Positions 1 through 64,000 of a DNA stretch of 64,000 nucleotides are shown piece after piece. This stretch comes from Desertivirga xinjiangensis. GTDB taxonomy: Bacteria > Bacteroidota > Bacteroidia > Sphingobacteriales > Sphingobacteriaceae. The position numbers and the translations under genes were made by a program. The stretch is taken from positions 186,001 through 250,000 of the forward strand of contig NZ_JAFMZP010000002.1 in the NCBI RefSeq assembly GCF_024436435.1, given 5' to 3'. Under the pieces are notes generated by a model. It had not been told where the DNA came from and did not search any database. It saw only the letters and a list, made by a program, of their open reading frames with translations. Numbering within the stretch: position 1 is the first letter of the stretch; each line of letters begins with the position of its first letter.

Positions 1-31
1 AGTAATAATGAATGGTGTAGGTCCAAAATAA
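1..31 (+). CDS. 3' end of a PL1 pectate lyase paralogue (partial)
   Basis: The first complete codon is at 2 and the frame reads V-I-M-N-G-V-G-P-K before a TAA at 29-31. The complete pectate lyase that follows ends V-V-M-N-G-V-G-P-K, so this is almost certainly the tail of a tandem paralogue whose body lies outside the window. Only nine residues are visible, so the family assignment rests wholly on this match. Confidence 0.7.
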   Translation, partial: VIMNGVGPK

Positions 32-64
32 AAAAATCGGGCTTTCAACATTCATCAAATATCT

Positions 65-106
65 AACGCATAAATAAGGGCTAGTACTAGCCCTTATTTA
101 TGCGTT
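65..106. terminator. 42 bp perfect palindrome after the upstream lyase
   Basis: The segment is its own reverse complement over 42 bases, with the centre in AGTACT near 83-88. As RNA it would fold into a long hairpin in either direction. It lies 34 bp after the stop of the truncated lyase, which fits a terminator, although no clear U-run follows. Confidence 0.6.
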
Positions 107-584
107 TATAACAAGTGTTAAAGGGAGTTAAAATTTGACTAGTTTTCAATCCACTTTAACCCCAAAAAATCGTTCCAAAAAATGCTGGGTTTATGTAGAA
201 AAAAATAACAATAGATTTAAAGATTTAGAAGATGATGTTCTTATGATAGTTTAATGATCTTCTTGTGACAATAGCTTTTCTGTATAGTGAAATTTTTAAG
301 AAAATCTGTGAACTTATTTTACGATATCTAAAATACCTTTGATTATGTTACCATAAATCTAAATTAATTTATCGCTCTGCTTACCACACCGGAAGAATTA
401 TTTTAAGTGAAATTGCTTATTGCAGTTAATCCGGTTGATTTATAGTTTGTGCATTTGTTTGTAAGTTAAATCGCATAAAGCATTGTTAATTTGATTATAT
501 AAATTTACCGAGCTTTCCAACTGTGTACCCGCGTATCCTTTATTGTAAAAGGGCCGTTACAAGGGTATAAATTTTTAAAACAGT
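107..584. other. AT-rich leader region without a gene
   Basis: This 478 bp stretch between the two lyase copies has no convincing reading frame. It contains one match to the Bacteroidota -7 box, TACCTTTG at 334-341, but no good TTTG -33 element at the expected distance, so the lyase promoter is not located with confidence. Nothing else is recognised. Confidence 0.5.
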
Positions 585-1979
585 ATGAAGAGCAAAGTTA
601 ATTTTAGAGGTAGGCTACCAATGAGCTTATTATTATCCACTATCTTTTTATTTAGTCAGTGCCAGAAAGAGTCAGACAATGATTTTAATCTAGAGACCTT
701 ACCTGCTAGCACCATCTCAGCAGTACCGACGTCACCGGCTATTATCGCCATAGACGTTAACAGTGTATCATTAAAAAGCGGAAATTCTTATGTCGTATAC
801 AAGAATTTCAGCACTCCCGGAGACAACTCTTCGAAACCAACTCAATCTATCCTCAAGATTTATGAGAATGGTAAAGAGTTGGGCCCGGCACACTCGTCGC
901 ATGCGGATATAAAGAATCTTGGTAAAGGAAGATTCAGTCATTGGGGAAATGAGTTGTATTTTTCAGCTTCTGATAATACAAACCCACGTACAAACGGGCG
1001 TAAATATACTTATACCATTGGAAGTGCAGGAGCAGGTAGTTCCGTGTCAATTCCTACAACACCAACGCCTGCACCGACTCCGACACCAACACCTAGCACT
1101 GGTATTATAGGATATGCCAATGTTGATGGAAAAACCACGGGAGGTCAGGGCGGTCAAACAGTAACGGTAACCAGCCTGTCGGCTCTAAAGAGTGCAGCAT
1201 CTTCTTCTTCCCCAATGATCATCCAAATATCTGGTACGATCACCGGAACAGGAAGCGTAACCCTTAAATCAAACAAAACCATTGTTGGACTTAAAGGTGC
1301 CGTAATGAATGGAGTAGGATTTAAGATTTTTAATATATCGAATGTAATAATTCAAAATTTGAAGATCCAGAATGTAGTGGCTGGGACAGATGATAATGAT
1401 TGTGTTAATATCAAGAATTCACACCACATCTGGATAGATCATTGTGAAATGTCGGCCAGCAAAATGAGCAATTGGGATTATTACGATGGCTTGATAGATA
1501 TCACAAAAGGATCAGATTATATAACAGTATCCTGGAACAAGCTGCATGATACCAACAAGGCGATATTAATCGGCGGCGGAGACGGAACAACTTCGGATCG
1601 TGGTCATTTACGTGTAACGCTGTATAAGAACTACCTATATAACATTGCAGAAAGACAGCCACGAATTAGGTTTGGTAATGTCCATGTATTCAATAACTAT
1701 ATCAAAAATGGAAGTGGATACGGTGTAGCAGTTGCCATGGGAGGAACAGTTCGTACCGACAACAATTACTTTGAAGGAACCAATGCTCCTCTTAAAACAG
1801 ATGTAGGTGGCACAGCTGGTTATGTAAGTGGTGCAAGCACAAACATATTCAAAAGTTGCGGAGCAAACAGGATCACTTCTTCTTCATCTACCTGGTTGCC
1901 TCCATATAGCTATACTTCAGAAGTTATTGCGGCAGCTAACGTACCTTCCGTAGTAATGAACGGCGTAGGTCCAAAATAA
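585..1979 (+). CDS. PL1 pectate lyase lipoprotein with N-terminal module
   Basis: Cleaves polygalacturonate or pectate by beta-elimination, probably at the cell surface. The 464 aa protein has a hydrophobic leader ending at Cys26 (FLFSQC, a loose lipobox). A beta-rich N-terminal module of about 120 residues and a Pro/Thr linker (about 153-173) follow, then a parallel beta-helix PL1 domain from about 174. Family hallmarks are WIDH near residue 283, DGLIDITKGSD near 305-315, and RQPRIR near 356-361, which matches the RxPxxR motif carrying the catalytic arginine. ATG 585 is kept because it gives the full leader; Met13 is possible but would shorten the positive n-region. It is the second copy of a tandem pair. 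Family call is sure; exact substrate is inferred. Confidence 0.92.
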   Translation: MKSKVNFRGRLPMSLLLSTIFLFSQCQKESDNDFNLETLPASTISAVPTSPAIIAIDVNSVSLKSGNSYVVYKNFSTPGDNSSKPTQSILKIYENGKELGPAHSSHADIKNLGKGRFSHWGNELYFSASDNTNPRTNGRKYTYTIGSAGAGSSVSIPTTPTPAPTPTPTPSTGIIGYANVDGKTTGGQGGQTVTVTSLSALKSAASSSSPMIIQISGTITGTGSVTLKSNKTIVGLKGAVMNGVGFKIFNISNVIIQNLKIQNVVAGTDDNDCVNIKNSHHIWIDHCEMSASKMSNWDYYDGLIDITKGSDYITVSWNKLHDTNKAILIGGGDGTTSDRGHLRVTLYKNYLYNIAERQPRIRFGNVHVFNNYIKNGSGYGVAVAMGGTVRTDNNYFEGTNAPLKTDVGGTAGYVSGASTNIFKSCGANRITSSSSTWLPPYSYTSEVIAAANVPSVVMNGVGPK

Positions 1980-2385
1980 AAACGCATAATAGAACATATT
2001 CAATTAGCAAATACATAAGCCATTAAGTCATCCTTGTGGGTGGATTAACGACTTGTGTATTTGTTTTTTTCTTTTGAACGCTTTAATTTTCAATGCATAA
2101 ACCTTGAAGCGTCGCCCCTTCAGCCACCTTGCCAGATAAAGCAAATATTGACGCTGGATACTAGTGGAAGATAACACTGCTAATATGTATTCTAGTTAGC
2201 GTCAAACAATGACTTCAGCCCACGGGCAGGTTGCCTCCACATTAGTAAAATTCATTTCTAAACATGGCAACTGACGTGTGAATTATAATGCAATATGTTG
2301 CCCGATGCTCGGTAAGCTATCTTCTACAGGAAAAGTTTAACTATTCATAGTTCGGCAATTATTCACCGATATTCCCCTATCTACC
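1980..2385. other. Intergenic region between lyase and polysaccharide cluster
   Basis: About 400 bp without a supported gene. It holds a terminator-like hairpin near its start (listed separately). The rest has no recognisable promoter, repeat or conserved reading frame that I can see. It separates the pectate lyase from the glycosyltransferase block. Confidence 0.5.
2009..2071 (+). terminator. Probable rho-independent terminator of the pectate lyase
   Basis: The arm AAATACATAAG (2009-2019) pairs with a CTTGTGTATTT arm ending at 2062, with one wobble, and the loop is long. A run of seven T follows within 2064-2070. The imperfect stem makes this a moderate call. Confidence 0.5.
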
Positions 2386-3531
2386 ATGGAACCTAAAAAA
2401 AGGAAAGTACTCATCGCGTGCGATTCATCCCGGTCTTTGCTGGACTTTCGCGGAAAATTAATTGAAGCTCTGCTAATTAATAACGACGTAGCAGTGTTTA
2501 CGCCAACCATTACTCATGCCCATATCCGGGATAAGCTAAAGAGTTTGGGGGTAGGCATTTATGAAAACGATCTCAACAGCAGTAACGTTTCCATTTGGTC
2601 AGACCTTAAATATATTACGAATTTGTACCGTACGATAAAGGTTAATAAGCCTGATGTTTTTTTTCCTTATGCTTTTAAACCAGTGATCTACGGTTCGATG
2701 GTTGCCAAAATGTGTAAAGTTAAAAGCATCACCCCCATGCTTACCGGTCTGGGTTATAATTTTTTAAATACAGGGTCAAAAAAATACCTTATAAAAAGTA
2801 TCACCCGGCAATTATTGAAGGCTAGCCTCACTACCAAAAACCGGATAAAAGTTATCCTTCAGAACAAAGATGACTATGATACTCTGTTAAATTCTAAGAT
2901 AATCAATGCCAGGAACAAAGCGTTTATTGTAAACGGTTCGGGGGTGGACCTCAGTCACTATAGATATGTCAAGCCTAATACCTCCTGCATCAATTTCCTG
3001 ATGGTTTCCCGATTAATCAATGCCAAAGGAGTTAACGAATTTTGCGAGGCGGCAAAACAGCTTAAAGGAAAATACCCACAAGTTCGTTTTACATTGATTG
3101 GGCATTATGACGACAATATTGATGCAATTAGTAAAGAGCTCTACTCACAATTAAAGTCGGGCGAGGTAGTTGAATACGTAGAACCTGTCACTGATATCAG
3201 ACCCTATATTCAGGAATCCTCTGTAGTGGTGCTTCCCTCGTATTATGGTGAAGGTATACCGCGTTGCGTTCTCGAAGCAATGGCTATGGGCAGGGCAATA
3301 ATTACCAGCGATTCGGTAGGCTGCAAAGAAACAGTAAATCCTTCTTTAAACGATATCAATGGTTATCTCGTGCCAGTTAAGGATGCCAGAGCCCTGGCAT
3401 CGAAGATGGAACATTTCATCACAAATAAAGTCGATATTATCCAGTTCGGCTTAAATGGTAGAAAATATGCCGAAGAAAGATTTGATGTTCATAAAGTGAA
3501 CGCTCAGATGTTACAAGTTCTTGAAGGGTAA
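2386..3531 (+). CDS. GT4-family glycosyltransferase
   Basis: Predicted retaining GT-B glycosyltransferase of 381 aa that adds a sugar to a lipid-linked glycan on the cytoplasmic face. The N-terminal half begins with a KKRKVLIACD strand. The C-terminal half holds the GT4 E-x7-E signature (EGIPRCVLE, residues 289-297), followed by AMAMGRAIITSD. A GSGVDLSHY stretch near residue 185 matches the start of the donor-binding domain in PglA-like enzymes. It is the first gene of a plus-strand run leading to the nucleotide-sugar dehydratase gene, so a role in surface polysaccharide assembly is inferred. Donor and acceptor are unknown. Confidence 0.9.
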   Translation: MEPKKRKVLIACDSSRSLLDFRGKLIEALLINNDVAVFTPTITHAHIRDKLKSLGVGIYENDLNSSNVSIWSDLKYITNLYRTIKVNKPDVFFPYAFKPVIYGSMVAKMCKVKSITPMLTGLGYNFLNTGSKKYLIKSITRQLLKASLTTKNRIKVILQNKDDYDTLLNSKIINARNKAFIVNGSGVDLSHYRYVKPNTSCINFLMVSRLINAKGVNEFCEAAKQLKGKYPQVRFTLIGHYDDNIDAISKELYSQLKSGEVVEYVEPVTDIRPYIQESSVVVLPSYYGEGIPRCVLEAMAMGRAIITSDSVGCKETVNPSLNDINGYLVPVKDARALASKMEHFITNKVDIIQFGLNGRKYAEERFDVHKVNAQMLQVLEG

Positions 3532-3574
3532 GGAATCTCCCATCGTATTCTCCCTTTTCTTAACAACCTTTTAT

Positions 3575-4540
3575 ATGTTAGTATCCAACGCTCTTCCTAT
3601 TGGCGGATATATTGAATTGCAATTGCCTGCCGGAAATGAATATTATCCCTCGCTGTTAAAATTGAATACAGGACGCAACTCTCTGGAGTACATTCTTAGC
3701 ATTAAAGGATATACAGGAATTTATCTTCCCTATTTTACTTGCGAAGTAATGCTTGAGCCGGTTAAAAAGCTCGGTCTTGAACTTAAGTATTATCATGTTG
3801 ACCGCCATCTTGATCCAGTCCTGGACTTTGATATCGGTCCCGCCGAATGCCTCGTGTATACCAACTATTTCGGTATCAAGCAAGAAACGGTCCGGCGGCT
3901 TTCTGAAATGGTAAGGAACCTAATCATAGACAATTCTCAAGCATTCTTTTCTGAGCCACTGCAAGGAATTGATACTTTTTATTCCTGCAGGAAGTTTTTC
4001 GGTGTTCCGGATGGCGCTTATTTGCAACTCAATAGCAACAAAAGATTAGACATTCAGGACGATTTTTCCGCCGGCAGGTTTTCACATTTGATTAAAAGTA
4101 TTGATCTGGGTATAGAGGATGGCTATGGCGACTATATAGCTAATAACAACGTGTTATGCTATGCACCGATAAGGCAAATGTCTCCTTTAACCAGGAAAAT
4201 ATTGTCCGGAATAGATTATGACGAATGTAAGCTTAAACGCCATGCTAATTTCCATTTTCTCCACTATTTTTTGGCAGATTATAATGAGCTTCCTATTGAT
4301 GTTCGCGACAACTTATCGCCTTTAGTTTATCCACTGCTGATAGCAAAGCCTGGGTTAAAGAAGCAACTAATAGAAAATAAAATCTTTGTGGCTACTTATT
4401 GGCCAAATGTCCTTGAATGGACCAGCCCTGAAATGCTGGAGTATCAGCTTGCAGACAATATCATAGCTCTGCCAATTGATCACCGCTATAATCTCGATCA
4501 CATGACACGTATTGTAAATGTCCTTAATCAATTACTATGA
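3575..4540 (+). CDS. PLP-fold (DegT/DnrJ-like) protein of a polysaccharide cluster
   Basis: I recognise this only loosely. The 321 aa protein resembles fold-type I PLP enzymes of the DegT/DnrJ/EryC1 kind. An NTGRNSLEYIL start is like the substrate loop, IIDNSQ holds a candidate cofactor Asp (D119), and SCRKFFGVPDGA places a candidate Schiff-base Lys at K140. The family is normally about 370-400 aa, so this is short. ATG 3575 is chosen because homology-like sequence starts just after it. An upstream ATG at 3521 would overlap the preceding GT gene by 11 bp and add 18 unremarkable residues. It overlaps the next gene by ATGA, so the two are translationally coupled. It could be an amino-sugar transaminase or a non-catalytic relative. 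Confidence 0.7.
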   Translation: MLVSNALPIGGYIELQLPAGNEYYPSLLKLNTGRNSLEYILSIKGYTGIYLPYFTCEVMLEPVKKLGLELKYYHVDRHLDPVLDFDIGPAECLVYTNYFGIKQETVRRLSEMVRNLIIDNSQAFFSEPLQGIDTFYSCRKFFGVPDGAYLQLNSNKRLDIQDDFSAGRFSHLIKSIDLGIEDGYGDYIANNNVLCYAPIRQMSPLTRKILSGIDYDECKLKRHANFHFLHYFLADYNELPIDVRDNLSPLVYPLLIAKPGLKKQLIENKIFVATYWPNVLEWTSPEMLEYQLADNIIALPIDHRYNLDHMTRIVNVLNQLL

Positions 4541-5052
4541 AATACGCAGTTTATATACGGCCGCTGGTTCTATGCGATTCAGAAGTTTCGTATCAATGGC
4601 GAAATAATCCGGAAGTCTGGAAATACACAGGTGCAAGGCCCGACAAAGTTATCACTCCCGAAATAGAAAGGGAATGGCTTGCAGCCTGTCTGGCACGCGA
4701 CGATGAATATAGATTTGCCATTTGCCTGAAGACTACGGGTCAGTACATCGGCAATGTGCAGCTAATCCAGGTAAAGAATAAAAATGCCCAGTTCCATATT
4801 TTTATTGGCGACCAGCAGTATTGGGGTAAAGGTATTGGAAAACAAGCGACTGCTCTTACTCTGCAACATGCTTTCGAAAATCTGATGTTAGACAGTGTTA
4901 CCCTTAGTGTCAACAAGGAAAACCATGCCGCGATAGAGATCTATCGTAAAATGCATTTTCAACAGATGGGTGAAGGCGAGATCTTTTTTGAAATGGTGCT
5001 GACCCGGAAAATGTATAAAAAAGTACTATCCCATATCTATTCTCGGATTTAA
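4537..5052 (+). CDS. GNAT-family N-acetyltransferase
   Basis: A 171 aa RimJ/RimL-type GNAT enzyme that would transfer an acyl group from acyl-CoA to an amine. Motif A is visible as YWGKGIGKQA near residues 101-110, the pyrophosphate-binding loop, and an NHAAIEIYRKMHF motif B lies near 129-141. The start overlaps the stop of the preceding PLP-fold gene by four bases, so the pair is probably coupled. In surface-glycan clusters this pairing often makes an N-acylated amino sugar, which is the inferred role here. Substrate cannot be read from the sequence. Confidence 0.87.
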   Translation: MKYAVYIRPLVLCDSEVSYQWRNNPEVWKYTGARPDKVITPEIEREWLAACLARDDEYRFAICLKTTGQYIGNVQLIQVKNKNAQFHIFIGDQQYWGKGIGKQATALTLQHAFENLMLDSVTLSVNKENHAAIEIYRKMHFQQMGEGEIFFEMVLTRKMYKKVLSHIYSRI

Positions 5053-5150
5053 ACTTTCGCGGGTCGTCGCCAGTGTATACATCGGGTTTAACAAAATGCT
5101 CGAAATTTTTGAGGTTAAACCTGCATCAATAAATCTCCTACATAAAATTT

Positions 5151-6206
5151 ATGACACAAATAATCACGATTCATCAAAAGCAAGAATGGGTAAGCTATAT
5201 CCGGAGATCTGCTGAGCATGATTTTTACCATACCTGGCATTATCATTCTCTCGATACTAGCGGTGATCCAATACTTTTCGTTTACGAAGAAGCAGAGAAA
5301 TTTATTGCTTTTCCAATGATAAAAAGAAAAATTGACAACTCGCAATACTCTGATCTTACGTCAGTATACGGATACCCTGGGCCTGTTTCTAATCCAGGCT
5401 TTGAAAATATGGATGATGACCTGATGGAGAACTTCAAAAGGGAGTTTCTTAGCTTCCTCAAGAATGGACGTATAGTCTCCGTGTTTTCACGCCTTCATCC
5501 ATTTATGAAACAACAGTCGCTTATCGACAAGTTTGGCGGAGTGTTTGAAAACGGCCGTACCGTGGCTATTGATCTTACTGTTCCGATCGAAGTGCAGCGT
5601 TCAAAATACAGGGAAACTGTATATGCTTCCATTAAACAACTTTGGAGAAAGGGTTACCACATAAAAGAGAGCAAAACAATAGAAGACATACGGGTCTTCA
5701 TAGACATCTATACCGAAAATATGAAGCGTATAGGGGCTACCGATTATTATCTGTTTAACGAGCAGTATTTTATTGACCTTTTACAGTCAACCGAATTCGA
5801 CAGCCGGCTATTGATTGTTTATGCCGGAAACTTACCGATCTGCGGAACGATCATCACTTGCACCAGCGACATTGTTGAAGGGCATCTGATTGGCACCCGA
5901 ACGGAGTATTTAAAAGAATCGCCAACTAAATTACTGGTTGATGAGATCAGCGTAATTGGCCGTAAACTGGGCATGAAATACTATCACCTGGGAGGTGGTT
6001 TGGGATTTAAGGACGATTCATTATTCAAATGGAAAAGCGGTTTCTCAAACCTCTTTTTAAACTACAATAGCTGGCGTTATGTGGTCGACCAGGCTGCCTA
6101 TAATTCACTGGTTGAAGAAAAAGGGATAGACCTTAACGACAATATAGATTTTTTCCCACTGTATAGGAGTGAGGCAAGTAAAAGTATTATCAATTCAGTC
6201 AATTAA
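5151..6206 (+). CDS. FemAB-like GNAT acyltransferase, copy 1
   Basis: A 351 aa protein of the FemAB/Acetyltransf_6 type (double GNAT fold), as in peptidoglycan-bridge and exopolysaccharide-cluster acyltransferases. Recognisable blocks are DFYHTWHYHSLD near the N-terminus, LTSVYGYPGPVSN (residues 64-76) and KYYHLGGGLGFKDDSLFKWK near 275-294, the typical C-terminal signature. It is followed 21 bp later by a close paralogue with the same blocks and well over half of residues identical by eye. It probably attaches an amino acid or acyl group to a sugar precursor; the donor (aminoacyl-tRNA or acyl-CoA) is unknown. Confidence 0.85.
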   Translation: MTQIITIHQKQEWVSYIRRSAEHDFYHTWHYHSLDTSGDPILFVYEEAEKFIAFPMIKRKIDNSQYSDLTSVYGYPGPVSNPGFENMDDDLMENFKREFLSFLKNGRIVSVFSRLHPFMKQQSLIDKFGGVFENGRTVAIDLTVPIEVQRSKYRETVYASIKQLWRKGYHIKESKTIEDIRVFIDIYTENMKRIGATDYYLFNEQYFIDLLQSTEFDSRLLIVYAGNLPICGTIITCTSDIVEGHLIGTRTEYLKESPTKLLVDEISVIGRKLGMKYYHLGGGLGFKDDSLFKWKSGFSNLFLNYNSWRYVVDQAAYNSLVEEKGIDLNDNIDFFPLYRSEASKSIINSVN

Positions 6207-6227
6207 CCTAAGATCTAATATCTACCT

Positions 6228-7262
6228 ATGATTTTTGAAATTACTATTGATCAAAAAGAAGAATGGAAAGGGTATGTGCGCAGGTCTGCACATTATGATT
6301 TCTACCATACCTGGGATTATCATTCTTTGGATAAAAGTGGTGAGCCGATGCTTTTTGTTTACCAGGAAGGTGACGATTTTATCGCCTTTCCTTTACTCAG
6401 GCGTGCAATTCCAAATTCAAACCTGTTCGACCTAACCTCTGTATATGGGTACGCTGGTCCGTTTTCAAATAAAAAGTTTGATGATCTGGATGAAACCTTC
6501 CTGGAAAATTTTAAAGGTTCCTTTTCTGATCATCTCCGGAACCGCAAATATATTTCTGTATTCACCAGGCTTCATCCTTTTCTATACCAGGAAAAACTAA
6601 TGGAGAAATTTGGCGGGGTATGCATCAAAGGAAAAACTGTCGCCATCGACCTCTCTGTACCCCTCGAAGAGCAAAGAGAGAAGTATAATAAGAACGTTAA
6701 ATACTATATCAGGAAAACGAGGCGTAAAGGATACCAGATAAAAGAAGCCCGGGGCTTAAATGAGATGCTGGTTTTCAGAGAGATCTACCTCGAAAATATG
6801 AAGAGAATAAATGCAGCAAGCAGCTATCTCTTTAGCTTTCAATATTTCTCAGATCTGCTTAAGGCTGGTGATTTTGATTGCAAGTTGATGCTTGTATACG
6901 ATGGTGATAGAGCCATCGCCGGTGCTATCATAACCTGCACCAATGGAATAGTGCAGGTGCATCTCATTGCTACTAAGACTGAATATCTGGCGGACTCGCC
7001 AGCCAAGCTTTTAGTTGACGAAATAAGCGTAATGGCCCGGAACGCCGGCATGAAATATTGCCATTTGGGAGGCGGATTGGGCTTCAAGGAAGATTCACTC
7101 TTTGCATGGAAGGCTAGTTTTTCTGATCTGTTCTTAAGCTATAACAGCTGGGGGTATGTTGCAAACGAATCTGCCTACGACTCGCTTGTCGCCCAAAATG
7201 GGATCAGTAACAAAAGCTCTGATTTTTTTCCGCTTTACCGGTCAAAGCAGACATCCGATTAA
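6228..7262 (+). CDS. FemAB-like GNAT acyltransferase, copy 2
   Basis: A 344 aa tandem paralogue of the preceding gene, sharing DFYHTWDYHSLD, LTSVYGYAGPFSN and KYCHLGGGLGFKEDSLFAWK in the same order. The two differ most in the middle, around residues 150-210, where the second copy reads YYIRKTRRKGY in place of ASIKQLWRKGY. This pattern suggests an old duplication with shifted acceptor or donor preference, like FemA/FemB. Both lie in the same transcription direction inside the polysaccharide block. Function beyond the family is not resolved. Confidence 0.85.
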   Translation: MIFEITIDQKEEWKGYVRRSAHYDFYHTWDYHSLDKSGEPMLFVYQEGDDFIAFPLLRRAIPNSNLFDLTSVYGYAGPFSNKKFDDLDETFLENFKGSFSDHLRNRKYISVFTRLHPFLYQEKLMEKFGGVCIKGKTVAIDLSVPLEEQREKYNKNVKYYIRKTRRKGYQIKEARGLNEMLVFREIYLENMKRINAASSYLFSFQYFSDLLKAGDFDCKLMLVYDGDRAIAGAIITCTNGIVQVHLIATKTEYLADSPAKLLVDEISVMARNAGMKYCHLGGGLGFKEDSLFAWKASFSDLFLSYNSWGYVANESAYDSLVAQNGISNKSSDFFPLYRSKQTSD

Positions 7263-7337
7263 TTGATGCGCCGTTTTTTACCATAATAAAGCTATCTCAA
7301 AACATCTATTCAGAAACGCTCCATAATTTCATCTACC

Positions 7338-9305
7338 ATGAAAAAAACACTACTCCGCGAAAAAGTGCATTCCCGCTGGCTTATTTTATTGATAGACCAG
7401 GTAATAGTTTGCTGGGCTTTTTCTATGTCCTTTTTAATGACAAGCCGGGTAACATACACCGATATGTTCCCTGCGAATTTTTTACCCTATCTCGGATTGT
7501 TTTCCGCCGTCTCGATCAGTGTTTTTATGACGAAAAGGGTTCACAACGGTATAATCCGGTATTCGAATACGGAAGATATACTGCGCATCTTTTCTGCTGT
7601 ATTAACCTGTAATGTTATTTATTGGATCCTGGTACAGTTGGTGGTTAAAGCAAACATCCATATTGTATGGCCCCAATTAATGGAGGCCGTCATACTAAAC
7701 TTTTTTTTATCTTCAACGGTACTGGTCATGTTGCGCCTTGGGGTAAAGAATATTTTTAACGTCTTAAAGAGTGAAGAAAAACAGGAGTTCAAAACGATCC
7801 TGATATATGGCTCGGGCCGGTCATCGGTATTGCTTAAACAGGCACTGGAAAACCATCCACAGATCAAGTATAAGGTTGTGGGTTTTGTGGATAGTGATAT
7901 AGATAAGGTTGGGAAAGAAATTGAACAGAAACAGGTATATAACTTCTATGCGATTGCCGCCCTGAAGGAAAAACATAAAGTTAACGAACTCATCGTGATG
8001 AGTAACAGCCTGAGTAAACACGGTCAGAAACAGGCTGTAGAAGAATGTATAGAACTTGGAATTAAGGTATTGACCGTTCCTCCGGCCGATAAATGGTTAA
8101 ACGGTCAGCTTAGTGTTAATCAGATTAAAGATCTGAAAATTGAAGACCTCCTGCAGAGGGAGCCAATAGTTCTGATAAAACAGAATATTATTAAACAGCT
8201 TTCGGGGAAAACAGTACTTGTTACCGGTGCCGCCGGTTCAATAGGGTCCGAAATAGTCAGACAGGTGTTAAGCTATAATCCCAGGCTTATAATCTTATGC
8301 GATCAGGCGGAAAGCCCTTTGCATGAACTGCAGCTTGAACTGGAAGATAATCAGATGGCAGCTAAGGTTAAGGTATGTATTGCCAATATCCAGAACCTGA
8401 CAAGCATGCGCAGCATTTTTACAGCTTATCAACCTCAAATAGTGTTTCATGCTGCAGCTTACAAACATGTCCCCATGATGGAGAACAACCCGAGGGAAGC
8501 GATCTTATCGAACGTTATGGGTACGAAAAATATCGCAGATCTGTCAATGGAGTTTTTAGTAGAAAAGTTCATTATGATCTCTACTGATAAAGCGGTAAAC
8601 CCAACCAATGTAATGGGGGCGTCAAAGCGTCTGGCAGAGATGTATATACAGTCCTTAAACAGTTCGTTTAACAAGACTTCGCACGAAAAATTGCTTGAAG
8701 ATTCGGGTTTTTATATGCCAGAGAACAGAAATACACATACCCGTTTCATCACCACTCGTTTTGGGAATGTCCTGGGCTCAAACGGATCGGTAATTCCTCG
8801 TTTCAAAGCCCAGATCGAACGGGGAGGGCCAGTAACTGTTACTCATCCTGATATTACGCGTTACTTTATGACCATTCCTGAATCAGTTCAGCTGGTACTG
8901 GAAGCCGGGGCCATGGGGCAGGGAGGTGAAATTTTTATCTTTGACATGGGAAAACCAATCCGCATTGCCGATCTGGCCCGTAATATGATAAAGCTTGCGG
9001 GTTTAGTACCCGATAAGGATATCCATCTGGAATATACGGGACTAAGGCCGGGAGAAAAGTTATACGAAGAACTCTTAAATAAGGAAGAATTTAATATCCC
9101 TACTCATCATCACAAAATCAAGATCTCCAGTGTAATTGTGTATCCATTCATTTTTATTCAGGAAAAGATCCACGACCTATTGAGCTTAAACGAGGCTGGA
9201 AACGAAGTTGAAGTGGTAAGGAAGATGAAAGAAATCATCCCGGAATACAGAAGCAATAACTCCCGGTTTGAGGAACTTGATTCTGTAGCAGAAGTGTATC
9301 ATTAA
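7338..9305 (+). CDS. Membrane UDP-sugar 4,6-dehydratase/epimerase (FlaA1/WbpM/CapD type)
   Basis: A 655 aa polysaccharide biosynthesis enzyme that converts a UDP-HexNAc to its 4-keto-6-deoxy form, the first step to sugars such as QuiNAc or bacillosamine. The N-terminus has about four membrane spans (residues 13-130). A first Rossmann-like domain begins at YGSGRSSVLL (about 157), and the catalytic SDR domain begins at VTGAAGSIGSE (about 295). The active-site lysine lies in MGASK near 425, the M-x3-K variant of Y-x3-K seen in this family. GLRPGEKLYEEL near 572-583 is the usual C-terminal motif. Length is normal. It closes the first sub-block of glycan genes. Confidence 0.95.
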   Translation: MKKTLLREKVHSRWLILLIDQVIVCWAFSMSFLMTSRVTYTDMFPANFLPYLGLFSAVSISVFMTKRVHNGIIRYSNTEDILRIFSAVLTCNVIYWILVQLVVKANIHIVWPQLMEAVILNFFLSSTVLVMLRLGVKNIFNVLKSEEKQEFKTILIYGSGRSSVLLKQALENHPQIKYKVVGFVDSDIDKVGKEIEQKQVYNFYAIAALKEKHKVNELIVMSNSLSKHGQKQAVEECIELGIKVLTVPPADKWLNGQLSVNQIKDLKIEDLLQREPIVLIKQNIIKQLSGKTVLVTGAAGSIGSEIVRQVLSYNPRLIILCDQAESPLHELQLELEDNQMAAKVKVCIANIQNLTSMRSIFTAYQPQIVFHAAAYKHVPMMENNPREAILSNVMGTKNIADLSMEFLVEKFIMISTDKAVNPTNVMGASKRLAEMYIQSLNSSFNKTSHEKLLEDSGFYMPENRNTHTRFITTRFGNVLGSNGSVIPRFKAQIERGGPVTVTHPDITRYFMTIPESVQLVLEAGAMGQGGEIFIFDMGKPIRIADLARNMIKLAGLVPDKDIHLEYTGLRPGEKLYEELLNKEEFNIPTHHHKIKISSVIVYPFIFIQEKIHDLLSLNEAGNEVEVVRKMKEIIPEYRSNNSRFEELDSVAEVYH

Positions 9306-9426
9306 TACGCAAATCTTTTCAAAGAACTGGCCTTCAGATAGCCACTTAAAAAGCATAAAACACTTTTTGAATCATCTTTTGGCCATTATTAACTCAAATA
9401 ATGAACATTTAATTTATGTCTAAAAG

Positions 9427-9810
9427 ATGAATTCAGATATGCACGTAGGGGAATTGATTGAAGAATTAATTCGTGTAAACCAGTTAAGTATTAGTGAAGT
9501 CGCAAGAAAAATGCACGTAAACAGGCGTTCAGTATACAACTGGTTCAAGCAGAAATCAATCCGGCCTTATATTTTACACAGGATATGTACTGTGTTGGCG
9601 TACGACTTTTCAATCGAGCTGCCAAAAGTTATCAAAGAAGAACAAACAAAAATGGGAGGCCCAGACGATATGGTAGTTCCCGATAAGGCTCTGGAATCTA
9701 AAACCGTGAGCTACTGGAAGAATAAATACATATATCTTCTGGAAAAATATAATGAGGTTTTGTCTCATGATACGTCGAAGGGAGAGCATCCGCCTCGAAA
9801 GCATCTCTAA
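9427..9810 (+). CDS. Small HTH DNA-binding protein
   Basis: A 127 aa protein with an XRE-like helix-turn-helix near residues 8-60 (SISEVARKMHVNRRSVYNWF), then a charged linker and a short coiled-coil-like tail (KYIYLLEKYNEVL). Such proteins bind DNA as small regulators. It lies between the dehydratase gene and the carbamoyltransferase operon and has its own terminator, so it is a single gene unit. A role in controlling the neighbouring glycan operons is plausible but not shown. Confidence 0.8.
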   Translation: MNSDMHVGELIEELIRVNQLSISEVARKMHVNRRSVYNWFKQKSIRPYILHRICTVLAYDFSIELPKVIKEEQTKMGGPDDMVVPDKALESKTVSYWKNKYIYLLEKYNEVLSHDTSKGEHPPRKHL

Positions 9811-9840
9811 AGTGTTTTATTTCCCGACCTATTTTTCTCA

Positions 9841-9871
9841 AACCCGGAACTCTCTCGTTCCGGGTTTTTTT
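9841..9871 (+). terminator. Rho-independent terminator after the HTH gene
   Basis: A perfect 10 bp stem (AACCCGGAAC / GTTCCGGGTT) with a six-base loop is followed by T residues to 9871. It lies 30 bp after the stop of the HTH gene and isolates it from the carbamoyltransferase operon. Confidence 0.9.
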
Positions 9872-9954
9872 GTGAATGTTTAATTGAGGAAACCATTTAT
9901 TAGTCTCATCGGTTATAAGCAGGTAAATAGACATCGACCCTTTAACTGAATTTC

Positions 9955-11670
9955 ATGTATACACTTGGTATAAATGCAGCATTTCACGATTCCGCTGCAT
10001 GTATTATAAAAGACGGCATTTTGCTTGCCGCCGCAGAAGACGAACGTTTTACTCACATTAAACATGGAAAAAGGCCAGTGCCTTTTTCGACCTGGGAACT
10101 ACCTTTTCACGCTATCGACTATTGCCTTAAAGTGGCGGGAATACATCTCAGCGATGTTGATCATGTGGCATATTCTTTTGATCCCCATTTGCTGCTGGGT
10201 GAAAAATACTCTGGAAACGCCTCTATCGAAATTCCATTGGAAGAGGATTCTGAACTTTCAAAGTATTGGCTTAATCCCTGGGACCCGTTGTTCCTGTCTT
10301 CTATTGTAAACGCACCGCGACAACTGGTGGATGGTTATCCTCATCACCTTCAGTTGAGGTTCAAAGGGGCTTCTGTAAATGATTTCAAATGGCACTTTGT
10401 TGAACATCACCTTTCGCATGCAGCAAGCGCTTATTTTCCCTCGCCTTTTACTGAGGCTGCTGTATTAACGCTTGATGGTCGGGGAGAAAAAGCAACTACC
10501 ACTTACAATATCGGAAGAAATAACAATATCGAGAGGATTGATCAGGTTAATATGCCACATTCCCTGGGGCTGCTGTATGAACAGGTTACATCGCACCTGG
10601 GCTTCCTGCATTCATCCGACGAATATAAAGTGATGGCACTCGCCTCCTATGGAAAGCCCGAATTTGTTAATGATTTTCGCGAAATGATCAATATCGGTCC
10701 TGGATTGCAATACTCTATTGGCAGCCAGCGTTTTGAGGAGCGCTTTGGCCCTGCCCGGCTAAGACATGAGGAATTTACAGCACATCATTTTAATATAGCA
10801 CACTCCCTGCAGTTAGTTCTGGAAGAAAGTGTATTGGAGTTGGTAAACAGGCTGCATGGGGAAACGAAGCAGGAAAACCTTTGTATGGCAGGCGGCGTAG
10901 CTCTTAATTGCGTCTTAAACGCTCGTATAAGAGACCGGAGTCCCTTTAAAAATGTGTGGGTGCAACCAGCGGCAGGCGATTCGGGAACCGCCCTTGGCGC
11001 TGCAGAATGGGTGGATGCACGCGAGCGGAACAGCCAGGTTAAAGATTTTGAAATGGAACATGCCTACTGGGGACCCGATTACTCTGATGGTGAAATTGAA
11101 AAGTTTCTGGGCTGGGCTAAAGTTCCGTACAAACGTCTGCAAAATATTGCCGAGGAAACAGCAGAAATACTATCTCAAAATAAGATTATAGGCTGGTACC
11201 AGGGCAGGATGGAATATGGCCCCAGGGCACTGGGAAGCCGTTCTATTTTAGCTTCCCCAATAAGTGATGAAATGCAGTCGCGCCTTAACGAAGTGAAAGA
11301 TCGTGAAGACTTCCGTCCGGTGGCGCCGGTGGTTTTAGAAGAAGATGCTCCTGAGTGGTTTGAAAATGCAAAATATTCACCTTACATGCTGTTTATTTAT
11401 GATGTGAAACCGGAAAAGGCCCATTTGATTCCTGCCGTAAGGCATACCGACGGAACCGCCCGGATACAAACTGTAAATAAGGATCAACATCCCAGGTATT
11501 ACGATTTGTTAAAAGCCTTCAAAGCAAAAACGGGTGTGCCTGTTCTCGTAAACACATCCTTTAACACGCTTGGGAAACCTATCGTTTGCTCTCCGCGTGA
11601 TGCGATCGAATGCTTCTGGACCTCACCCTTCGATGCTTTAGTAATCGGTTCCTTCTTGATAGAGAAGTAA
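9955..11670 (+). CDS. Carbamoyltransferase (NodU/CmcH/TobZ family)
   Basis: A 571 aa O-carbamoyltransferase that uses carbamoyl phosphate and ATP to carbamoylate a hydroxyl, typically of a sugar. The N-terminal Kae1-like domain starts MYTLGINAAFHDSAA and carries the metal-binding HHLSHAASAYF (about 149-159) and LTLDGRGE. The C-terminal domain has GRMEYGPRALGSRSIL (about 417-432), RPVAPVV, and VLVNTSFNTLGKPIV near 548-562, all diagnostic. Length is normal for the family. Only two bases separate it from the GT2 gene, which begins an operon with GT2 and GT9. The carbamoylated sugar is therefore likely part of the surface glycan these enzymes make (inference). Confidence 0.95.
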   Translation: MYTLGINAAFHDSAACIIKDGILLAAAEDERFTHIKHGKRPVPFSTWELPFHAIDYCLKVAGIHLSDVDHVAYSFDPHLLLGEKYSGNASIEIPLEEDSELSKYWLNPWDPLFLSSIVNAPRQLVDGYPHHLQLRFKGASVNDFKWHFVEHHLSHAASAYFPSPFTEAAVLTLDGRGEKATTTYNIGRNNNIERIDQVNMPHSLGLLYEQVTSHLGFLHSSDEYKVMALASYGKPEFVNDFREMINIGPGLQYSIGSQRFEERFGPARLRHEEFTAHHFNIAHSLQLVLEESVLELVNRLHGETKQENLCMAGGVALNCVLNARIRDRSPFKNVWVQPAAGDSGTALGAAEWVDARERNSQVKDFEMEHAYWGPDYSDGEIEKFLGWAKVPYKRLQNIAEETAEILSQNKIIGWYQGRMEYGPRALGSRSILASPISDEMQSRLNEVKDREDFRPVAPVVLEEDAPEWFENAKYSPYMLFIYDVKPEKAHLIPAVRHTDGTARIQTVNKDQHPRYYDLLKAFKAKTGVPVLVNTSFNTLGKPIVCSPRDAIECFWTSPFDALVIGSFLIEK

Positions 11671-11672
11671 TC

Positions 11673-12629
11673 ATGGAAAAAAAGATTTCTGTTGTCATTC
11701 CAACTTTTAAACGCGTTGAGCTATTGAAAAAATGCTTGTTATCCTTAAATGCTCAAACATTTAAGGATAGCGACTATGAAGTGATCGTGGTGAGCGACGG
11801 TCCGGATGAAGAAACCCAGCGACTTATTTCCAGTTTTACAGGGGACATTATTTACCTTCATCTGGAAAAAAAGAAAGGCCCCGCTGCTGCAAGAAATCTC
11901 GGCTGGCTTAAAGCCAGTGGCCTGTTGGTAGCCTTTACAGACGATGATTGCCTGCCTGCCTCCAACTGGCTTGAACTAATCTGGAGCCGCTACCAGGGGG
12001 AAAAAGAAATAGCTTACTCAGGAAAGGTTATAGTTCCCATCTCAAAAAAGCCAACCGATTATGAACTGAATACGGCCAATCTGGAACGGGCGGATTTCAT
12101 TACGGCCAATTGTGCCTGTTCAAAGGAAGCTCTAATACGGGTAGGAGGGTTTGATGAGCGTTTTGAACAAGCCTGGCGAGAGGATAGCGATCTACATTTT
12201 AAGTTCCTGATCCACAATATACCGCTTATGAAGATTGAAGCCGAGGTAGTTCATCCTGTGAGGCCGGCAGTCTGGGGTGTTAGTCTCAGGGAGCAAAGGA
12301 AAGGAATGTATAATGCATTGCTCTATAAAAAATATCCTTCGCTGTACCAATCTAAAATAGCAGCAAAAGCTCCATGGAACTATTATGCAATAATTCTGAC
12401 TTTTGCCGGTATGCTGGGAGGTCTGCTTACCGGATCAATATTGCTCGCCAAGCTTTGTTTCTGGGCCTGGTTGTTTTTCGTTGGAATGTTTACTATAAAA
12501 AGACTCAGCGCTACGTCGAGAAGGTTCGACCATGTAACTGAGATGATAGTAACTTCTATTTTTATACCGTTCCTGTCTGTTTACTGGCAGTTTTACGGTT
12601 CTTTAAAGTACCGTGTCTTATTTATTTGA
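11673..12629 (+). CDS. GT2-family glycosyltransferase with C-terminal membrane segments
   Basis: A 318 aa inverting GT-A glycosyltransferase. Visible motifs are ISVVIPTFKRVELL at the N-terminus, the DDD-like metal site FTDDDCLPA near 90-98, and a WREDSDLHFKF acceptor/catalytic segment near 170-180. Two to three hydrophobic stretches after residue 228 suggest membrane anchoring. ATG 11673 is chosen: it starts two bases after the carbamoyltransferase stop and leads directly into the first beta strand. A longer in-frame start at 11610 would overlap that gene by 61 bp with non-conserved sequence. Three bases separate its stop from the GT9 gene. Confidence 0.92.
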   Translation: MEKKISVVIPTFKRVELLKKCLLSLNAQTFKDSDYEVIVVSDGPDEETQRLISSFTGDIIYLHLEKKKGPAAARNLGWLKASGLLVAFTDDDCLPASNWLELIWSRYQGEKEIAYSGKVIVPISKKPTDYELNTANLERADFITANCACSKEALIRVGGFDERFEQAWREDSDLHFKFLIHNIPLMKIEAEVVHPVRPAVWGVSLREQRKGMYNALLYKKYPSLYQSKIAAKAPWNYYAIILTFAGMLGGLLTGSILLAKLCFWAWLFFVGMFTIKRLSATSRRFDHVTEMIVTSIFIPFLSVYWQFYGSLKYRVLFI

Positions 12630-12632
12630 TTT

Positions 12633-13640
12633 ATGCGTTTACCTTCAGAAGAAATAAAAAAGATCATCATATTCAGGGCTCTTCAGCTAGGAGATATGTT
12701 ATGTGCCATACCGGCTGTAAGAGCGTTGCGACGGGCTTATCCTGCAGCAGAGATCACATTATGCAGTTTGCCCTGGGCTAAATCATTATTAGAGCGCTTC
12801 CCTGATTATTTTGACAGTTTTATACACTTCCCGGGCTATCCGGGGCTTCCGGAGCAGGATTTAAATCCGGCTGAGTTTACAGCTTTTCTGGCTGCTGTGC
12901 AAGCTGAAAACTTTGACCTTGCTTTGCAAATGCAGGGAAATGGTTCTGTAATAAATCCGATGGTGGAGCTGTTCGGGGCAAAATATACTTCAGGTTTTTA
13001 CATCGAAGGACATTATTATCCGAAGAATGAACTTTTCCTGGAATATCCCGATCAGGGCTCAGAAATCAACAGACACTTGCTTTTAATGAACCATCTGGGA
13101 ATTCCATCCCAGGGTAATTACCTCGAGTTCCCCTTAACAGAAAGTGATAAGGGTGAATTTGATAACCTGGATTTGCCTCTTGAACCTCAGCGCTATATTT
13201 GTATCCATCCTGGTTCAAGGGGAGCATGGCGCCAATGGCCGGTGGAGCATTTCGCTGCTCTTGCAGATCATTGTTACGAACATGGCTTCACTCCTGTGAT
13301 AACAGGTACCAAAGAAGAACTCAGCATAGCGGAGGCGGTAAGAGCGCACATGAAGAATGAGCCGCTTATGGTTGTAGGCAGAACCAGCTTAGGGGCTGTT
13401 GGAGTCTTACTTAAGAATGCTTATGCGCTTATTTCTAATTGCACAGGGGTATCGCACATGGCGTCTGCCTTCAAAACAAAAAGTATTGTGATAAGCATGG
13501 ATGGAGAACCAGGACGCTGGGCTCCAATCAACAGGGAGTTACATTACGTTATTGACTGGACCCAGGAACCGGATTTTGATAAGGTAGCAGGCTGGCTTCG
13601 GGATTTGGTAAATGGAAAAGTAATCAGCCTTTCTTCTTAA
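12633..13640 (+). CDS. GT9-family (heptosyltransferase-like) glycosyltransferase
   Basis: A 335 aa GT-B protein of the ADP-heptose:LPS heptosyltransferase family. IIIFRALQLGDMLCAIPAVRAL at the N-terminus matches the family's GDxL.tP...L signature, and ICIHPGSRGAWRQWP near residues 190-204 is the donor-binding start of the C-terminal domain. NCTGVSHMASAF near 270-281 corresponds to the conserved D/N-[ST]G-x-x-H block. It is the last gene of the carbamoyltransferase-GT2-GT9 operon. Heptose as the donor is likely but not proven, as GT9 also occurs in other glycan systems. Confidence 0.92.
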   Translation: MRLPSEEIKKIIIFRALQLGDMLCAIPAVRALRRAYPAAEITLCSLPWAKSLLERFPDYFDSFIHFPGYPGLPEQDLNPAEFTAFLAAVQAENFDLALQMQGNGSVINPMVELFGAKYTSGFYIEGHYYPKNELFLEYPDQGSEINRHLLLMNHLGIPSQGNYLEFPLTESDKGEFDNLDLPLEPQRYICIHPGSRGAWRQWPVEHFAALADHCYEHGFTPVITGTKEELSIAEAVRAHMKNEPLMVVGRTSLGAVGVLLKNAYALISNCTGVSHMASAFKTKSIVISMDGEPGRWAPINRELHYVIDWTQEPDFDKVAGWLRDLVNGKVISLSS

Positions 13641-13680
13641 GGATGGGTTTCAATTTATGCAGGGTGTCATTATGCGCATT

Positions 13681-13783
13681 GTCATGCCGACCCTGAATCA
13701 AGTTCAGGGTTCGGCACCTCTTGAGATATCATGAAGGACATGCCTGGGCAAGAGGTCCTGAAACAAGTTCAGTATGACGAAGA
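13681..13783. repeat. Dispersed repeat between convergent GT9 genes
   Basis: This segment contains an imperfect hairpin (13686-13715, arms GCCGACCCTGAA and TTCAGGGTTCGGC with one bulge). It is followed by GGGCAAGAGGTCCTGAAAC (from 13746) and AAGTTCAGTATGACG. The same GGGCAAGAGGTCCTGAAACA block recurs at 44941-44960, followed by AGTTCAGGATGACG. It may serve as a bidirectional terminator here, since both flanking genes end at it. Confidence 0.75.
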
Positions 13784-13823
13784 AATGAATATGGATTCTA
13801 TTTAGCAGACAGGCGCGACCCAA

Positions 13824-14948
13824 TTAATCTGAGGAAGCGGCAAGCCACTCGTCATGAATCTCCGGAATTTCATCAAGGCTGTCGTTTAAGATATCCTTGG
13901 CCGCGTTAATAATTTCAAAAGGATATACCATGTTAAAAGTCGAAGAGAAATACTTCTGATTCACATAGCGTATCACTTCGTTTTTGCTGTGCAGATCTTC
14001 AGGAATGCTATACGGCAACACCTTTCCCACAGCTTTCCAGGGAAAGTGTTGCGGATTAGTAAGCGCATATAGAACAATAACCGGCGTGTTCACTGCAGCT
14101 GCTATATGAACCGTGCCGGTATTTACCGAGATAAGGAGCGGAGCCTTGTTAATCAATGCTACCAGTTCTATTAAAGAAAAGTATCCTCCCATAGAAAATG
14201 ACCGTTCTCCTATAGCCAGCTGTAACTGATCGGTCAGTTCTTTTTCCGCCGGTCCGCCGGTCAGTAATACCTGGTATCCAAACTCCTCGATCAGCCTTTG
14301 CGCGGTTTCTACCCAAAGATCAAAAGGGTACTCACGCTTTTTCTCGCTTACGCCGGCATGAAGAATGATCCAGGGCAAAGCGGTATCTACACCGGCTTCC
14401 TCCAGCATCACCGTGATACTTGCATTTGCTGATACCTCCAGTGATAGTTTATCATTCGAAGGCACGGCTCCCACAGTTGCCACCAGGTCCAGGTCGCGTT
14501 TTACCTGGTGTTTAATAACGGAATACGGCTCTCTATCAGGAACCCAGTGCGTGAGGAGATCATAGGGATTTTCCCTGCAATAGGCCAGACGTAAGGGGAT
14601 CTCTGCAAGATACGCCAGCATAACGGCGGGCAAGGGATTTTGGCTGTATACCGAAAATACAACTGCCGCATCAAATTCTTTACTTTTTATCTCCCTGATA
14701 ATATCAAAAAAATGTTCAGGTCCCAGGGTGTTGGCCAGTTTAACCCAGGGAAGATTGCAAACAATAAGCTCATCAATTTCTGGAATGTGCCTGGCAATGC
14801 CTTCCGCCATAGCCGAAGTGAGAACAGTGATCTTCGCTCCGGTAAACTCTTTCAGTGCCCGGATTGCAGGCGTGCTCATCAGTAAATCGCCCATATTGTC
14901 GGGCCGGATACATAAAATGTTCTTACAGTTGTTCCATTGGCTTTCCAT
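13824..14948 (-). CDS. GT9-family (heptosyltransferase-like) glycosyltransferase
   Basis: A 374 aa GT9 enzyme. ILCIRPDNMGDLLMSTPAIRAL near the N-terminus carries the GDLL-x-[ST]-P motif. IILHAGVSEKKREYP near 188-202 and SVNTGTVHIAAAVNTPVI near 273-290 are the C-terminal donor-site blocks. It is the last gene of the minus-strand operon GT4-GT4-HAD-GT9 and is convergent with the plus-strand GT9. Two different GT9 genes in one locus suggest addition of two heptose-like residues, as inner-core LPS heptosyltransferases do; this is inferred from family only. Confidence 0.92.
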   Translation of the reverse strand: MESQWNNCKNILCIRPDNMGDLLMSTPAIRALKEFTGAKITVLTSAMAEGIARHIPEIDELIVCNLPWVKLANTLGPEHFFDIIREIKSKEFDAAVVFSVYSQNPLPAVMLAYLAEIPLRLAYCRENPYDLLTHWVPDREPYSVIKHQVKRDLDLVATVGAVPSNDKLSLEVSANASITVMLEEAGVDTALPWIILHAGVSEKKREYPFDLWVETAQRLIEEFGYQVLLTGGPAEKELTDQLQLAIGERSFSMGGYFSLIELVALINKAPLLISVNTGTVHIAAAVNTPVIVLYALTNPQHFPWKAVGKVLPYSIPEDLHSKNEVIRYVNQKYFSSTFNMVYPFEIINAAKDILNDSLDEIPEIHDEWLAASSD

Positions 14949-15011
14949 AATAATTTTTTTTGTGAAAGTTTAACTGTTCTTACATGGCCACAAAGAACCT
15001 TCAAACCACTT

Positions 15012-15608
15012 TCATCCTCGGTATGTGAGTTTCCGCTCATGAAGGTTTTTTGCTTGGCTGTTCAGAATAAATTCTGCAGCCTGGTTTATATTGTCGGCCA
15101 TAAACTGGGGATGGTTCACTTCATTCCAAAGCCATTCAGTTTCATTGCCGTTGTTAATTAAAATACTTTTACATCCGGCCCTGTTGCCGGCCTCCACATC
15201 ATGTAAAATATCTCCCAGCATCCAGGAGGAGGAGAGATCTATATTTAATTCTTCTGCTGCCTGCAGCAACATACCGGGTGCCGGCTTTCTATTGCCGCAG
15301 TCAAGCCGGTAACGCTCAACAGCTCCCTCAGGGTGATTAGGACAATAGTAAAAGCCATTCAGATAAACCGAATGGCCGCCCAGCAGGTTCTCAATCCTGC
15401 TTTTTACGCCTGAAAGATCTTCTTCCCTAAAAAAGCCATGAGCCACTCCGGCCTGGTTAGATACAATAATTAAAAGGAAGTCATTCTGTTGCAGTGCCTG
15501 CAATCCTTCAATACAATTATCCTCCAAAGTGATCAGTTCGGGTTTAACATTATAAGGAACGTCCTTAATAAGTGTGCCGTCCTTATCCAAAAAAACAGCC
15601 TTACGCAT
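15012..15608 (-). CDS. HAD-IIIA phosphatase, GmhB-like
   Basis: A 198 aa member of the D-glycero-D-manno-heptose-1,7-bisphosphate phosphatase / HisB-N family. Motif I is FLDKDGTLI (residues 6-14, catalytic Asp8 and Asp10), motif II is IIVSNQAG near 48-55, and motif III/IV is MLGDILHDVEAGNRAG near 127-142. The zinc loop reads CPNHPEG...LDCGNRKPAPGM. In GmhB this normally ends C-x-CRKP, so the fourth ligand Cys is Asn here. The gene sits between a GT4 (12 bp away) and the GT9 gene, which supports a role in ADP-heptose supply. Other heptose enzymes (GmhA, HldE) are not in the window. The altered zinc site could mean changed metal use. Confidence 0.88.
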   Translation of the reverse strand: MRKAVFLDKDGTLIKDVPYNVKPELITLEDNCIEGLQALQQNDFLLIIVSNQAGVAHGFFREEDLSGVKSRIENLLGGHSVYLNGFYYCPNHPEGAVERYRLDCGNRKPAPGMLLQAAEELNIDLSSSWMLGDILHDVEAGNRAGCKSILINNGNETEWLWNEVNHPQFMADNINQAAEFILNSQAKNLHERKLTYRG

Positions 15609-15620
15609 CTCTCGCTAATT

Positions 15621-16895
15621 TTAAGCGGCTGTTTGCTGCCTGTGCCTTACTGCCGGATGCGCAACAGCAGCACCTAATTGTTCGTAAAGGGCTGCAGCCA
15701 TAGAAGCAACCCTTGCCCAGGTAAATTGTTTATTTACACGTTCAATGGAATTGTGCTGCATGCTTGACAAGAGCTGGTTATCGTTCAACAAAAAGTCGAT
15801 TTTATCAGCCAGGGCCTGTGGGTTGTCTGGTTCTACCAAAAATCCCGTTTCTCCCGGCGCTACGCTATATTTTATTCCACCAACGTCCGACCCGATCACC
15901 GGCGTGCCGCAAGCCATCGATTCAAGTGGTGTTATTCCAAAGGGTTCATACCAGGGAGTTGTGATAAAAATATCAGCGGCAGAATAATAATATTTCAGCT
16001 CAGATCTATTTTTTCTTCCGGTAAAATGCACACTGTTTAGTATATTTTCTTTGCGGGCAATATCCATCAGTCTTTTCAATTCCGGGCTTTTTTCCGGATC
16101 AGGAATATCGGTGTCTCCCCCAACAATTAACAGCTGCAAAGGTTTATTGCCGTTTTTCAGTTTTGCCGCAGCTCTGATCACATTGTCAATTCCCTTTCGG
16201 GGAACCATCCGCCCCAGCTGAAGGATAATGTTTGCATCCGGATCCAGGCCCAGTTGCTTCCGCGCTTCAGTTTTATTGACAGGGTAAAACTCTTTCTTGC
16301 TGAATCCGCATGGAATGATCGTGATCTTTTGAGCATTAGCACCGTAATAGTTGATAAGGTCCTCCCGGTCCTGCGGACATTCCGCTATGATCACATCCGC
16401 ATTAGCCGCAACATGCTTTTCAACATCGATACGACAGGCTGGAAATTTGTCCACATCCTTCTGGTAGAGCTTGCGTACATAACCTAATGCATGAAAGGTT
16501 ATTACAAAAGGGATATCGAAGATCTCTTTCAAATCGCAGGCAACGAGGCCCGACATCCAGAAATTTGCGTGAATTACTTCATAATTGATTTGCTCTGTCC
16601 TGATGAACGATGACATGTTTTTAGTGAACTGCGGCATATACTGCAGTAGCTCTTCCTTGGCAACGCAGGTCGCAGGACCAGCTTCAATATGTATTACCCG
16701 GATACCCGGCAGCCAATTCGTTATGTACGACTGGTTTTGATCCTCCCTTCTTGTAAAAATATCAATTTGATAGCCGGCACTTGCCAGATGTTTGGCCAGT
16801 TCGGCAACATAAACATTCTGTCCGCCACTATCTACACCACCAAGTGTTGCCAGGGGGGAGGCATGCTCACTGATAAATGCAATTTTCTTCTTCAT
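15621..16895 (-). CDS. GT4 glycosyltransferase, sucrose-phosphate-synthase-like
   Basis: A 424 aa retaining glycosyltransferase. LGGVDSGGQNVYVAELA near residues 18-34 matches the GGxxxGGQxxYV donor/acceptor loop of sucrose-phosphate synthase and MshA-like GT4 enzymes. GRMVPRKGIDNVIRA near 230-244 and EPFGITPLESMACGTPVIGSD near 325-345 carry the E-x7-E signature. Start at 16895 (MKKKIAFIS) is preferred because it begins at the first beta strand; an upstream ATG at 16934 adds 13 residues of no clear homology. It is the second gene of the minus-strand glycan operon. Donor unknown; a role in the same heptose-containing glycan is inferred from position. Confidence 0.9.
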   Translation of the reverse strand: MKKKIAFISEHASPLATLGGVDSGGQNVYVAELAKHLASAGYQIDIFTRREDQNQSYITNWLPGIRVIHIEAGPATCVAKEELLQYMPQFTKNMSSFIRTEQINYEVIHANFWMSGLVACDLKEIFDIPFVITFHALGYVRKLYQKDVDKFPACRIDVEKHVAANADVIIAECPQDREDLINYYGANAQKITIIPCGFSKKEFYPVNKTEARKQLGLDPDANIILQLGRMVPRKGIDNVIRAAAKLKNGNKPLQLLIVGGDTDIPDPEKSPELKRLMDIARKENILNSVHFTGRKNRSELKYYYSAADIFITTPWYEPFGITPLESMACGTPVIGSDVGGIKYSVAPGETGFLVEPDNPQALADKIDFLLNDNQLLSSMQHNSIERVNKQFTWARVASMAAALYEQLGAAVAHPAVRHRQQTAA

Positions 16896-17008
16896 AGGTA
16901 TTTTTTTTACGAACAATGAAGCTGTCACGTGCATAACATCCCGTTTTGAAGGATGACTCGTGATATTTCATTTGTCTATTTATGATATCTTAATTACTGA
17001 GATGATCT

Positions 17009-17986
17009 TCAGATCATAATTAAGTTCTGCATACTTTCTTTACGGGCGATCACCTGTTTAAAAGTTTCTTCCCAATCTTCAATAAAGCGTTTAATATTAT
17101 AGCGGTTTAAGACAGTCGCTCTGCCCTGGGCGCCCATGTCGAGAGCCTGCTGTTTATTTTTCAGCAACTCTTTCATCTTGGAAACGAGCACTGCTATGTC
17201 CGTATGAATAAACCCATTGCGGTCATTTTGAATAACAATCGGCATCTCGGTAGTTGCCATGGCAATCACGGGTATGCCAAGCATCATAGCCTCACAGACT
17301 GCCAGGCCGTGACTTGTATAGCGGATGGGGTTAAAAAAGAAACGGTATTTACTAATAAATTCAGGAAGCTGCGGATGCAAGACTTCTCCCAGTCCGTGTC
17401 CTTCTGTTCCCATACCAATAAGATCTAGTGGTACATGTTTTTTTACTTCCTGGAAGATGTCCCAGCCTAAAAGACGTCCTCTTGAAGGCAGGTTGTTGAT
17501 CACCACTATCCCTTTCTCCAGTTCACCGCTGCAGGTGATATCCGGTGTGCTCACACCGTGCTCGATTACCTTGGTTGGAGTAGAATTATTATCCCACATT
17601 AGCCGGTTGAAATGGGTTACGTGCACCAGGAGGATGTCGGCGTCGTTTACTGCGTGCCTGGTATCTGTAGGATGCTGCCGCGGCGGATCATGCTCCAAAT
17701 AAATTTTTGGAAGTTCCCTTTGTTCTGCTGATAAAATTTCAAACTGATCTTCCAGGTAATTTTTGTTGGTTTGAAAAAGGATGCAGTCAAATTCTGTATC
17801 TTTTACCTGACTTACAGGAACTTCAATAACGTTAGCACCAAAAGGAAATGTTTCGCCCCTGCCATAGTAACCCTCAGTTTTTTCTTCTTTTACAGGAATA
17901 AAAATGTCATAGTTGCCTTGGGATAAATAAAAGAGATAACTGCCATGGATATGCCATGTGAAAATCCGGGGTCTTTTTTGCTGCAT
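17009..17986 (-). CDS. GT4-like glycosyltransferase
   Basis: A 325 aa GT-B protein. The C-terminal half has RYTSHGLAVCEAMMLGIPVIAM near 226-247, a GT4-like donor site in which the first Glu of E-x7-E is replaced (SHGLAVCE). The N-terminal half has IFTWHIHGSYLFYLSQ and EHDPPRQHPTDTRH near 120-133, typical of a small Bacteroidota GT group. It opens the minus-strand operon that continues with a second GT4, a HAD phosphatase and a GT9. The first promoter of that operon should lie in 17987-18170, but no clear box was found. Confidence 0.88.
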   Translation of the reverse strand: MQQKRPRIFTWHIHGSYLFYLSQGNYDIFIPVKEEKTEGYYGRGETFPFGANVIEVPVSQVKDTEFDCILFQTNKNYLEDQFEILSAEQRELPKIYLEHDPPRQHPTDTRHAVNDADILLVHVTHFNRLMWDNNSTPTKVIEHGVSTPDITCSGELEKGIVVINNLPSRGRLLGWDIFQEVKKHVPLDLIGMGTEGHGLGEVLHPQLPEFISKYRFFFNPIRYTSHGLAVCEAMMLGIPVIAMATTEMPIVIQNDRNGFIHTDIAVLVSKMKELLKNKQQALDMGAQGRATVLNRYNIKRFIEDWEETFKQVIARKESMQNLIMI

Positions 17987-18170
17987 AATTTTTATAGATC
18001 AATAATTTGCAAGAAATTACATTACTGATTAATAAACCAGAATTATAAATAGATGTAAGTGTCTGACAAACGAACGCTTCCTAATGTTTCAGTTAAAAGA
18101 AAAAAACGTACTTCCCGCGGTCTAAAACCATTATGCAGGCTCTGATGTTAATTAAGCAAAACATATATCT

Positions 18171-18350
18171 ATGGCGACAAGAGGATCGAAAACAGAAAGG
18201 AGGGAAGTGAACTCTTCCCAGCCGTACGAAGTAAAATATCTCGCTGAAAAATTAAACGTTAGTGTTCAGGCTATAACCGGAGCGAAGAGAGCTACCGGTT
18301 CTAATGACCGGAAGGATATCGAAAAGTACATTAAGGAGAAAAATAAATAG
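18171..18350 (+). CDS. Small DUF3606 family protein
   Basis: A 59 aa basic protein missed by usual length cut-offs. The region SSQPYEVKYLAEKLNVSVQ followed by an Ala/Lys-rich helix and a charged C-terminus matches the DUF3606 pattern (YEVrYW..kfgVs...L..AV..VG). The family is of unknown function, often encoded as single small genes in Bacteroidota and Proteobacteria. The start ATG 18171 follows an A-rich stretch. It lies 30 bp upstream of ligD and could be co-transcribed with it; a hairpin in the gap may limit this. Confidence 0.78.
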   Translation: MATRGSKTERREVNSSQPYEVKYLAEKLNVSVQAITGAKRATGSNDRKDIEKYIKEKNK

Positions 18351-18354
18351 GAGG

Positions 18355-18376
18355 AGCCCCGAAAGGGGCTTTGTTG
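18355..18376 (+). terminator. Hairpin between the DUF3606 gene and ligD
   Basis: A perfect 6 bp stem (AGCCCC / GGGGCT) around a GAAA tetraloop is followed by TTGTTGT. It ends about four bases before the ligD ATG, so it could act as a terminator, an attenuator or a structure that covers the ligD ribosome site. Confidence 0.7.
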
Positions 18377-18379
18377 TCT

Positions 18380-20479
18380 ATGGGAAAAACGATAGGAAAA
18401 ACAAAACAGTCAGCAGCCAAAGCAAAAGCATCTAACACGATGAAAATTTCTGCAGCTGAGGCGAAGACTTCACAAACAATAACAGAATACCTGGCAGATG
18501 CTCCTGAAACCCCCATGCCGCTGAATTTAAAACCGATGCTGGCAACACTGGTAAATGCGCCTTTTGACGATGAAAACTGGCTTTACGAAGTTAAGTGGGA
18601 CGGCTATCGTGCATTGGCTTTTATTAGTGACGGCGAAGTGGAGCTGCAGTCAAGAAATCGCAAGTCGTTTAATGAAAAGTTTTATTCAATACACAGCTTG
18701 TTGCAAAGCTGGACTATCAACGTCGTGCTCGATGGAGAAATTATGGTACTGAAAAAAAACGGCACCTCAGATTTTAGTGCCCTGCAAAACTGGAGAAGTG
18801 AGGCAGACGGGGAGCTGGTCTTTTATGTATTCGACATCCTCTGGCTTGAGGGCAGAAGTTTAATGGAACTGCCGTTAAGCAAACGGCTGGAACTGCTAAG
18901 GCAGGTGTTGCCAACTAACGACGACCGGATAAGGCAAAGCAAGGTTTTTGATGCCAGCGGTACAGAGTTCTTCAACGCTGCACAGAAGATGGGGCTGGAA
19001 GGCATTATAGCAAAACGAAAAGATAGCTCTTATCTGCCCGATTTTCGTTCTAAGGACTGGCTGAAAATTAAGGTGAACCAGCGTCAGGAAGTAGTGATAG
19101 GAGGTTTTACCAACAATGAAGGATCATCAAAATTGTTTAGTTCGCTGCTCCTTGGAGTGTTCGAGAATAACAAGTTTCGCTATGTAGGAAAGGTAGGGAC
19201 CGGCTTCTCTGATAAGTTACAAAAGGAAATGATGGCAGCCTTTAAGCCTTTCATAGTTCCTGATAGCCCTTTTGAGCAAACTCCGGACTATAATAAACCC
19301 TCGAGATTCAGACCTAATCCTCCAAAAGCCAACGCTACCTGGCTTAAACCAGAATTGGTGTGCGAAGTTAGTTTTGCAGAAGTAACCAGCGACGGAGTGT
19401 TCAGGCATCCTTCCTTTGAGGGCATGCGTGATGACAAAAAGGCCCGGGAAGTTGTGCGCGAAACCGCCGAACATACTTTGGAAGTGATAGACGATGAGGC
19501 AGCGATTGTAAAGCAGAAAATGATCTCGGCCCCCAGGATAACGCGTAAAAGTCTTCTTAACCCGAAAGATGAAACCCAGGTACGTGAGGTCTGTGGTCGC
19601 ACCCTGAAGTTTACCAATCTGAGTAAACTCTACTGGCCGAAAGAAGGAATCACCAAACGGGACATGTTTAATTATTATTACCAGGTTGCCGAGTTTATTC
19701 TTCCTTATCTAAAAGATCGTCCACAGTCTTTAAATCGCTTTCCTAACGGGATTAATGGCAACAGTTTTTACCAGAAAAATGTCAAAGACAAGGCGCCAGA
19801 ATGGGTGAAGACTTTTCCTTATGTCACCAGCGATGGTGAACATAAAGAGTTTTTAGTGGGAACAGACGAAGCAAGTTTGTTATGGATGGCTTCTCTCGGG
19901 TGCATAGAAATGAATCCCTGGTTTTCAAAAGTGAAGTCGCCGGATAATCCGGATTACTGCATTATAGATCTCGATCCGGATAAAAACACTTTTGAACAGG
20001 TGGTTGAAGCAGCTTTAGTGGTTAAACGAGTGCTTGATGCATTGGATGTACCTTGCTATTGCAAAACTTCAGGATCAACAGGAATGCATATTTATATACC
20101 CCTGGCCGCTAAGTATACCTATGATCAATCGCAGATGTTCGGTCGCCTGATAGCCAATATTGTCCACAAACAGATCCCGGACTTCACCAGCGTTGAGCGC
20201 ATGATCGCTAACCGTAAAGGGAAAATGTATCTTGATTTTCTGCAGAACCGACCGGGTGCAACCATCGCGGGTCCTTATTCCTTACGTCCTAAGCCAGGAG
20301 CGACAGTTTCAATGCCCCTGCATTGGGATGAAGTAAAGCCAGGACTCAGCATGTGCGACTTTACCATACACAATTCTTTGGACCGTTTAAAATCAGAAGG
20401 AGATCTGTTTAAAGGAGTGTTGGGTGAAGGGATAGACCTTGAAGCTGCTGTTAAAAAAGCAAAAAGTCTTTTTAGTTAG
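18380..20479 (+). CDS. ligD: ATP-dependent DNA ligase LigD (ligase-polymerase form)
   Basis: A 699 aa enzyme of bacterial NHEJ-type repair. After about 45 low-complexity Ala/Lys/Thr residues comes the ligase domain, with the adenylation motif EVKWDGYR near 70-77 (Lys nucleophile) and DGEIMVLK, and an OB fold to about 330. The primase-polymerase domain follows (about 400-690), with IIDLDPD near 527-533 giving the metal Asp pair and SGSTGMHIYIPL near 560-571. The N-terminal phosphoesterase domain of Pseudomonas LigD is absent. ATG 18380 is chosen; a TTG nine bases upstream would overlap the hairpin. No ku gene is present in the window. It is convergent with the TlpA-like gene. Confidence 0.95.
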   Translation: MGKTIGKTKQSAAKAKASNTMKISAAEAKTSQTITEYLADAPETPMPLNLKPMLATLVNAPFDDENWLYEVKWDGYRALAFISDGEVELQSRNRKSFNEKFYSIHSLLQSWTINVVLDGEIMVLKKNGTSDFSALQNWRSEADGELVFYVFDILWLEGRSLMELPLSKRLELLRQVLPTNDDRIRQSKVFDASGTEFFNAAQKMGLEGIIAKRKDSSYLPDFRSKDWLKIKVNQRQEVVIGGFTNNEGSSKLFSSLLLGVFENNKFRYVGKVGTGFSDKLQKEMMAAFKPFIVPDSPFEQTPDYNKPSRFRPNPPKANATWLKPELVCEVSFAEVTSDGVFRHPSFEGMRDDKKAREVVRETAEHTLEVIDDEAAIVKQKMISAPRITRKSLLNPKDETQVREVCGRTLKFTNLSKLYWPKEGITKRDMFNYYYQVAEFILPYLKDRPQSLNRFPNGINGNSFYQKNVKDKAPEWVKTFPYVTSDGEHKEFLVGTDEASLLWMASLGCIEMNPWFSKVKSPDNPDYCIIDLDPDKNTFEQVVEAALVVKRVLDALDVPCYCKTSGSTGMHIYIPLAAKYTYDQSQMFGRLIANIVHKQIPDFTSVERMIANRKGKMYLDFLQNRPGATIAGPYSLRPKPGATVSMPLHWDEVKPGLSMCDFTIHNSLDRLKSEGDLFKGVLGEGIDLEAAVKKAKSLFS

Positions 20480-20671
20480 CTTATTCTTTCAGAAGCGCCC
20501 TAAATAATCAACTACTTTTTCGCTTAAAACATAAAAAGTATTTTTACTTAACTTATTCTTTTAAGAGCATCCTGAAGTAATCGACTACTTTTTCACTTAA
20601 AAAAAGCAAAAAATATTTTTACTTAACTTATTCTTTTAAGAGCATCCTGAAATAATCGACTACTTTTTCAC
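20451..20671. repeat. Triplicated ligD/tlpA convergent junction (73-75 bp units)
   Basis: Three head-to-tail units run 20451-20523, 20524-20596 and 20597-20671. Each joins an A/T-rich stretch like the 3' end of ligD (TTAAAAAAGCAAAAAGT...TTTTTA) to the complement of the 3' end of the TlpA-like gene. Unit 1 contains the real ligD end and unit 3 the real tlpA end. Unit 2 still encodes SEKVVDYFRMLLKE-stop on the minus strand. In unit 1 that tail has decayed to SEKVVDYLGRF-stop. Confidence 0.88.
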
Positions 20672-21215
20672 TGCTAAAATCAGCAGCTCCCTCATGGCGG
20701 TAAACCAGCTCCCCTTTTTTGTTAATAATAAGGGTAGTTGGTATACTTCCGCTCATCAGGCTCTCTGGAATTGAGCTTGCCGGAGTAAACACAGGCAGAG
20801 AATATTTCTTTTTATCCATGGACTTTTTAGCGGTTTTAGAATTACCGTCTACATCGACCATAAGAAACGCTACCTGATCATTGCCTTTAAATTTTTGATA
20901 AAGGGATTCTATAGACGGCATTTCTGCCCGGCAGGGAGGGCACCAGGTCGCCCAAAAATTAACCAGTAGTACTTTGCCTTTTAAGCTTGCAATACTTACT
21001 TCTTTCCCATTTGAATCTTTGAAGCTGATGTTAGATAAAGCATAAGTTGAATGCTGCGGCGCATCAGTTTCCTTAAAATCAGCCTGAAATAATCCTATTT
21101 TCATCAGGCCATTGATTACCAATCCCTTACTTTCCGGACTGAATAACATCAGAAGTGCGAAGATAACCAGGGCTATGGTACTGATGTTTGAAAATGAAAG
21201 GCTCGATTTTCTCAT
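20628..21215 (-). CDS. TlpA/ResA-like thioredoxin, membrane-anchored
   Basis: A 195 aa thiol-disulfide oxidoreductase acting outside the cytoplasmic membrane. A hydrophobic anchor near residues 10-29 (ISTIALVIFALLMLFS) precedes a thioredoxin fold with NFWATWCPPCRAEMPS, giving the redox pair Cys92 and Cys95. ATG 21215 is chosen because AAGGAAAAATT lies before it and it leads straight into the anchor; another ATG at 21269 would add 18 residues and run into the divergent promoter region. The 3' end of the gene is present in extra copies downstream. Confidence 0.9.
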   Translation of the reverse strand: MRKSSLSFSNISTIALVIFALLMLFSPESKGLVINGLMKIGLFQADFKETDAPQHSTYALSNISFKDSNGKEVSIASLKGKVLLVNFWATWCPPCRAEMPSIESLYQKFKGNDQVAFLMVDVDGNSKTAKKSMDKKKYSLPVFTPASSIPESLMSGSIPTTLIINKKGELVYRHEGAADFSSEKVVDYFRMLLKE

Positions 21216-21283
21216 AATTTTTCCTTCATGTCTTTGCGAAGATACCGCTTTTATATACGATCTTATCATGTCTGAATGTAATG

Positions 21284-21313
21284 TTTGTTATAAAGAGATT
21301 ATTATTACATTTG
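21284..21313 (+). promoter_or_regulatory. Bacteroidota-type promoter of the first PL6 lyase
   Basis: TTTG at 21284-21287 and TACATTTG at 21306-21313 are separated by 18 bp, matching the -33/-7 consensus TTTG ... TAnnTTTG. Transcription would start near 21320. The last three bases of the -7 box are also the start of an operator. Confidence 0.75.
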
Positions 21314-21322
21314 GTATACCAA
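21311..21322. promoter_or_regulatory. GntR-type operator O1 at the PL6 promoter
   Basis: TTGGTATACCAA is a perfect 12 bp palindrome and is identical to the core of the E. coli UxuR/ExuR consensus. It overlaps the -7 box and the expected start of transcription, a position suited to repression. Confidence 0.78.
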
Positions 21323-21325
21323 TAA

Positions 21326-21337
21326 TTGGTAAACCAA
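21326..21337. promoter_or_regulatory. GntR-type operator O2 at the PL6 promoter
   Basis: TTGGTAAACCAA lies 15 bp downstream of O1, centre to centre, ten bases before the ATG of the PL6 gene. Two sites about 1.5 helical turns apart recur at the regulator's own promoter. Confidence 0.75.
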
Positions 21338-21347
21338 ATAGTCCATT

Positions 21348-24300
21348 ATGAAACCTTTTTTATTCGCATTTTTTCTAACATGTATGCTGTATGCGTCACC
21401 GCGCGCGCAGACGGCGGTTCAAACCTCTTTTGAATCTCCTCAGTTCAGTTCCGGAAGTATCCATGGTCAAAATAGCTGGATACTGAGTAGCGGCAACGCA
21501 ACTGTTACTAGTGCAAAGGCTAAAGCCGGATCCCTGTCTCTTCGATTTCAAGCCGACAACAGTGCCTTGCTTATCAATCACAAGGCGTTTGAAGGCAATG
21601 TTACTGGTTTACGAGGTGAAATATACGCCGACTTCTGGGTAAACCCAGTCTCGTTTATTACCAAGGGGATTGCTATAGCCGGTTACGATTTATTCGGGGG
21701 CAGCTCCAAACGAATCTTTGTAATTGAATATACCACCGACAATAAAATTAAAGCTTATAATGGTGGTTCAGGTGTGAATGTCGGAACCTGGGTGGCAGAT
21801 ACCTGGACACGGATCTCCGTTAAAGCGGATTTTGCTACCGAGAAGTATAGAGTTGCCATCAATGGTGTATTGTCGGAAACGGAGTTTAGCTTTAGAGAAA
21901 CCTATACCCCAACAGCGAGTGGTACCAGGGAAGCCGGCATCAAGGAATATCATTCCCTCCGGATAAATCAGACAACAGACACACAAATTGCCAGCTCGGA
22001 CGTATACATCGATGACCTTTACGTAGGAACCAACCCTATTCCGGATGTTTCTTTCGGAGCCTCATCAACAAGCCGGACTATCTCCCTTACCCAGCCGGAA
22101 TTCGGAACAATTACCTTAAGTCCTTCAAAAACTGTCTATAACCTCAATGATGAGGTTACTGCTACCTTAACTGTTCCGCAAGGTTATCTGAATGCGGGTT
22201 GGACAGGCAGCCTTTCGGGAACAGAGCTTACTAAGACTTTCACAGTAACATCCAACATGACAATAGGAGCAGAGGTTACAATTAATACAGCCAATCCGCC
22301 GGCACAGTTTAGCATCATGTTGGTGCAACCTGCTAATGGAAGTATCAGTTTATCACCGGCGTCGTCGGATGGAAAATATTATAAAGAAACAAAGGTAACT
22401 GCCACGGTTTCTTATGAACCTTGTTATCAGTTTAATGGCTGGACCGGAGATCTTTCAGGTACTCAGATTTCAAAGGTCTTTACGGTAACTTCAGGCCTTA
22501 CCATAGGTGCAGACATCACAGAGAACAATACTCCTTCGGTTGTCAGAACGGTATCATCTGTGACTGATTTCAAAAATGCTCTGAATGCGATGAATCCGGG
22601 AGATATTATAGAGGTTGCCGATGGATCTTACAATATGGGCAGTGTTAAGATAAACCGGTCTGGCTGTGAACTGCGCCCAATTTTAATCGTGGCGAAAAAT
22701 CAGGGCCAGGCTGTTATTAATGGCAATACCACATGGGAACTCGATGGCTTAAAGTATGTTACTATAAAAGGATTTTCATTTAAAAACGCTTCTGTTGGGA
22801 CGGGAATAAAAGTTCTGAACTGCAGCAGGGTACGCATAACCGGAAATAGTTTTAATCTGACAGAAACCGGTTCATGCAACTGGGTTTATATCGGTGATAC
22901 TTTTGGCAGTACTTTACCCCTCAGATCTGGCCACAACAAGGTTGATCATAATGTTTTTGATGGTAAAACCCATCCCGGAAAGTTCATTTTACTCGATGGC
23001 AACATCAACCAGCAATCCCAATATGATACTATAAGTTATAACTTGTTCAAGAATAACGGACCTCGTGCAGCAAACGAAAAAGAGAGTATCAGAATAGGGG
23101 TGAGCACCTTGTCGAAAAGCAGCGGTTTTACTGTGGTGGAATATAATTTATTCCAGGACTGTGACGGTGATCCGGAAATCGTATCGGTTAAATCCTGCGA
23201 TAATATTATTCGTTTTAATACTTTCCAGCGCTGCCTGGGTACCCTGTGTTTGCGTCAGGGCTTCAGAAGCGTAGCTGAAGGAAATCATTTCTTTGGTGAA
23301 GGCAAGACGGCGGTGTTTACCGTATCGAACTCCGACGGAAGTACATCAAGCAGCACTATCGGCTGCGGAGGCGTGCGTGTTTACGGGCTGGATCACAAGG
23401 TGATCAATAACTATTTTCATGGCTTAACTGGATCTAAGTGGGATGCTGCCTTGACTATCACTAATGGAGATGTAACAAATTCGTCTACCAGCACGGCTGA
23501 TCATTACCTGCCTGAAAACCTGATTGCAGCGTTCAATACCTTCGTAAATAACGAATCTAACATTGAAATCGGTTTCGATAATAACGGGAAATATCCAAGA
23601 TATCCAATCAACTGTCTTATTGCAAATAATATTGTAGTGGAAAATAAGACGCCTATAATTAAGTCATTTAGCACTCAATCCCTGGCGGGAGTTACGTTCT
23701 CTAATAATATTATGTATCCGACCGGTAGTTCATCTCTGGGTATAAATGCCACGGCTGCACAGATCAGAACGGTAGATCCTCAGTTAATTCAGCCTGCATG
23801 TACCAAGCCTGGGGATTGTAATGAGGATATCGCCTACCACGTATTGCGCCTGTCAGCAACAAGCCCGGCGATTGATGCGGCCACAGGCAGTTTTTCCGAA
23901 GCGTCTGTAGATTATGAAGGCCAGGCCCGTACCGGCACCAAAGACATAGGAGCAGACGAGTTTTCTTCAGTTCCATTGGTCGTAAGTGCATTAAGTGAAA
24001 AATATGTCGGTCCCGCCGCCGTCCCTTTCGACTACAGTTATCAGGGAGTGCTACCGGTGAGTTTATTAAGCTTCACCGCTTCGGGAAAGCTTAATGATGT
24101 GAATCTTGCATGGAATGTGGCCCACCAGGTGAACCTGAAACAATATGATGTAGAGTGGAGTACTGATGGTAAGACGTTCATCAGAGTTGCTACTATACCG
24201 GCTCAGGATCAATTACAACACTACCGTACTTCTCATTCAAATGCGGTCACCGGCAATAATTATTACCGCTTAAAAATGCTGGATCTCGACGGGAAATATG

Positions 24301-24575
24301 AATATTCACCTTTGCGGGTGGTTAAAATATCTTCTACCGTTAAGGTCTATCCAAATCCGGCATCAAGGATTCTGACTATTGATATGAGCACTGCAAATGT
24401 GCCAAATGCTCAGGTCCGGCTTGTTAATATGTCTGGAAATACAGTGCTTCAAGCAGAAACTTCATCAGTATCCCATAGCTTAGATGTTCAAGTGATCCCT
24501 TCAGGAGTATATCAGCTTGTACTTCAACTGGCTGATGGCACATCGTCATCGAACTCGGTAGTAATAGTGCACTAG
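21348..24575 (+). CDS. Multidomain PL6 alginate lyase-like enzyme with T9SS tail
   Basis: A 1075 aa secreted lyase. Order: signal peptide (1-20); a LamG-like or carbohydrate-binding beta domain (about 22-235); two InlB-like bacterial repeats (about 245-395, each with a GWTG[SD]LSGT block); a PL6 beta-helix (about 398-870); and a Por-secretion C-terminal tail (about 1000-1075, starting VYPNPAS). The PL6 pair is Lys615 (EIVSVKS) and Arg636 (LRQG), 21 residues apart as in chondroitinase B (K250/R271). One calcium-binding Glu position is Asp608 (GDPEI), and the usual LRHG is LRQG. It probably cleaves alginate outside the cell. Controlled by O1/O2. Confidence 0.9.
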   Translation: MKPFLFAFFLTCMLYASPRAQTAVQTSFESPQFSSGSIHGQNSWILSSGNATVTSAKAKAGSLSLRFQADNSALLINHKAFEGNVTGLRGEIYADFWVNPVSFITKGIAIAGYDLFGGSSKRIFVIEYTTDNKIKAYNGGSGVNVGTWVADTWTRISVKADFATEKYRVAINGVLSETEFSFRETYTPTASGTREAGIKEYHSLRINQTTDTQIASSDVYIDDLYVGTNPIPDVSFGASSTSRTISLTQPEFGTITLSPSKTVYNLNDEVTATLTVPQGYLNAGWTGSLSGTELTKTFTVTSNMTIGAEVTINTANPPAQFSIMLVQPANGSISLSPASSDGKYYKETKVTATVSYEPCYQFNGWTGDLSGTQISKVFTVTSGLTIGADITENNTPSVVRTVSSVTDFKNALNAMNPGDIIEVADGSYNMGSVKINRSGCELRPILIVAKNQGQAVINGNTTWELDGLKYVTIKGFSFKNASVGTGIKVLNCSRVRITGNSFNLTETGSCNWVYIGDTFGSTLPLRSGHNKVDHNVFDGKTHPGKFILLDGNINQQSQYDTISYNLFKNNGPRAANEKESIRIGVSTLSKSSGFTVVEYNLFQDCDGDPEIVSVKSCDNIIRFNTFQRCLGTLCLRQGFRSVAEGNHFFGEGKTAVFTVSNSDGSTSSSTIGCGGVRVYGLDHKVINNYFHGLTGSKWDAALTITNGDVTNSSTSTADHYLPENLIAAFNTFVNNESNIEIGFDNNGKYPRYPINCLIANNIVVENKTPIIKSFSTQSLAGVTFSNNIMYPTGSSSLGINATAAQIRTVDPQLIQPACTKPGDCNEDIAYHVLRLSATSPAIDAATGSFSEASVDYEGQARTGTKDIGADEFSSVPLVVSALSEKYVGPAAVPFDYSYQGVLPVSLLSFTASGKLNDVNLAWNVAHQVNLKQYDVEWSTDGKTFIRVATIPAQDQLQHYRTSHSNAVTGNNYYRLKMLDLDGKYEYSPLRVVKISSTVKVYPNPASRILTIDMSTANVPNAQVRLVNMSGNTVLQAETSSVSHSLDVQVIPSGVYQLVLQLADGTSSSNSVVIVH

Positions 24576-24683
24576 TTTTTTGTTTCATACAATAAGTTTC
24601 ACTAAAAAGTTTCAATATGAGTTGGTCTGCCGATATCGGTTAATCAAATTTCGAAAAGACATCAGCCGACCATATTAATTATC

Positions 24684-24700
24684 TATGTTTGGTCAACCAA
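24684..24700 (+). promoter_or_regulatory. -7 box with GntR-type operator upstream of a lyase remnant
   Basis: TATGTTTG (24684-24691) matches TAnnTTTG, and TTGGTCAACCAA (24689-24700) is an operator in exactly the same register to the -7 box as at the other two promoters. No TTTG -33 box is found 18-19 bp upstream. It would serve the remnant and, 187 bp further on, the next PL6 gene. Confidence 0.65.
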
Positions 24701-24706
24701 AAAAAA

Positions 24707-24847
24707 TTGAACAATGTAGACCTGTGGCGAGAAGGAACCACGGCCTGTCGCCCGAAATGGGGGATGTACCGGAGCCAACTCGAACCTTCTTATCTCCGGG
24801 ATGAAGAGATACGTTTCAACGATTTTTTAATTGAAGAACAGAAGTAA
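24707..24847 (+). pseudogene. 3' remnant of a polysaccharide lyase gene
   Basis: An open frame of 46 codons without a start ends in TAA at 24845-24847. Read from 24716 it gives VDLWREGTTACRPKWGMYRS, then a segment ending LRDEEIRFNDFLIEEQK. This has the look of the C-terminus of PF14099-type lyases (heparin lyase I / PL13, PL20-like: xPKWGIYRS ... LRDExVRFxDFxIxE). An operator and -7 box lie directly upstream, so the promoter seems to have been kept while the gene body was deleted. Family identity is from memory of the motif. Confidence 0.6.
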
Positions 24848-24886
24848 AAAATTGCAATCACAGCTTCAACGATTAGCCCCTGAATA

Positions 24887-26266
24887 ATGATCTTTAAAAA
24901 AATTATACATAGTCAATTATTAGCATTTATAATAGTGCTTAACGCATATGCTGGCGCACGCGTGTCGCGTGTGCCAAGCGAATTATTTTTAACCTCCCTT
25001 ACTCGTGGACCTGAATCTGTTGATCAGAAACCTGCTAAATACCTGGTTAAAAATGCATCAGAATTAAATGCTTTAAGTTTGTTGCCCGGTGATACCGTCA
25101 TCATGCTCAACGGAAACTGGCAAAGCCAGCAGATAAATTTTAAGGGGAAGGGTACACACCAAAAACCTATACTGCTTTTAGCCGAAACCAGGGGGGAAGT
25201 GCTCCTAACCGGTAATTCTAATCTGAAAATAGACGGGACCTGGCTGATGGTAGACGGATTAGCTTTTAAGGACGGCTTTTCTTTAAAAGAAGATGTCGTG
25301 ATCTTTTCAAAAAACTCTTCGAATTGCCGTTTGACCAACACGAGTATCGAAAATTACAATCCCCAAAATAAGCAAACAGATTATAAGTGGATCTCTTTAT
25401 ACGGCAGAAATAATCGTTTAGATCATTGTTCTTTAACCGGAAAAAGCCATTCGGGAACAACCTTGGTGGTTTGGCTGGATGATAAGCCCAACTATCACGA
25501 AATAGATCACAATTATTTCGGACCGCGCCCTCCTTTGGGAGCTAACGGTGGCGAAACCATCAGGATAGGTACCAGTACATGGTCGATGCATGATTCTTAT
25601 ACGAAAGTCGCTTACAATATATTTGATAAGTGCGATGGAGAAATGGAAATCATATCCATAAAATCAGGTCATAATCTCATCAGCAATAATTTCTTTTATG
25701 AATGCGAAGGAACAATAACGTTCAGGCATGGGAACAACAACGAAGTTAGTTACAACTATCTTTTAGGTAACGGTAAGAAAAATGCCGGCGGTATTCGTAT
25801 CATCGGTGAAAACCATAAGGTACATCATAACTACTTGCAAGACCTGCCAGGAAGGAATCTGAGGGCGGCTATCTCGGTAATGAACAGTTTGGAGAAACCT
25901 CAACTTCATGAATATTTCCAGGTAAAGAACGCAGATGTACAATCAAATATTATCGTAAACTGCCGGGAGGCCTTTGTTCTGGGTGCTGGTAAAGATGCAC
26001 TTCTAAAGGTTGCACCTGATAATTTGAGCGTTAAGAATAATTATATTATAGATCCGGGTTCGCTGCTTGTCAAAACAGATAATCCCACAAACCTTGTTCT
26101 GGAAAATAACCAGGTAAGCGGCGCTTCGTTACAAACAGGGTTTGTTAAAATGTCTGAGGATCTGCACAAAGCAGAAGGGATCTGGCAGCTTAAAGGAGAA
26201 ACAAAAACGCCTTTCTGGATAGACACGTCGGTAGGACCTTCCTGGAAGGAGAAGTCCCAATTTTAA
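24887..26266 (+). CDS. PL6 alginate lyase (chondroitinase-B-like)
   Basis: A 459 aa single-domain PL6 lyase with a short signal peptide (residues 1-22, ending NAYAGA). The beta-helix holds [16 protein letters not shown] and [11 protein letters not shown], and the Ca2+/catalytic block E252-x-E254 IISIK259. Arg280 follows in FRHG, with the expected 21-residue spacing from Lys259. Unlike the 1075 aa enzyme it has no binding modules or T9SS tail, so it is probably periplasmic or surface-held by another route. It degrades poly- or oligo-uronate by beta-elimination; alginate is inferred from the locus. It sits between the lyase remnant and the GntR gene. Confidence 0.92.
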
Positions 26267-26278
26267 TTTCAAATATTT

Positions 26279-26309
26279 TTTGCAATTGACAAAGAAATCT
26301 CCATATTTG
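26279..26309 (+). promoter_or_regulatory. Promoter of the GntR regulator gene
   Basis: TTTG at 26279-26282 and CATATTTG at 26302-26309 (one mismatch to TAnnTTTG) are 19 bp apart. The box merges into the first operator in the same register as at the PL6 promoter, which implies autoregulation. Confidence 0.68.
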
Positions 26310-26318
26310 GTAAACCAA
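26307..26318. promoter_or_regulatory. GntR-type operator at its own gene, site 1
   Basis: TTGGTAAACCAA, the same sequence as O2 of the PL6 promoter, overlaps the -7 box and the expected transcription start. Confidence 0.75.
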
Positions 26319-26322
26319 TTAT

Positions 26323-26334
26323 TTGGTCGACCAA
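26323..26334. promoter_or_regulatory. GntR-type operator at its own gene, site 2
   Basis: TTGGTCGACCAA is a perfect palindrome 16 bp from site 1 and ends two bases before the ATG at 26337. A bound dimer here could also hinder translation-start access by blocking transcription. Confidence 0.73.
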
Positions 26335-26336
26335 TC

Positions 26337-27074
26337 ATGAAAGAACTAATAGATAATATTCAAGCTATACAGGTTGAAAGTCCTGTAGACAAAATTATTC
26401 GTCAGCTCAAGCAACTCATTGTTTCAGGTCAATTAAAACCGGGCGACAGATTACCCGCAGAAAGGGCTTTATCAGAAAAATTCGGGGTAGGGAGAAGCTA
26501 TGTACGTGAGGCCATCCTTAAACTTGAATTTTATGGACTGTTAAAAACCAATCCTCAAAGTGGTACGTACGTTTCGGGACTTGGTATTAAAGTGATCGAC
26601 AGCTTGATAACTGACATTATCAAATTTAATAAAGACGACTTCAGTGCTATGGTTGAAGCCCGTTATTACCTGGAACTGGATTCTGTGCGACTCGCCGCAG
26701 AGCGGAAGTCTTCTGAGGATATAGAGGCCATTGAGCAGGCAATGAATGATTATGAAGCCAAGGTAAATAATGGAGAAAGCGCCGTGGAAGAGGATATGCT
26801 TTTCCATGTGATGATTGCCAGGGCCACAAAAAATTCAGTTATAGAATCTATGATCCTTAACCTTATTCCTGACCTGATCAAACACATTACGGAGAACAAG
26901 ATCTGTGGAGATAACAGGGGAAAGGCGGCGATCGAAGAACACAGAGCCATTTTTGAAGCTCTGAAAGCGGGAGATATCGATGCCGCCGAGAATGCCATGG
27001 CAGGTCACCTGGATGAAATTTTGCAAATAAGCAGAGCCGATTTTGCCGCGAAACTGCTCATAAATAATAGCTAA
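26337..27074 (+). CDS. GntR-family transcriptional regulator (FadR/UxuR-type)
   Basis: A 245 aa repressor-type regulator. The winged HTH is near residues 14-80 (LKPGDRLPAERALSEKFGVGRSYVREAI, with GTYV in the wing). The all-helical FCD ligand domain follows, with a metal-binding pattern (D...H, FHVMIA near 152-157, and H192/H214-like positions in KHITEN and EEHRAIF). ATG 26337 is chosen: it follows two operators, and an upstream TTG frame would run through them. UxuR/ExuR-like regulators respond to hexuronates, so the ligand here is probably an alginate breakdown product (inference). It lies inside the lyase locus. Confidence 0.93.
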   Translation: MKELIDNIQAIQVESPVDKIIRQLKQLIVSGQLKPGDRLPAERALSEKFGVGRSYVREAILKLEFYGLLKTNPQSGTYVSGLGIKVIDSLITDIIKFNKDDFSAMVEARYYLELDSVRLAAERKSSEDIEAIEQAMNDYEAKVNNGESAVEEDMLFHVMIARATKNSVIESMILNLIPDLIKHITENKICGDNRGKAAIEEHRAIFEALKAGDIDAAENAMAGHLDEILQISRADFAAKLLINNS

Positions 27075-27129
27075 TCAAAATGTAGAGTGGCGCTCCTGAG
27101 AGCGTAATCTGGAATTTAACTAATAGGAA

Positions 27130-29265
27130 ATGAACTACTTAAAAAAAGTGGTAATTGTTGGGTTTTGTCTTTACTTTCCATCAAGCCTTATCGCTCAGAA
27201 GCATCCCAATATTATGCTCACCAGCCAGAATATCGATGCGGTGAGAAAAGGCTTGCAGGAATATCCTTTGCTTCAAAATTCCTATAAAGAGGTTCTTAAG
27301 CAGGCAGATAAGGCGCTTGGAGCTCCGATAAGTGTTCCGGTTCCGAAAGACGGAGGAGGAGGTGTTACGCATGAACAGCATAAGAAAAATTATCAGAACA
27401 TCCTGGCATGCGGCGTTGCTTATCAATTAAGCCAGGACAAGAAATATGCACAGTATGTCAGGGAGATCTTATTAAATTATGCGGGGCAATATGAAAGATG
27501 GCCAAACCATCCTAAAAGTAATCCGAGTAATCCTCCGGGCAGGATCTTTTGGCAAAACTTGAATGATTGCGTATGGCAGGTGCATGTAATTCAGGGATAC
27601 GACCTGGTGTTCGATGCAATCCCCGCAAAGGATCGTAAGACAATTGAAGAACATCTTTTTATACCGGTTCTAAAATATATTACTGTTGATTCCTACGAAA
27701 CTTTTAACAGGATCCATAACCATGGAACCTGGGCTGTAGCTGCGGTTGGACTCACTGGGTATGTAATAAATAAACCTGATTATGTGGAGATGGCTTTAAA
27801 AGGATCTGATAAAAAAGGTAAAGCTGGTTTTTTAGCACAGATCAATGAGTTGTTTTCTCCTGATGGCTATTATACGGAAGGGTTCTATTATCAGCGTTAT
27901 GCTTTATTGCCGTTCATCCTCTTTGCTAAAGCAATTAACCAGTTTCAGCCGGAGTTGAAGATCTATGATTACCGGAACGGTTTGTTGAAGAAGGCAGTCA
28001 ACACTGCACTCCAGGGAACCTACAGCACCGGTCATTTCTTCCCAATCAACGATGCAATAAAGAGCAAAACTTTTGAAAGCGACGAAATAGTTTATGCGGT
28101 AGATATAGCTTACGCAGAAATGGGAGGGGATAAAGGATTATTGTCGATAGCCCAAAAACAAAAGAAGGTAGTGGTTTCTGATGCCGGGTTGAAAGTTGCC
28201 CGGGATATTGCTGAAAAGAAATCGCAGGACTTCAGTTACCAGCCTCAATGGATAGCTGATGGAAAGCACGGCGATGAAGGAGGTCTTGGGATCCTACGTT
28301 ATGGAACTTTAAAAGAGCAGCAGTGTGTATTGTTTAAAGCCGCTTCACAAGGTCTCGGTCATGGTCATTTTGACCGTCTGAATATTCTCTATTACGATAA
28401 CGGAACCGAGGTTTTCCCTGATTATGGCGCATCACGATTTATCAATATCGAAACTAAGGGAGGAGGAGGCTATCTCAAAGAGAACAATACCTGGGCAAAA
28501 CAAACTGTTGCCCATAATACACTCGTTGTCGATCAGACTTCCGCCTTTAAAGCGAATCTGAAAGCTGCGGAGAAGCACCATCCGGAATTGATAGAGTTTA
28601 AAACCACAGATAACATTCAGGTGGTAAGTGCCAGGGAAAATAATGCTTACCCTGGAGTGCAGATGTTGAGGACAACAGCTTTAATCAAAATTAAAGAGCT
28701 CAAGAAGCCTTTATTAGTAGATATATATAAAGCAGAATCAGCAACTGAACATCAATATGACCTGCCATTCTGGTATAAAGGCCATATGGTTGACGCATCA
28801 TTTAAAATCGCAGCAGTTAAGGACAATCTTAAGGCCTTAGGCGACAATTACGGTTATCAGCATATTTGGCTTAACAGTAAGAACGAAATCCCTGAAGGAA
28901 ATGGATATATTACGGTTTTAAACTCAAATAGCTTTTACACCACCACTTTTGCATCAGCTGCGCCGATTGAGGTTAAGCTTGTTTCATTGGGAGCTAATGA
29001 TCCGGAGATGAACCTGGTTGAAAGTAAAGCTTTTATTTTGTCGCAGCCAAAAGCGGCTAATCAAACTTTTATTTCTATCACAGAAAATCATGGCGGCACC
29101 GACCCGATTGCTGAAGTGACCAACGGAGCAAATAGTTCACTGAGCTCTATTAATATTCAGAATTCTGATGCAAAGCAAACAACATTCAGTTTTAAAGTTA
29201 AAAATAAGACCTACATCCTTACGCTTAATTACTACGACAAAAATAATTTCATACAGATAAAATAG
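27130..29265 (+). CDS. PL17 oligo-alginate lyase
   Basis: A 711 aa exolytic lyase that releases unsaturated monouronate from alginate oligomers, likely in the periplasm (signal peptide 1-22, ending SSLIAQ). It has an alpha/alpha toroid N-terminal half and a heparinase II/III-like beta-sheet half from about 380. Catalytic candidates are Asn197-His198 (RIHNHGTW) and Tyr254 (TEGFYYQRY). Both lie four positions before their Alg17c counterparts N201/H202 and Y258, so spacing is conserved. GHGHFDRLNILYYDNG near 412-427 carries the conserved His. It is followed closely by kdgF. Confidence in family is high. Confidence 0.94.
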   Translation: MNYLKKVVIVGFCLYFPSSLIAQKHPNIMLTSQNIDAVRKGLQEYPLLQNSYKEVLKQADKALGAPISVPVPKDGGGGVTHEQHKKNYQNILACGVAYQLSQDKKYAQYVREILLNYAGQYERWPNHPKSNPSNPPGRIFWQNLNDCVWQVHVIQGYDLVFDAIPAKDRKTIEEHLFIPVLKYITVDSYETFNRIHNHGTWAVAAVGLTGYVINKPDYVEMALKGSDKKGKAGFLAQINELFSPDGYYTEGFYYQRYALLPFILFAKAINQFQPELKIYDYRNGLLKKAVNTALQGTYSTGHFFPINDAIKSKTFESDEIVYAVDIAYAEMGGDKGLLSIAQKQKKVVVSDAGLKVARDIAEKKSQDFSYQPQWIADGKHGDEGGLGILRYGTLKEQQCVLFKAASQGLGHGHFDRLNILYYDNGTEVFPDYGASRFINIETKGGGGYLKENNTWAKQTVAHNTLVVDQTSAFKANLKAAEKHHPELIEFKTTDNIQVVSARENNAYPGVQMLRTTALIKIKELKKPLLVDIYKAESATEHQYDLPFWYKGHMVDASFKIAAVKDNLKALGDNYGYQHIWLNSKNEIPEGNGYITVLNSNSFYTTTFASAAPIEVKLVSLGANDPEMNLVESKAFILSQPKAANQTFISITENHGGTDPIAEVTNGANSSLSSINIQNSDAKQTTFSFKVKNKTYILTLNYYDKNNFIQIK

Positions 29266-29271
29266 ACATAC

Positions 29272-29607
29272 ATGTTACAGGGCACATTATTTCAAATAGA
29301 TGCAGAAACTCCATGGCAGGATTTAGGCAATGGCATACAAAGGCAGATCTACGGTTATGACGACAAGATCATGCTGGTAAAAGCGAAGTTCGATACAGGT
29401 GCGATAGGTACCCTGCATGAGCATTACCACTCTCAGGTTACTTACGTGGAAAGCGGCGTTTTCGAGATGACCATCGGCGAACAAAAGAAAATAATCAGAA
29501 AAGGTGATGGTTATTATATTCCTCCCCATGAGATCCATGGTTGCGTATGTCTGGAACCAGGCATGCTGATCGATATATTCAGCCCTCACAGGGAAGATTT
29601 TTTATAA
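29272..29607 (+). CDS. kdgF: KdgF-type cupin, unsaturated uronate linearisation
   Basis: A 111 aa single-cupin protein that converts 4,5-unsaturated uronate monomers to the open-chain keto sugar DEH. Metal ligands are His49, His51, Gln55 and His89 (TLHEHYHSQ and PPHEIHG), in line with the KdgF pattern. It begins six bases after the PL17 stop, which yields exactly the substrate it uses. Length is normal. No signal peptide is seen, so it should act in the cytoplasm. Confidence 0.9.
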   Translation: MLQGTLFQIDAETPWQDLGNGIQRQIYGYDDKIMLVKAKFDTGAIGTLHEHYHSQVTYVESGVFEMTIGEQKKIIRKGDGYYIPPHEIHGCVCLEPGMLIDIFSPHREDFL

Positions 29608-29636
29608 GCTAACACACATCTAAAAACCAATTTAAT

Positions 29637-30524
29637 ATGAGAAGGGGAATAAGTTTAATCTGCCTGTTATGGATGGGATTTGTAACAGTAGCGCAGGAGA
29701 CGCCGGAAGTTAGAAAAGTGGTTTATCCGCAAGGATACACTTCTCAGATCAATGTGATCTATACCCAGGTAAAGGGATGGGACGGTAAAATGGATCTTTA
29801 TCTTCCTCCTAAAGAGAAAGGGCCATCTCCAGTGGTAATCAATATACATGGCGGAGGCTGGAATAAAGGAAGCAAGGACACGCAAAGTGGCTTCAGCACT
29901 TTTTTCAAGAAGGGTTATGCTGTAGCTAACATTGGCTATCGTTTATCGCAGGTTGCCACAGCGCCTGCTGCGGTTGAAGATACCCGTTGTGCTTTAATTT
30001 ACCTGATCAAGAATGCAAAAGAGTTAAATATTGATGTCAACAAGATTGTAATCATGGGCGGTTCGGCAGGAGGGCACCTTGCTTTAATGGGCGGCCTGCT
30101 CGGTAACAATCATACCTTCGATACCAACTGCAAAGGGGTTAACAATGTTAAAGTAGCTGCCATAATTGATAAATACGGAATTACCGACGTGGGCGATTGG
30201 GCTTATGGCAAAAATATTACCAGTAAATCTGCCGTAATGTGGCTGGGTGATAAGGCTTCAGATGTTAATTTCAGAAACTCTGTTTCTCCAATCACTTATG
30301 TGACAAAGAACAGCCCCCCGGTATTTATAGTACATGGCGATGCTGACCCGGTTGTACCTTATCAGCAATCACAGGAACTTCATAAAAAATTGGTAGAGGC
30401 TGGTGTTAAAACTGAATTCATCACCGTAGAAGGCGGTCTTCATGGCAAATTCACGAAAGAAAAAAATTCAGAGCTGAACGTAAAGATCATGGAATTCCTA
30501 AAGAGTGTAGGCGTTCATAACTAG
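29637..30524 (+). CDS. Secreted alpha/beta hydrolase, carbohydrate-esterase-like
   Basis: A 295 aa BD-FAE-like hydrolase with a signal peptide (1-20, ending VTVAQ). The oxyanion-hole motif is HGGGWNKGS (about 71-79), the nucleophile elbow is GGSAGGHLAL (Ser near 143), and the acid and base are likely in HGDADPVVP (about 236-244) and GGLHGKF (His near 271). In a uronate locus it probably removes acetyl esters, for example from acetylated alginate, but substrate is not visible from the sequence. It sits between kdgF and the MFS gene. Confidence 0.87.
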   Translation: MRRGISLICLLWMGFVTVAQETPEVRKVVYPQGYTSQINVIYTQVKGWDGKMDLYLPPKEKGPSPVVINIHGGGWNKGSKDTQSGFSTFFKKGYAVANIGYRLSQVATAPAAVEDTRCALIYLIKNAKELNIDVNKIVIMGGSAGGHLALMGGLLGNNHTFDTNCKGVNNVKVAAIIDKYGITDVGDWAYGKNITSKSAVMWLGDKASDVNFRNSVSPITYVTKNSPPVFIVHGDADPVVPYQQSQELHKKLVEAGVKTEFITVEGGLHGKFTKEKNSELNVKIMEFLKSVGVHN

Positions 30525-30531
30525 GAAGACC

Positions 30532-31806
30532 ATGAAAATACAAGGTTTACGTTGGTATATCATTTTCCTGATCGGCCTGGCAACAGTTATCAATTATATT
30601 GATAGGAGTGCCATCAATATTATGTGGCCATATATCTATCATGAGTTTGGGATAAGTGATGTCGATAATAAAAGTACACTGGCTCTGATTACTTCATTTT
30701 TCATGGTAGCCTATGCTATAGGTCAAACATCAACAGGTAAGTTAATGGATGCCATTGGCACACGCATGGGTATGGCAATCTCGATTGCCGGATGGAGCAT
30801 TTCGATTGCATTACATGCGATGGCCAAGTCTATTTTTTCTTTCAATGTTTTCAGGTTCCTGCTTGGATTTTTTGAGGCGGGCAACTGGCCGGGGGCGACA
30901 AAGAGTAACGCTGAGTGGTTTCCGGCGAAAGAAAGAGCCATTGCTCAAGGAATATTTGGTGCAGGAGCCTCCCTTGGATCAGTGATCTCTGCGCCGATCA
31001 TTGCTATATTGTTTGTGACGTTTGGCTGGAAGGCTACTTTCTTCCTGATCGGTGGTCTGGGCTTGATCTGGTTGATTCCCTGGTTGTTTATTAATAAGGC
31101 GAATCCCGATAAACATCCCTGGATCACGGAAGAAGAGAAACAGCACATATTGTCTTCACCCGCACAAGCACAGGATGCCGCTTTAAATGCACCAGCATTG
31201 TCATGGAAGGAACTTTTATCCTTCAGAAGTACCTGGGGTATTATTCTCGGCCGCTTTTTTATAGATCCGGTGTGGTGGTTATTCGTAACCTGGCTTCCAA
31301 CGTTCTTAAAGGAGCAATTCCTTTTTGATATCAAACAGATCGGTGCCTTTACATGGTTTCCATACCTCTGCGCCGCTATCGGAAGTTTACTGGGTGGTTT
31401 TTATTCCTCCAAACTGATCAAAAAAGGAGCAGATCCGGAAGTTGCACGAAAAAAGGCAATTACAGTAGGTTCCGTTTTAATGATGCTTGGACTGGTAGCC
31501 ATCCTATTCTACCTGGATTCTTTAAAGGATCGTCCTTACCTGGCGATGGGCTTAATCGGCCTGACCCTGTTTGGCTTCCAGTTTCTTATCGGAAACCTTC
31601 AAACTCTCCCTAGTGATTATTTCAATGGGAAAAATGTGGGCACCGTTGCAGGTATGGGCGGCACCGCTGCAGTTATAGGTACTTTATTTACTACCTGGGC
31701 AGTGCCTGTTATTACACAAACGAGTTATGTGTCCTTCTTTTTACTGGGAGCGGCTTTAGTTCCGCTCGCCTGGTTATCAGTTAAATTCATGAGTTCTAAA
31801 AATTAA
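30532..31806 (+). CDS. MFS hexuronate-type transporter (ACS family, ExuT-like)
   Basis: A 424 aa inner-membrane symporter with about 12 membrane helices. NYIDRSAINI near residues 21-30 and GFFEAGNWPGATKSNAEWFP near 107-126 are typical of anion:cation symporters for hexuronates and hexonates. It starts seven bases after the esterase gene. In context it imports unsaturated monouronate or DEH released by the PL17 enzyme. Specificity is inferred from neighbours. Confidence 0.92.
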   Translation: MKIQGLRWYIIFLIGLATVINYIDRSAINIMWPYIYHEFGISDVDNKSTLALITSFFMVAYAIGQTSTGKLMDAIGTRMGMAISIAGWSISIALHAMAKSIFSFNVFRFLLGFFEAGNWPGATKSNAEWFPAKERAIAQGIFGAGASLGSVISAPIIAILFVTFGWKATFFLIGGLGLIWLIPWLFINKANPDKHPWITEEEKQHILSSPAQAQDAALNAPALSWKELLSFRSTWGIILGRFFIDPVWWLFVTWLPTFLKEQFLFDIKQIGAFTWFPYLCAAIGSLLGGFYSSKLIKKGADPEVARKKAITVGSVLMMLGLVAILFYLDSLKDRPYLAMGLIGLTLFGFQFLIGNLQTLPSDYFNGKNVGTVAGMGGTAAVIGTLFTTWAVPVITQTSYVSFFLLGAALVPLAWLSVKFMSSKN

Positions 31807-31821
31807 ATTAAATAAATCAAG

Positions 31822-32574
31822 ATGCGTTTAAAAAACAAAGTAGCAGTTGTAACAGGTGGAGCAAGAGACATAGGCAGAGCTATATCCTGCCAGTTAGCCC
31901 GTGAAGGAGCAAAAGTAGTGATCAATTATTTTGATGATGAAGCTAAGGCTCAGGAAACAGCTGACCTGATCAAAGCAGAAGGCGGCCAATCCATTATTGT
32001 TTACGGAGATATGACTAAAGCTGACGATGCCAATAACCTCGTTGCTAAAGCTAGAGAGGCTTTCGGAGAAGAAATTCATATTCTTGCTAACGTTGCCGGC
32101 GGGCTGGTTGGGAGGAAGAAGCTGGTAGAAATGGAGGAATCTTTCTTTGACTTCCTGGTTGATCTGAACTTCAAATCAGTTTTCCTGGTTTCTAAGGCAG
32201 TTGTGCCTTTCATGCCTGAAGGTAGTTCCATCATCAACTTTTCCTCTTTAGCAGCTCGTGATGGCGGTGGTCCGGGAGCAAGTGTTTATGCAGCGGCGAA
32301 GGGTGCGGTAATGACCTACACTCGTTCACTGGCAAAAGAATTGGGTCCGCAGGGCATTCGTGTAAACGCTTTGGCTCCGGGAGTAATCTCTACAACCTTC
32401 CATGATGTGCACAGTACACCTCAGGTTCGTCAGAACATTTGCAATGCGACAGCGCTGCGCAGAGAGGGAAGTGCCCAGGAAGTTGCAGACCTGGTGGCTT
32501 ACCTTGCTTCCAGCGACTCAAGCTTCATCAGCGGGAATAACATTGATATTAACGGAGGTCTTGCCTTCTCTTAA
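31822..32574 (+). CDS. SDR oxidoreductase, probable DEH reductase
   Basis: A 250 aa classical SDR. The cofactor loop is VTGGARDIGRAIS (about 10-22), the catalytic Ser lies in NFSSLAA, the Tyr/Lys pair is YAAAK near 155-159, and the C-terminus ends with NNIDINGGLAFS. Alginate loci encode an SDR that reduces DEH to 2-keto-3-deoxygluconate, which fits the position directly after the importer gene. The kinase and aldolase for KDG are not in the window. NADH or NADPH preference is not deduced. Confidence 0.9.
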   Translation: MRLKNKVAVVTGGARDIGRAISCQLAREGAKVVINYFDDEAKAQETADLIKAEGGQSIIVYGDMTKADDANNLVAKAREAFGEEIHILANVAGGLVGRKKLVEMEESFFDFLVDLNFKSVFLVSKAVVPFMPEGSSIINFSSLAARDGGGPGASVYAAAKGAVMTYTRSLAKELGPQGIRVNALAPGVISTTFHDVHSTPQVRQNICNATALRREGSAQEVADLVAYLASSDSSFISGNNIDINGGLAFS

Positions 32575-32591
32575 AAAAATAAATAAATCCC

Positions 32592-32625
32592 TCCGGATTG
32601 TCTGGGTATAAACAGTCAATCCGGA
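32592..32625 (+). terminator. Hairpin between the SDR gene and susC
   Basis: Arms TCCGGATTGTCTG and CAGTCAATCCGGA form a 13 bp stem with one mismatch and an eight-base loop, but only a weak T stretch follows. It could end the upstream operon or act as a processing point. A second small hairpin (CCTGAC / GTCAGG) is at 32731-32748, close to susC. Confidence 0.55.
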
Positions 32626-32781
32626 TAAAACTTAAGCCAATTATACGAGGAATAACCACCCTTGCATTAAACGAAATAAAGGCGTTAAACAACCAATATC
32701 GGAACCATAAACCAGTTCCACAAATAACCACCTGACAACGTAGTCAGGCGATTAATCATATAACCAATAAATTAAATTGTA

Positions 32782-35700
32782 ATGATTAAACCAGGATTTT
32801 CTTCCACCTGCAAAACTGGGGTCGCTCTGCTTATGCTGGGGCTTGTTTTGCAATGGAACGCAGAAGCATTCGGCCTGGAAAAGACAGCAGCCGGAAGCAA
32901 ATTAGCCCAGGATATCACCGTAACCGGGAAGGTAACAGACCTAAAAGGTGATGCATTGCCTGGAGTGAGTGTGATAGTAAAAGGTACTAAAAATGGTACC
33001 ACCACCAATGCCTCGGGTCAATACACACTCAAGCAGGTTCCCGATAATGCTACCCTTGTTTTGAGTTTTCTAGGATTTAAAACCAGAGAGGTTGCAGTTA
33101 ACCGTCGTAAAGCCATCAATGTTATTCTTGAAGACGATACCAAAGCCCTGGATGAGGTAGTAGTAGTAGGCTATGGTACTGTTAAAAAATCACACCTAAC
33201 AGGGTCTATAACCAAACTGGAGAACCAGAACCTTGACGAGATTCCGGCTTCCCGTTTAGACAATGCTCTGGTGGGTAAACTAGCAGGTGTAAACATCCAG
33301 AATGTAAATCCTGAAGCAGGCGCAACACCACAGATCAGGGTAAGGGGATTAAATTCTATAAGTGCAGACTCTGAACCTCTTGTAGTGGTGGACGGATATC
33401 CTGTACCCGACGGGCTGGCATTTGTTAACTCTCAGGATGTAGCTTCCATTGAAGTGTTGAAAGATGCCGCATCTGCTGCGATATACGGATCCAGGGGTGC
33501 CAATGGAGTGATTCTGATCACCACTAAAAGCGGCAGGTCGGACAAGCCTAGGTATTCCATAAAAGCCTATACAGGAATAAAAGAGGCCTACAAGCTTAAT
33601 CCGCATATGACATTTACAGATTACGCACAAATGTTATATAATGAGGCTGCTTTACGGGCTAATGATCCTACCGTGCCAGCTAACAGGCGAAATCTGATAA
33701 GCGCTGGAGAGCAGGCATCCTATATTATTGAAAGCCAGATCAGTGGCTCGCCAACCGACTGGCAGCAGGAAGGATTGAGGGATGCCAGTATTAATAACGT
33801 ACAGTTCAATATCTCGGGAGGTAAAAAAGACCTTCGGTATTACATCTCAAGCAGCATCCAAAGAGATCAGGGGATAATGAAGGAAAGTCAGAATGACAAG
33901 CTAAACTTCAATGCAAAAATAGACGGGTCCTTAAGTAAAAAAGTTACTTTCGGATTGAACCTAAATCCAAGTTATAACAAGATAAACAGACCACCTGTTA
34001 ATTACACTGACTACTACCGCTACGCCTCGTTCATTCCTGTGTTTCATAACGAATTTACTGCCGCATTCGTAAATCAGAATCCTCAATGGGCGAATATTAA
34101 AGCCGGTGACTATGCACAACCACGGCACTTCAGTGATTTGAGTTATGCAGGCTTAATGCCCGATGGAAGTTATTTCACAGGAAGTAGCGTAGATCCATGG
34201 TCATCCACTTCAAATAACCCTGTTACCATTATGGATCGAGAGGACCGCAATACGCATACATACAGGATGCTTGGTGGTGGTAATATTTCAGTTAATTTTC
34301 TGCCTAACCTGGTTTTTAAAACTTCGATCGGCGGCTATTTCACATATCAGGAGAATAACAGCTTTATTCAAACAGACTCGCGTAATGACGGTCAGGTAAA
34401 CGAGGCAACTTTTGGAACCCGGAAATTAGTTGACTATCTATGGGAGAACACTTTGAATTATTCCTTTAAGAAGAAAGACCACAACTTCACTGGATTATTA
34501 GGGTATACTGCTCAAAAGACGACAACTTTCTTATCCAACATAAATGGGTATAACTTTCCCAATGAAGACTTTCAAACTATAAATCAAGCCGCACAGATTA
34601 ACCAATCTCTAACAAATACGACCCAAGAACCCATTGGGCTGATTTCTTATCTTGGTAGGATCACTTATGACTACAAAGGGAAATATTTGTTTTCAACAAG
34701 TTTGCGATCTGATGGAAGCACTTATTTTAATAAAGGAAGGCAATACGGTTGGTTTCCTTCTGTCTCTGCTGGATGGCGCTTAAAAGAGGAGTCTTTTTTA
34801 CAACAGGTGAATTGGCTTAGCGATTTAAAACTCAGGGCAAGCTATGGCGCGACTGGTAATAACCGTATCCAGAGCTTCGCTTATTATAACCTGTTATATC
34901 CGGGTAATTATTCATTTGGCGATGGTACTGGTGCTGTAAGTCCAGGCCTGGCTCCAAACAGTAATACACTTTCTAATCGAAGTATCACCTGGGAAAGGAC
35001 TTATGAATATAACATTGGTTTCGATGCAGGTTTTAACAAAAGTAAGTTTACAGTTGCGCTTGATTACTATAATAAAGTTACCGACCGCCTATTGTTTAAG
35101 GAAACCGCTATGTCGTTTAGTGGTTCTTACGACCACTGGAATAATGTCGGACGAGTCCGGAATCAGGGTATAGAACTTGATTTTAGCTCATTAAATTTTT
35201 CGAAAAGAAATTTTGAATGGAAATCGTCTTTTAATCTTTCAGCCAATAGAAACAAATTACTGGATCTCGGTGGAGAGCAGTATCAATTAAATTATGGTGA
35301 ACGTGAAGAAGTATATGCTGCTTATTTAGGAGGACCGGCGATTCAGTATTACGGATATAAAACCGACGGTGTATGGCTTTCTCAAGCTCAAATCGATGAA
35401 GCCAAGACAAACGGTCAAACTTCAACGTTATCCAGATACTATCAGGCAGGAGGATTGAAGTTTGTAGATGTGAACGGTGACAATGTTATAAGTATTGAGG
35501 ATCGCACGATTCTAGGCACACCATTTCCAGATTTTACCTGGGGCCTCACCAATGCATTTAAGTACAAAAGTTTTGACTTAAATATATTATTGCAGGGAGT
35601 TCAGGGCGCCAAAGTGATAAATGGTGATGCCAATTACAATGAAAATAAACGATATAATCCAAAGTTTACTGAGAATCGTTGGTTAAGTGCAGCTAATCCA

Positions 35701-36030
35701 GGGGATGGAAAAACTCCTTATTATACCAATGGTGAAAATTGGATGCTGACTGATTATGTAATTGAGGATGCGTCTTATGCTGCTATCAGAAATGTGATTA
35801 TCGGATATACTTTGCCAAAGAAATTTGCCGCGAAAGCAAACTTAAAAGGATTAAGGTTTTATGGATCGATCGATAACCTTCTCTATATAATGGGCAAAAC
35901 TTACCGTGGAATTAATCCAGAAGCGCTTACTACTACGAATCAATATAGCTCGCCCCTGATAAGTGGTTACCAGCGGGGTGCATTTCCAATTGGCCGTACA
36001 TTCACCTTTGGTGTTGATTTGAATTTATAA
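32782..36030 (+). CDS. SusC-family TonB-dependent transporter
   Basis: A 1082 aa outer-membrane importer. It has a signal peptide (about 1-31), a carboxypeptidase-D-regulatory-like domain (about 47-120, DLKGDALPGVSV), a TonB-box-like DEVVVVGYGTVKKSHLTGS near 127-145, a plug with NPEAGATPQIRVRG and AAIYGSRGANGVILITTK, and a long C-terminal barrel. It pairs with the SusD gene 20 bp downstream. Together they should import oligosaccharides released at the surface, here most likely alginate oligomers. No STN domain is seen, so direct anti-sigma signalling is unlikely. Confidence 0.96.
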   Translation: MIKPGFSSTCKTGVALLMLGLVLQWNAEAFGLEKTAAGSKLAQDITVTGKVTDLKGDALPGVSVIVKGTKNGTTTNASGQYTLKQVPDNATLVLSFLGFKTREVAVNRRKAINVILEDDTKALDEVVVVGYGTVKKSHLTGSITKLENQNLDEIPASRLDNALVGKLAGVNIQNVNPEAGATPQIRVRGLNSISADSEPLVVVDGYPVPDGLAFVNSQDVASIEVLKDAASAAIYGSRGANGVILITTKSGRSDKPRYSIKAYTGIKEAYKLNPHMTFTDYAQMLYNEAALRANDPTVPANRRNLISAGEQASYIIESQISGSPTDWQQEGLRDASINNVQFNISGGKKDLRYYISSSIQRDQGIMKESQNDKLNFNAKIDGSLSKKVTFGLNLNPSYNKINRPPVNYTDYYRYASFIPVFHNEFTAAFVNQNPQWANIKAGDYAQPRHFSDLSYAGLMPDGSYFTGSSVDPWSSTSNNPVTIMDREDRNTHTYRMLGGGNISVNFLPNLVFKTSIGGYFTYQENNSFIQTDSRNDGQVNEATFGTRKLVDYLWENTLNYSFKKKDHNFTGLLGYTAQKTTTFLSNINGYNFPNEDFQTINQAAQINQSLTNTTQEPIGLISYLGRITYDYKGKYLFSTSLRSDGSTYFNKGRQYGWFPSVSAGWRLKEESFLQQVNWLSDLKLRASYGATGNNRIQSFAYYNLLYPGNYSFGDGTGAVSPGLAPNSNTLSNRSITWERTYEYNIGFDAGFNKSKFTVALDYYNKVTDRLLFKETAMSFSGSYDHWNNVGRVRNQGIELDFSSLNFSKRNFEWKSSFNLSANRNKLLDLGGEQYQLNYGEREEVYAAYLGGPAIQYYGYKTDGVWLSQAQIDEAKTNGQTSTLSRYYQAGGLKFVDVNGDNVISIEDRTILGTPFPDFTWGLTNAFKYKSFDLNILLQGVQGAKVINGDANYNENKRYNPKFTENRWLSAANPGDGKTPYYTNGENWMLTDYVIEDASYAAIRNVIIGYTLPKKFAAKANLKGLRFYGSIDNLLYIMGKTYRGINPEALTTTNQYSSPLISGYQRGAFPIGRTFTFGVDLNL

Positions 36031-36050
36031 ACTACTTAAAGACGATTCAA

Positions 36051-37631
36051 ATGAAATCATTTAAATATATAATATCAGGAGTTATACTGAGCTTTAGCCT
36101 TTCGGCATGTCAGAAAATAATAGATGTGGAGCCTGTTTCTAATGAAAGGGTTGAAGATTATTATCACAATTATAACGAAGTAGATGTTGCACTCACAGGA
36201 TGTTATAAAGGTTTGCAGGAGCCTCTCAGAAGTGAATGGCGTGTTACAGATCTGCGAAGCGATAACTTAAAATTGAATGTGATCAATAGTTCATCTGCGG
36301 AGAATGTTTTCCTGCTGCATCTTGACACCTACGAACTAAATACGAATCATCCCGATGTCTATGATTACTGGCTGGCTGAATATAAAAATATTCGAAGTAT
36401 CAATTATGTACTCAAAAGTCTTGGGGTGAAATACAGCAACGGACAGGTTGAGTTTGGAGAAAGACTGGCGCAAGTTAAAGATTCTGAGCGTGACCAGTTA
36501 GCCGCAGAAGCGTTATTTCTGCGTGCCTATCATTACTTTAACCTGGTACGCCTGTACGGAGGCGTGTTTTTAATTACAGAACCTCTTGAGGCCGAGAACG
36601 CCAGACAAATTAACCGGTCGTCTGTTCAGGATTGCTGGAATTTCATCGTAGCGGATCTAAAAGCCGCAGAGACGAAGCTGAAAAGAGTGCCCTACGGATC
36701 AATGAATAAAGACGATATGGGACGTGCGACTATTTGGGCCGTAAAAGGTTTGCTGGCTAAAGTTTACTTAACTCTTGACCGTAAATCAGAGGCACTTCTG
36801 CTGCTTAATGATGTTATTGATAATAGTGGCTATGGACTGGAATCTACTTACAGTAGTGTATTTGCCATCAGTAATGAAATGAATAAAGAAATATTATTCG
36901 CCGTTCGTTTTAAAGCGGGCGGACTGGGGATGGGAAACTGGATGGCAAATTATTTTGCTCCTCTTGCCAGTGGCAATGCGGTGGTGAACGGAGATGGGAG
37001 GGGACACAGTTACCCATCAACAAATTTAAGTCAGGCCTATAAGACTCCAGGTGCCGGAAACAAAGATTTGAGAAAGGATGTAAATATTGGTACCTACGTT
37101 AGTCAGCTTTATACAAAAAAATACCTATCTCAGGTATTGATTGAGGATGATGCTGAGAATGATTTTCCGGTGCTGCGTTTTGCAGATATCCTTTTAATGA
37201 AAGCAGAAGCAATTGGATTTGACGGGGCTGGCGGTACTTCTGTCTCCATAATCAATCAGATCAGGCAAAGGGCCGGTGCCACAACGTTCAGTACTGGTGA
37301 TTTTAATGCAGCATTTTATGTATATCCTACAGATCCGTCTGATGTAAATGCTATTACCGACGATAAGTTTGAAGAAGCATTGTTCAATGAAAGAAGGTTA
37401 GAGCTCGCATTCGAAAACCAGCGCTTTTTTGACCTTTTACGCACGGGCAAAGCTGTAGATTACATCAGGAATTACTTTGCTTCAGAGTTTGATTCTCATT
37501 ATAGAAAATATACTCTTACACTAGCTCAATTGCAGGGCTTGGTAACACAGGATCGGTTGTTATTACCAATCCCCCAGCGGGAGATTGATACCAATACTCA
37601 GATTAAAATTGCTCAAAACAGTGGTTATTAG
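36051..37631 (+). CDS. SusD-family glycan-binding lipoprotein
   Basis: A 526 aa surface lipoprotein with a lipobox at FSLSAC (Cys20). The TPR-rich core is typical, for example AEALFLRAYHYFNLVRLYGGV near 157-177 and ERRLELAFENQRFFDLLRTGK in the C-terminal third. It forms the lid of the adjacent SusC transporter and helps capture oligosaccharide. It begins 20 bp after susC. Confidence 0.96.
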   Translation: MKSFKYIISGVILSFSLSACQKIIDVEPVSNERVEDYYHNYNEVDVALTGCYKGLQEPLRSEWRVTDLRSDNLKLNVINSSSAENVFLLHLDTYELNTNHPDVYDYWLAEYKNIRSINYVLKSLGVKYSNGQVEFGERLAQVKDSERDQLAAEALFLRAYHYFNLVRLYGGVFLITEPLEAENARQINRSSVQDCWNFIVADLKAAETKLKRVPYGSMNKDDMGRATIWAVKGLLAKVYLTLDRKSEALLLLNDVIDNSGYGLESTYSSVFAISNEMNKEILFAVRFKAGGLGMGNWMANYFAPLASGNAVVNGDGRGHSYPSTNLSQAYKTPGAGNKDLRKDVNIGTYVSQLYTKKYLSQVLIEDDAENDFPVLRFADILLMKAEAIGFDGAGGTSVSIINQIRQRAGATTFSTGDFNAAFYVYPTDPSDVNAITDDKFEEALFNERRLELAFENQRFFDLLRTGKAVDYIRNYFASEFDSHYRKYTLTLAQLQGLVTQDRLLLPIPQREIDTNTQIKIAQNSGY

Positions 37632-37652
37632 AAGCCATAAAGGAGGTTTATC

Positions 37653-38930
37653 ATGAAAGGAATTATTAATAAAGTAGCTTGTGTGTTTTTGCTAGGCTTG
37701 GTCATCATGACTTCCTGCAAAGAGGAGAAAGAGCTTAAACCGGCCGATACTTATACGCTTGGTGATTTTGTGTATAATTTGGCTACGAAAAAATTCGAGC
37801 CTGAAGCACAATTAAGTGGTAATATTCAATCGGCATCCGGTATTAAACTGGTGTATTATTATTTATTGAGAGGAGAGGAAAATCCTCCGGTATTAGTACA
37901 TACTGAAGAACCTGCGCAAGAAAACCAGTTCGACTATAATTTCACTATTCCCAACGAGAGCTTTTCGGCTTTTGATATGAAAGAGGCAACTGGTGTAAAG
38001 GTAGTGCTGAGGCATTTGGATAACACATCTTCGGAAGATCAGTTTAGAATATCTTCGTTTATGCCGGAAAGACCCGAATTGTCGGGATTTCCAGCTATAC
38101 TTACACCCGTTACAACTGGCGGTACAACACTGGTTAGCGGGAAGATCGAAGCAGAAAGCGGCATTGCGAAGATCGAAATTTATGATAATTATAAGGGAAG
38201 TTTCGAGTTGGTGGAGAGCATCACAAACCTGAACGGTGCCAAAACCTACGATTTGAACTATAACTATTCTTATACCAAGAGTGCTTCGAAACTTAAAATT
38301 GTAGTAACGGATGCTATCGACATACCCGAAGAGGTAATAGTAGATTTGGACGTTCCTTACTCGTATTACAAAGTCTTCATGACTGCGCACGGTACAGGGA
38401 CAAATACCATATTTATTCCCGAATCTGGAATTACTCTTGGTAATTGCAGTTTAAATGAAGCCGAAGCTGTGATGGCGTTTGTTTACTATGCGACAAGTAA
38501 TGGACCTACATTTTATAGCCCGACTAATACTGGCAATGTCTCGGCAAATTTCAGGTGTAACGGAGTTTCTTGGACAATACAAAATCCTGCGGCAATGAGA
38601 GCGACAAAGTTCAGGGTGTTGGTTCAGGGTACTACAGGTATCAACAATTTGTATACACAATTTGATGCTAACACAATAGCAAATTTGGACAATGCCTATT
38701 TTACCGCAAACTCTATTTCGGCAGCAACCGGAGTATCCGCAAGATTTGATCCGGCATCTGCAGGAACTACATCTGTATTTAACTTAACCACTGCTTCTTT
38801 GATATATGTCCGCATTCCGGATATTGGAAATCCTTCCACTTACAAAAATGCATTGATCAAGATTCGTGAAGCTACTTCTACGGGTAATACCTCAACCGTG
38901 CAGTTTGAAATAATGATTCAAAAGAAATAA
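37653..38930 (+). CDS. Probable surface glycan-binding lipoprotein
   Basis: A 425 aa lipoprotein with Cys22 (IMTSC) after a short hydrophobic leader. The rest is beta-rich without recognised catalytic motifs, consistent with Ig-like repeats in the middle and a binding domain from about residue 245. It lies directly after susD, the usual slot of SusE/SusF-like or SGBP proteins. I do not recognise a named family, so the role is inferred from position and lipoprotein signal. Confidence 0.75.
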   Translation: MKGIINKVACVFLLGLVIMTSCKEEKELKPADTYTLGDFVYNLATKKFEPEAQLSGNIQSASGIKLVYYYLLRGEENPPVLVHTEEPAQENQFDYNFTIPNESFSAFDMKEATGVKVVLRHLDNTSSEDQFRISSFMPERPELSGFPAILTPVTTGGTTLVSGKIEAESGIAKIEIYDNYKGSFELVESITNLNGAKTYDLNYNYSYTKSASKLKIVVTDAIDIPEEVIVDLDVPYSYYKVFMTAHGTGTNTIFIPESGITLGNCSLNEAEAVMAFVYYATSNGPTFYSPTNTGNVSANFRCNGVSWTIQNPAAMRATKFRVLVQGTTGINNLYTQFDANTIANLDNAYFTANSISAATGVSARFDPASAGTTSVFNLTTASLIYVRIPDIGNPSTYKNALIKIREATSTGNTSTVQFEIMIQKK

Positions 38931-38979
38931 TGAGTGTGAAAGGAGAGACCGATTGAGTCTCTCTTTTAATTTTGATGTA

Positions 38980-41304
38980 ATGAGACCTTTTTTAACTATT
39001 TTGTTACTAGCTGGGGCATTTGCTGCGGCTGCTCAAACAAAAATCGTCAACAACTCCAAAGAGCTCAAAGCTGCTGTAGCCAATGCCAAACCTGGCGATA
39101 AGATCATACTTGCCAGTGGCGAATGGAAAGATGCCAACTTGGTTTTAAGCGGTACCGGTACGGCGCAAAAGCCTGTACGGATTTCTGCTCAAAGTCCCGG
39201 ATCTGTTATCTTATCAGGAAATTCGTCCCTAAAACTATCCGGGGAACACCTGATTATTAAAGACCTGTATTTCAAAAACGGCTACGCAGCCAAAGGTGAC
39301 GTTATTGAATTCAGAACCAGCAATGATAAACTGGCTAACAATTGCCGGCTTACTGGGATTGTCATAGAAAATTACAGCAAACCTGAAAAATTCACAAGCG
39401 ATCATTGGCTGGTTTTATTTGGAAAAAACAACAGGGTGGACCACTGCACTTTCGTGGATAAGCTAAACCTTGGCACCACTGTGATCGTGGAATTAACTGA
39501 TGAACGAAGCCAGCAGAACTACCACAGTATTGACAGCAATTACTTTAAAGGCAGGCAGCGCCTTGGATCAAATGGGGGTGAAACCATCCGTGTGGGTGTA
39601 TCCAAATACTCCCTTACACCTTCGAGGACTAATATTAAATATAATTATTTCGAAAGGTGTAATGGCGAGGTGGAAGTGGTTTCTGTCAAATCGGGTGAAA
39701 ACCAAATTAGCTTCAATACATTTTTTGAATGCGAAGGTAGCCTGGTCTTACGTCATGGAAGCAACAACGTTGTAGAAGGAAACCTTTTCCTGGGCAACAA
39801 TAAGCCCTTTACCGGAGGAATCCGTGTGATAAATCCTGGTCATAAAGTATTCAATAATGTTTTAATTGACTTAAAAGGGGATGATTTCCGCTCTGCACTG
39901 GCTGTGATGAACGGGGTGCCAAACTCTGTAATTAATCGTTATCACCAGGTTAAGGATGCAGATATTCATCACAATACATTTGTTAACAGCAAGAGTATTG
40001 AGTTTGGCGCAGGCAAAGATACTGAACGTACGGCAGCACCGGAGAACGTTCAATTCAGAAATAACCTTATTGCCGGGCCGTCTGAGCCGCTTTACACAGA
40101 TCATAACCAATCCGGCATTTCCTTCACTGCGAACGCGGTTGTCAATGCTAAACAGCAAACACTTCCTCCAGGGTTTAAAAATGTTAAAGCAACCAATAAG
40201 AGTTTTAAAGGAATTGAAATACCTAAGCCAGTTTCCGGAGCAGGTGCCGATCCTTCAAAGCTTCCCTTAATAAAAGTGCAAGCAACGGGTGCCAGTTGGT
40301 ATAAGCCCACGGCTAAAACAGTGAGTCGCAAAGGTAAACGAATTAAAGTACCGGCTGCTGAAGCTGGCAGACTAGAGCATTTGATTAGCAATGCAGATGC
40401 AGGGGATACGATAGTATTAACGGAAACAGACATCTATCCACTTCAGACCGAACTGTTTATAAGTAAACCAATCACCATTATCGCCGCTGAAGGCTTAAAA
40501 GAAAAACCGGTATTGGTAAACGTGAGTGATAAGATCTTGAGATCTTTCATCTGTATTGAGAACGGAGGAGCTTTGCTCGTCAAAGGAATAGCATTAAATG
40601 GCAGTTACCAGAATTATGCAGACGTCCAGGCCGGCATCACGACCAGTACCAAACCGATGATTCTGCATTATAAGTTAGCTGTTGACAACTGTGAATTCTA
40701 TAACTTCAATGAGAGCAGCTTTAGTGCTTTTAAAGCAAGTAAGGGTACCTATGCTGATAGCCTGACTATAAAGAACTCTGTTTTCAGAAATATCTCAGGA
40801 ACAGCTCTGGATTTGTCTTCAGAAAAGGATGACAAAGGCATTTATAACGCAGAAGTTACAACGATTGAGAACTGCCTGTTTACTGGGATTCTGGGTTCTG
40901 CACTTAATTTATACCGCGGGGGGAATGACGAAAGTACTACCGGGCCATTATTAAATATAAACCACTGTACTTTTAATGAAGTAGATAACCGGGAACAGGG
41001 ATCCGTGCTTAGCCTGCTGGGCGTGCAACAGGCCAGCATTACCAACTGCATTTTCAATAAAAGCGGGCAGGGAGGACGCTCTGTTTATTTCCAGGAAAGT
41101 GGCAAAGACGATCTTATGGTTGATTTTTGCAATCTGTATCAATCAGGGAAAATAGAATCTTTCTATAACAGGGTAACAGGAAATCACATCTACAATACTG
41201 AACCGAAGTTTAAGGACCCGGACAGGTTTGATTTTAGTTTACAAAAAGATTCTCAATTACTTAATAAATCTTCTGAAGGCAGAGCATTAGGGTTTAATCT
41301 TTAG
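38980..41304 (+). CDS. Two-domain PL6 alginate lyase-like enzyme
   Basis: A 774 aa secreted lyase with signal peptide MRPFLTILLLAGAFAAAAQ. The N-terminal PL6 domain (about 20-400) has SNGGETIRVG, E230-x-E232 VVSVK237 and Arg258 in LRHG, with the expected 21-residue Lys-Arg spacing. A second beta-helix (about 460-774) has repeated right-handed coils (IENCLF, INHCTF, ITNCIF). ATG 38980 is chosen, since it leads into the signal peptide; an earlier in-frame ATG at 38953 would put nine residues before it. It closes the locus and is followed by a strong terminator. Related two-domain PL6 enzymes degrade alginate; the role of the second domain is unknown. Confidence 0.92.
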   Translation: MRPFLTILLLAGAFAAAAQTKIVNNSKELKAAVANAKPGDKIILASGEWKDANLVLSGTGTAQKPVRISAQSPGSVILSGNSSLKLSGEHLIIKDLYFKNGYAAKGDVIEFRTSNDKLANNCRLTGIVIENYSKPEKFTSDHWLVLFGKNNRVDHCTFVDKLNLGTTVIVELTDERSQQNYHSIDSNYFKGRQRLGSNGGETIRVGVSKYSLTPSRTNIKYNYFERCNGEVEVVSVKSGENQISFNTFFECEGSLVLRHGSNNVVEGNLFLGNNKPFTGGIRVINPGHKVFNNVLIDLKGDDFRSALAVMNGVPNSVINRYHQVKDADIHHNTFVNSKSIEFGAGKDTERTAAPENVQFRNNLIAGPSEPLYTDHNQSGISFTANAVVNAKQQTLPPGFKNVKATNKSFKGIEIPKPVSGAGADPSKLPLIKVQATGASWYKPTAKTVSRKGKRIKVPAAEAGRLEHLISNADAGDTIVLTETDIYPLQTELFISKPITIIAAEGLKEKPVLVNVSDKILRSFICIENGGALLVKGIALNGSYQNYADVQAGITTSTKPMILHYKLAVDNCEFYNFNESSFSAFKASKGTYADSLTIKNSVFRNISGTALDLSSEKDDKGIYNAEVTTIENCLFTGILGSALNLYRGGNDESTTGPLLNINHCTFNEVDNREQGSVLSLLGVQQASITNCIFNKSGQGGRSVYFQESGKDDLMVDFCNLYQSGKIESFYNRVTGNHIYNTEPKFKDPDRFDFSLQKDSQLLNKSSEGRALGFNL

Positions 41305-41409
41305 CAGCAAAGTAGGTATAATGATTTCGTTTCTTCGTCATCTTAAATTTCTTCCTTCGTCTGTAGCGAGGGCCTGCGTTGGAGGGACTACGGATTCTCC
41401 CATGAATTG

Positions 41410-41470
41410 GAGTCTCTGACTCTTTAGCCGCCTAATACTTGGCGCCCAGCGAGTCAGAGACTCTTTTTTA
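41410..41470 (+). terminator. Strong terminator ending the lyase locus
   Basis: A perfect 13 bp stem (GAGTCTCTGACTC at 41410-41422 and GAGTCAGAGACTC at 41451-41463) is followed by T6. The loop is 28 bases long and can form a smaller hairpin itself. Confidence 0.85.
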
Positions 41471-41578
41471 TTGATGAATCCATAGAAACCCTGCGGAATT
41501 CTATGGACAGGTAAGTCGATAAAGGGTCATCCTACATTCCTTCGCCCCCCGTCTGTGCGAAGACTGTCTGATAAAACA

Positions 41579-41603
41579 CAAAAACCCGGCATTTCTGCCG
41601 GGT
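41579..41603 (-). terminator. Terminator of the nirBD operon
   Basis: On the minus strand a 7 bp stem (ACCCGGC / GCCGGGT) with a six-base loop is followed by T residues. It lies about 33 bp after the nirD stop. Confidence 0.85.
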
Positions 41604-41636
41604 AACGATATTTAACGATGGTAACAATGGCGAATT

Positions 41637-42011
41637 TTAAGTTGTTGACCTTATCCCGATGTAAACTTTCTCTCCGATCAACTTTACCGGGTAGGTCTTT
41701 ATAGAAAAATCATCACCGCTAAGACATTCGCCGCTGTGAAGCGAAAACGTTTTTTTATGGAAAGGGCAAGCTACCTTTGGTTCACAGTTTTCGCCGGTGC
41801 TGCCGATCATGCCCCTGGACAAAACCATTTGCTGTTTATGCGGACAAAGATTTTGGGTAGCAAACCACTCATTCTTCCGGGTGAAGTTGAATACGGCAAT
41901 CTGTTCGTCTTCATGTTTAACACATGCTCCGCCATTTTCCGGTACATCACTGGCATTACAAGCAAGTACCCATTTTATATCTGATGTTAGTTCGATTTCC
42001 ATGTTATTCAT
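41637..42011 (-). CDS. nirD: Nitrite reductase small subunit NirD (Rieske)
   Basis: A 124 aa Rieske [2Fe-2S] protein. Ligands are in NLCPHKQ and VACPFHKKTF (C-x-H and C-x2-H). It is the small subunit of NADH-dependent assimilatory or detoxifying nitrite reductase and lies 24 bp after nirB in the same direction. Translation could start at 42011 or at Met4 (42002); the second gives MEIELTSD, and both keep the domain whole. Confidence 0.93.
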   Translation of the reverse strand: MNNMEIELTSDIKWVLACNASDVPENGGACVKHEDEQIAVFNFTRKNEWFATQNLCPHKQQMVLSRGMIGSTGENCEPKVACPFHKKTFSLHSGECLSGDDFSIKTYPVKLIGEKVYIGIRSTT

Positions 42012-42035
42012 TCAAAAAATTAGATATTCAAATAA

Positions 42036-44540
42036 TTACCACTCTCTGGCTTTAACCTGTTCACGCATGGTGTCAAAAGCCACAGATGGATCTTTTTCTT
42101 CCGGCGCGTTAACAAAGTGACTGAAACGCTTACGTAATTCGGGATTTTTAACTACTTCGTTCCACTCACAGTGGTAAGTATCAATTAATCCCTGGATTTC
42201 TTCTTCCAGCTGCTCACAAATGCCCAGACTATCGTTAATGATGACGTTTTTTAGGTAAGATAAGCCGCCTTCCATTTTATTTAACCATGTTGCAGTCCGG
42301 GTAAGCGGATCAGCGGTCTTGATGTAGAACATCAAAAAGCGGTCTAGGTATTTTATACAAGTTTCTTTATCTACGTCTGCTGCTATCAATTGTGCATGCT
42401 GTGGTTTAGAGCCTCCGTTTCCACAGACATATAAGTTCCAGCCTTTTTCTGTAGCTATGATTCCAAAATCCTTTGCCTGAGCTTCAGCGCATTCCCTGAT
42501 ACAACCACTTACGCCTCCTTTTAATTTGTGCGGAGACCGGATTCCCTTGTACCTGTCTTCAACCTCTATGGCAAAGGATACGCTGTCATGCAATCCAAAA
42601 CGGCACCAGGTGCTTCCCACACAGCTCTTAACGGTTCTAAGGGACTTGCCATAAGCATGTCCGCTTTCAAATCCAGCATCAACTAACTCTTCCCAGATAT
42701 TTGGCAGATCGTTTACATGGGCTCCGAACAAGTCTATGCGCTGTCCGCCTGTGATTTTAGTGTACAAATTGTATTTCTGAGCAACTTGTCCGATCACTAT
42801 CAATTTTTCCGGAGTAATCTCTCCTCCAGGAATTCGGGGAACTACAGAATAGGTGCCTCCTTTCTGAATATTGGCCAGATAGCGGTCGTTGCTGTCCTGG
42901 ATAGGTTGCTGCTTAACGATAAGGTCATTCCAAAGCCCGGATAGGATGCTTGCTACGGCCGGTTTGCAAACCTCACAGCCATCGCCTCTGCCATAATGGT
43001 CAAGTGCTTCATCGTAAGTTCTTACATTGTTCATCTTCAGTATGTCCAAAAGTTCCTGGCGCGAGTAGTCAAAATGTTCGCAAATAACATTTTTAACATA
43101 CATTCCCTGTTCTTTCAGAGTGCCGTTTACCAGGTCCTTAACCATCGGCATGCAACCTCCGCAACCTGTTCCGGCTTTTGTGGCCTTTTTAATGCCGTCA
43201 GCGGTGATGATTCCTTCGTCTCTTACCTTGCAGCAAATTGCGCCTTTAGTAACTGCCTCGCAAGAACAGATCAATGCATCGTCTGGCAGGCTCATCACAC
43301 CAGCGCCACCTTCTCCAGCTTCACCGCCACGTGCGCCCAGAATCAGATCCTCAGGGTTAGGTGGCAGGGCCATGTTATTTTTTACGGTTTGCAGAAGCAT
43401 GTTATAGTCTTCTGCATCGCCAATAAGTACACCACCTAAAAGAGTTTTACCATCTTTGGTGATGTTGATACGTTTATAAACTCCTTTACTTGTATCTTCA
43501 AGAGCAATGGTGCGGCAGTCTGGTTCATTAATGAAGGGATCTCCAAAGCTGGCAACATCCACACCGATCAACTTAAGCTTAGTGCTCATGTCGAAGCCGG
43601 TGAATTGTTTTTCGCCCGCATTAAGCTTGCTGACCACCACTTCGGCCATTTCATATCCCGGGGCAACCAGGCCGTAGATCATTCCATTATATAAAGCGCA
43701 TTCTCCAATCGCGAAAATCGATTCGTCTGAAGTTTGCATGCTTTCATTAACCACAATACCGCCGCGGGTGCCAACTTCCAGTCCGGCAAGCTTTGCAAGT
43801 TCATCCCTTGGACGAATACCGGCTGATATAACCAGCATATCAATAGGAAGCGACGAGTCGTCAGCGAAATTTAATGCATCGACCTTGCCATTGCCTGCGA
43901 TTTCTGTAGTGCTTTTATTAAGATGTATTTGTAAGCCTAGTTCCTTTAATTTCATTTGCAGCATAGCGCTTCCAGGCTGATCAATTTGTCTGGGCATTAG
44001 GCGGGGAGCAAATTCAATAACATGGGTGTCTTTTATGCCGAGGTCTATCAATGCCTTTGCTGCTTCCAGTCCCAATAAGCCACCTCCCATTACCGCGCCG
44101 TTTCTGGCGTTCTTTGAATAGGCACTGATCAGTTCAAGATCTTCAATTGTCCGGTAAACGAAAACACCTTCCTTTTCAACTCCCGGAATGTCAGGCACAA
44201 AAGCGGAAGAGCCGGTCGCTAAAACCAGGTAATCGTACTTTAAAACGGTTCCTTTTAAGGAATGTACGGTTTTATTGTCGCGGTTGATCTCCTGGACCGG
44301 ATCATTTAGATGCAGGTTGATTTCGTTTTCAGCATACCATTCTAAAGTATTCATCAATAAATCATCAGCTGTCTTCCCACTGAAGTATTCACTCAGATGA
44401 ACACGGTCGTACGCCGGTCTAGGCTCATCGCCAAAGACTTCTAATCGAAAGGAATTGGTCTTTGCTACCAGTTTTTCGCAAAACTTATAGCCAACCATTC
44501 CATTTCCGATTACAATAATTGTTGGTTTTTCGTTTAGCAT
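42036..44540 (-). CDS. nirB: Nitrite reductase large subunit NirB
   Basis: An 834 aa NAD(P)H-dependent enzyme that reduces nitrite to ammonium in the cytoplasm. Order: FAD/NAD-binding reductase (IVIGNGMVGYKFCEKL at the start, MGGGLLGLEAAKAL near 150-165), a BFD-like [2Fe-2S] region with CSCEAVTKG and GTGCGGC near 420-465, and the siroheme/[4Fe-4S] domain. Cluster ligands in that domain are in CVGSTWCRFG near 640 and SGCIRECAEAQAKD near 676. Length is normal. No nitrate reductase or siroheme synthesis gene is in the window. Long AT-rich DNA upstream likely holds its control region. Confidence 0.96.
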   Translation of the reverse strand: MLNEKPTIIVIGNGMVGYKFCEKLVAKTNSFRLEVFGDEPRPAYDRVHLSEYFSGKTADDLLMNTLEWYAENEINLHLNDPVQEINRDNKTVHSLKGTVLKYDYLVLATGSSAFVPDIPGVEKEGVFVYRTIEDLELISAYSKNARNGAVMGGGLLGLEAAKALIDLGIKDTHVIEFAPRLMPRQIDQPGSAMLQMKLKELGLQIHLNKSTTEIAGNGKVDALNFADDSSLPIDMLVISAGIRPRDELAKLAGLEVGTRGGIVVNESMQTSDESIFAIGECALYNGMIYGLVAPGYEMAEVVVSKLNAGEKQFTGFDMSTKLKLIGVDVASFGDPFINEPDCRTIALEDTSKGVYKRINITKDGKTLLGGVLIGDAEDYNMLLQTVKNNMALPPNPEDLILGARGGEAGEGGAGVMSLPDDALICSCEAVTKGAICCKVRDEGIITADGIKKATKAGTGCGGCMPMVKDLVNGTLKEQGMYVKNVICEHFDYSRQELLDILKMNNVRTYDEALDHYGRGDGCEVCKPAVASILSGLWNDLIVKQQPIQDSNDRYLANIQKGGTYSVVPRIPGGEITPEKLIVIGQVAQKYNLYTKITGGQRIDLFGAHVNDLPNIWEELVDAGFESGHAYGKSLRTVKSCVGSTWCRFGLHDSVSFAIEVEDRYKGIRSPHKLKGGVSGCIRECAEAQAKDFGIIATEKGWNLYVCGNGGSKPQHAQLIAADVDKETCIKYLDRFLMFYIKTADPLTRTATWLNKMEGGLSYLKNVIINDSLGICEQLEEEIQGLIDTYHCEWNEVVKNPELRKRFSHFVNAPEEKDPSVAFDTMREQVKAREW

Positions 44541-44623
44541 GATAAAATTTGTTAAAGCACCTTTTTTTTTGATCTTAAAGAGAAGATTGCTGCGTTTTTT
44601 CTTCTGTTTAATATTATTTATAA

Positions 44624-44651
44624 CAAATTTATTAAAAAAGATAGAAAATTC
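44624..44651 (-). promoter_or_regulatory. Possible nirB promoter -7 box
   Basis: On the minus strand TAAATTTG (complement of 44624-44631) matches TAnnTTTG exactly. The -33 position 19 bp upstream is poor, so only half of the promoter is convincing. It would give an untranslated leader of roughly 75 bases. Confidence 0.35.
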
Positions 44652-44940
44652 ATGATGTTGGCAATATAAAATGAGGTTTGTTGTGATTTTTAGAATTATG
44701 ACAACATTTATTATTGTATTTGACTAGTTTTCTTAGTTGCCTTTGGATTTTGTTTGGTTTTATTGCGATTTTTCTAATGGAAAAATGATTGAATGGTGAA
44801 TTTTTTTGATTTTTGTGATAGTTTATTCTGTTTTTTTTTGATGAGTTGATCGCGGGTGTGGCTTATTGGTAGGAAAAAATGGTAAATAGAGAGGGGTAGG
44901 GTGAATGGGATTTGATGAGGAGCATTTGAAGGCCATTCTG

Positions 44941-44979
44941 GGGCAAGAGGTCCTGAAACAAGTTCAGGATGACGGAGGG
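44941..44979. repeat. Second copy of the dispersed repeat
   Basis: GGGCAAGAGGTCCTGAAACA, then AGTTCAGGATGACGGAGG, matches the segment at 13746-13783 with a single difference over the shared core (GTATGACG there, GGATGACG here). Here it leads without a break into an 18 bp tandem array. Confidence 0.82.
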
Positions 44980-45108
44980 GGCAGGATGAAAGAGAGTTTC
45001 AGGATGAAAGAGAGTTTCAGGATGACAGAGAGTTTCAGGGTGACGGAGGGGTTCAGGATAAAAGAGAGTTTTAGGATGACGGAAAGGTTCAGGATGGGGG
45101 AGAGGTTT
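44966..45108. repeat. Tandem array of 18 bp units
   Basis: One 17 bp unit (44966-44982) is followed by seven 18 bp units from 44983 to 45108, with consensus AGGATGAAAGAGAGTTTC. The first two full units are identical, and later ones drift, mostly at A/G positions. The phase continues from the AGGATGACGG end of the dispersed repeat, so the array appears to have grown out of it. Confidence 0.9.
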
Positions 45109-45113
45109 AGAAA

Positions 45114-45143
45114 TAAAAAAGGGGCTTGAAGAGTTCAGGCCCC
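45114..45143 (-). terminator. Terminator of the 67 aa gene
   Basis: On the minus strand a 10 bp stem (GGGGCCTGAA / TTCAAGCCCC with one wobble) and a three-base loop are followed by six T. It lies 56 bp after the stop of the small minus-strand gene, supporting that gene as real. Confidence 0.8.
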
Positions 45144-45199
45144 TGTATAATAGGGTATCGGGTAAAGAATAATCATATTCATTGGATTAGGGTAACATC

Positions 45200-45403
45200 T
45201 TACTTATCGTCTAAATGGCCAAAGTACGAAGTTCTTTCTCTGTTTCTGCTTATTAAGTCTTCATCGTCCTCTCGTTGAAATGAGAAGAAATTTTCAGCCT
45301 GTATACGTTTAAGTAAAGTGTTAATGAGAGAGAGATCAAACTCATCTTTGTTTAACTTAATGAGATATTCGTTTTCTGTAATTTCAATGCTAGATAGTTT
45401 CAT
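45200..45403 (-). CDS. Small hypothetical protein
   Basis: A 67 aa acidic protein I do not recognise. MKLSSIEITENEYLIKLNKDEFDL suggests a beta hairpin and helix, followed by a charged tail rich in Arg, Asp and Glu. The pattern resembles small antitoxin-like or regulatory proteins, but no partner gene is next to it. An AT-rich upstream region and a downstream terminator favour a true gene. Confidence 0.6.
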   Translation of the reverse strand: MKLSSIEITENEYLIKLNKDEFDLSLINTLLKRIQAENFFSFQREDDEDLISRNRERTSYFGHLDDK

Positions 45404-45540
45404 ATTTCGTAATTTTTATTCAATATAAATGTATAAATCGTTTGTAAAAAAAATATTTCCCTTATAATAACATTATGTAAAGAAATTCTTTGTAATTACA
45501 CACAGTTTACATAGATTGTTTACAAAATTTCACCTGCCTG

Positions 45541-45576
45541 AAAAAAAAGAAGCCTGCATTTTTTATTGCAAGCCTC
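45541..45576 (-). terminator. Terminator of lysS
   Basis: On the minus strand a stem of about 9 bp (AGGCTTGCA / TGCAGGCTT, two wobble pairs) is followed by TCTTTTTTTT. It begins about 32 bp after the lysS stop. Confidence 0.8.
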
Positions 45577-45607
45577 CTTAATGAAATATGATATAAAAGG
45601 CAAGCCT

Positions 45608-47329
45608 TTATTCGAACCATAACAGCACTTCATCTCTGGAAGGCACCGGGATGTCAAGCTTCAGTTTTTTTCGCATTCCACCCAGATCGTTAAATACTTT
45701 ATTTGGATTTGCTGCCTTAAGCTCTTCAATAGTATTAAATCCCATTTTTATCAGCACAGCAACCCATACTGCAGGCACCCCGATAGCAACAAAGTCGTCT
45801 AGAGAGGCAACTTTTAGTTTTTTCTCCGGACGCATCTGCGGGAAGAACAGTACTTCCTGTATAGTGCTCTGATTTGTCATTAACATTACCAGACGGTCGA
45901 TGCCGATTCCCAACCCTGCGGTAGGAGGCATGCCATATTCCAATGCGCGCAGGAAATCTTCGTCCATTGCCATCGCTTCTTCGTCGCCGCGATTGGCAAG
46001 TAAAAGCTGATCTTCCAGTCGTGCCCTCTGATCAAGAGGGTCATTCAATTCTGAATAGGCGTTGGCTATTTCCTTACCGTTTACGAAGAGTTCAAAGCGC
46101 TCAACCAATCCTTCTTTGCTGCGGTGTTTTTTCGCCAGGGGAGTCATTTCCACCGGGTAATCCGTGATATAAGTAGGTTGAATGAGCTGGGCCTCCACTT
46201 TTTCACCAAAGATCTCGTCGATAAGTTTGCCTTTACCCATGGATGGATCTACAGATATTCCAAGGTCTGCGCAAACTTTTCTTAAGCCTTGCTCGTCAAG
46301 CTCCGAAACATCGATGCCTGTATACTTCTGTATTGATTCAAACATGGAAAGCTTTTCGTAAGGTCCTGCAAAATCAATTTCGTGAGAACCAACAGGCACT
46401 TTCGTTGAACCATGGATAGCCAAAGCCACTTTCTCCAGGCATTCCTCTACCATCGCCATCATCCATACATAGTCTTTATAAGCTACGTATATTTCCATGG
46501 AGGTAAATTCGGGATTATGCGTACGGTCCATTCCTTCGTTGCGGAACATCTTACCAAATTCATATACTCCATCAAAACCGGCAACAATAAGGCGTTTCAG
46601 GTAAAGCTCATTCGCAATACGCAGAAACAGGGGCATATCCAGGGTGTTGTGATGCGTTTTGAAAGGCCGTGCTGCAGCTCCGCCGTGAACGGGTTGCAAT
46701 ACAGGGGTTTCTACTTCCATCCATCCCTGGTTGTCGAAGTAAGCACGCATGGTGTTGATCACCTTCGACCTGTTAATGAAAATTTGCTTCAGGTGCGGGT
46801 TCACCGTCAGGTCAACGTATCGCTGGCGGTAACGTAGTTCAGGATCAGTAAATCCATCGTATACATGGCCCTCTTCATCGCGTTTTACAACGGGAAGTGG
46901 TTTCAATGATTTAGCAAGAATTTTTAGCTCAGAAATATGGATAGAGATCTCTCCGGTCTGCGTGGTAAAAACATATCCCTTGATTCCTATATAATCGCCT
47001 ATATCCAGAAGCTTTTTGAAGACAGTATTATATAAGGTCTTATCCTCACCGGGACAGATCTCATCACGTTTCAAATAAGTTTGAATTCTGCCTGTTGAAT
47101 CCTGGAGTTCTACGAATGCCGCGCTGCCCATTATCCTGCGGCTCATAATCCGGCCGGCAAAGCTAATGTTCTTATAATTAGTTTTATCGCGCTCATAGTT
47201 GTCCTTGATATCCCGGGCGGTAACATTTACCTCATAAGCTTCAGCGGGGTAGGGCTCTATGCCCAACTTGCGCAGCTCCTGCAACGCCTCGCGGCGTAAA
47301 ATTTCCTGTTCGGACAGTCCGATGCTCAT
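45608..47329 (-). CDS. lysS: Lysyl-tRNA synthetase (class II) with C-terminal extension
   Basis: A 573 aa enzyme that charges tRNA-Lys. The N-terminal OB fold (SFAGRIMSRRIMGSAAFVELQD near 58-79) is followed by the class II core. Visible there are motif 2 (FRNEGMDRTHNPEFTSMEIY near 260-279) and motif 3 (GLGIGIDRLVMLMT near 474-487). After about residue 500 an extra stretch of 70 residues with helix-hairpin character (VAIGVPAVWVAVLIKMGFNTIEELK...) is present, a common Bacteroidota addition. Start 47329 (MSIGLSEQEIL) is preferred over the ATG 21 bases upstream. Confidence 0.96.
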   Translation of the reverse strand: MSIGLSEQEILRREALQELRKLGIEPYPAEAYEVNVTARDIKDNYERDKTNYKNISFAGRIMSRRIMGSAAFVELQDSTGRIQTYLKRDEICPGEDKTLYNTVFKKLLDIGDYIGIKGYVFTTQTGEISIHISELKILAKSLKPLPVVKRDEEGHVYDGFTDPELRYRQRYVDLTVNPHLKQIFINRSKVINTMRAYFDNQGWMEVETPVLQPVHGGAAARPFKTHHNTLDMPLFLRIANELYLKRLIVAGFDGVYEFGKMFRNEGMDRTHNPEFTSMEIYVAYKDYVWMMAMVEECLEKVALAIHGSTKVPVGSHEIDFAGPYEKLSMFESIQKYTGIDVSELDEQGLRKVCADLGISVDPSMGKGKLIDEIFGEKVEAQLIQPTYITDYPVEMTPLAKKHRSKEGLVERFELFVNGKEIANAYSELNDPLDQRARLEDQLLLANRGDEEAMAMDEDFLRALEYGMPPTAGLGIGIDRLVMLMTNQSTIQEVLFFPQMRPEKKLKVASLDDFVAIGVPAVWVAVLIKMGFNTIEELKAANPNKVFNDLGGMRKKLKLDIPVPSRDEVLLWFE

Positions 47330-47478
47330 TGTATACAAGTTTTTCTGCAAAAGTAGTATTTATGATATATTAATCAATAAACATACTTTCGCTTTTATTG
47401 AATGTGAAGAGTATTTGCTTAAGTATTGTTTAAAAGCATTAATTTCGCCCCGTTAATCATTGCATAAAAACAATCAGA

Positions 47479-47667
47479 ATGGCTAAAGCAAAAAGCAGAT
47501 CACAGATAGTGATTTCTTCGATAAAGCAAAAAATAAAGTCGAAAAGAGAGGACATTCAGAAGCTGGAGGAAGAGGTAAAAACCCTTGAAGGTCAGCTGCA
47601 GATCCTGGAAGAACGTCCTGATTTTCTGACAACAATCCTTGAAGCTCTTCCTGAAACGGGCGAATAA
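47479..47667 (+). CDS. Small coiled-coil protein
   Basis: A 62 aa protein with heptad-like KLEEEVKTLEGQLQILEE near residues 28-45, predicted to form a coiled coil. The basic N-terminus (MAKAKSRSQ) is followed by a charged helix. Only three bases separate it from the pseudouridine synthase gene, so the two are co-transcribed. No function is assigned. Confidence 0.7.
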   Translation: MAKAKSRSQIVISSIKQKIKSKREDIQKLEEEVKTLEGQLQILEERPDFLTTILEALPETGE

Positions 47668-47670
47668 GGG

Positions 47671-48351
47671 ATGCTGGAAATTCTATTCAGAGACGAACAT
47701 CTTATTGCCATTAACAAGCCTCATGGCCTGCTGGTACATCGATCATCTATAGCCAGGGACGCCGAAGAGTTCGCGCTTCAGCTATTGAGGGACCAGATCG
47801 GCCAGTGGGTGAACCCTGTTCACAGGCTGGATAGAAAAACGGCCGGTATACTTTTGTTTGCGCTCGATAAACAAACAGAAACCCAAATGCATCAGCAGTT
47901 TGCAGAAAATCTGGTGGAGAAGAAGTATCTTGCCATAGTGAGAGGATATACTCCCGACGAGCAGGAAATCGACTATCCGCTGAGGAAAGAGAATGGTGTC
48001 TTGCAGGATGCTTTTACACGTTACAATACCTTAGACAGGGCTGAACTGGATATCCCATTGGGAAATCATCCGACGTCCCGTTATTCTTTTGTGGAGGTGA
48101 CACCCTCTACCGGCAGAATGCACCAGATCAGGAAACACTTCGGGCATATCTTACATCCTATTATTGGCGACAGGCCGCATGGTTGCAATAAGCAGAACCG
48201 CTTCTTCAAGGAAAACTGGGATATGACCACCATGCTGCTTCATGCATCACAGCTTGAATTCAAACATCCTCTAACTAAGGAGGCCATCCACATTCAGGCA
48301 CCTTTGCAGGATGAGTTTAATAGAGTGAAGAAGATAATGGGTTGGGAATAA
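47671..48351 (+). CDS. RluA-family pseudouridine synthase, TruC-like
   Basis: A 226 aa enzyme that isomerises uridine to pseudouridine in RNA. HRLDRKTAGILLFAL near residues 50-64 carries the catalytic Asp (Asp53), and LEILFRDEHLIAINKPHGLLVHRS at the N-terminus matches TruC, which modifies U65 of tRNA. GRMHQIRKHFGHILHPIIGD near 149-168 is the C-terminal family signature. Length is close to TruC; RluA-type alternatives cannot be excluded. Confidence 0.92.
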   Translation: MLEILFRDEHLIAINKPHGLLVHRSSIARDAEEFALQLLRDQIGQWVNPVHRLDRKTAGILLFALDKQTETQMHQQFAENLVEKKYLAIVRGYTPDEQEIDYPLRKENGVLQDAFTRYNTLDRAELDIPLGNHPTSRYSFVEVTPSTGRMHQIRKHFGHILHPIIGDRPHGCNKQNRFFKENWDMTTMLLHASQLEFKHPLTKEAIHIQAPLQDEFNRVKKIMGWE

Positions 48352-48386
48352 GTTTTCTTCTTCTGTGCGGTTGGTCTGAAATACTA

Positions 48387-48980
48387 TTAGTCTTTAAACT
48401 GTTTTCCCAGGTTCTCAAGCTTCTCTATAATATCGTTTAACTTATCCTGTTCTTTCCTCGCGTACTTACGCATCAGCCAGGCACAAATTATAAACCATAG
48501 GATGGTGAACACAGCGCCGCTGAGGGCTTGCCAGAGCGGAGCAGAAAAATACACTTCAATAAAATATAGCGCGAAAGCCAGGCCAATAAATAGACTGTAA
48601 GCGGCGTACTTCCGGGTATTTAAAGTGTAACGATGTTGCTGGTATTTTTTTAGAAATGTGATATACTCATCGGGCTTTTGGAAAAGTGACTCGCTGTTTG
48701 ATATGCTGCGATAATCGTGGAACTGCACAAAGAGGTAATACAGGCAGCACAGGATCAGTATTAGCAGCGACAAGTGGGAGGTCCACATAAGAAAAGGCTG
48801 AAAGGTCCATATCAAAACAAAGAAGAGGATAACAGCAGCCATACCTATCGTTTCTTTTAGCAACTTACTAGCCAGGGCGTTTTTTGATCTTTTTATCTGT
48901 TTCAACAGATCGTCATAATTCATTTTGGGACGGGCGGCCTGACCATGCCATATATTTTTCAGTGCATCAAAATCTTTCAT
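48387..48980 (-). CDS. Membrane protein partner of the ECF sigma factor
   Basis: A 197 aa protein with about four membrane helices between residues 40 and 170 and a short cytoplasmic N-terminus (MKDFDALKNIWHGQ). It overlaps the sigma gene by 14 bp, so the pair is coupled. Position suggests an anti-sigma-like control protein, though no zinc-binding anti-sigma motif is present and the family is not recognised. Confidence 0.75.
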   Translation of the reverse strand: MKDFDALKNIWHGQAARPKMNYDDLLKQIKRSKNALASKLLKETIGMAAVILFFVLIWTFQPFLMWTSHLSLLILILCCLYYLFVQFHDYRSISNSESLFQKPDEYITFLKKYQQHRYTLNTRKYAAYSLFIGLAFALYFIEVYFSAPLWQALSGAVFTILWFIICAWLMRKYARKEQDKLNDIIEKLENLGKQFKD

Positions 48981-49464
48981 ATTTATTATATATATCAGTC
49001 AGCTTTAACTTAATACGATGAATCTTTACCCGGAGGTTCCCTTCGGAGATACCAGAGATCTCAGCAATTTCAGTGTAAGGAACCTCGTCGAGGACCATAG
49101 TAATGATGATCCGCTCATTTTCTTCCAGCTGAGAAATGCATTTATACAAAAGTGCAACCTGTTCATTCTTGTCCGACAGGTCTTCCTGCTTGTTTTCAAT
49201 AATAGAATCGGTCAATTCGTCTTTTTGCTGTCGCTTTTCAACGCGCAGCCATGACAAACAGGTATTAACCGCGATGCGATAGATCCAGGTGGAAATCATT
49301 GCCTGGTTACGAAACTTATCGAGGTTTTGCCAAACTTTCAAAAAGGTTTCCTGCATTAGGTCATTAGCAGCCTCAGCGTCTCCGGTATAACCATAGCATA
49401 AATGAAAGATCTTTTTTGAATTGGTTTGGAAAATTTCTTTAAAGAGGGCTTCCTTGTTAAGCAT
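48967..49464 (-). CDS. ECF-type sigma-70 factor
   Basis: A 165 aa sigma factor. Region 2 is near residues 10-75 (GDAEAANDLMQETFLKVWQNLDKF and ISTWIYRIAVNTCLSWLR). Region 4 is near 105-160 (LEENERIIITMVLDEVPYTEIAEISGISEGNLRVKIHR). It directs transcription of an unknown regulon. A membrane protein gene overlaps its 3' end and an all-helical protein gene lies just upstream. Confidence 0.94.
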   Translation of the reverse strand: MLNKEALFKEIFQTNSKKIFHLCYGYTGDAEAANDLMQETFLKVWQNLDKFRNQAMISTWIYRIAVNTCLSWLRVEKRQQKDELTDSIIENKQEDLSDKNEQVALLYKCISQLEENERIIITMVLDEVPYTEIAEISGISEGNLRVKIHRIKLKLTDIYNKYERF

Positions 49465-49494
49465 TTTATTTTAGATAGATGGACGGTGCCTTTG

Positions 49495-50016
49495 TTACAG
49501 TTCAAATGCCTTTTTATTAAACCAACGGGCGTTCTGTTCTGCTTCCTCTAAAATAGCATTATATTCTTCTGCATAATCAAACTGCAGATCCTCGTGAAGT
49601 TTACCCAGCAGTTTCTTTGCTTTCTCCAGCTGTCTTACCAAAATCATCTGCAGCGGTTTATGATTAGAGCGGGTATCGGCATAGTGAAGATAGTTTTTGC
49701 AAAACCATAACAGGAGCTCTAGTTCTACTTGTGGCAGGCCGGTATATTTTGCATGTTTGGCAAGTAAACGCAGGATTTTTCGAAGTTCTTTAGTACTGTA
49801 GTAGTGATGTCTTTTGAGTGTTTGAAAGCCCTCAAGCAGGCTTGCTTTCACTGAGTCAGCGTATTGCAGAGGATTGGCTGCTTCATACAGTAAATAACTT
49901 AAAAGCTCTTTATTTTCTTTTTTATACTTAGCGAGTTTCAGGGAGATTTCTATCAGTTGTTCATTGCTAAGTGAAATCAGCTCCTTTTTTATATCGCTTA
50001 GTCTTTCGGGTTTCAT
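49495..50016 (-). CDS. Conserved helical protein of unknown function
   Basis: A 173 aa protein predicted to be almost wholly alpha-helical, with many Leu, Lys and Glu. I do not recognise the family. KELLSYLLYEAANP and LELLLWFCKNYLHY are the most distinctive parts. It is 30 bp upstream of the sigma gene in the same direction and may belong to the same operon. Confidence 0.75.
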   Translation of the reverse strand: MKPERLSDIKKELISLSNEQLIEISLKLAKYKKENKELLSYLLYEAANPLQYADSVKASLLEGFQTLKRHHYYSTKELRKILRLLAKHAKYTGLPQVELELLLWFCKNYLHYADTRSNHKPLQMILVRQLEKAKKLLGKLHEDLQFDYAEEYNAILEEAEQNARWFNKKAFEL

Positions 50017-50084
50017 CTTTCAGCAAGCTCAAATTTGTGCTGTAAATCTAATTATTTACATTTGTTTACCCATCAACTCAATAT

Positions 50085-51449
50085 ATGAAGTTAAAACAAG
50101 CAGGCTTTGCTGCTCTAATTGCCGCTACCATTGCAGCTATTCTGGCCTTTGTTAATCACTATAACCTGATTGCTGTTTCTCCTATTGCATTACTATTTTC
50201 GCGCTGGCTGGCGGTAGTTGCACTAATCTTATTTGCAGTTAAGAAAAAGTCTCTAACCTCCTGGATTCTTATCTCGATGGTGATCGGAGCTGAAATCGGT
50301 CATGACTACCCCGAAGTTGCCATGAACCTGCAGGTCTTGAGTAAGGTGTTCTTAAAAATGATCAAAGCCATTGTTGCTCCTTTGCTGTTTGCTACCCTGG
50401 TTTATGGAATAGCCGGTCATGCGGATTTGAAGCAAGTGGGGAGAATGGGCTGGAAATCAATTGTCTACTTTGAAATCGTCACTACACTAGCTTTGTTTAT
50501 AGGTCTTGCGGCTATCAATATATCGCAGGCTGGTGCAGGTATAAAACCGCCCGCCAGCTTGCATGAGGAGCTTCCGCATGTACCGCCACAGTCCTGGACG
50601 GATATCATTTTACATATTTTTCCTGAAAATATAGCTAAGTCGGTAGCCGAGGGACAAATACTGCAAATTGTTGTTTTCAGCATAATCTTCGGGATTGCTC
50701 TTGCCATGGTACGCGAGGATAAACGGATGCCCATGCTTCAGTTTACGGAAAGTCTTGCCGAAGTAATGTTCAAATTCACCAACGTTGTAATGTATTTTGC
50801 ACCAATAGGGGTGGGGGCTGCCATTGCCTATACGGTTGGGCATATGGGATTGGGAATTCTTTTAAACCTGATTCAACTATTGTTTACCCTTTATGTGGCG
50901 CTTATTATTTTCCTTTTAGGAGTGCTGCTTCCGATAGCGCTTTTGGTGGGTGTGCCTATTAAGAAATTTCTACAGGCTATTGCCGGACCTGTTTCTATTG
51001 CATTTGCTACCACAAGTTCGGAGGCAGCTTTGCCCCGCGCCATGGAAAACCTTGAAAAACTGGGTGTTCCCCGCAAGATCGTGGCCTTTGTAATGCCTAC
51101 AGGTTACAGTTTTAACCTCGATGGTACAACTTTATACCTGGCGTTGGCTTCTATTTTTGTTTCCCAGGCAGCCGGGATTGATTTCAGTCTTGGCCAGCAA
51201 TTGCTGATCGTGTTTACGCTAATGCTTACCAGTAAGGGTGTAGCCGGAGTGCCAAGGGCTTCCCTGGTAATATTGTTAGGGACCGCTTCTTCCTTTGGAA
51301 TGCCTAGCTGGCCAATATTTATCATCCTGGGAATAGATGAGCTAATGGATATGGCACGTACTTCTGTAAATGTAATAGGGAACTGCCTGGCTACTATTGT
51401 GATAGCGAAGTGGGAAGGGGAGTTCGTGGAAGGGGAGGGTGAGTTTTGA
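50085..51449 (+). CDS. Dicarboxylate/amino acid:cation symporter (DAACS)
   Basis: A 454 aa inner-membrane transporter of the GltP/DctA family. FATTSSEAALPRAMENLEKLGVP near residues 308-330 and MPTGYSFNLDGTTLYLALASIFV near 339-361 are the substrate-site hairpin and helix signatures. Two extra hydrophobic segments lie at the N-terminus (1-55). The C-terminal tail is short and acidic. Substrate (dicarboxylate, glutamate or another) is open. Confidence 0.93.
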   Translation: MKLKQAGFAALIAATIAAILAFVNHYNLIAVSPIALLFSRWLAVVALILFAVKKKSLTSWILISMVIGAEIGHDYPEVAMNLQVLSKVFLKMIKAIVAPLLFATLVYGIAGHADLKQVGRMGWKSIVYFEIVTTLALFIGLAAINISQAGAGIKPPASLHEELPHVPPQSWTDIILHIFPENIAKSVAEGQILQIVVFSIIFGIALAMVREDKRMPMLQFTESLAEVMFKFTNVVMYFAPIGVGAAIAYTVGHMGLGILLNLIQLLFTLYVALIIFLLGVLLPIALLVGVPIKKFLQAIAGPVSIAFATTSSEAALPRAMENLEKLGVPRKIVAFVMPTGYSFNLDGTTLYLALASIFVSQAAGIDFSLGQQLLIVFTLMLTSKGVAGVPRASLVILLGTASSFGMPSWPIFIILGIDELMDMARTSVNVIGNCLATIVIAKWEGEFVEGEGEF

Positions 51450-51464
51450 GTGATGAGCGGTAAG

Positions 51465-51560
51465 TTATAAGTTCAGGGTTGAAAGTTGTAAGTTAAGGTT
51501 TGAGAGTTGAAAGTTTAAGCTGAAAGTTCAGGGTTGAAAGTTTAGCGTGAAAAGTCGTGG
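51465..51560. repeat. Degenerate tandem repeat of AAGTTnnAAGTT type
   Basis: The gap after the symporter gene holds repeated variants of GTTGAAAGTT and TAAGTT. AAGTTCAGGGTTGAAAGTT occurs twice, at about 51470 and 51525. Units are irregular, 10 to 20 bases long. It is low-complexity and not CRISPR-like. Confidence 0.7.
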
Positions 51561-51596
51561 AAAGCTTCTATTTTCGCGGATCGAAACAATGTACAA

Positions 51597-52091
51597 ATGA
51601 ATAACAGGACGAAGAAGATATTTTTAGCGCTTAGTATTGCAGTTCCATTTTTATTGTATTGCATGTATTACTATGGAATGATGGTGAAAAATGCGCCATA
51701 CAAGTTCGCCGAGTTTGAATCGCTTACCTTTAAGTATGGTTTGGGAGATAGTCTTGTAAATCAATACAACTCTAAAACCCAGGTATACCAGTATATTAAC
51801 GACAGAGATTCCCTGGTAAAAGTGAAAGTAAAATTAAATAAAGACGATTTATTGTACCTGCACCGCAAAGCAGCAGATTTGGGATTCTGGAATTTTCCAT
51901 CAGTGATGGAAGGTGTATCAGGAGGCAAGACAACCGTCCCTCACTATTACCTCGAATTCAAATACCAGCGCAAAACCAAACATATAGATTTTGACCTTGA
52001 TTACGCCGGCAAACCCAAGCTAAGCCAGGCTGTGCGTCAACTTATCGAAGAAGTAGATAAGAGGGTTAAGGAAGCGGAAACCAGAAGATAA
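51597..52091 (+). CDS. Hypothetical membrane-anchored protein
   Basis: A 164 aa protein with one N-terminal membrane segment (residues 8-27) and an extracytoplasmic beta-rich domain containing YLHRKAADLGFWNFPS. I do not recognise the family. It ends at a long hairpin shared with the convergent oxidoreductase gene. Confidence 0.72.
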   Translation: MNNRTKKIFLALSIAVPFLLYCMYYYGMMVKNAPYKFAEFESLTFKYGLGDSLVNQYNSKTQVYQYINDRDSLVKVKVKLNKDDLLYLHRKAADLGFWNFPSVMEGVSGGKTTVPHYYLEFKYQRKTKHIDFDLDYAGKPKLSQAVRQLIEEVDKRVKEAETRR

Positions 52092-52142
52092 GTTGAAGTT
52101 GGTAGTCACACGCAGTCACGCGTGCGATTACCAACTTCAACT
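52091..52142. terminator. Bidirectional terminator hairpin
   Basis: Arms of 23 bases (from AGTTGAAGTTGG and ending CCAACTTCAACT) pair with two wobble mismatches around a six-base loop. It fills the gap between two convergent genes, though T-runs on both sides are short. Confidence 0.75.
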
Positions 52143-52143
52143 T

Positions 52144-53502
52144 TTAATACTTAAACACTTTCCCGTCCGCTATTACTTCCTGATTCTTTGAATCGAAGGT
52201 AGCTTTAGCACCGGTTCTTACAGCCGCATTGGTCATAATATTAGCGATAGAATGATAATAACCTGCCTCTACCGGAGCATTGGGTTGTTTTCTGCTGCGG
52301 ACGCATTCCATCCAGTTAAGCATATGACTTGAGGTTAAAATATCTGCCCCTGTATTTGCTGAAGCCGCTACTTTAACCGCGTTCTCTGCGAGGTTAACTT
52401 CAGGCAGCAAATTCGCTTTCATGTTCATGGCCGCCGCCGCCTTTGCCGATAAACCACCCTTAGGCGACACTTTATTCGTTATCAGGTTAAGTTCACCGCC
52501 GTTGGAATAATAGATTTCTGCCGGATGTTCATCGCCGTTGTGCATCCTTGATCCGAAGGTAACCTGGAAGCCATTTTCCGGATCATTCTCTTTACCGTAA
52601 TCAAATACAGCGGTGGTAGTATCCCAGTTCCTTCTGCCGTCTTTCCATTGGTAAATGCCTCCGTTTGCTACAACGCTTCTCGGGTGCTGTAAGCCGGTGA
52701 ACCAATGAACGGTATCGATCTGATGCGACATCCATTGCCCGGGCATGCCTGAAGAGTATGGCCAGAATAAACGGTATTCAAGGTATTTCCTTGGATCCCA
52801 TTCTTCGTATGGGCGGTTCATCAAAAAACGCTTCCAGTCGGTGTCTTCTTCCTTACATTTAGCTACCAGATCCGGCCGGCGCCACCTGCCTGGCTGATTC
52901 ACATTCCAGGTAAGTTCCACCATGGTGATATCGCCGAATTTGCCTTCTTTGATAAAGTCGGCTGCAGCTTTATAATTAGTGCCGCTTCTGCGTTGAGAGC
53001 CAATCTGAACTATCCGGTTGCTGTCTTTGACCGCTTTAAATGCTGCTTTGTTATCTTCCATCGTTTCAGCGAATGGCTTTTCTACATAAGCATCACAATT
53101 GGCTTTTACCGCTTCAATGGTATGCAGCGCATGCTGGAAGTCGGCGGTAGCAATGATAACGGCATCCAGGTTTTTCATCTGGTATAACTCATCATTGTTG
53201 CGGAAGGCTTTTACCACCGTTCCTGTTTTTTCTTTAAGAAATGCCTGTCCCTCTTCTCTTCTTAACTTCCAGAGGTCAGAAACGGCTGCAATCTCAAAAT
53301 TGAGTTCTTTGTTATGATTAAGAAAAGACGGGAACAGAGAGCTTCTGAACCTGTCGGAGAAACCGACAACGCCCACTCTAACCCTGTCATTGGCACCTAT
53401 TATTTTTGCATAGCTTTTGGCACTCATCCCCATAGTACCCAGATAAACTCCGGCAGAAGCAATAGCAGACTGTTTGATGAATTTTCTTCGAGAATTTTGC
53501 AT
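52144..53502 (-). CDS. Tat-exported Gfo/Idh/MocA oxidoreductase
   Basis: A 452 aa NAD(P)-dependent sugar oxidoreductase family member with a Tat signal (NSRRKFIKQSA at 3-13) and a Rossmann start RVRVGVVGFSDRFRSS. EKPFAETMEDN near 141-151 holds the conserved EKP. FWPYSSGMPGQWMSHQIDTVHWFTG near 249-273 gives the likely catalytic His/Asp region. Exported members act on sugars with tightly bound cofactor. Next to it is a DUF1080 protein, a pairing found in 3-keto-glycoside metabolism. Confidence 0.92.
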   Translation of the reverse strand: MQNSRRKFIKQSAIASAGVYLGTMGMSAKSYAKIIGANDRVRVGVVGFSDRFRSSLFPSFLNHNKELNFEIAAVSDLWKLRREEGQAFLKEKTGTVVKAFRNNDELYQMKNLDAVIIATADFQHALHTIEAVKANCDAYVEKPFAETMEDNKAAFKAVKDSNRIVQIGSQRRSGTNYKAAADFIKEGKFGDITMVELTWNVNQPGRWRRPDLVAKCKEEDTDWKRFLMNRPYEEWDPRKYLEYRLFWPYSSGMPGQWMSHQIDTVHWFTGLQHPRSVVANGGIYQWKDGRRNWDTTTAVFDYGKENDPENGFQVTFGSRMHNGDEHPAEIYYSNGGELNLITNKVSPKGGLSAKAAAAMNMKANLLPEVNLAENAVKVAASANTGADILTSSHMLNWMECVRSRKQPNAPVEAGYYHSIANIMTNAAVRTGAKATFDSKNQEVIADGKVFKY

Positions 53503-53525
53503 GGTCTAATGTTTATAACGATAGA

Positions 53526-54878
53526 TTAGTTAAACTTCTTGATTTTAATACTCCTAAATGAAACCTGGTCGCCATGGTCCTGAAGGAGTATACGGCCTTT
53601 TGGCGCCATTCCAAAGTTCTTCCAGTCTTTGTATTTACTAACAGATACCAGGTCCTGGAACTCTTTAGATCCGCGCTCGTATTCCAGCACTTTGAATCCG
53701 TTCAACCAGTATTCCACCTTATTATCAGGATAAACCCTAATGATACCCTGATTCCATTCGCCGATCTTTTTTCTTGAAGCTTTTATTTTCTCAGACGTCT
53801 TTAGGTCATATAAAGATGCCAGGGTACGGTTGCCATCCCGTCCTAATTTTGCGTCCGGATGTTTATCATCGTCCAGGATCTGATACTCCAGGCCAATAGC
53901 GGAACCTTTGTTGCCTTCCGTCTCAGTTACAAAATATTTAACCCCGCTATTCGCACCCTCGGAAAGCTTAAAATCGAACTTCAGTTCGAACGCACTAAAT
54001 TCTTTTTCTGTAACAATATCACCGCCATTGGTTGACTCCGCACCACCCGATTTTTGAACACTTAATATGCCGTCCTTTATTTCCCAGCCTTTTTCAGGAA
54101 AAGACTTTTTGTAGGCACCTCTCCAGCCATTAGTAGTTTTGCCGTCCCATAACAAAGTATACCCGTTCTTTTTTTCCTGAGGCGACAAGTTATTGGCTAC
54201 CAGATTCACGACATGAATATTATCATAAGGAGAAGGTTTCAGGTCTTCCGTGCTGATACGAATATTCCTCCAGCGGATCTGCTTGCCGGGGGTATCATTT
54301 TTGCCGATAGAATGCACCTGCAAGGCTATAAATCCCTGAGGGGTGAGGTCGTCAATCACGTGAGCTGTAGGCACGCCGTTCACCCAGGTCCGGATACTGT
54401 TTCCAATGCATTCCAGCCTGTATTTATTCCAGGTGTTATTTTTGAATGCTTTTTTTCCTTCCGGATTGATATCCAGGGTATACAACCAGCCTCTCCGTGC
54501 TTCATCGTAAATTCCACCGCTATAAGCGCGTTCTGACGGATCTATCTCCATTTGATAACCATGCACCCGGCCATTTTGATAATCAGGAAGGCTGAGGCTT
54601 CTGAACTGGACACCCGAGTTCATTGAAGGATCAACGAAGAGCTCCAGTTCAAGAATGAAATCGCCGTAAGTTTTTTCAGTAGTTAAAAAAGAATTTGGTT
54701 CATTGCTTACCGTGGTTCCGATAATTTCGCCATTTTTCGCTTCGTACTTTGCCTTACCGTTAAGCTGTTTCCAGCCGTCCAGGTTTTTTCCATTAAAAAG
54801 CGGATGCCACTTAGTTTGTGCATCAGCGCAGAAGGTACTGGCAATAAAACCCAGTACCATAAATGCTTTAAATCTCAT
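53526..54878 (-). CDS. Secreted protein with two DUF1080 (3-keto-disaccharide hydrolase) domains
   Basis: A 450 aa secreted protein with signal peptide ending FCADAQ. Two DUF1080 (3-keto-disaccharide hydrolase, concanavalin-like) domains follow: about 24-210 ([13 protein letters not shown], ... SGVQFRS) and about 243-448 ([15 protein letters not shown], ... NSGVKYFV). Each has the D/N-G-W and NSG[VI]-x-[FY] blocks. It is 23 bp upstream of the oxidoreductase gene in the same operon. The family hydrolyses 3-oxidised glycosides; substrate unknown. Confidence 0.9.
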
Positions 54879-54940
54879 GTGTTGTTTATGTGGTTGTTTA
54901 TGCGCACAAGATATTATATTTCTTTTAGAAAAAAATATCT

Positions 54941-56848
54941 CTACTTAGCAGATTCCACAATTAATTTAGCATGATCAGCTTCATAAACCGTTTGAAAAAA
55001 GTCTACCAGCTGCTGATATTCTTCAGGAGCATAAGTTCCTTCATTTAACTGCATGATCCTTTTGTAGGTGATCTTATTCCCTGAAAAGGTAATATCTGTA
55101 GTATAAGATCCGAAAGGTTTCTCAATACGTTTCTTTTCCGGAGGAAAGTTAAGCTTGTAAGAGTCGGGTAGCTGATAAGTTATTTCATCTTCATCGTGCC
55201 AGCCGCGGTTTATGAACACCGGGTTTACTCTGCTACGTACTTCCTTAGGTACATTGGTGTATTTATTCAGACTATTAACTACCAAATGCAACTTACCGGC
55301 GTTAAAAGAACAATAATCCGTCGAGTTTATACTTAAGCTTTCTGTGGTGACCGGTCTGGCTTCTTTGACCTTCTTATATTGAAAAGATTGGATTTTGAGG
55401 TTCGGCAAAGGATACAGGTCAGGGAGTTTTTTCAGTTGTTCAGCATAAGCCTCATTATACAGAACATCATGATTGTCATATTGCGAACCTTCAAAGTTTG
55501 TAACGATCGATCCAGTCAGATCACCCTTGTCAGACACCTGGAATTCTGCCCGGCGTATCTGGCGGTTGCCTGCTGTCTCTAGTTTAGGCGTCCGCATTAA
55601 TTTTCCTCCCTCTGCACTGCACACTACCACCTGCCGGTCATCAGTAAAGTCACCCAGAAACCCGAAAGGTTTAATTTTACTGGTGCATTCCAGCCAGGTA
55701 GTGTCATTCTTAAATGGCAGGCACAAAATGACATGGTTCCCCTGATTCATGCTGGTAAAGTCAGTCAGTAAGTCTTTTTTTAAGCCTCCAGCTTCTACAA
55801 CAGCATAATAGGACTCTATTCCGGCAACTTTAAGAAGGGCCTGCGTATAGTTAACTAATCCTTTGCAATCGCCATAACCCAAGCGGTCAACTTCGGCAGC
55901 AGGGTAGGGCAGGTAACCACCAATGCCGATCTGAATACTGATATAGCGTGTTTTACTCTGCATATATTCATAGATCTTCCTGGCCTTCTCTTTTGGATTT
56001 TGCAGGTCTTTCACCATATCCAGAACTAATGAACGGGTTTGCTCGGGGAGTTCATCTCTCCCCTTCAGAATGTTTTCATACATCCATCGTCCATATTCAT
56101 CCCAATTTCTGAAACTTCCTTTGATGTTCTTAAAAGCAAAAGTCTCGGGAGCCAGCTTTACTGAAACCAGAAATTGCTCATGATCAGGGCTGTAGGGCTC
56201 ATATCGCAGGGGACTGATATTACTCACCTGCCATTTAAACGTTCTGCTATCCTTATCGGATAGTTCTTGCACTTTGCCGGTATAATTGAATTCTTTATGA
56301 CGGAGCTTAAAGTTCAGGGGACAGATAAAGCTTAATGAGCTTTTTTCAATAGAGACTCCCGTTGTGGTTACCGGAAGCCAGTCCCGGAAGTAAAGACTTT
56401 GTTTGCTTCGTATCTCATATTCATACTCAATAGTATAGGGGTATGATGTTTGTGTGGGATGAAAAAACTTCACGCGGTCGTCATCATATATTGACATGCT
56501 GCTTACGGCACTGCGATCGTTGAAATTTTTCTCAGTGAATTTCGACACCGGCAGCCCGAATTCGTTATAAATGATGCCTTTCGCTAATTTAATTTGAGTG
56601 ACTTTGTCGTAGTAAAGGTCTATATTAGCCTCATTCGCCCCGGAAGAGTTCAGGACAGTAATTGCCACCTTATGTTTTGAGATTACATCATCCAGTGCCT
56701 TGACCTCAATACTCGTTTCCGAGTTTCTTACTATTGCGCCGGCTCTGGGTAACAGTGTTTTGGGGATAGCTGATACAGCATAATTTACCTGAGCCCTTGA
56801 TGAGAAAATTAATAGTAAATAAGTAAAAACTAATACAGCGCGCTTCAT
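54941..56848 (-). CDS. DUF3857/transglutaminase-like protein, intact active site
   Basis: A 635 aa exported protein (signal peptide ending FSSRAQ). The N-terminal DUF3857 region is followed by a transglutaminase-like domain with [21 protein letters not shown]; the nucleophile is Cys328, with His in NHVILCLPF and Glu in WLECTS as likely partners. A C-terminal DUF2569-like beta region follows. Its start overlaps the stop of the upstream paralogue by four bases. Role unknown; an envelope peptidase-like or crosslinking role is possible. Confidence 0.88.
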
Positions 56849-58821
56849 ATCTTCTTTTTAAAAACCAGGTCAATTTGCTGCGACTGCACGATCTTGTTAA
56901 ACAGCTCTTTCAAGTAAGGATATTCCTCGGCACTGTAAATAGATTTATTTAACTGGGTGTGATTCATAAACAAAAGGGTATTGCCCTCTGCACTAACCTG
57001 TGCTATAAATTTACCTCCTTTGTCGGGCAAGGCTAATCCCACCGGGTCAATCTTACTGATTACCTCAAACTTTTCAGGGAAGGAAAGCGTCATCATGATC
57101 CTTGTCTCAGACGGAGCTCCCATATCCACCGGATAAGTTCTTTCGGCCAGTTTGAAAGGATTTTCCGTCACCCGGTCCAAAAAGAAGGGGTTAAAGATCA
57201 ATGTGCTCCTATCCTGCTTGTCGGCTACATCCATCTCTATGGTATAAGTTTCGGATAATGATCTGTCCAGAGTATCGAGATTAAGAATCTCCGATTTCAT
57301 AATCTTTATCTTCGGCATTCGCTCGTCAAGATCTTCTACGTATTCCTCAGTGGAGTTAAATCTTCTGATCTTGTTACGTTTATTATATGCCTCATATCCA
57401 GAAGAATAAATAACAATAGTGCCTTCAGCTTTTCCAGACTCGTTAATGGTAAGGTTTAAATTGATTGTTTTAGACTCTTTTTGGGAGGCTTTTAAGTCAA
57501 TCCAGTACGAAGGCTTGCTAAAGCTCATCACCCTGCCCTTGTCATTGATACATCGCATCGGAAGCAACCCGAAGGGCAGAAGCGGATCGGTTGCGTCAAG
57601 GAGGTAAGACTTGTCGCCGATGTTAACCTTGCAGATGCTATAGTTGAAATCGCTTAAAACCGGGAACAGCGGGTTGACCGTCCCGTTTGAACGGGTGGAT
57701 AAAATGACTGGTTCGGCGTCTAAATCGGCTGCGTTCATAGCTGCCACCAGGGAGAGGTTGATATCACCAACATTGCCGGTATGTGTCTCAAATGCCTTTT
57801 TCAGACCATCATTACTATACTCGCCATAATTGGAGTTCCATTTAAACCAGTTCTGCCAGTACTTATAGATCAGCTTTGCTTTATCCAGTTCATCTTTCTG
57901 TCCCGACAGCAGAGGGCTGATCTTGTCTTTAAAAAAATCTTTTTTCTTTAATTGAGCACCAAATGCCTCATGTGTTTTAAGTTCATGATCCACGTCCTTC
58001 CATTCTTTCGTTAGTTTGGTCTTAACGCCGTTGTAACTGGTGTAGTCAGACAGTTCAAAATACATGGCCGACTTAAAATTACTTGCTGCAGTCATGTAAT
58101 CCTCTTCCTTGAATGCAGGAATGTCTTCCATGGCGTAGATCATTTTGGAGCAGTCGGCTTTAAAACCCCCGCCGGGACTATAGCAATCTTTTTCTACCGA
58201 GCCGGTATTTTTAGACAGCTTCAAGGGGCCACGTATGGAGATATTGTAATTGTAAACTGCAGGTATCCTTGGTGAATATTCCGAATAAATTTTAGGTAGA
58301 TCTGACTGAAACTCCCATTTCCTGAAGTTAAAAACAAAAGGCGACTGCAGCCGATAGGAGTATTCAATGATGCAGCCATCCCTTAAGTTAGGCATGGCAA
58401 ATTTAGTCACGTCGACATTTTTGTAGGCTTTTTTTTCTGTGAAGATCTGTTTAGGATCTAACTCCGATGACCTGATCAGGCCTTGTTCATCCGGATAAAA
58501 AGTTATTCCTTTGATATTGCTCAGTTTTTCGAAGGAATTAGCATCCTTCTTGTAGATAGGGATCTCAATGTTTCCCTGTCTGAACTCCTTACTGTTAAAG
58601 ATCTTGGTACGCACATGATATTCGAAAATAAGCTCTGAATCACTGCTGCTTAAATAGGCTGTGCCGAACTCACGCAACACTACAGCATTGGCGCTGGTAT
58701 CTTTATCGTATCTTTTGAGGTTAAATTCTTCAGTGCCAGGTTTTGCAAAGCTGAAATCCTGCTGTGCGGACGCAAAATATGCCATAGCAATTATGGCAAA
58801 AGTTATAAGTACTTTTCTCAT
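56845..58821 (-). CDS. DUF3857/transglutaminase-like protein, active site apparently lost
   Basis: A 658 aa exported paralogue of the downstream gene (signal peptide ending YFASAQ). The position of the nucleophile reads VGDINLSLVAAMN where the partner has [12 protein letters not shown], so Cys is Ile. The His block reads FNYSICKV in place of NHVILCL, so His is Tyr, while LLDATD keeps the Asp. It is therefore probably non-catalytic and may regulate or partner the intact enzyme. The four-base ATGA overlap shows coupling. Confidence 0.85.
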   Translation of the reverse strand: MRKVLITFAIIAMAYFASAQQDFSFAKPGTEEFNLKRYDKDTSANAVVLREFGTAYLSSSDSELIFEYHVRTKIFNSKEFRQGNIEIPIYKKDANSFEKLSNIKGITFYPDEQGLIRSSELDPKQIFTEKKAYKNVDVTKFAMPNLRDGCIIEYSYRLQSPFVFNFRKWEFQSDLPKIYSEYSPRIPAVYNYNISIRGPLKLSKNTGSVEKDCYSPGGGFKADCSKMIYAMEDIPAFKEEDYMTAASNFKSAMYFELSDYTSYNGVKTKLTKEWKDVDHELKTHEAFGAQLKKKDFFKDKISPLLSGQKDELDKAKLIYKYWQNWFKWNSNYGEYSNDGLKKAFETHTGNVGDINLSLVAAMNAADLDAEPVILSTRSNGTVNPLFPVLSDFNYSICKVNIGDKSYLLDATDPLLPFGLLPMRCINDKGRVMSFSKPSYWIDLKASQKESKTINLNLTINESGKAEGTIVIYSSGYEAYNKRNKIRRFNSTEEYVEDLDERMPKIKIMKSEILNLDTLDRSLSETYTIEMDVADKQDRSTLIFNPFFLDRVTENPFKLAERTYPVDMGAPSETRIMMTLSFPEKFEVISKIDPVGLALPDKGGKFIAQVSAEGNTLLFMNHTQLNKSIYSAEEYPYLKELFNKIVQSQQIDLVFKKKI

Positions 58822-58921
58822 GTGATGGGTTGGTGCCGAAAGATAATCACAATGACAAAAATTTCAAACAGCTATTATTTTTTAATTTGTTTGTAAAAGC
58901 TTTTTCCGACCTTTGGTTCAG

Positions 58922-59923
58922 ATGAAACTCAATTTGAAACGTCCTCTTGCATTTTTTGATCTGGAGGCTACCGGTATTAATTTAGGTGCCGATCGTATCG
59001 TAGAAATAGCTATTTTGAAGGTCCTTCCTGACGGTTCCCAGGAAATGAAAGTCTCAAGAATTAATCCTGAAATCCCTATTCCCTATGAAATATCGTTGAT
59101 ACACGGGATCTTTGACGAAGATTTAAAGGATGCGCCTACTTTTAAAGACGTAGCACAAGAGTTTGCAGATTTTCTGAATGATTGTGATTTGGCAGGCTAT
59201 AATTCCAACAAGTTTGATATTCCCATGCTTATGGAGGAGTTCCTTCGTGCAGGCGTTGAGTTTGAATTAGAGAACCGTCATTTCGTTGATGTTCAGAATA
59301 TTTTTCATCAAATGGAACAGCGTACTTTAAAGGCGGCTTACAAGTTCTATTGTGGTAAAAATATTGAGAATGCTCATTCAGCAGAGGCCGATATTCGTGC
59401 CACTTACGAGGTTTTACTGGCACAGCTGGATAAGTATAAAGATACCGAGTGGGAAGATAAAAAAGGGAATAAGTCTGTTCCTGTAAAAAACGATGTGGAA
59501 GCATTGCACTCATTCACCAATTTAAGTCGTCCGGTCGATTTTGCTGGTCGTATTGTGTTTAACGAACATGGTATCGAAGTATTTAACTTTGGTAAACACA
59601 AAGGCAAATGTGTAGAGGAAGTATTTACTGCAGAACCTAGCTACTATGCGTGGATGCAGCAAGGGGAGTTTCCCTTGTATACTAAGAAGTGCCTTGAAAA
59701 AATCTGGGTACGCTGGAACGGTAAAAAGGTTCTGGTAAAACAGGAAACAACAAAAACAGTTTCTGTTGAAAACGCGGAGGGTCGCCCTAAACAGGATGCA
59801 ACAAAACCTTATTATCAAAAGAAGGATTTCAACCCCGGATTTAAAAAACCTGAAAAGGCCGACAAGGCAGAGCCGATAACCAGTGATATGCTGGATCAGT
59901 TAAAACTTAAGTTTGGTAAATAA
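58922..59923 (+). CDS. DEDDh exonuclease (DnaQ/RNase T-like) with C-terminal extension
   Basis: A 333 aa 3'-5' exonuclease. The DEDDh residues are in AFFDLEATG (about 11-19), GYNSNKFDIPML (about 96-107) and HSAEADIRATYEVL (about 142-155). The C-terminal half has VFNFGKHKGKCVEEV near 220-234 and YYAWMQQGEFP near 239-249, a small domain shared with DUF3820-like proteins, then a Lys/Pro-rich tail. ATG 58922 is chosen over a TTG nine bases upstream. Role in replication proofreading or nucleic-acid trimming is not decided. Confidence 0.92.
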   Translation: MKLNLKRPLAFFDLEATGINLGADRIVEIAILKVLPDGSQEMKVSRINPEIPIPYEISLIHGIFDEDLKDAPTFKDVAQEFADFLNDCDLAGYNSNKFDIPMLMEEFLRAGVEFELENRHFVDVQNIFHQMEQRTLKAAYKFYCGKNIENAHSAEADIRATYEVLLAQLDKYKDTEWEDKKGNKSVPVKNDVEALHSFTNLSRPVDFAGRIVFNEHGIEVFNFGKHKGKCVEEVFTAEPSYYAWMQQGEFPLYTKKCLEKIWVRWNGKKVLVKQETTKTVSVENAEGRPKQDATKPYYQKKDFNPGFKKPEKADKAEPITSDMLDQLKLKFGK

Positions 59924-59951
59924 CATAAATAACAAATTAAACCATTTAGCG

Positions 59952-59986
59952 AAACGCTTGTCCATAAGAGGCAAGCGTTTTTTTTT
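59952..59986 (+). terminator. Rho-independent terminator of the exonuclease gene
   Basis: A 9 bp stem (AAACGCTTG at 59952-59960 and CAAGCGTTT at 59972-59980) with an 11-base loop is followed by T6. Confidence 0.9.
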
Positions 59987-60160
59987 GCCTGGAATTACCC
60001 TTTCCAGCGTAGGCGTGCCGCGTGCGCTGGAAGCAGGACAAAAAATATAGATCGCCGAATAATGCCATTTGGTAGCAGTATTATACAAGCAGGTATCAAA
60101 AGTTTTTTTATTATTTTCCTTATTGCTAAAATTGTTAATCTCAACATCAACACTTACAAG

Positions 60161-60985
60161 ATGAATCTTTTTAAATTCTCAATTCCTGTACTCTTAATAT
60201 TGGGTTACGGCAAGGTTTGCAGCGCACAAAAGCTTCCAGGAGATCAGGAACAGGCTCAATGGGCTCCTGTTCCACCAAAGATTGACGGGAAACTCAGCGA
60301 GACAGAATCGCTTACAGCCTATAACCGGAATACCCTGCTCTTTTACAACATGTCCAATGATGCTAAAAATCTTTACCTGGTCTTAAAATCTGAAGATCCG
60401 CTTAACAGCAATAAGATTTTGATGGGAGGTATTACGGTAAGCTTTAATGCCAGTGCAAAGAAAAAAGAAAAAGATGCTGCCTCTCTAACATTTCCCGTCA
60501 TAGTGAGAACCCCGAGGGGCCAGGGACGTGGAGGTTCAGGACCTGGCGGACAACGTGTGTGGCAAGGACAAAACAGGGAAAACCGAACCCCGGCTGATTC
60601 AGCAGCTTTAGTTGAAAGAAGAAAGCAGCAACTGGCACAGTTCAAAGAAATCAAGGTATCGGGAATACCTGCTATAACAGATTCCCTGGTATCTATCTAT
60701 AATGAATTCGGCATTAAAACAGGCGTAAATTTTGATACCAAGGGTAGTTTTATCTACGAGCTGGCCATTCCCTTAGAACTGATAGGGCTGAAGCCAGGTA
60801 AAGAGTTTGCCTATAATATTAAACTTAATGGCAGGGATTTTGGCGTGGGTGGCAACATAGTAGTTATGGGTGGCGGCGGCGGACGAGGAGGTAACTTCGG
60901 AGGCAGTGGGGGCCGTCCCGCATTTGACCCATCCATGTTTGCAGCTACAGATTTTTGGGGAAAGTATACGCTGGCTGATAAATAA
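60161..60985 (+). CDS. Secreted protein with carbohydrate-binding-like domain and Gly-rich regions
   Basis: A 274 aa exported protein with signal peptide ending KVCSAQ. The N-terminal half (DQEQAQWAPVPPKIDGKLSETESLTAY...) resembles CBM9/DOMON-type domains. Glycine-rich stretches lie near 117-134 (GQGRGGSGPGGQ) and 247-262. ATG 60161 is chosen because it leads into the signal peptide; a longer frame from 60062 adds 33 residues without conserved features. It is 32 bp upstream of a TonB-receptor-like gene and both are Gly-rich, so they may work together. Confidence 0.72.
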   Translation: MNLFKFSIPVLLILGYGKVCSAQKLPGDQEQAQWAPVPPKIDGKLSETESLTAYNRNTLLFYNMSNDAKNLYLVLKSEDPLNSNKILMGGITVSFNASAKKKEKDAASLTFPVIVRTPRGQGRGGSGPGGQRVWQGQNRENRTPADSAALVERRKQQLAQFKEIKVSGIPAITDSLVSIYNEFGIKTGVNFDTKGSFIYELAIPLELIGLKPGKEFAYNIKLNGRDFGVGGNIVVMGGGGGRGGNFGGSGGRPAFDPSMFAATDFWGKYTLADK

Positions 60986-61017
60986 TCCCCTTAAACAATC
61001 ATTTCATATTCTCAAAC

Positions 61018-63822
61018 ATGAATAGAAATTTACTCTCCCTCGCTTTATTCCTTTGCTCTTTCAATCTACTGGCACAGGTAAATCATGAAGTGAGTGGAAT
61101 TGTTAAAGACAGTACAGATAATACTGTAATTGGTGCCTCAGTTACACTGATGTCTGCTAAAGATACCCTGCGCACCAGCACCAATCCTGATGGAATATTC
61201 GTTTTTAAAAATGTTCAGGCAGGGCAGTTTGTTATCAGTGTAAGAAGTCTGGGCTACATGAATTACACCAAGCGCTTCCTTTATAATGATGCAACTAAGC
61301 GGTTGGTATTGGATCCCTTGATTCTTAAAGCCCAGACCAATATGCTTAATGAGGTAAAGATAGATGGGACACCAAGTATTACCTACAAAGAAGACACCAT
61401 AGAATACCGGGCAAGCGATTACAAAGTTCGGGAAAATGCTACGGTCGATGAGATTTTAAAGAAGATGGAGGGAGTAGAGGTCGCTTCAGACGGAACGGTT
61501 ACTGCCCAGGGAACGCAGGTCACGAAAGCGCGTTTAAACGGGAAAGACTTCTCGGGTGGCGATGTAGCTAATGCCATTCAGAACTTACCTGCCGATATTG
61601 TAGATAAGATTCAGATCGTTGATGATTACGGCGATCAGGCTGCCCGTACCGGAATTAAGGAGGGAGATCCGCAAAAGGTATTAAATATCGTAACCAGGAG
61701 GGACAAGTCTGTGGGTAATATGGGACGGCTTAATGCCGGCGCGGGAAACAATGAACGCTACGGTGTTTCAGTTTTTGGTAACCGGATAAATGGCAACCAG
61801 CAGATCAATACCAATCTGCGGTTCAATAACACCGTGAATGGAGTGGCAGGTGGCAATAATGATAATTCGTTTTCGGGGGGAGATTTCGGTTCTCGAGGCG
61901 GTCGTGGAGGAGGAGGGTTTTCCGGAAGTACCGGAGGCAGCGGTGGTACCACAACTCTGGGAAGAGGATCCTTCGGGTATAGAGACCAATGGAGTAAGAA
62001 AGTGAGCTTCAACGGAAGTTATTCCTATGGCTTTAATAATGTCAATTCTTTAAACAGCAGTATTTCTGAGAATACAACTACCCTCGGCAGCATATACTCA
62101 ACTAACGAAAGTAATGCCGACAACAATACAAAGAATCATTCTTTCGATTTTGACCTCGAGTACGATATTGACAGTGCAAACTTTTTAAGAATACGACCTT
62201 CTATTACTTACAGCAGCTCTTCAAACAGTAGTTTTTCAAAGAATATACAAACAGGGGTGTTCAACCAAACCCATGATGGCAGGAATAGAAGTGAGAACAC
62301 TACGCCGAACTTCGGGGGAAGCATTTTTTATCAGCACCTGTTCAAAAAGAAAGGCCGGAACTTTTCCCTCAATTTAAGTTATATGCAAAGTGATCAGGAT
62401 AGGGATAATGAGCAGAATGTAAACATATTATATTATGACGATACCGATGCCAACGTCTTGTTGAAGGATTCCCTGGTGCACCGAATGGTACTTCGTAAAA
62501 ACCTGAACAACACCTTCAGAGGTAGTACAACCTTCTCTGAACGTTTAGGCACAAAGTCGAGGCTTGATTTTAACGCACAGATAAACCGCAGGTCTTATGA
62601 TAACAGTGCGTACACCAATAACCTGGATGCTTCAGGTATTCAAACACCCGTTGATTCATTGACCAATGTGTTTAATTATTCTTTTACAGAAAGCAGGCTT
62701 TCCTTAAACTATCGTTTTACTGAAAAGAAATACAATTTTTCGCTTGGCATGACCGGTATCCCAACTCTTTTAGAGGGTACTAAGGTTCACCTCGACGCCA
62801 CAACCAGGAGAGGTAATTTTTATCTGATCCCCATAGCACGGTTTGAGTACCAGTTTTCAAGACAGCACCGTTTTAGCCTTAATTATACCGGTAACGCATC
62901 CGAACCATCGTTCGATCAAATTCAACCAGTAAGAGATGTGTCGAGGGCTAATAATCCGGTGGTAGGTAACCCCGACTTGAAAGCTGCGTTCAATCATACT
63001 GTTAGTGCTGCTTATAATAACTATATCTCGAATTCCAGGCTTAATTATTCCCTTAACCTGAACGCCAGGTTCGTTGACAATTCAGTGGTCTCTAACATAG
63101 TGAACATTCCTGTTGAAATTCAGGAGGACGGGAAAACTGTGACCAGTTATATCAATGAGACACGCTTTCTCAACATGAACGGTGCATCGACAGTCACGGG
63201 TAACTACAGCATATCGAAATCATTAGCCGACCGGAAATATAGTATCCGCCTGAATGGTAGTGTGGTGAACCGTAAAAGTATCTCTATGAGTAACAACCTG
63301 GAAAACCGTGGTACCACATGGACATTTTCTCAGCGCTTAGGTCCTCAGATCAATCCGAACGAATGGCTCGAGCTTAATCCACATGTCAACTTTGTTTATA
63401 CCAAGGCGGATTTTACACTTCCTGCATCAAGGGACATAAACACAAAGAACTGGGCCTTAAGTGGTGATGGCAGAGTGTATTTCACAAAAACGATCTTGTT
63501 TTCATTTAGTGCAAGTAAGAACTTCGTGAGTGGGATAGACGCAAATGTTACGAACAATCCGTTTATCATTAATACTGCACTGGAGAAACAATTTTTTAAG
63601 CGTAAAAACGGAGCTTTAAGTATCCAGGCTTTTGACCTTCTCAACCAAAATAATTTTATTAATCGCGATATCAATGAAAACGGCTACACAGATACCCGTT
63701 CAAACGCTTTAAGCCGCTACGTATTGCTTAATTTTCGGTGGACGCCTCAAAAATGGACGGGAGCTGCAGCCAGCAGGAATGGCCGTATGATGAACCGGAG
63801 AGGGGACGGTAGTTTTTACTAG
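61018..63822 (+). CDS. TonB-dependent receptor-like outer-membrane barrel protein
   Basis: A 934 aa outer-membrane protein with signal peptide ending FNLLAQ. It has a carboxypeptidase-regulatory-like domain (about 20-100, GIVKDSTDNTVIGASV), a plug-like region with MEGVEVASDGTVTAQG and DKIQIVDDYGDQAARTGIKEG, and an outer-membrane beta-barrel of the PF14905 type. A Gly-rich insertion lies near 286-320. No SusD gene follows, so it is not a canonical SusC. Cargo is unknown. Its stop codon is part of a 44 bp palindrome. Confidence 0.92.
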   Translation: MNRNLLSLALFLCSFNLLAQVNHEVSGIVKDSTDNTVIGASVTLMSAKDTLRTSTNPDGIFVFKNVQAGQFVISVRSLGYMNYTKRFLYNDATKRLVLDPLILKAQTNMLNEVKIDGTPSITYKEDTIEYRASDYKVRENATVDEILKKMEGVEVASDGTVTAQGTQVTKARLNGKDFSGGDVANAIQNLPADIVDKIQIVDDYGDQAARTGIKEGDPQKVLNIVTRRDKSVGNMGRLNAGAGNNERYGVSVFGNRINGNQQINTNLRFNNTVNGVAGGNNDNSFSGGDFGSRGGRGGGGFSGSTGGSGGTTTLGRGSFGYRDQWSKKVSFNGSYSYGFNNVNSLNSSISENTTTLGSIYSTNESNADNNTKNHSFDFDLEYDIDSANFLRIRPSITYSSSSNSSFSKNIQTGVFNQTHDGRNRSENTTPNFGGSIFYQHLFKKKGRNFSLNLSYMQSDQDRDNEQNVNILYYDDTDANVLLKDSLVHRMVLRKNLNNTFRGSTTFSERLGTKSRLDFNAQINRRSYDNSAYTNNLDASGIQTPVDSLTNVFNYSFTESRLSLNYRFTEKKYNFSLGMTGIPTLLEGTKVHLDATTRRGNFYLIPIARFEYQFSRQHRFSLNYTGNASEPSFDQIQPVRDVSRANNPVVGNPDLKAAFNHTVSAAYNNYISNSRLNYSLNLNARFVDNSVVSNIVNIPVEIQEDGKTVTSYINETRFLNMNGASTVTGNYSISKSLADRKYSIRLNGSVVNRKSISMSNNLENRGTTWTFSQRLGPQINPNEWLELNPHVNFVYTKADFTLPASRDINTKNWALSGDGRVYFTKTILFSFSASKNFVSGIDANVTNNPFIINTALEKQFFKRKNGALSIQAFDLLNQNNFINRDINENGYTDTRSNALSRYVLLNFRWTPQKWTGAAASRNGRMMNRRGDGSFY

Positions 63823-63862
63823 ATTGATAGGCAAGCCCTCGAGGGCTTGCCTATCAATCTAG
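63819..63862. terminator. 44 bp perfect palindrome shared by two convergent genes
   Basis: The segment CTAG...CTAG is its own reverse complement over 44 bases with CTCGAG at the centre. The TAG stop of the plus-strand receptor gene is at 63820-63822 and the TAG stop of the minus-strand phosphatase gene is at 63859-63861, so each end supplies a stop codon. A hairpin here would terminate both transcripts. Confidence 0.88.
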
Positions 63863-64000
63863 ATATTTTCTGCTTTTTCAGTGATGTTCTTCTCAATCAA
63901 AAGGTTGATAATGCCATCAACCATACCCACCCGGGGAACAAAAATCTGCTTAACTCCGGCGCACTTCATTACCGTAAGGTAAATCTCACAGGCAGGAATG
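63859..64000 (-). CDS. 3' end of a Ppx/GppA-type phosphatase (partial)
   Basis: The last 46 codons of a minus-strand gene that continues beyond the window. The frame reads IPACEIYLTVMKCAGVKQIF, followed by VPRVGMVDGIINLLIE. This matches the C-terminus of exopolyphosphatase / pppGpp phosphohydrolase family proteins (P-A-x-x-I-x-x-x-V-M, then G-x-x-D/E-G-[IL]). Only the extreme C-terminus is seen, so the subtype is open. Confidence 0.65.
   Translation of the reverse strand, partial: IPACEIYLTVMKCAGVKQIFVPRVGMVDGIINLLIEKNITEKAENI

Follow-up and report, generated by a model that had tools for sequence, protein, structure and literature searches.

Local repressors of Bacteroidota polysaccharide loci are, to our knowledge, little described. 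AusR of the marine bacterium Zobellia galactanivorans (Dudek et al. 2020) is described as a GntR-family alginate repressor that acts on single, double, and triple operators and whose repression is relieved by alginate breakdown products (from the available parts of PMC7874173 and PMC8286568). By analogy with this description, AusR is the nearest functional match of the regulator analysed here: in both cases, a GntR-family regulator lies inside an alginate locus and its operators occur in one, two, or three copies per target. The present locus differs in belonging to the Sphingobacteriaceae and in having PL6 and PL17 lyases under predicted control.

Three other systems share some of its features. 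TKGT/ACMA boxes are common in the FadR subfamily, and the available portion of PMC4494728 lists a 2-nt gap between GT and AC for UxuR and also for GntR, HpxS, HypR, MdcY, and PrpR, with 3 nt for ExuR. Escherichia coli UxuR and ExuR resemble the regulator in being GntR/FCD proteins, UxuR also in its gap of 2 nt, but they are non-orthologous by NCBIfam cut-offs and have another promoter type and other targets, and the gap listed for ExuR is 3 nt. E. coli NanR, the closest model by score, binds zinc and places several dimers on adjacent sites with an offset of approximately half a turn (PMC8012715, in the part available); it uses GGTATA direct repeats, whereas the sites described here are palindromes 15-16 bp apart. 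The primary-sigma promoter of Bacteroidota, given as TTTG and TAnnTTTG in the accessible text of PMC6847099, has the same boxes as the promoters described here, where they are spaced by 17-20 bp; the difference is that the TTTG of the -7 box is predicted to double as a repressor half-site. A literature search for GntR operators of Pedobacter alginate lyases returned nothing, and the motif was not found in the text of PMC9369180 when this was searched for it.

Genes and operators of the alginate locus

The window (the whole stretch of DNA analysed, 64 kb) contains an alginate utilization locus with PL6 lyases, a GntR/FCD regulator, and PL17, cupin, MFS, SDR, and SusC/D genes (Table 1). A PL6 or PL17 relative was present in 69 of 89 loci, and relatives of the cupin, esterase, MFS, and SDR genes occurred around the regulator in other loci. 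Relatives of the 46-codon stub were found in 14 of the 89 loci (tblastn, E <= 1e-8, 50-70% identity; for example, L028, L041, L048, and L075), and the intact ones lay directly behind an operator promoter. The intact L028 copy matched PF14099 weakly (27.0 bits, just under the cut-off of 29.9), and Pfam returned no match for the 46-aa stub alone. The 207-nt gap before SusC/D held no operator, even with up to two mismatches allowed, and read-through from promoter 3 is therefore predicted. A strong hairpin (32592) also lies before SusC/D; the hairpin and the lack of an operator there both count against control of SusC/D by the regulator.

Table 1. Positions of promoters, operators, and genes of the alginate locus in the window.
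Feature	Position	Strand	Evidence
Promoter 1 (18-bp spacer)	-33 TTTG 21284-21287; -7 box TACATTTG 21306-21313	+	Direct sequence reading; relatives with the same layout
Tandem operators 1a and 1b, before the PL6a gene	21311..21337 (1a 21311-21322; 1b 21326-21337)	+	Exact TTGGTNNACCAA, 15 bp apart
PL6-type lyase (PL6a; Chondroitinase B model); also has B-repeat and C-terminal sorting domains	21348..24575	+	PF14592 2e-47; PF18998 1.1e-7; PF18962 9.2e-11
Promoter 2 with overlapping single operator	24684..24700 (-7 box TATGTTTG 24684-24691; operator 24689-24700)	+	
46-codon stub, C-terminal end of a lyase of ~290 aa	24707..24847	+	tblastn to relatives
Second PL6-type lyase (PL6b)	24887..26266	+	PF14592 3.9e-93
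Promoter 3 (19-bp spacer)	-33 TTTG 26279-26282; -7-like box CATATTTG 26302-26309	+	Direct sequence reading
Tandem operators 3a and 3b	26307..26334 (3a 26307-26318; 3b 26323-26334)	+	16 bp apart; end 2 nt before the regulator ATG
AusR-like GntR/FCD regulator (245 aa), predicted to repress transcription and to control its own gene	26337..27074	+	PF00392 4.6e-20; PF07729 1.9e-26
PL17-type oligoalginate lyase	27130..29265	+	NF042990 719.5 bits (cut-off 1400, not reached); PF07940; PF05426
Cupin (KdgF-like from its context), esterase, MFS transporter, and SDR reductase, predicted to share the operon	29272..32574	+	
SusC and SusD	32782..37631	+	

Exact matching to TTGGTNNACCAA recovered the five palindromes at three places that the first-pass annotation had reported, with a second site 15 or 16 bp on at two promoters, as it had also claimed; promoter 2 has a single site. 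No one-mismatch site was found in the 64-kb window, and matches with up to two mismatches were at chance level there (40, against a chance mean of 36.9), so the exact cluster stands out as signal. A scan of the genome, suggested by the same annotation, returned 10 exact copies. The five outside the window cluster were all inside ORFs and fit the number predicted by chance (~5, calculated for a 5.5-Mb genome and ten fixed bases). Five exact operators inside ~5 kb are far from chance; the motif as a chance or genome-wide repeat was rejected because five copies are clustered and the other five are scattered inside ORFs. Sites with one mismatch showed no surplus genome-wide: 151 were counted per strand, and the reversed-pattern control gave 243.

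The first operator had been said to begin at the second T of TAnnTTTG at each promoter. This was exact at two of the three, where TACATTTG and TATGTTTG are perfect TAnnTTTG boxes; in promoter 3, the register is identical and the box CATATTTG has one mismatch (scored below as an exact-TAnnT miss with two of three bases). One of the three window promoters combined an exact TAnnTTTG with a TTTG 17-20 bp upstream, and no TTTG was found at that distance from the box of promoter 2.

Operator register across relatives

The set scored for register comprised 109 promoters with operators, taken from the window together with its relatives. They remained from 117 arrays after the exclusion of four with no gene within 400 bp (L066:11811, L085, L098, and L101:810), two beside N runs (both L089), and two single sites inside genes (L054:4523 and L056:6893). 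Genes were simple ATG-ORF calls, gntR was recognised by a protein length of 228-258 aa, and lineages were assigned by hand; the orientation of L046, in which the gntR start was hidden to ORF calling, was also set by hand. The upstream-most operator was used, and by this rule L054, L056, and L069 were scored as misses, though in these the register is kept, exactly or nearly so, by the downstream operator. The exact site was absent in 7 of 80 named loci. Operators were single in 12 promoters, double in 85, and triple in 12 (n = 109; up to two mismatches allowed in added copies).

The register is real and general. TAnnT preceded the first operator in 78 of the 109 promoters, and TA was at its expected place in 83 (2000 shuffles: mean 18, maximum 34). 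TTTG was found 17-20 bp upstream in 70/109, against at most 5/109 for any other tested spacing, and both elements were present in 57/109. In the reduced set (<65% upstream identity), the TA counts were 48/71 vs. 11/71. Exact TAnnT was absent from 31 of the 109 promoters, and it was found at none of the counted gntR promoters of Chitinophagaceae (0/5) and of Cytophagales-like genomes (0/4). When two of three bases were required, 12/109 promoters failed.

Two arrangements depart from the common spacing. Operators in another family, f4, are 13 bp apart rather than the 15-16 bp observed here; its SusC promoters were all in register (8/8), and its gntR promoters were mostly off register (1/7, counting genes with a site no more than 120 bp away). 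Steps of 27 or 28 bp occur in four distinct arrays; in these it is the downstream operator that takes the -7 register (exactly in three, with one mismatch in the fourth), and the TTTG of the upstream operator occupies the -33 place with a spacer of 19 or 20.

Identity and distribution of the regulator

The regulator scored over the Pfam cut-offs in both domains (GntR wHTH, 71.5 bits, cut-off 27; FCD, 93.4 bits, cut-off 24.3), and its gene has its own operators, which bears out the earlier assignment to a GntR regulon. FCD residues D153, H157, and H202 were found in 90 of 90 aligned proteins and H224 in 89 of 90, with one gap; we take this aspartate and the three histidines to be the metal-site residues of the FCD domain. 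Among the best 25 of 27 NCBIfam models, E. coli NanR ranked highest (129.6 bits, below its cut-off of 260), UxuR and ExuR ranked below NanR, LldR, and PdhR, and no model was passed at its cut-off. Nine relatives of the regulator in family f4 were 39-45% identical to it and had similar neighbour genes. The genome contains only two FCD proteins.

Of 151 family genomes, 13 had exact tandem operators; every one of these belongs to the 16 that encode the regulator (0 among the other 135), and the reversed-pattern control gave 0. Nine tandem sites were remote from the regulator, either >10 kb away or on a different contig, where they precede PL6-like, PL7, SusC-type, and TIM-barrel isomerase genes; TAnnT was kept at 8 of these 9.

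Judged from sequence, the regulator is very probably an AusR-type alginate repressor that would cover the -7 box and the start site. Its dimer would bind TTGGTNNACCAA sites fused to the core promoter, with the TTTG of the -7 box doubling as the outer half of the operator. When positions are numbered after F. johnsoniae (box G at -5, start 4-5 nt past the box), operator 1 spans about -7 to +5, and a bound dimer would therefore cover sigma contacts and the start site together. A second dimer on operator 2, 15-16 bp (~1.5 turns) downstream, would lie almost across the helix from the first and make repression stronger. We infer that alginate breakdown provides a carboxylated product, probably DEH or KDG, which would enter the metal-type FCD pocket; release of the ligand-bound regulator would then induce the lyase and uptake genes along with its own gene, and SusC/D would be reached by read-through from promoter 3. 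The promoters that lack exact TAnnT, the off-register gntR promoters of f4, the mismatch at the gntR promoter of the window, and the loci with no exact site speak against this model.

Alternative explanations and implications

There is an even chance, in our estimate, that the -7 box and operator form one composite element under selection in Sphingobacteriaceae, Chitinophagaceae, Saprospiria, and a family taken as Flavobacteriaceae, with one operator locked to the start site and its partner mobile. Alternatively, TAnnT would be an outer preference of the repressor (extended palindrome TATATTTGGTnnACCAAATATA) unrelated to sigma. In favour of this, some single sites are long palindromes (for example, L041 and L048, upstream of the lyase gene), and the mirrored 3' flank has TAnnT in 20/109 promoters and two of three bases in 44/109. 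This explanation is nevertheless very unlikely, given that the flanks are strongly asymmetric (78 vs. 20 of 109, discordant pairs 59 to 1) and that the separate TTTG peak at 17-20 bp cannot fit within an operator of 12-16 bp; on these two grounds TAnnT as a mere operator flank was rejected. In addition, TAnnT was found at 0 of 100 second operators (13-18 bp steps), where the flank is mostly first operator. A register inherited from a single ancestral promoter-operator cassette copied before each target, rather than selected, is a possible but unlikely origin: many promoters are similar among Pedobacter species and tandem spacing is uniform inside close-relative groups, but the register persists under 65% upstream identity and survives the change of operator spacing to 13 bp, the -33 spacers vary (17, 18, 19, and 20 bp), and the downstream operator assumes the -7 place in the 27-28 bp arrays. 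Copying of a cassette followed by its selection may also have occurred.

The first-pass annotation had equated the core with the UxuR/ExuR consensus and proposed hexuronate-type control joined to a Bacteroidota promoter. KDG is common to the alginate and hexuronate pathways, and the 2-nt gap of the core matches the UxuR entry, both of which favour a true UxuR/ExuR-type hexuronate regulator of glucuronate or galacturonate genes; the gap is non-diagnostic, however, and the listed value for ExuR is 3 nt. With the UxuR and ExuR models, the regulator scored 77.4 and 69.5 bits where the cut-offs are 442 and 396, UxuR orthology was rejected on the former score, and both the neighbouring genes and the distant targets encode alginate lyases and SusC-type receptors. 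Such a regulator is thus extremely improbable. What stands of the proposal is that the operators are locked to a Bacteroidota -7 box and that the targets, alginate lyase and uptake genes, are broadly uronate-related; the tie to UxuR/ExuR is at the family level only.

Under the composite reading, sigma and repressor read one TTTG, so promoter strength and repression could not evolve apart. A downstream partner operator may lie at 13, 15, or 16 bp and an upstream one at 27-28 bp; in the latter case its TTTG lands on the -33 box, and both promoter boxes would thus be built into operators. Tightness may be set by the place of the partner, as in some Pedobacter relatives with 16 bp at the regulator promoter and 15 bp at the targets.

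Members of the regulon can be recognised from sequence at a low rate of false positives (13/16 genomes with the regulator have the tandem pattern, against 0/135 without), and the promoter-operator geometry may offer a tight inducible promoter for Bacteroidota. For the Sphingobacteriaceae, these data would extend the AusR-type switch to a further family.

Operators and genes of the alginate locus

The window scan returned five exact TTGGTNNACCAA sites at three places, as the first-pass annotation had proposed, and its second site 15-16 bp further on was recovered at promoters 1 and 3. The sites precede a large PL6-type lyase (PL6a), a second PL6-type lyase (PL6b) and the GntR/FCD regulator, which is followed by genes for a PL17-type lyase, a cupin, an esterase, an MFS transporter, an SDR protein, SusC and SusD; the locus is an alginate utilization locus. 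The genome scan that had been called for (5.5 Mb, 99.98% complete) found 10 exact sites: the five at the locus and five inside ORFs, about the chance number for ten fixed bases. Two genes upstream of PL6a lies a LigD-type ATP-dependent DNA ligase with a primase-polymerase domain. Between the SDR and SusC genes is a hairpin (MFE -20.2 kcal/mol, z -4.0) whose 9-bp outer stem is perfectly paired and which has no U run; it is possibly a terminator, attenuator or processing site.

Positions of features in the window and, for L-numbers, in the fetched loci of relatives
Feature	Position	Sequence or type
Ligase gene	18371-20479	LigD-type
Promoter 1, -7 box	21306-21313	TACATTTG
Promoter 1, operators	21311; 21326	exact
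Promoter 2, -7 box	24684-24691	TATGTTTG
Promoter 2, operator	24689	exact
Lyase stub	24707-24847	46 codons
Promoter 3, -7 box	26302-26309	CATATTTG
Promoter 3, operators	26307; 26323	exact
Hairpin	32592-32625	
Wide pair, L023	1429-1467	27-28 bp step
Wide pair, L054	9952-9990	27-28 bp step
Wide pair, L056	9951-9989	27-28 bp step
Wide pair, L069	3392-3431	27-28 bp step
Wide pair, L109	2216-2254	27-28 bp step

Hexuronate control of the UxuR/ExuR type, also proposed earlier, holds only broadly, alginate being a polyuronate. The regulator did not reach the cut-off in any of the 25 NCBIfam models shown, and it scored higher with NanR, LldR and PdhR than with UxuR and ExuR; the operator core matches the FadR subfamily as a whole.

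Register of the first operator and the -7 box

The register, claimed for every promoter, was exact at promoters 1 and 2, where the second T of the box's TTTG is the first base of the operator; at promoter 3 the register is unchanged, but the box has one mismatch. An upstream TTTG lies 18 bp away at promoter 1 and 19 bp away at promoter 3, and promoter 2 has none 17-20 bp upstream of its box.

Loci were fetched for the best 80 of the 187 regulator relatives found, and 73 of the 80 contained exact operators. We scored the upstream-most operator of each array, admitting added copies with at most two mismatches; 8 of 117 arrays were dropped, which left 109 promoters, window included. TAnnT stood at the predicted place in 78/109 promoters versus 20/109 when the 3' flank of the last operator was read in mirror image (discordant pairs, 59 to 1), and at least two of its three bases in 97/109 versus 44/109. 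TA was in place in 83/109 (shuffles: mean 18, maximum 34); when promoters with at least 65% upstream identity were removed, the TA counts were 48/71 versus 11/71. The spacer to an upstream TTTG was 17 bp in 8 promoters, 18 bp in 18, 19 bp in 36 and 20 bp in 8; no other spacing tested gave more than 5/109.

With lineages assigned by hand on the basis of record titles, TAnnT was in register in Sphingobacteriaceae at 29/35 regulator (gntR) and 25/28 other (structural) promoters, in Chitinophagaceae at 0/5 and 5/6, in Saprospiria and others at 13/22 and 1/3, in Cytophagales-like loci at 0/4 gntR promoters, in L037 at 3/3 and in the window at 2/3. Several misses were one base off with the register kept (CTAATATTGG in L060 and L061); others were one-base shifts (TAAATTGG in L062-L064). 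The L037 record, named Flavobacteriaceae bacterium PS02338 and possibly mislabelled, holds a Pedobacter-type locus whose regulator is 73% identical.

The exact tandem pattern occurred in 13 of 151 family genomes, all within the 16 that encode the regulator (E 1e-40 or better), and in 0/135 family genomes without it; the reversed-pattern control had no matches among the family genomes. Of the other three regulator genomes, G018 and G083 have 27-bp spacing and G075 has a degenerate copy. Across the phylum (395 genomes), a similar pattern matched in 3, all among the 13 of these 395 that encode the regulator. Nine tandem sites are remote, lying on another contig than the regulator or over 10 kb away from it, and all nine were fetched. 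Three stand before PL6-type genes: L137, assigned by Pfam, and L138 and L135, assigned by sequence likeness, the L135 gene being split into two ORFs with the B-repeat part alone scanned. In L136, between two diverging genes, the site precedes a PL7-type gene. In L139-L142 the following genes encode SusC-type receptors, and in L143 a TIM-barrel isomerase comes first, with PL6- and PL7-type genes next. TAnnT was kept at 8/9, the exception being L135. The regulator gene is present twice on one contig (L058, Arcticibacter svalbardensis; contig 72 of G020), the copies lying approximately 7 kb apart and sharing 79% and 69% identity with the protein of the window.

Operator spacing and proposed repression

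The step from one operator to the next was mostly 15 bp (71 times) or 16 bp (26 times), and 13 bp twice. Pairs were present at both gene classes in 16 loci. In 12 of these (the window, L029-L035, L037, L039, L049 and L057) the step was 16 bp at gntR and always 15 bp at structural genes; L050, L058, L075 and L101 departed from this pattern. In nine genomes of another family, presumably Flavobacteriaceae (sites with at most one mismatch counted), the typical step was 13 bp. There, TAnnT preceded the first operator in 8/8 SusC promoters seen and in 1/7 gntR promoters whose site lay no more than 120 bp away; in L132 a further array 595 nt ahead of gntR also keeps it.

Four distinct arrays had a 27- or 28-bp step (L023; L024, L025, L054 and L056, which are alike; L069; L109). 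In these, TAnnT (in L069, CAnnT) precedes the downstream member of the wide pair, and the upstream member has its TTTG at the -33 place, 19 or 20 bp ahead of the box. Apparent 30-32 bp steps conceal a degenerate middle copy. Thus, one operator is tied to the -7 box, and the position of its partner varies. In three Saprospiria-type loci (L097, L105, L107), operators are 41-42 bp apart with an ACC half, and no clear full copy, between them.

The FCD residues D153, H157 and H202 (90/90 aligned proteins) and H224 (89/90), which we take to be metal-site residues, fit a pocket that depends on a metal and accepts a carboxylated ligand. We infer DNA binding, ligand and repression for this regulator. 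In Flavobacterium johnsoniae the box is TAHHTTTG, its G lies at -5 and transcription starts 4-5 nt past the box (PMC6847099). By this numbering the first operator would span -7 to +5, its second half beginning at +1, and a dimer bound there would both keep sigma off part of the box and lie over the start site. The second operator lies approximately 1.5 turns further on; adjacent NanR dimers are approximately half a turn apart (PMC8012715). AusR binding is, per the reviews, prevented by alginate breakdown products, and its multiple-operator switch is already published, as these second-hand accounts relate (PMC7874173, PMC8286568). Among the literature matches listed, no paper dealt with such a register in Bacteroidota.

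Promoter 2 and the lyase stub

Promoter 2 has a single operator, no -33 element and a leader of approximately 190 nt. The stub between it and PL6b resembles the C-terminus of intact lyases approximately 290 aa long, whose genes begin 11-26 nt behind an operator promoter in L028, L029-L035, L037, L039, L041, L048 and L049. Because the intact relatives stand behind such promoters, promoter 2 most likely served a lyase gene that is now largely deleted, as judged from these comparisons, and this loss may account for its single operator, missing -33 element and long leader. Today, promoter 2 may read through the stub into PL6b.
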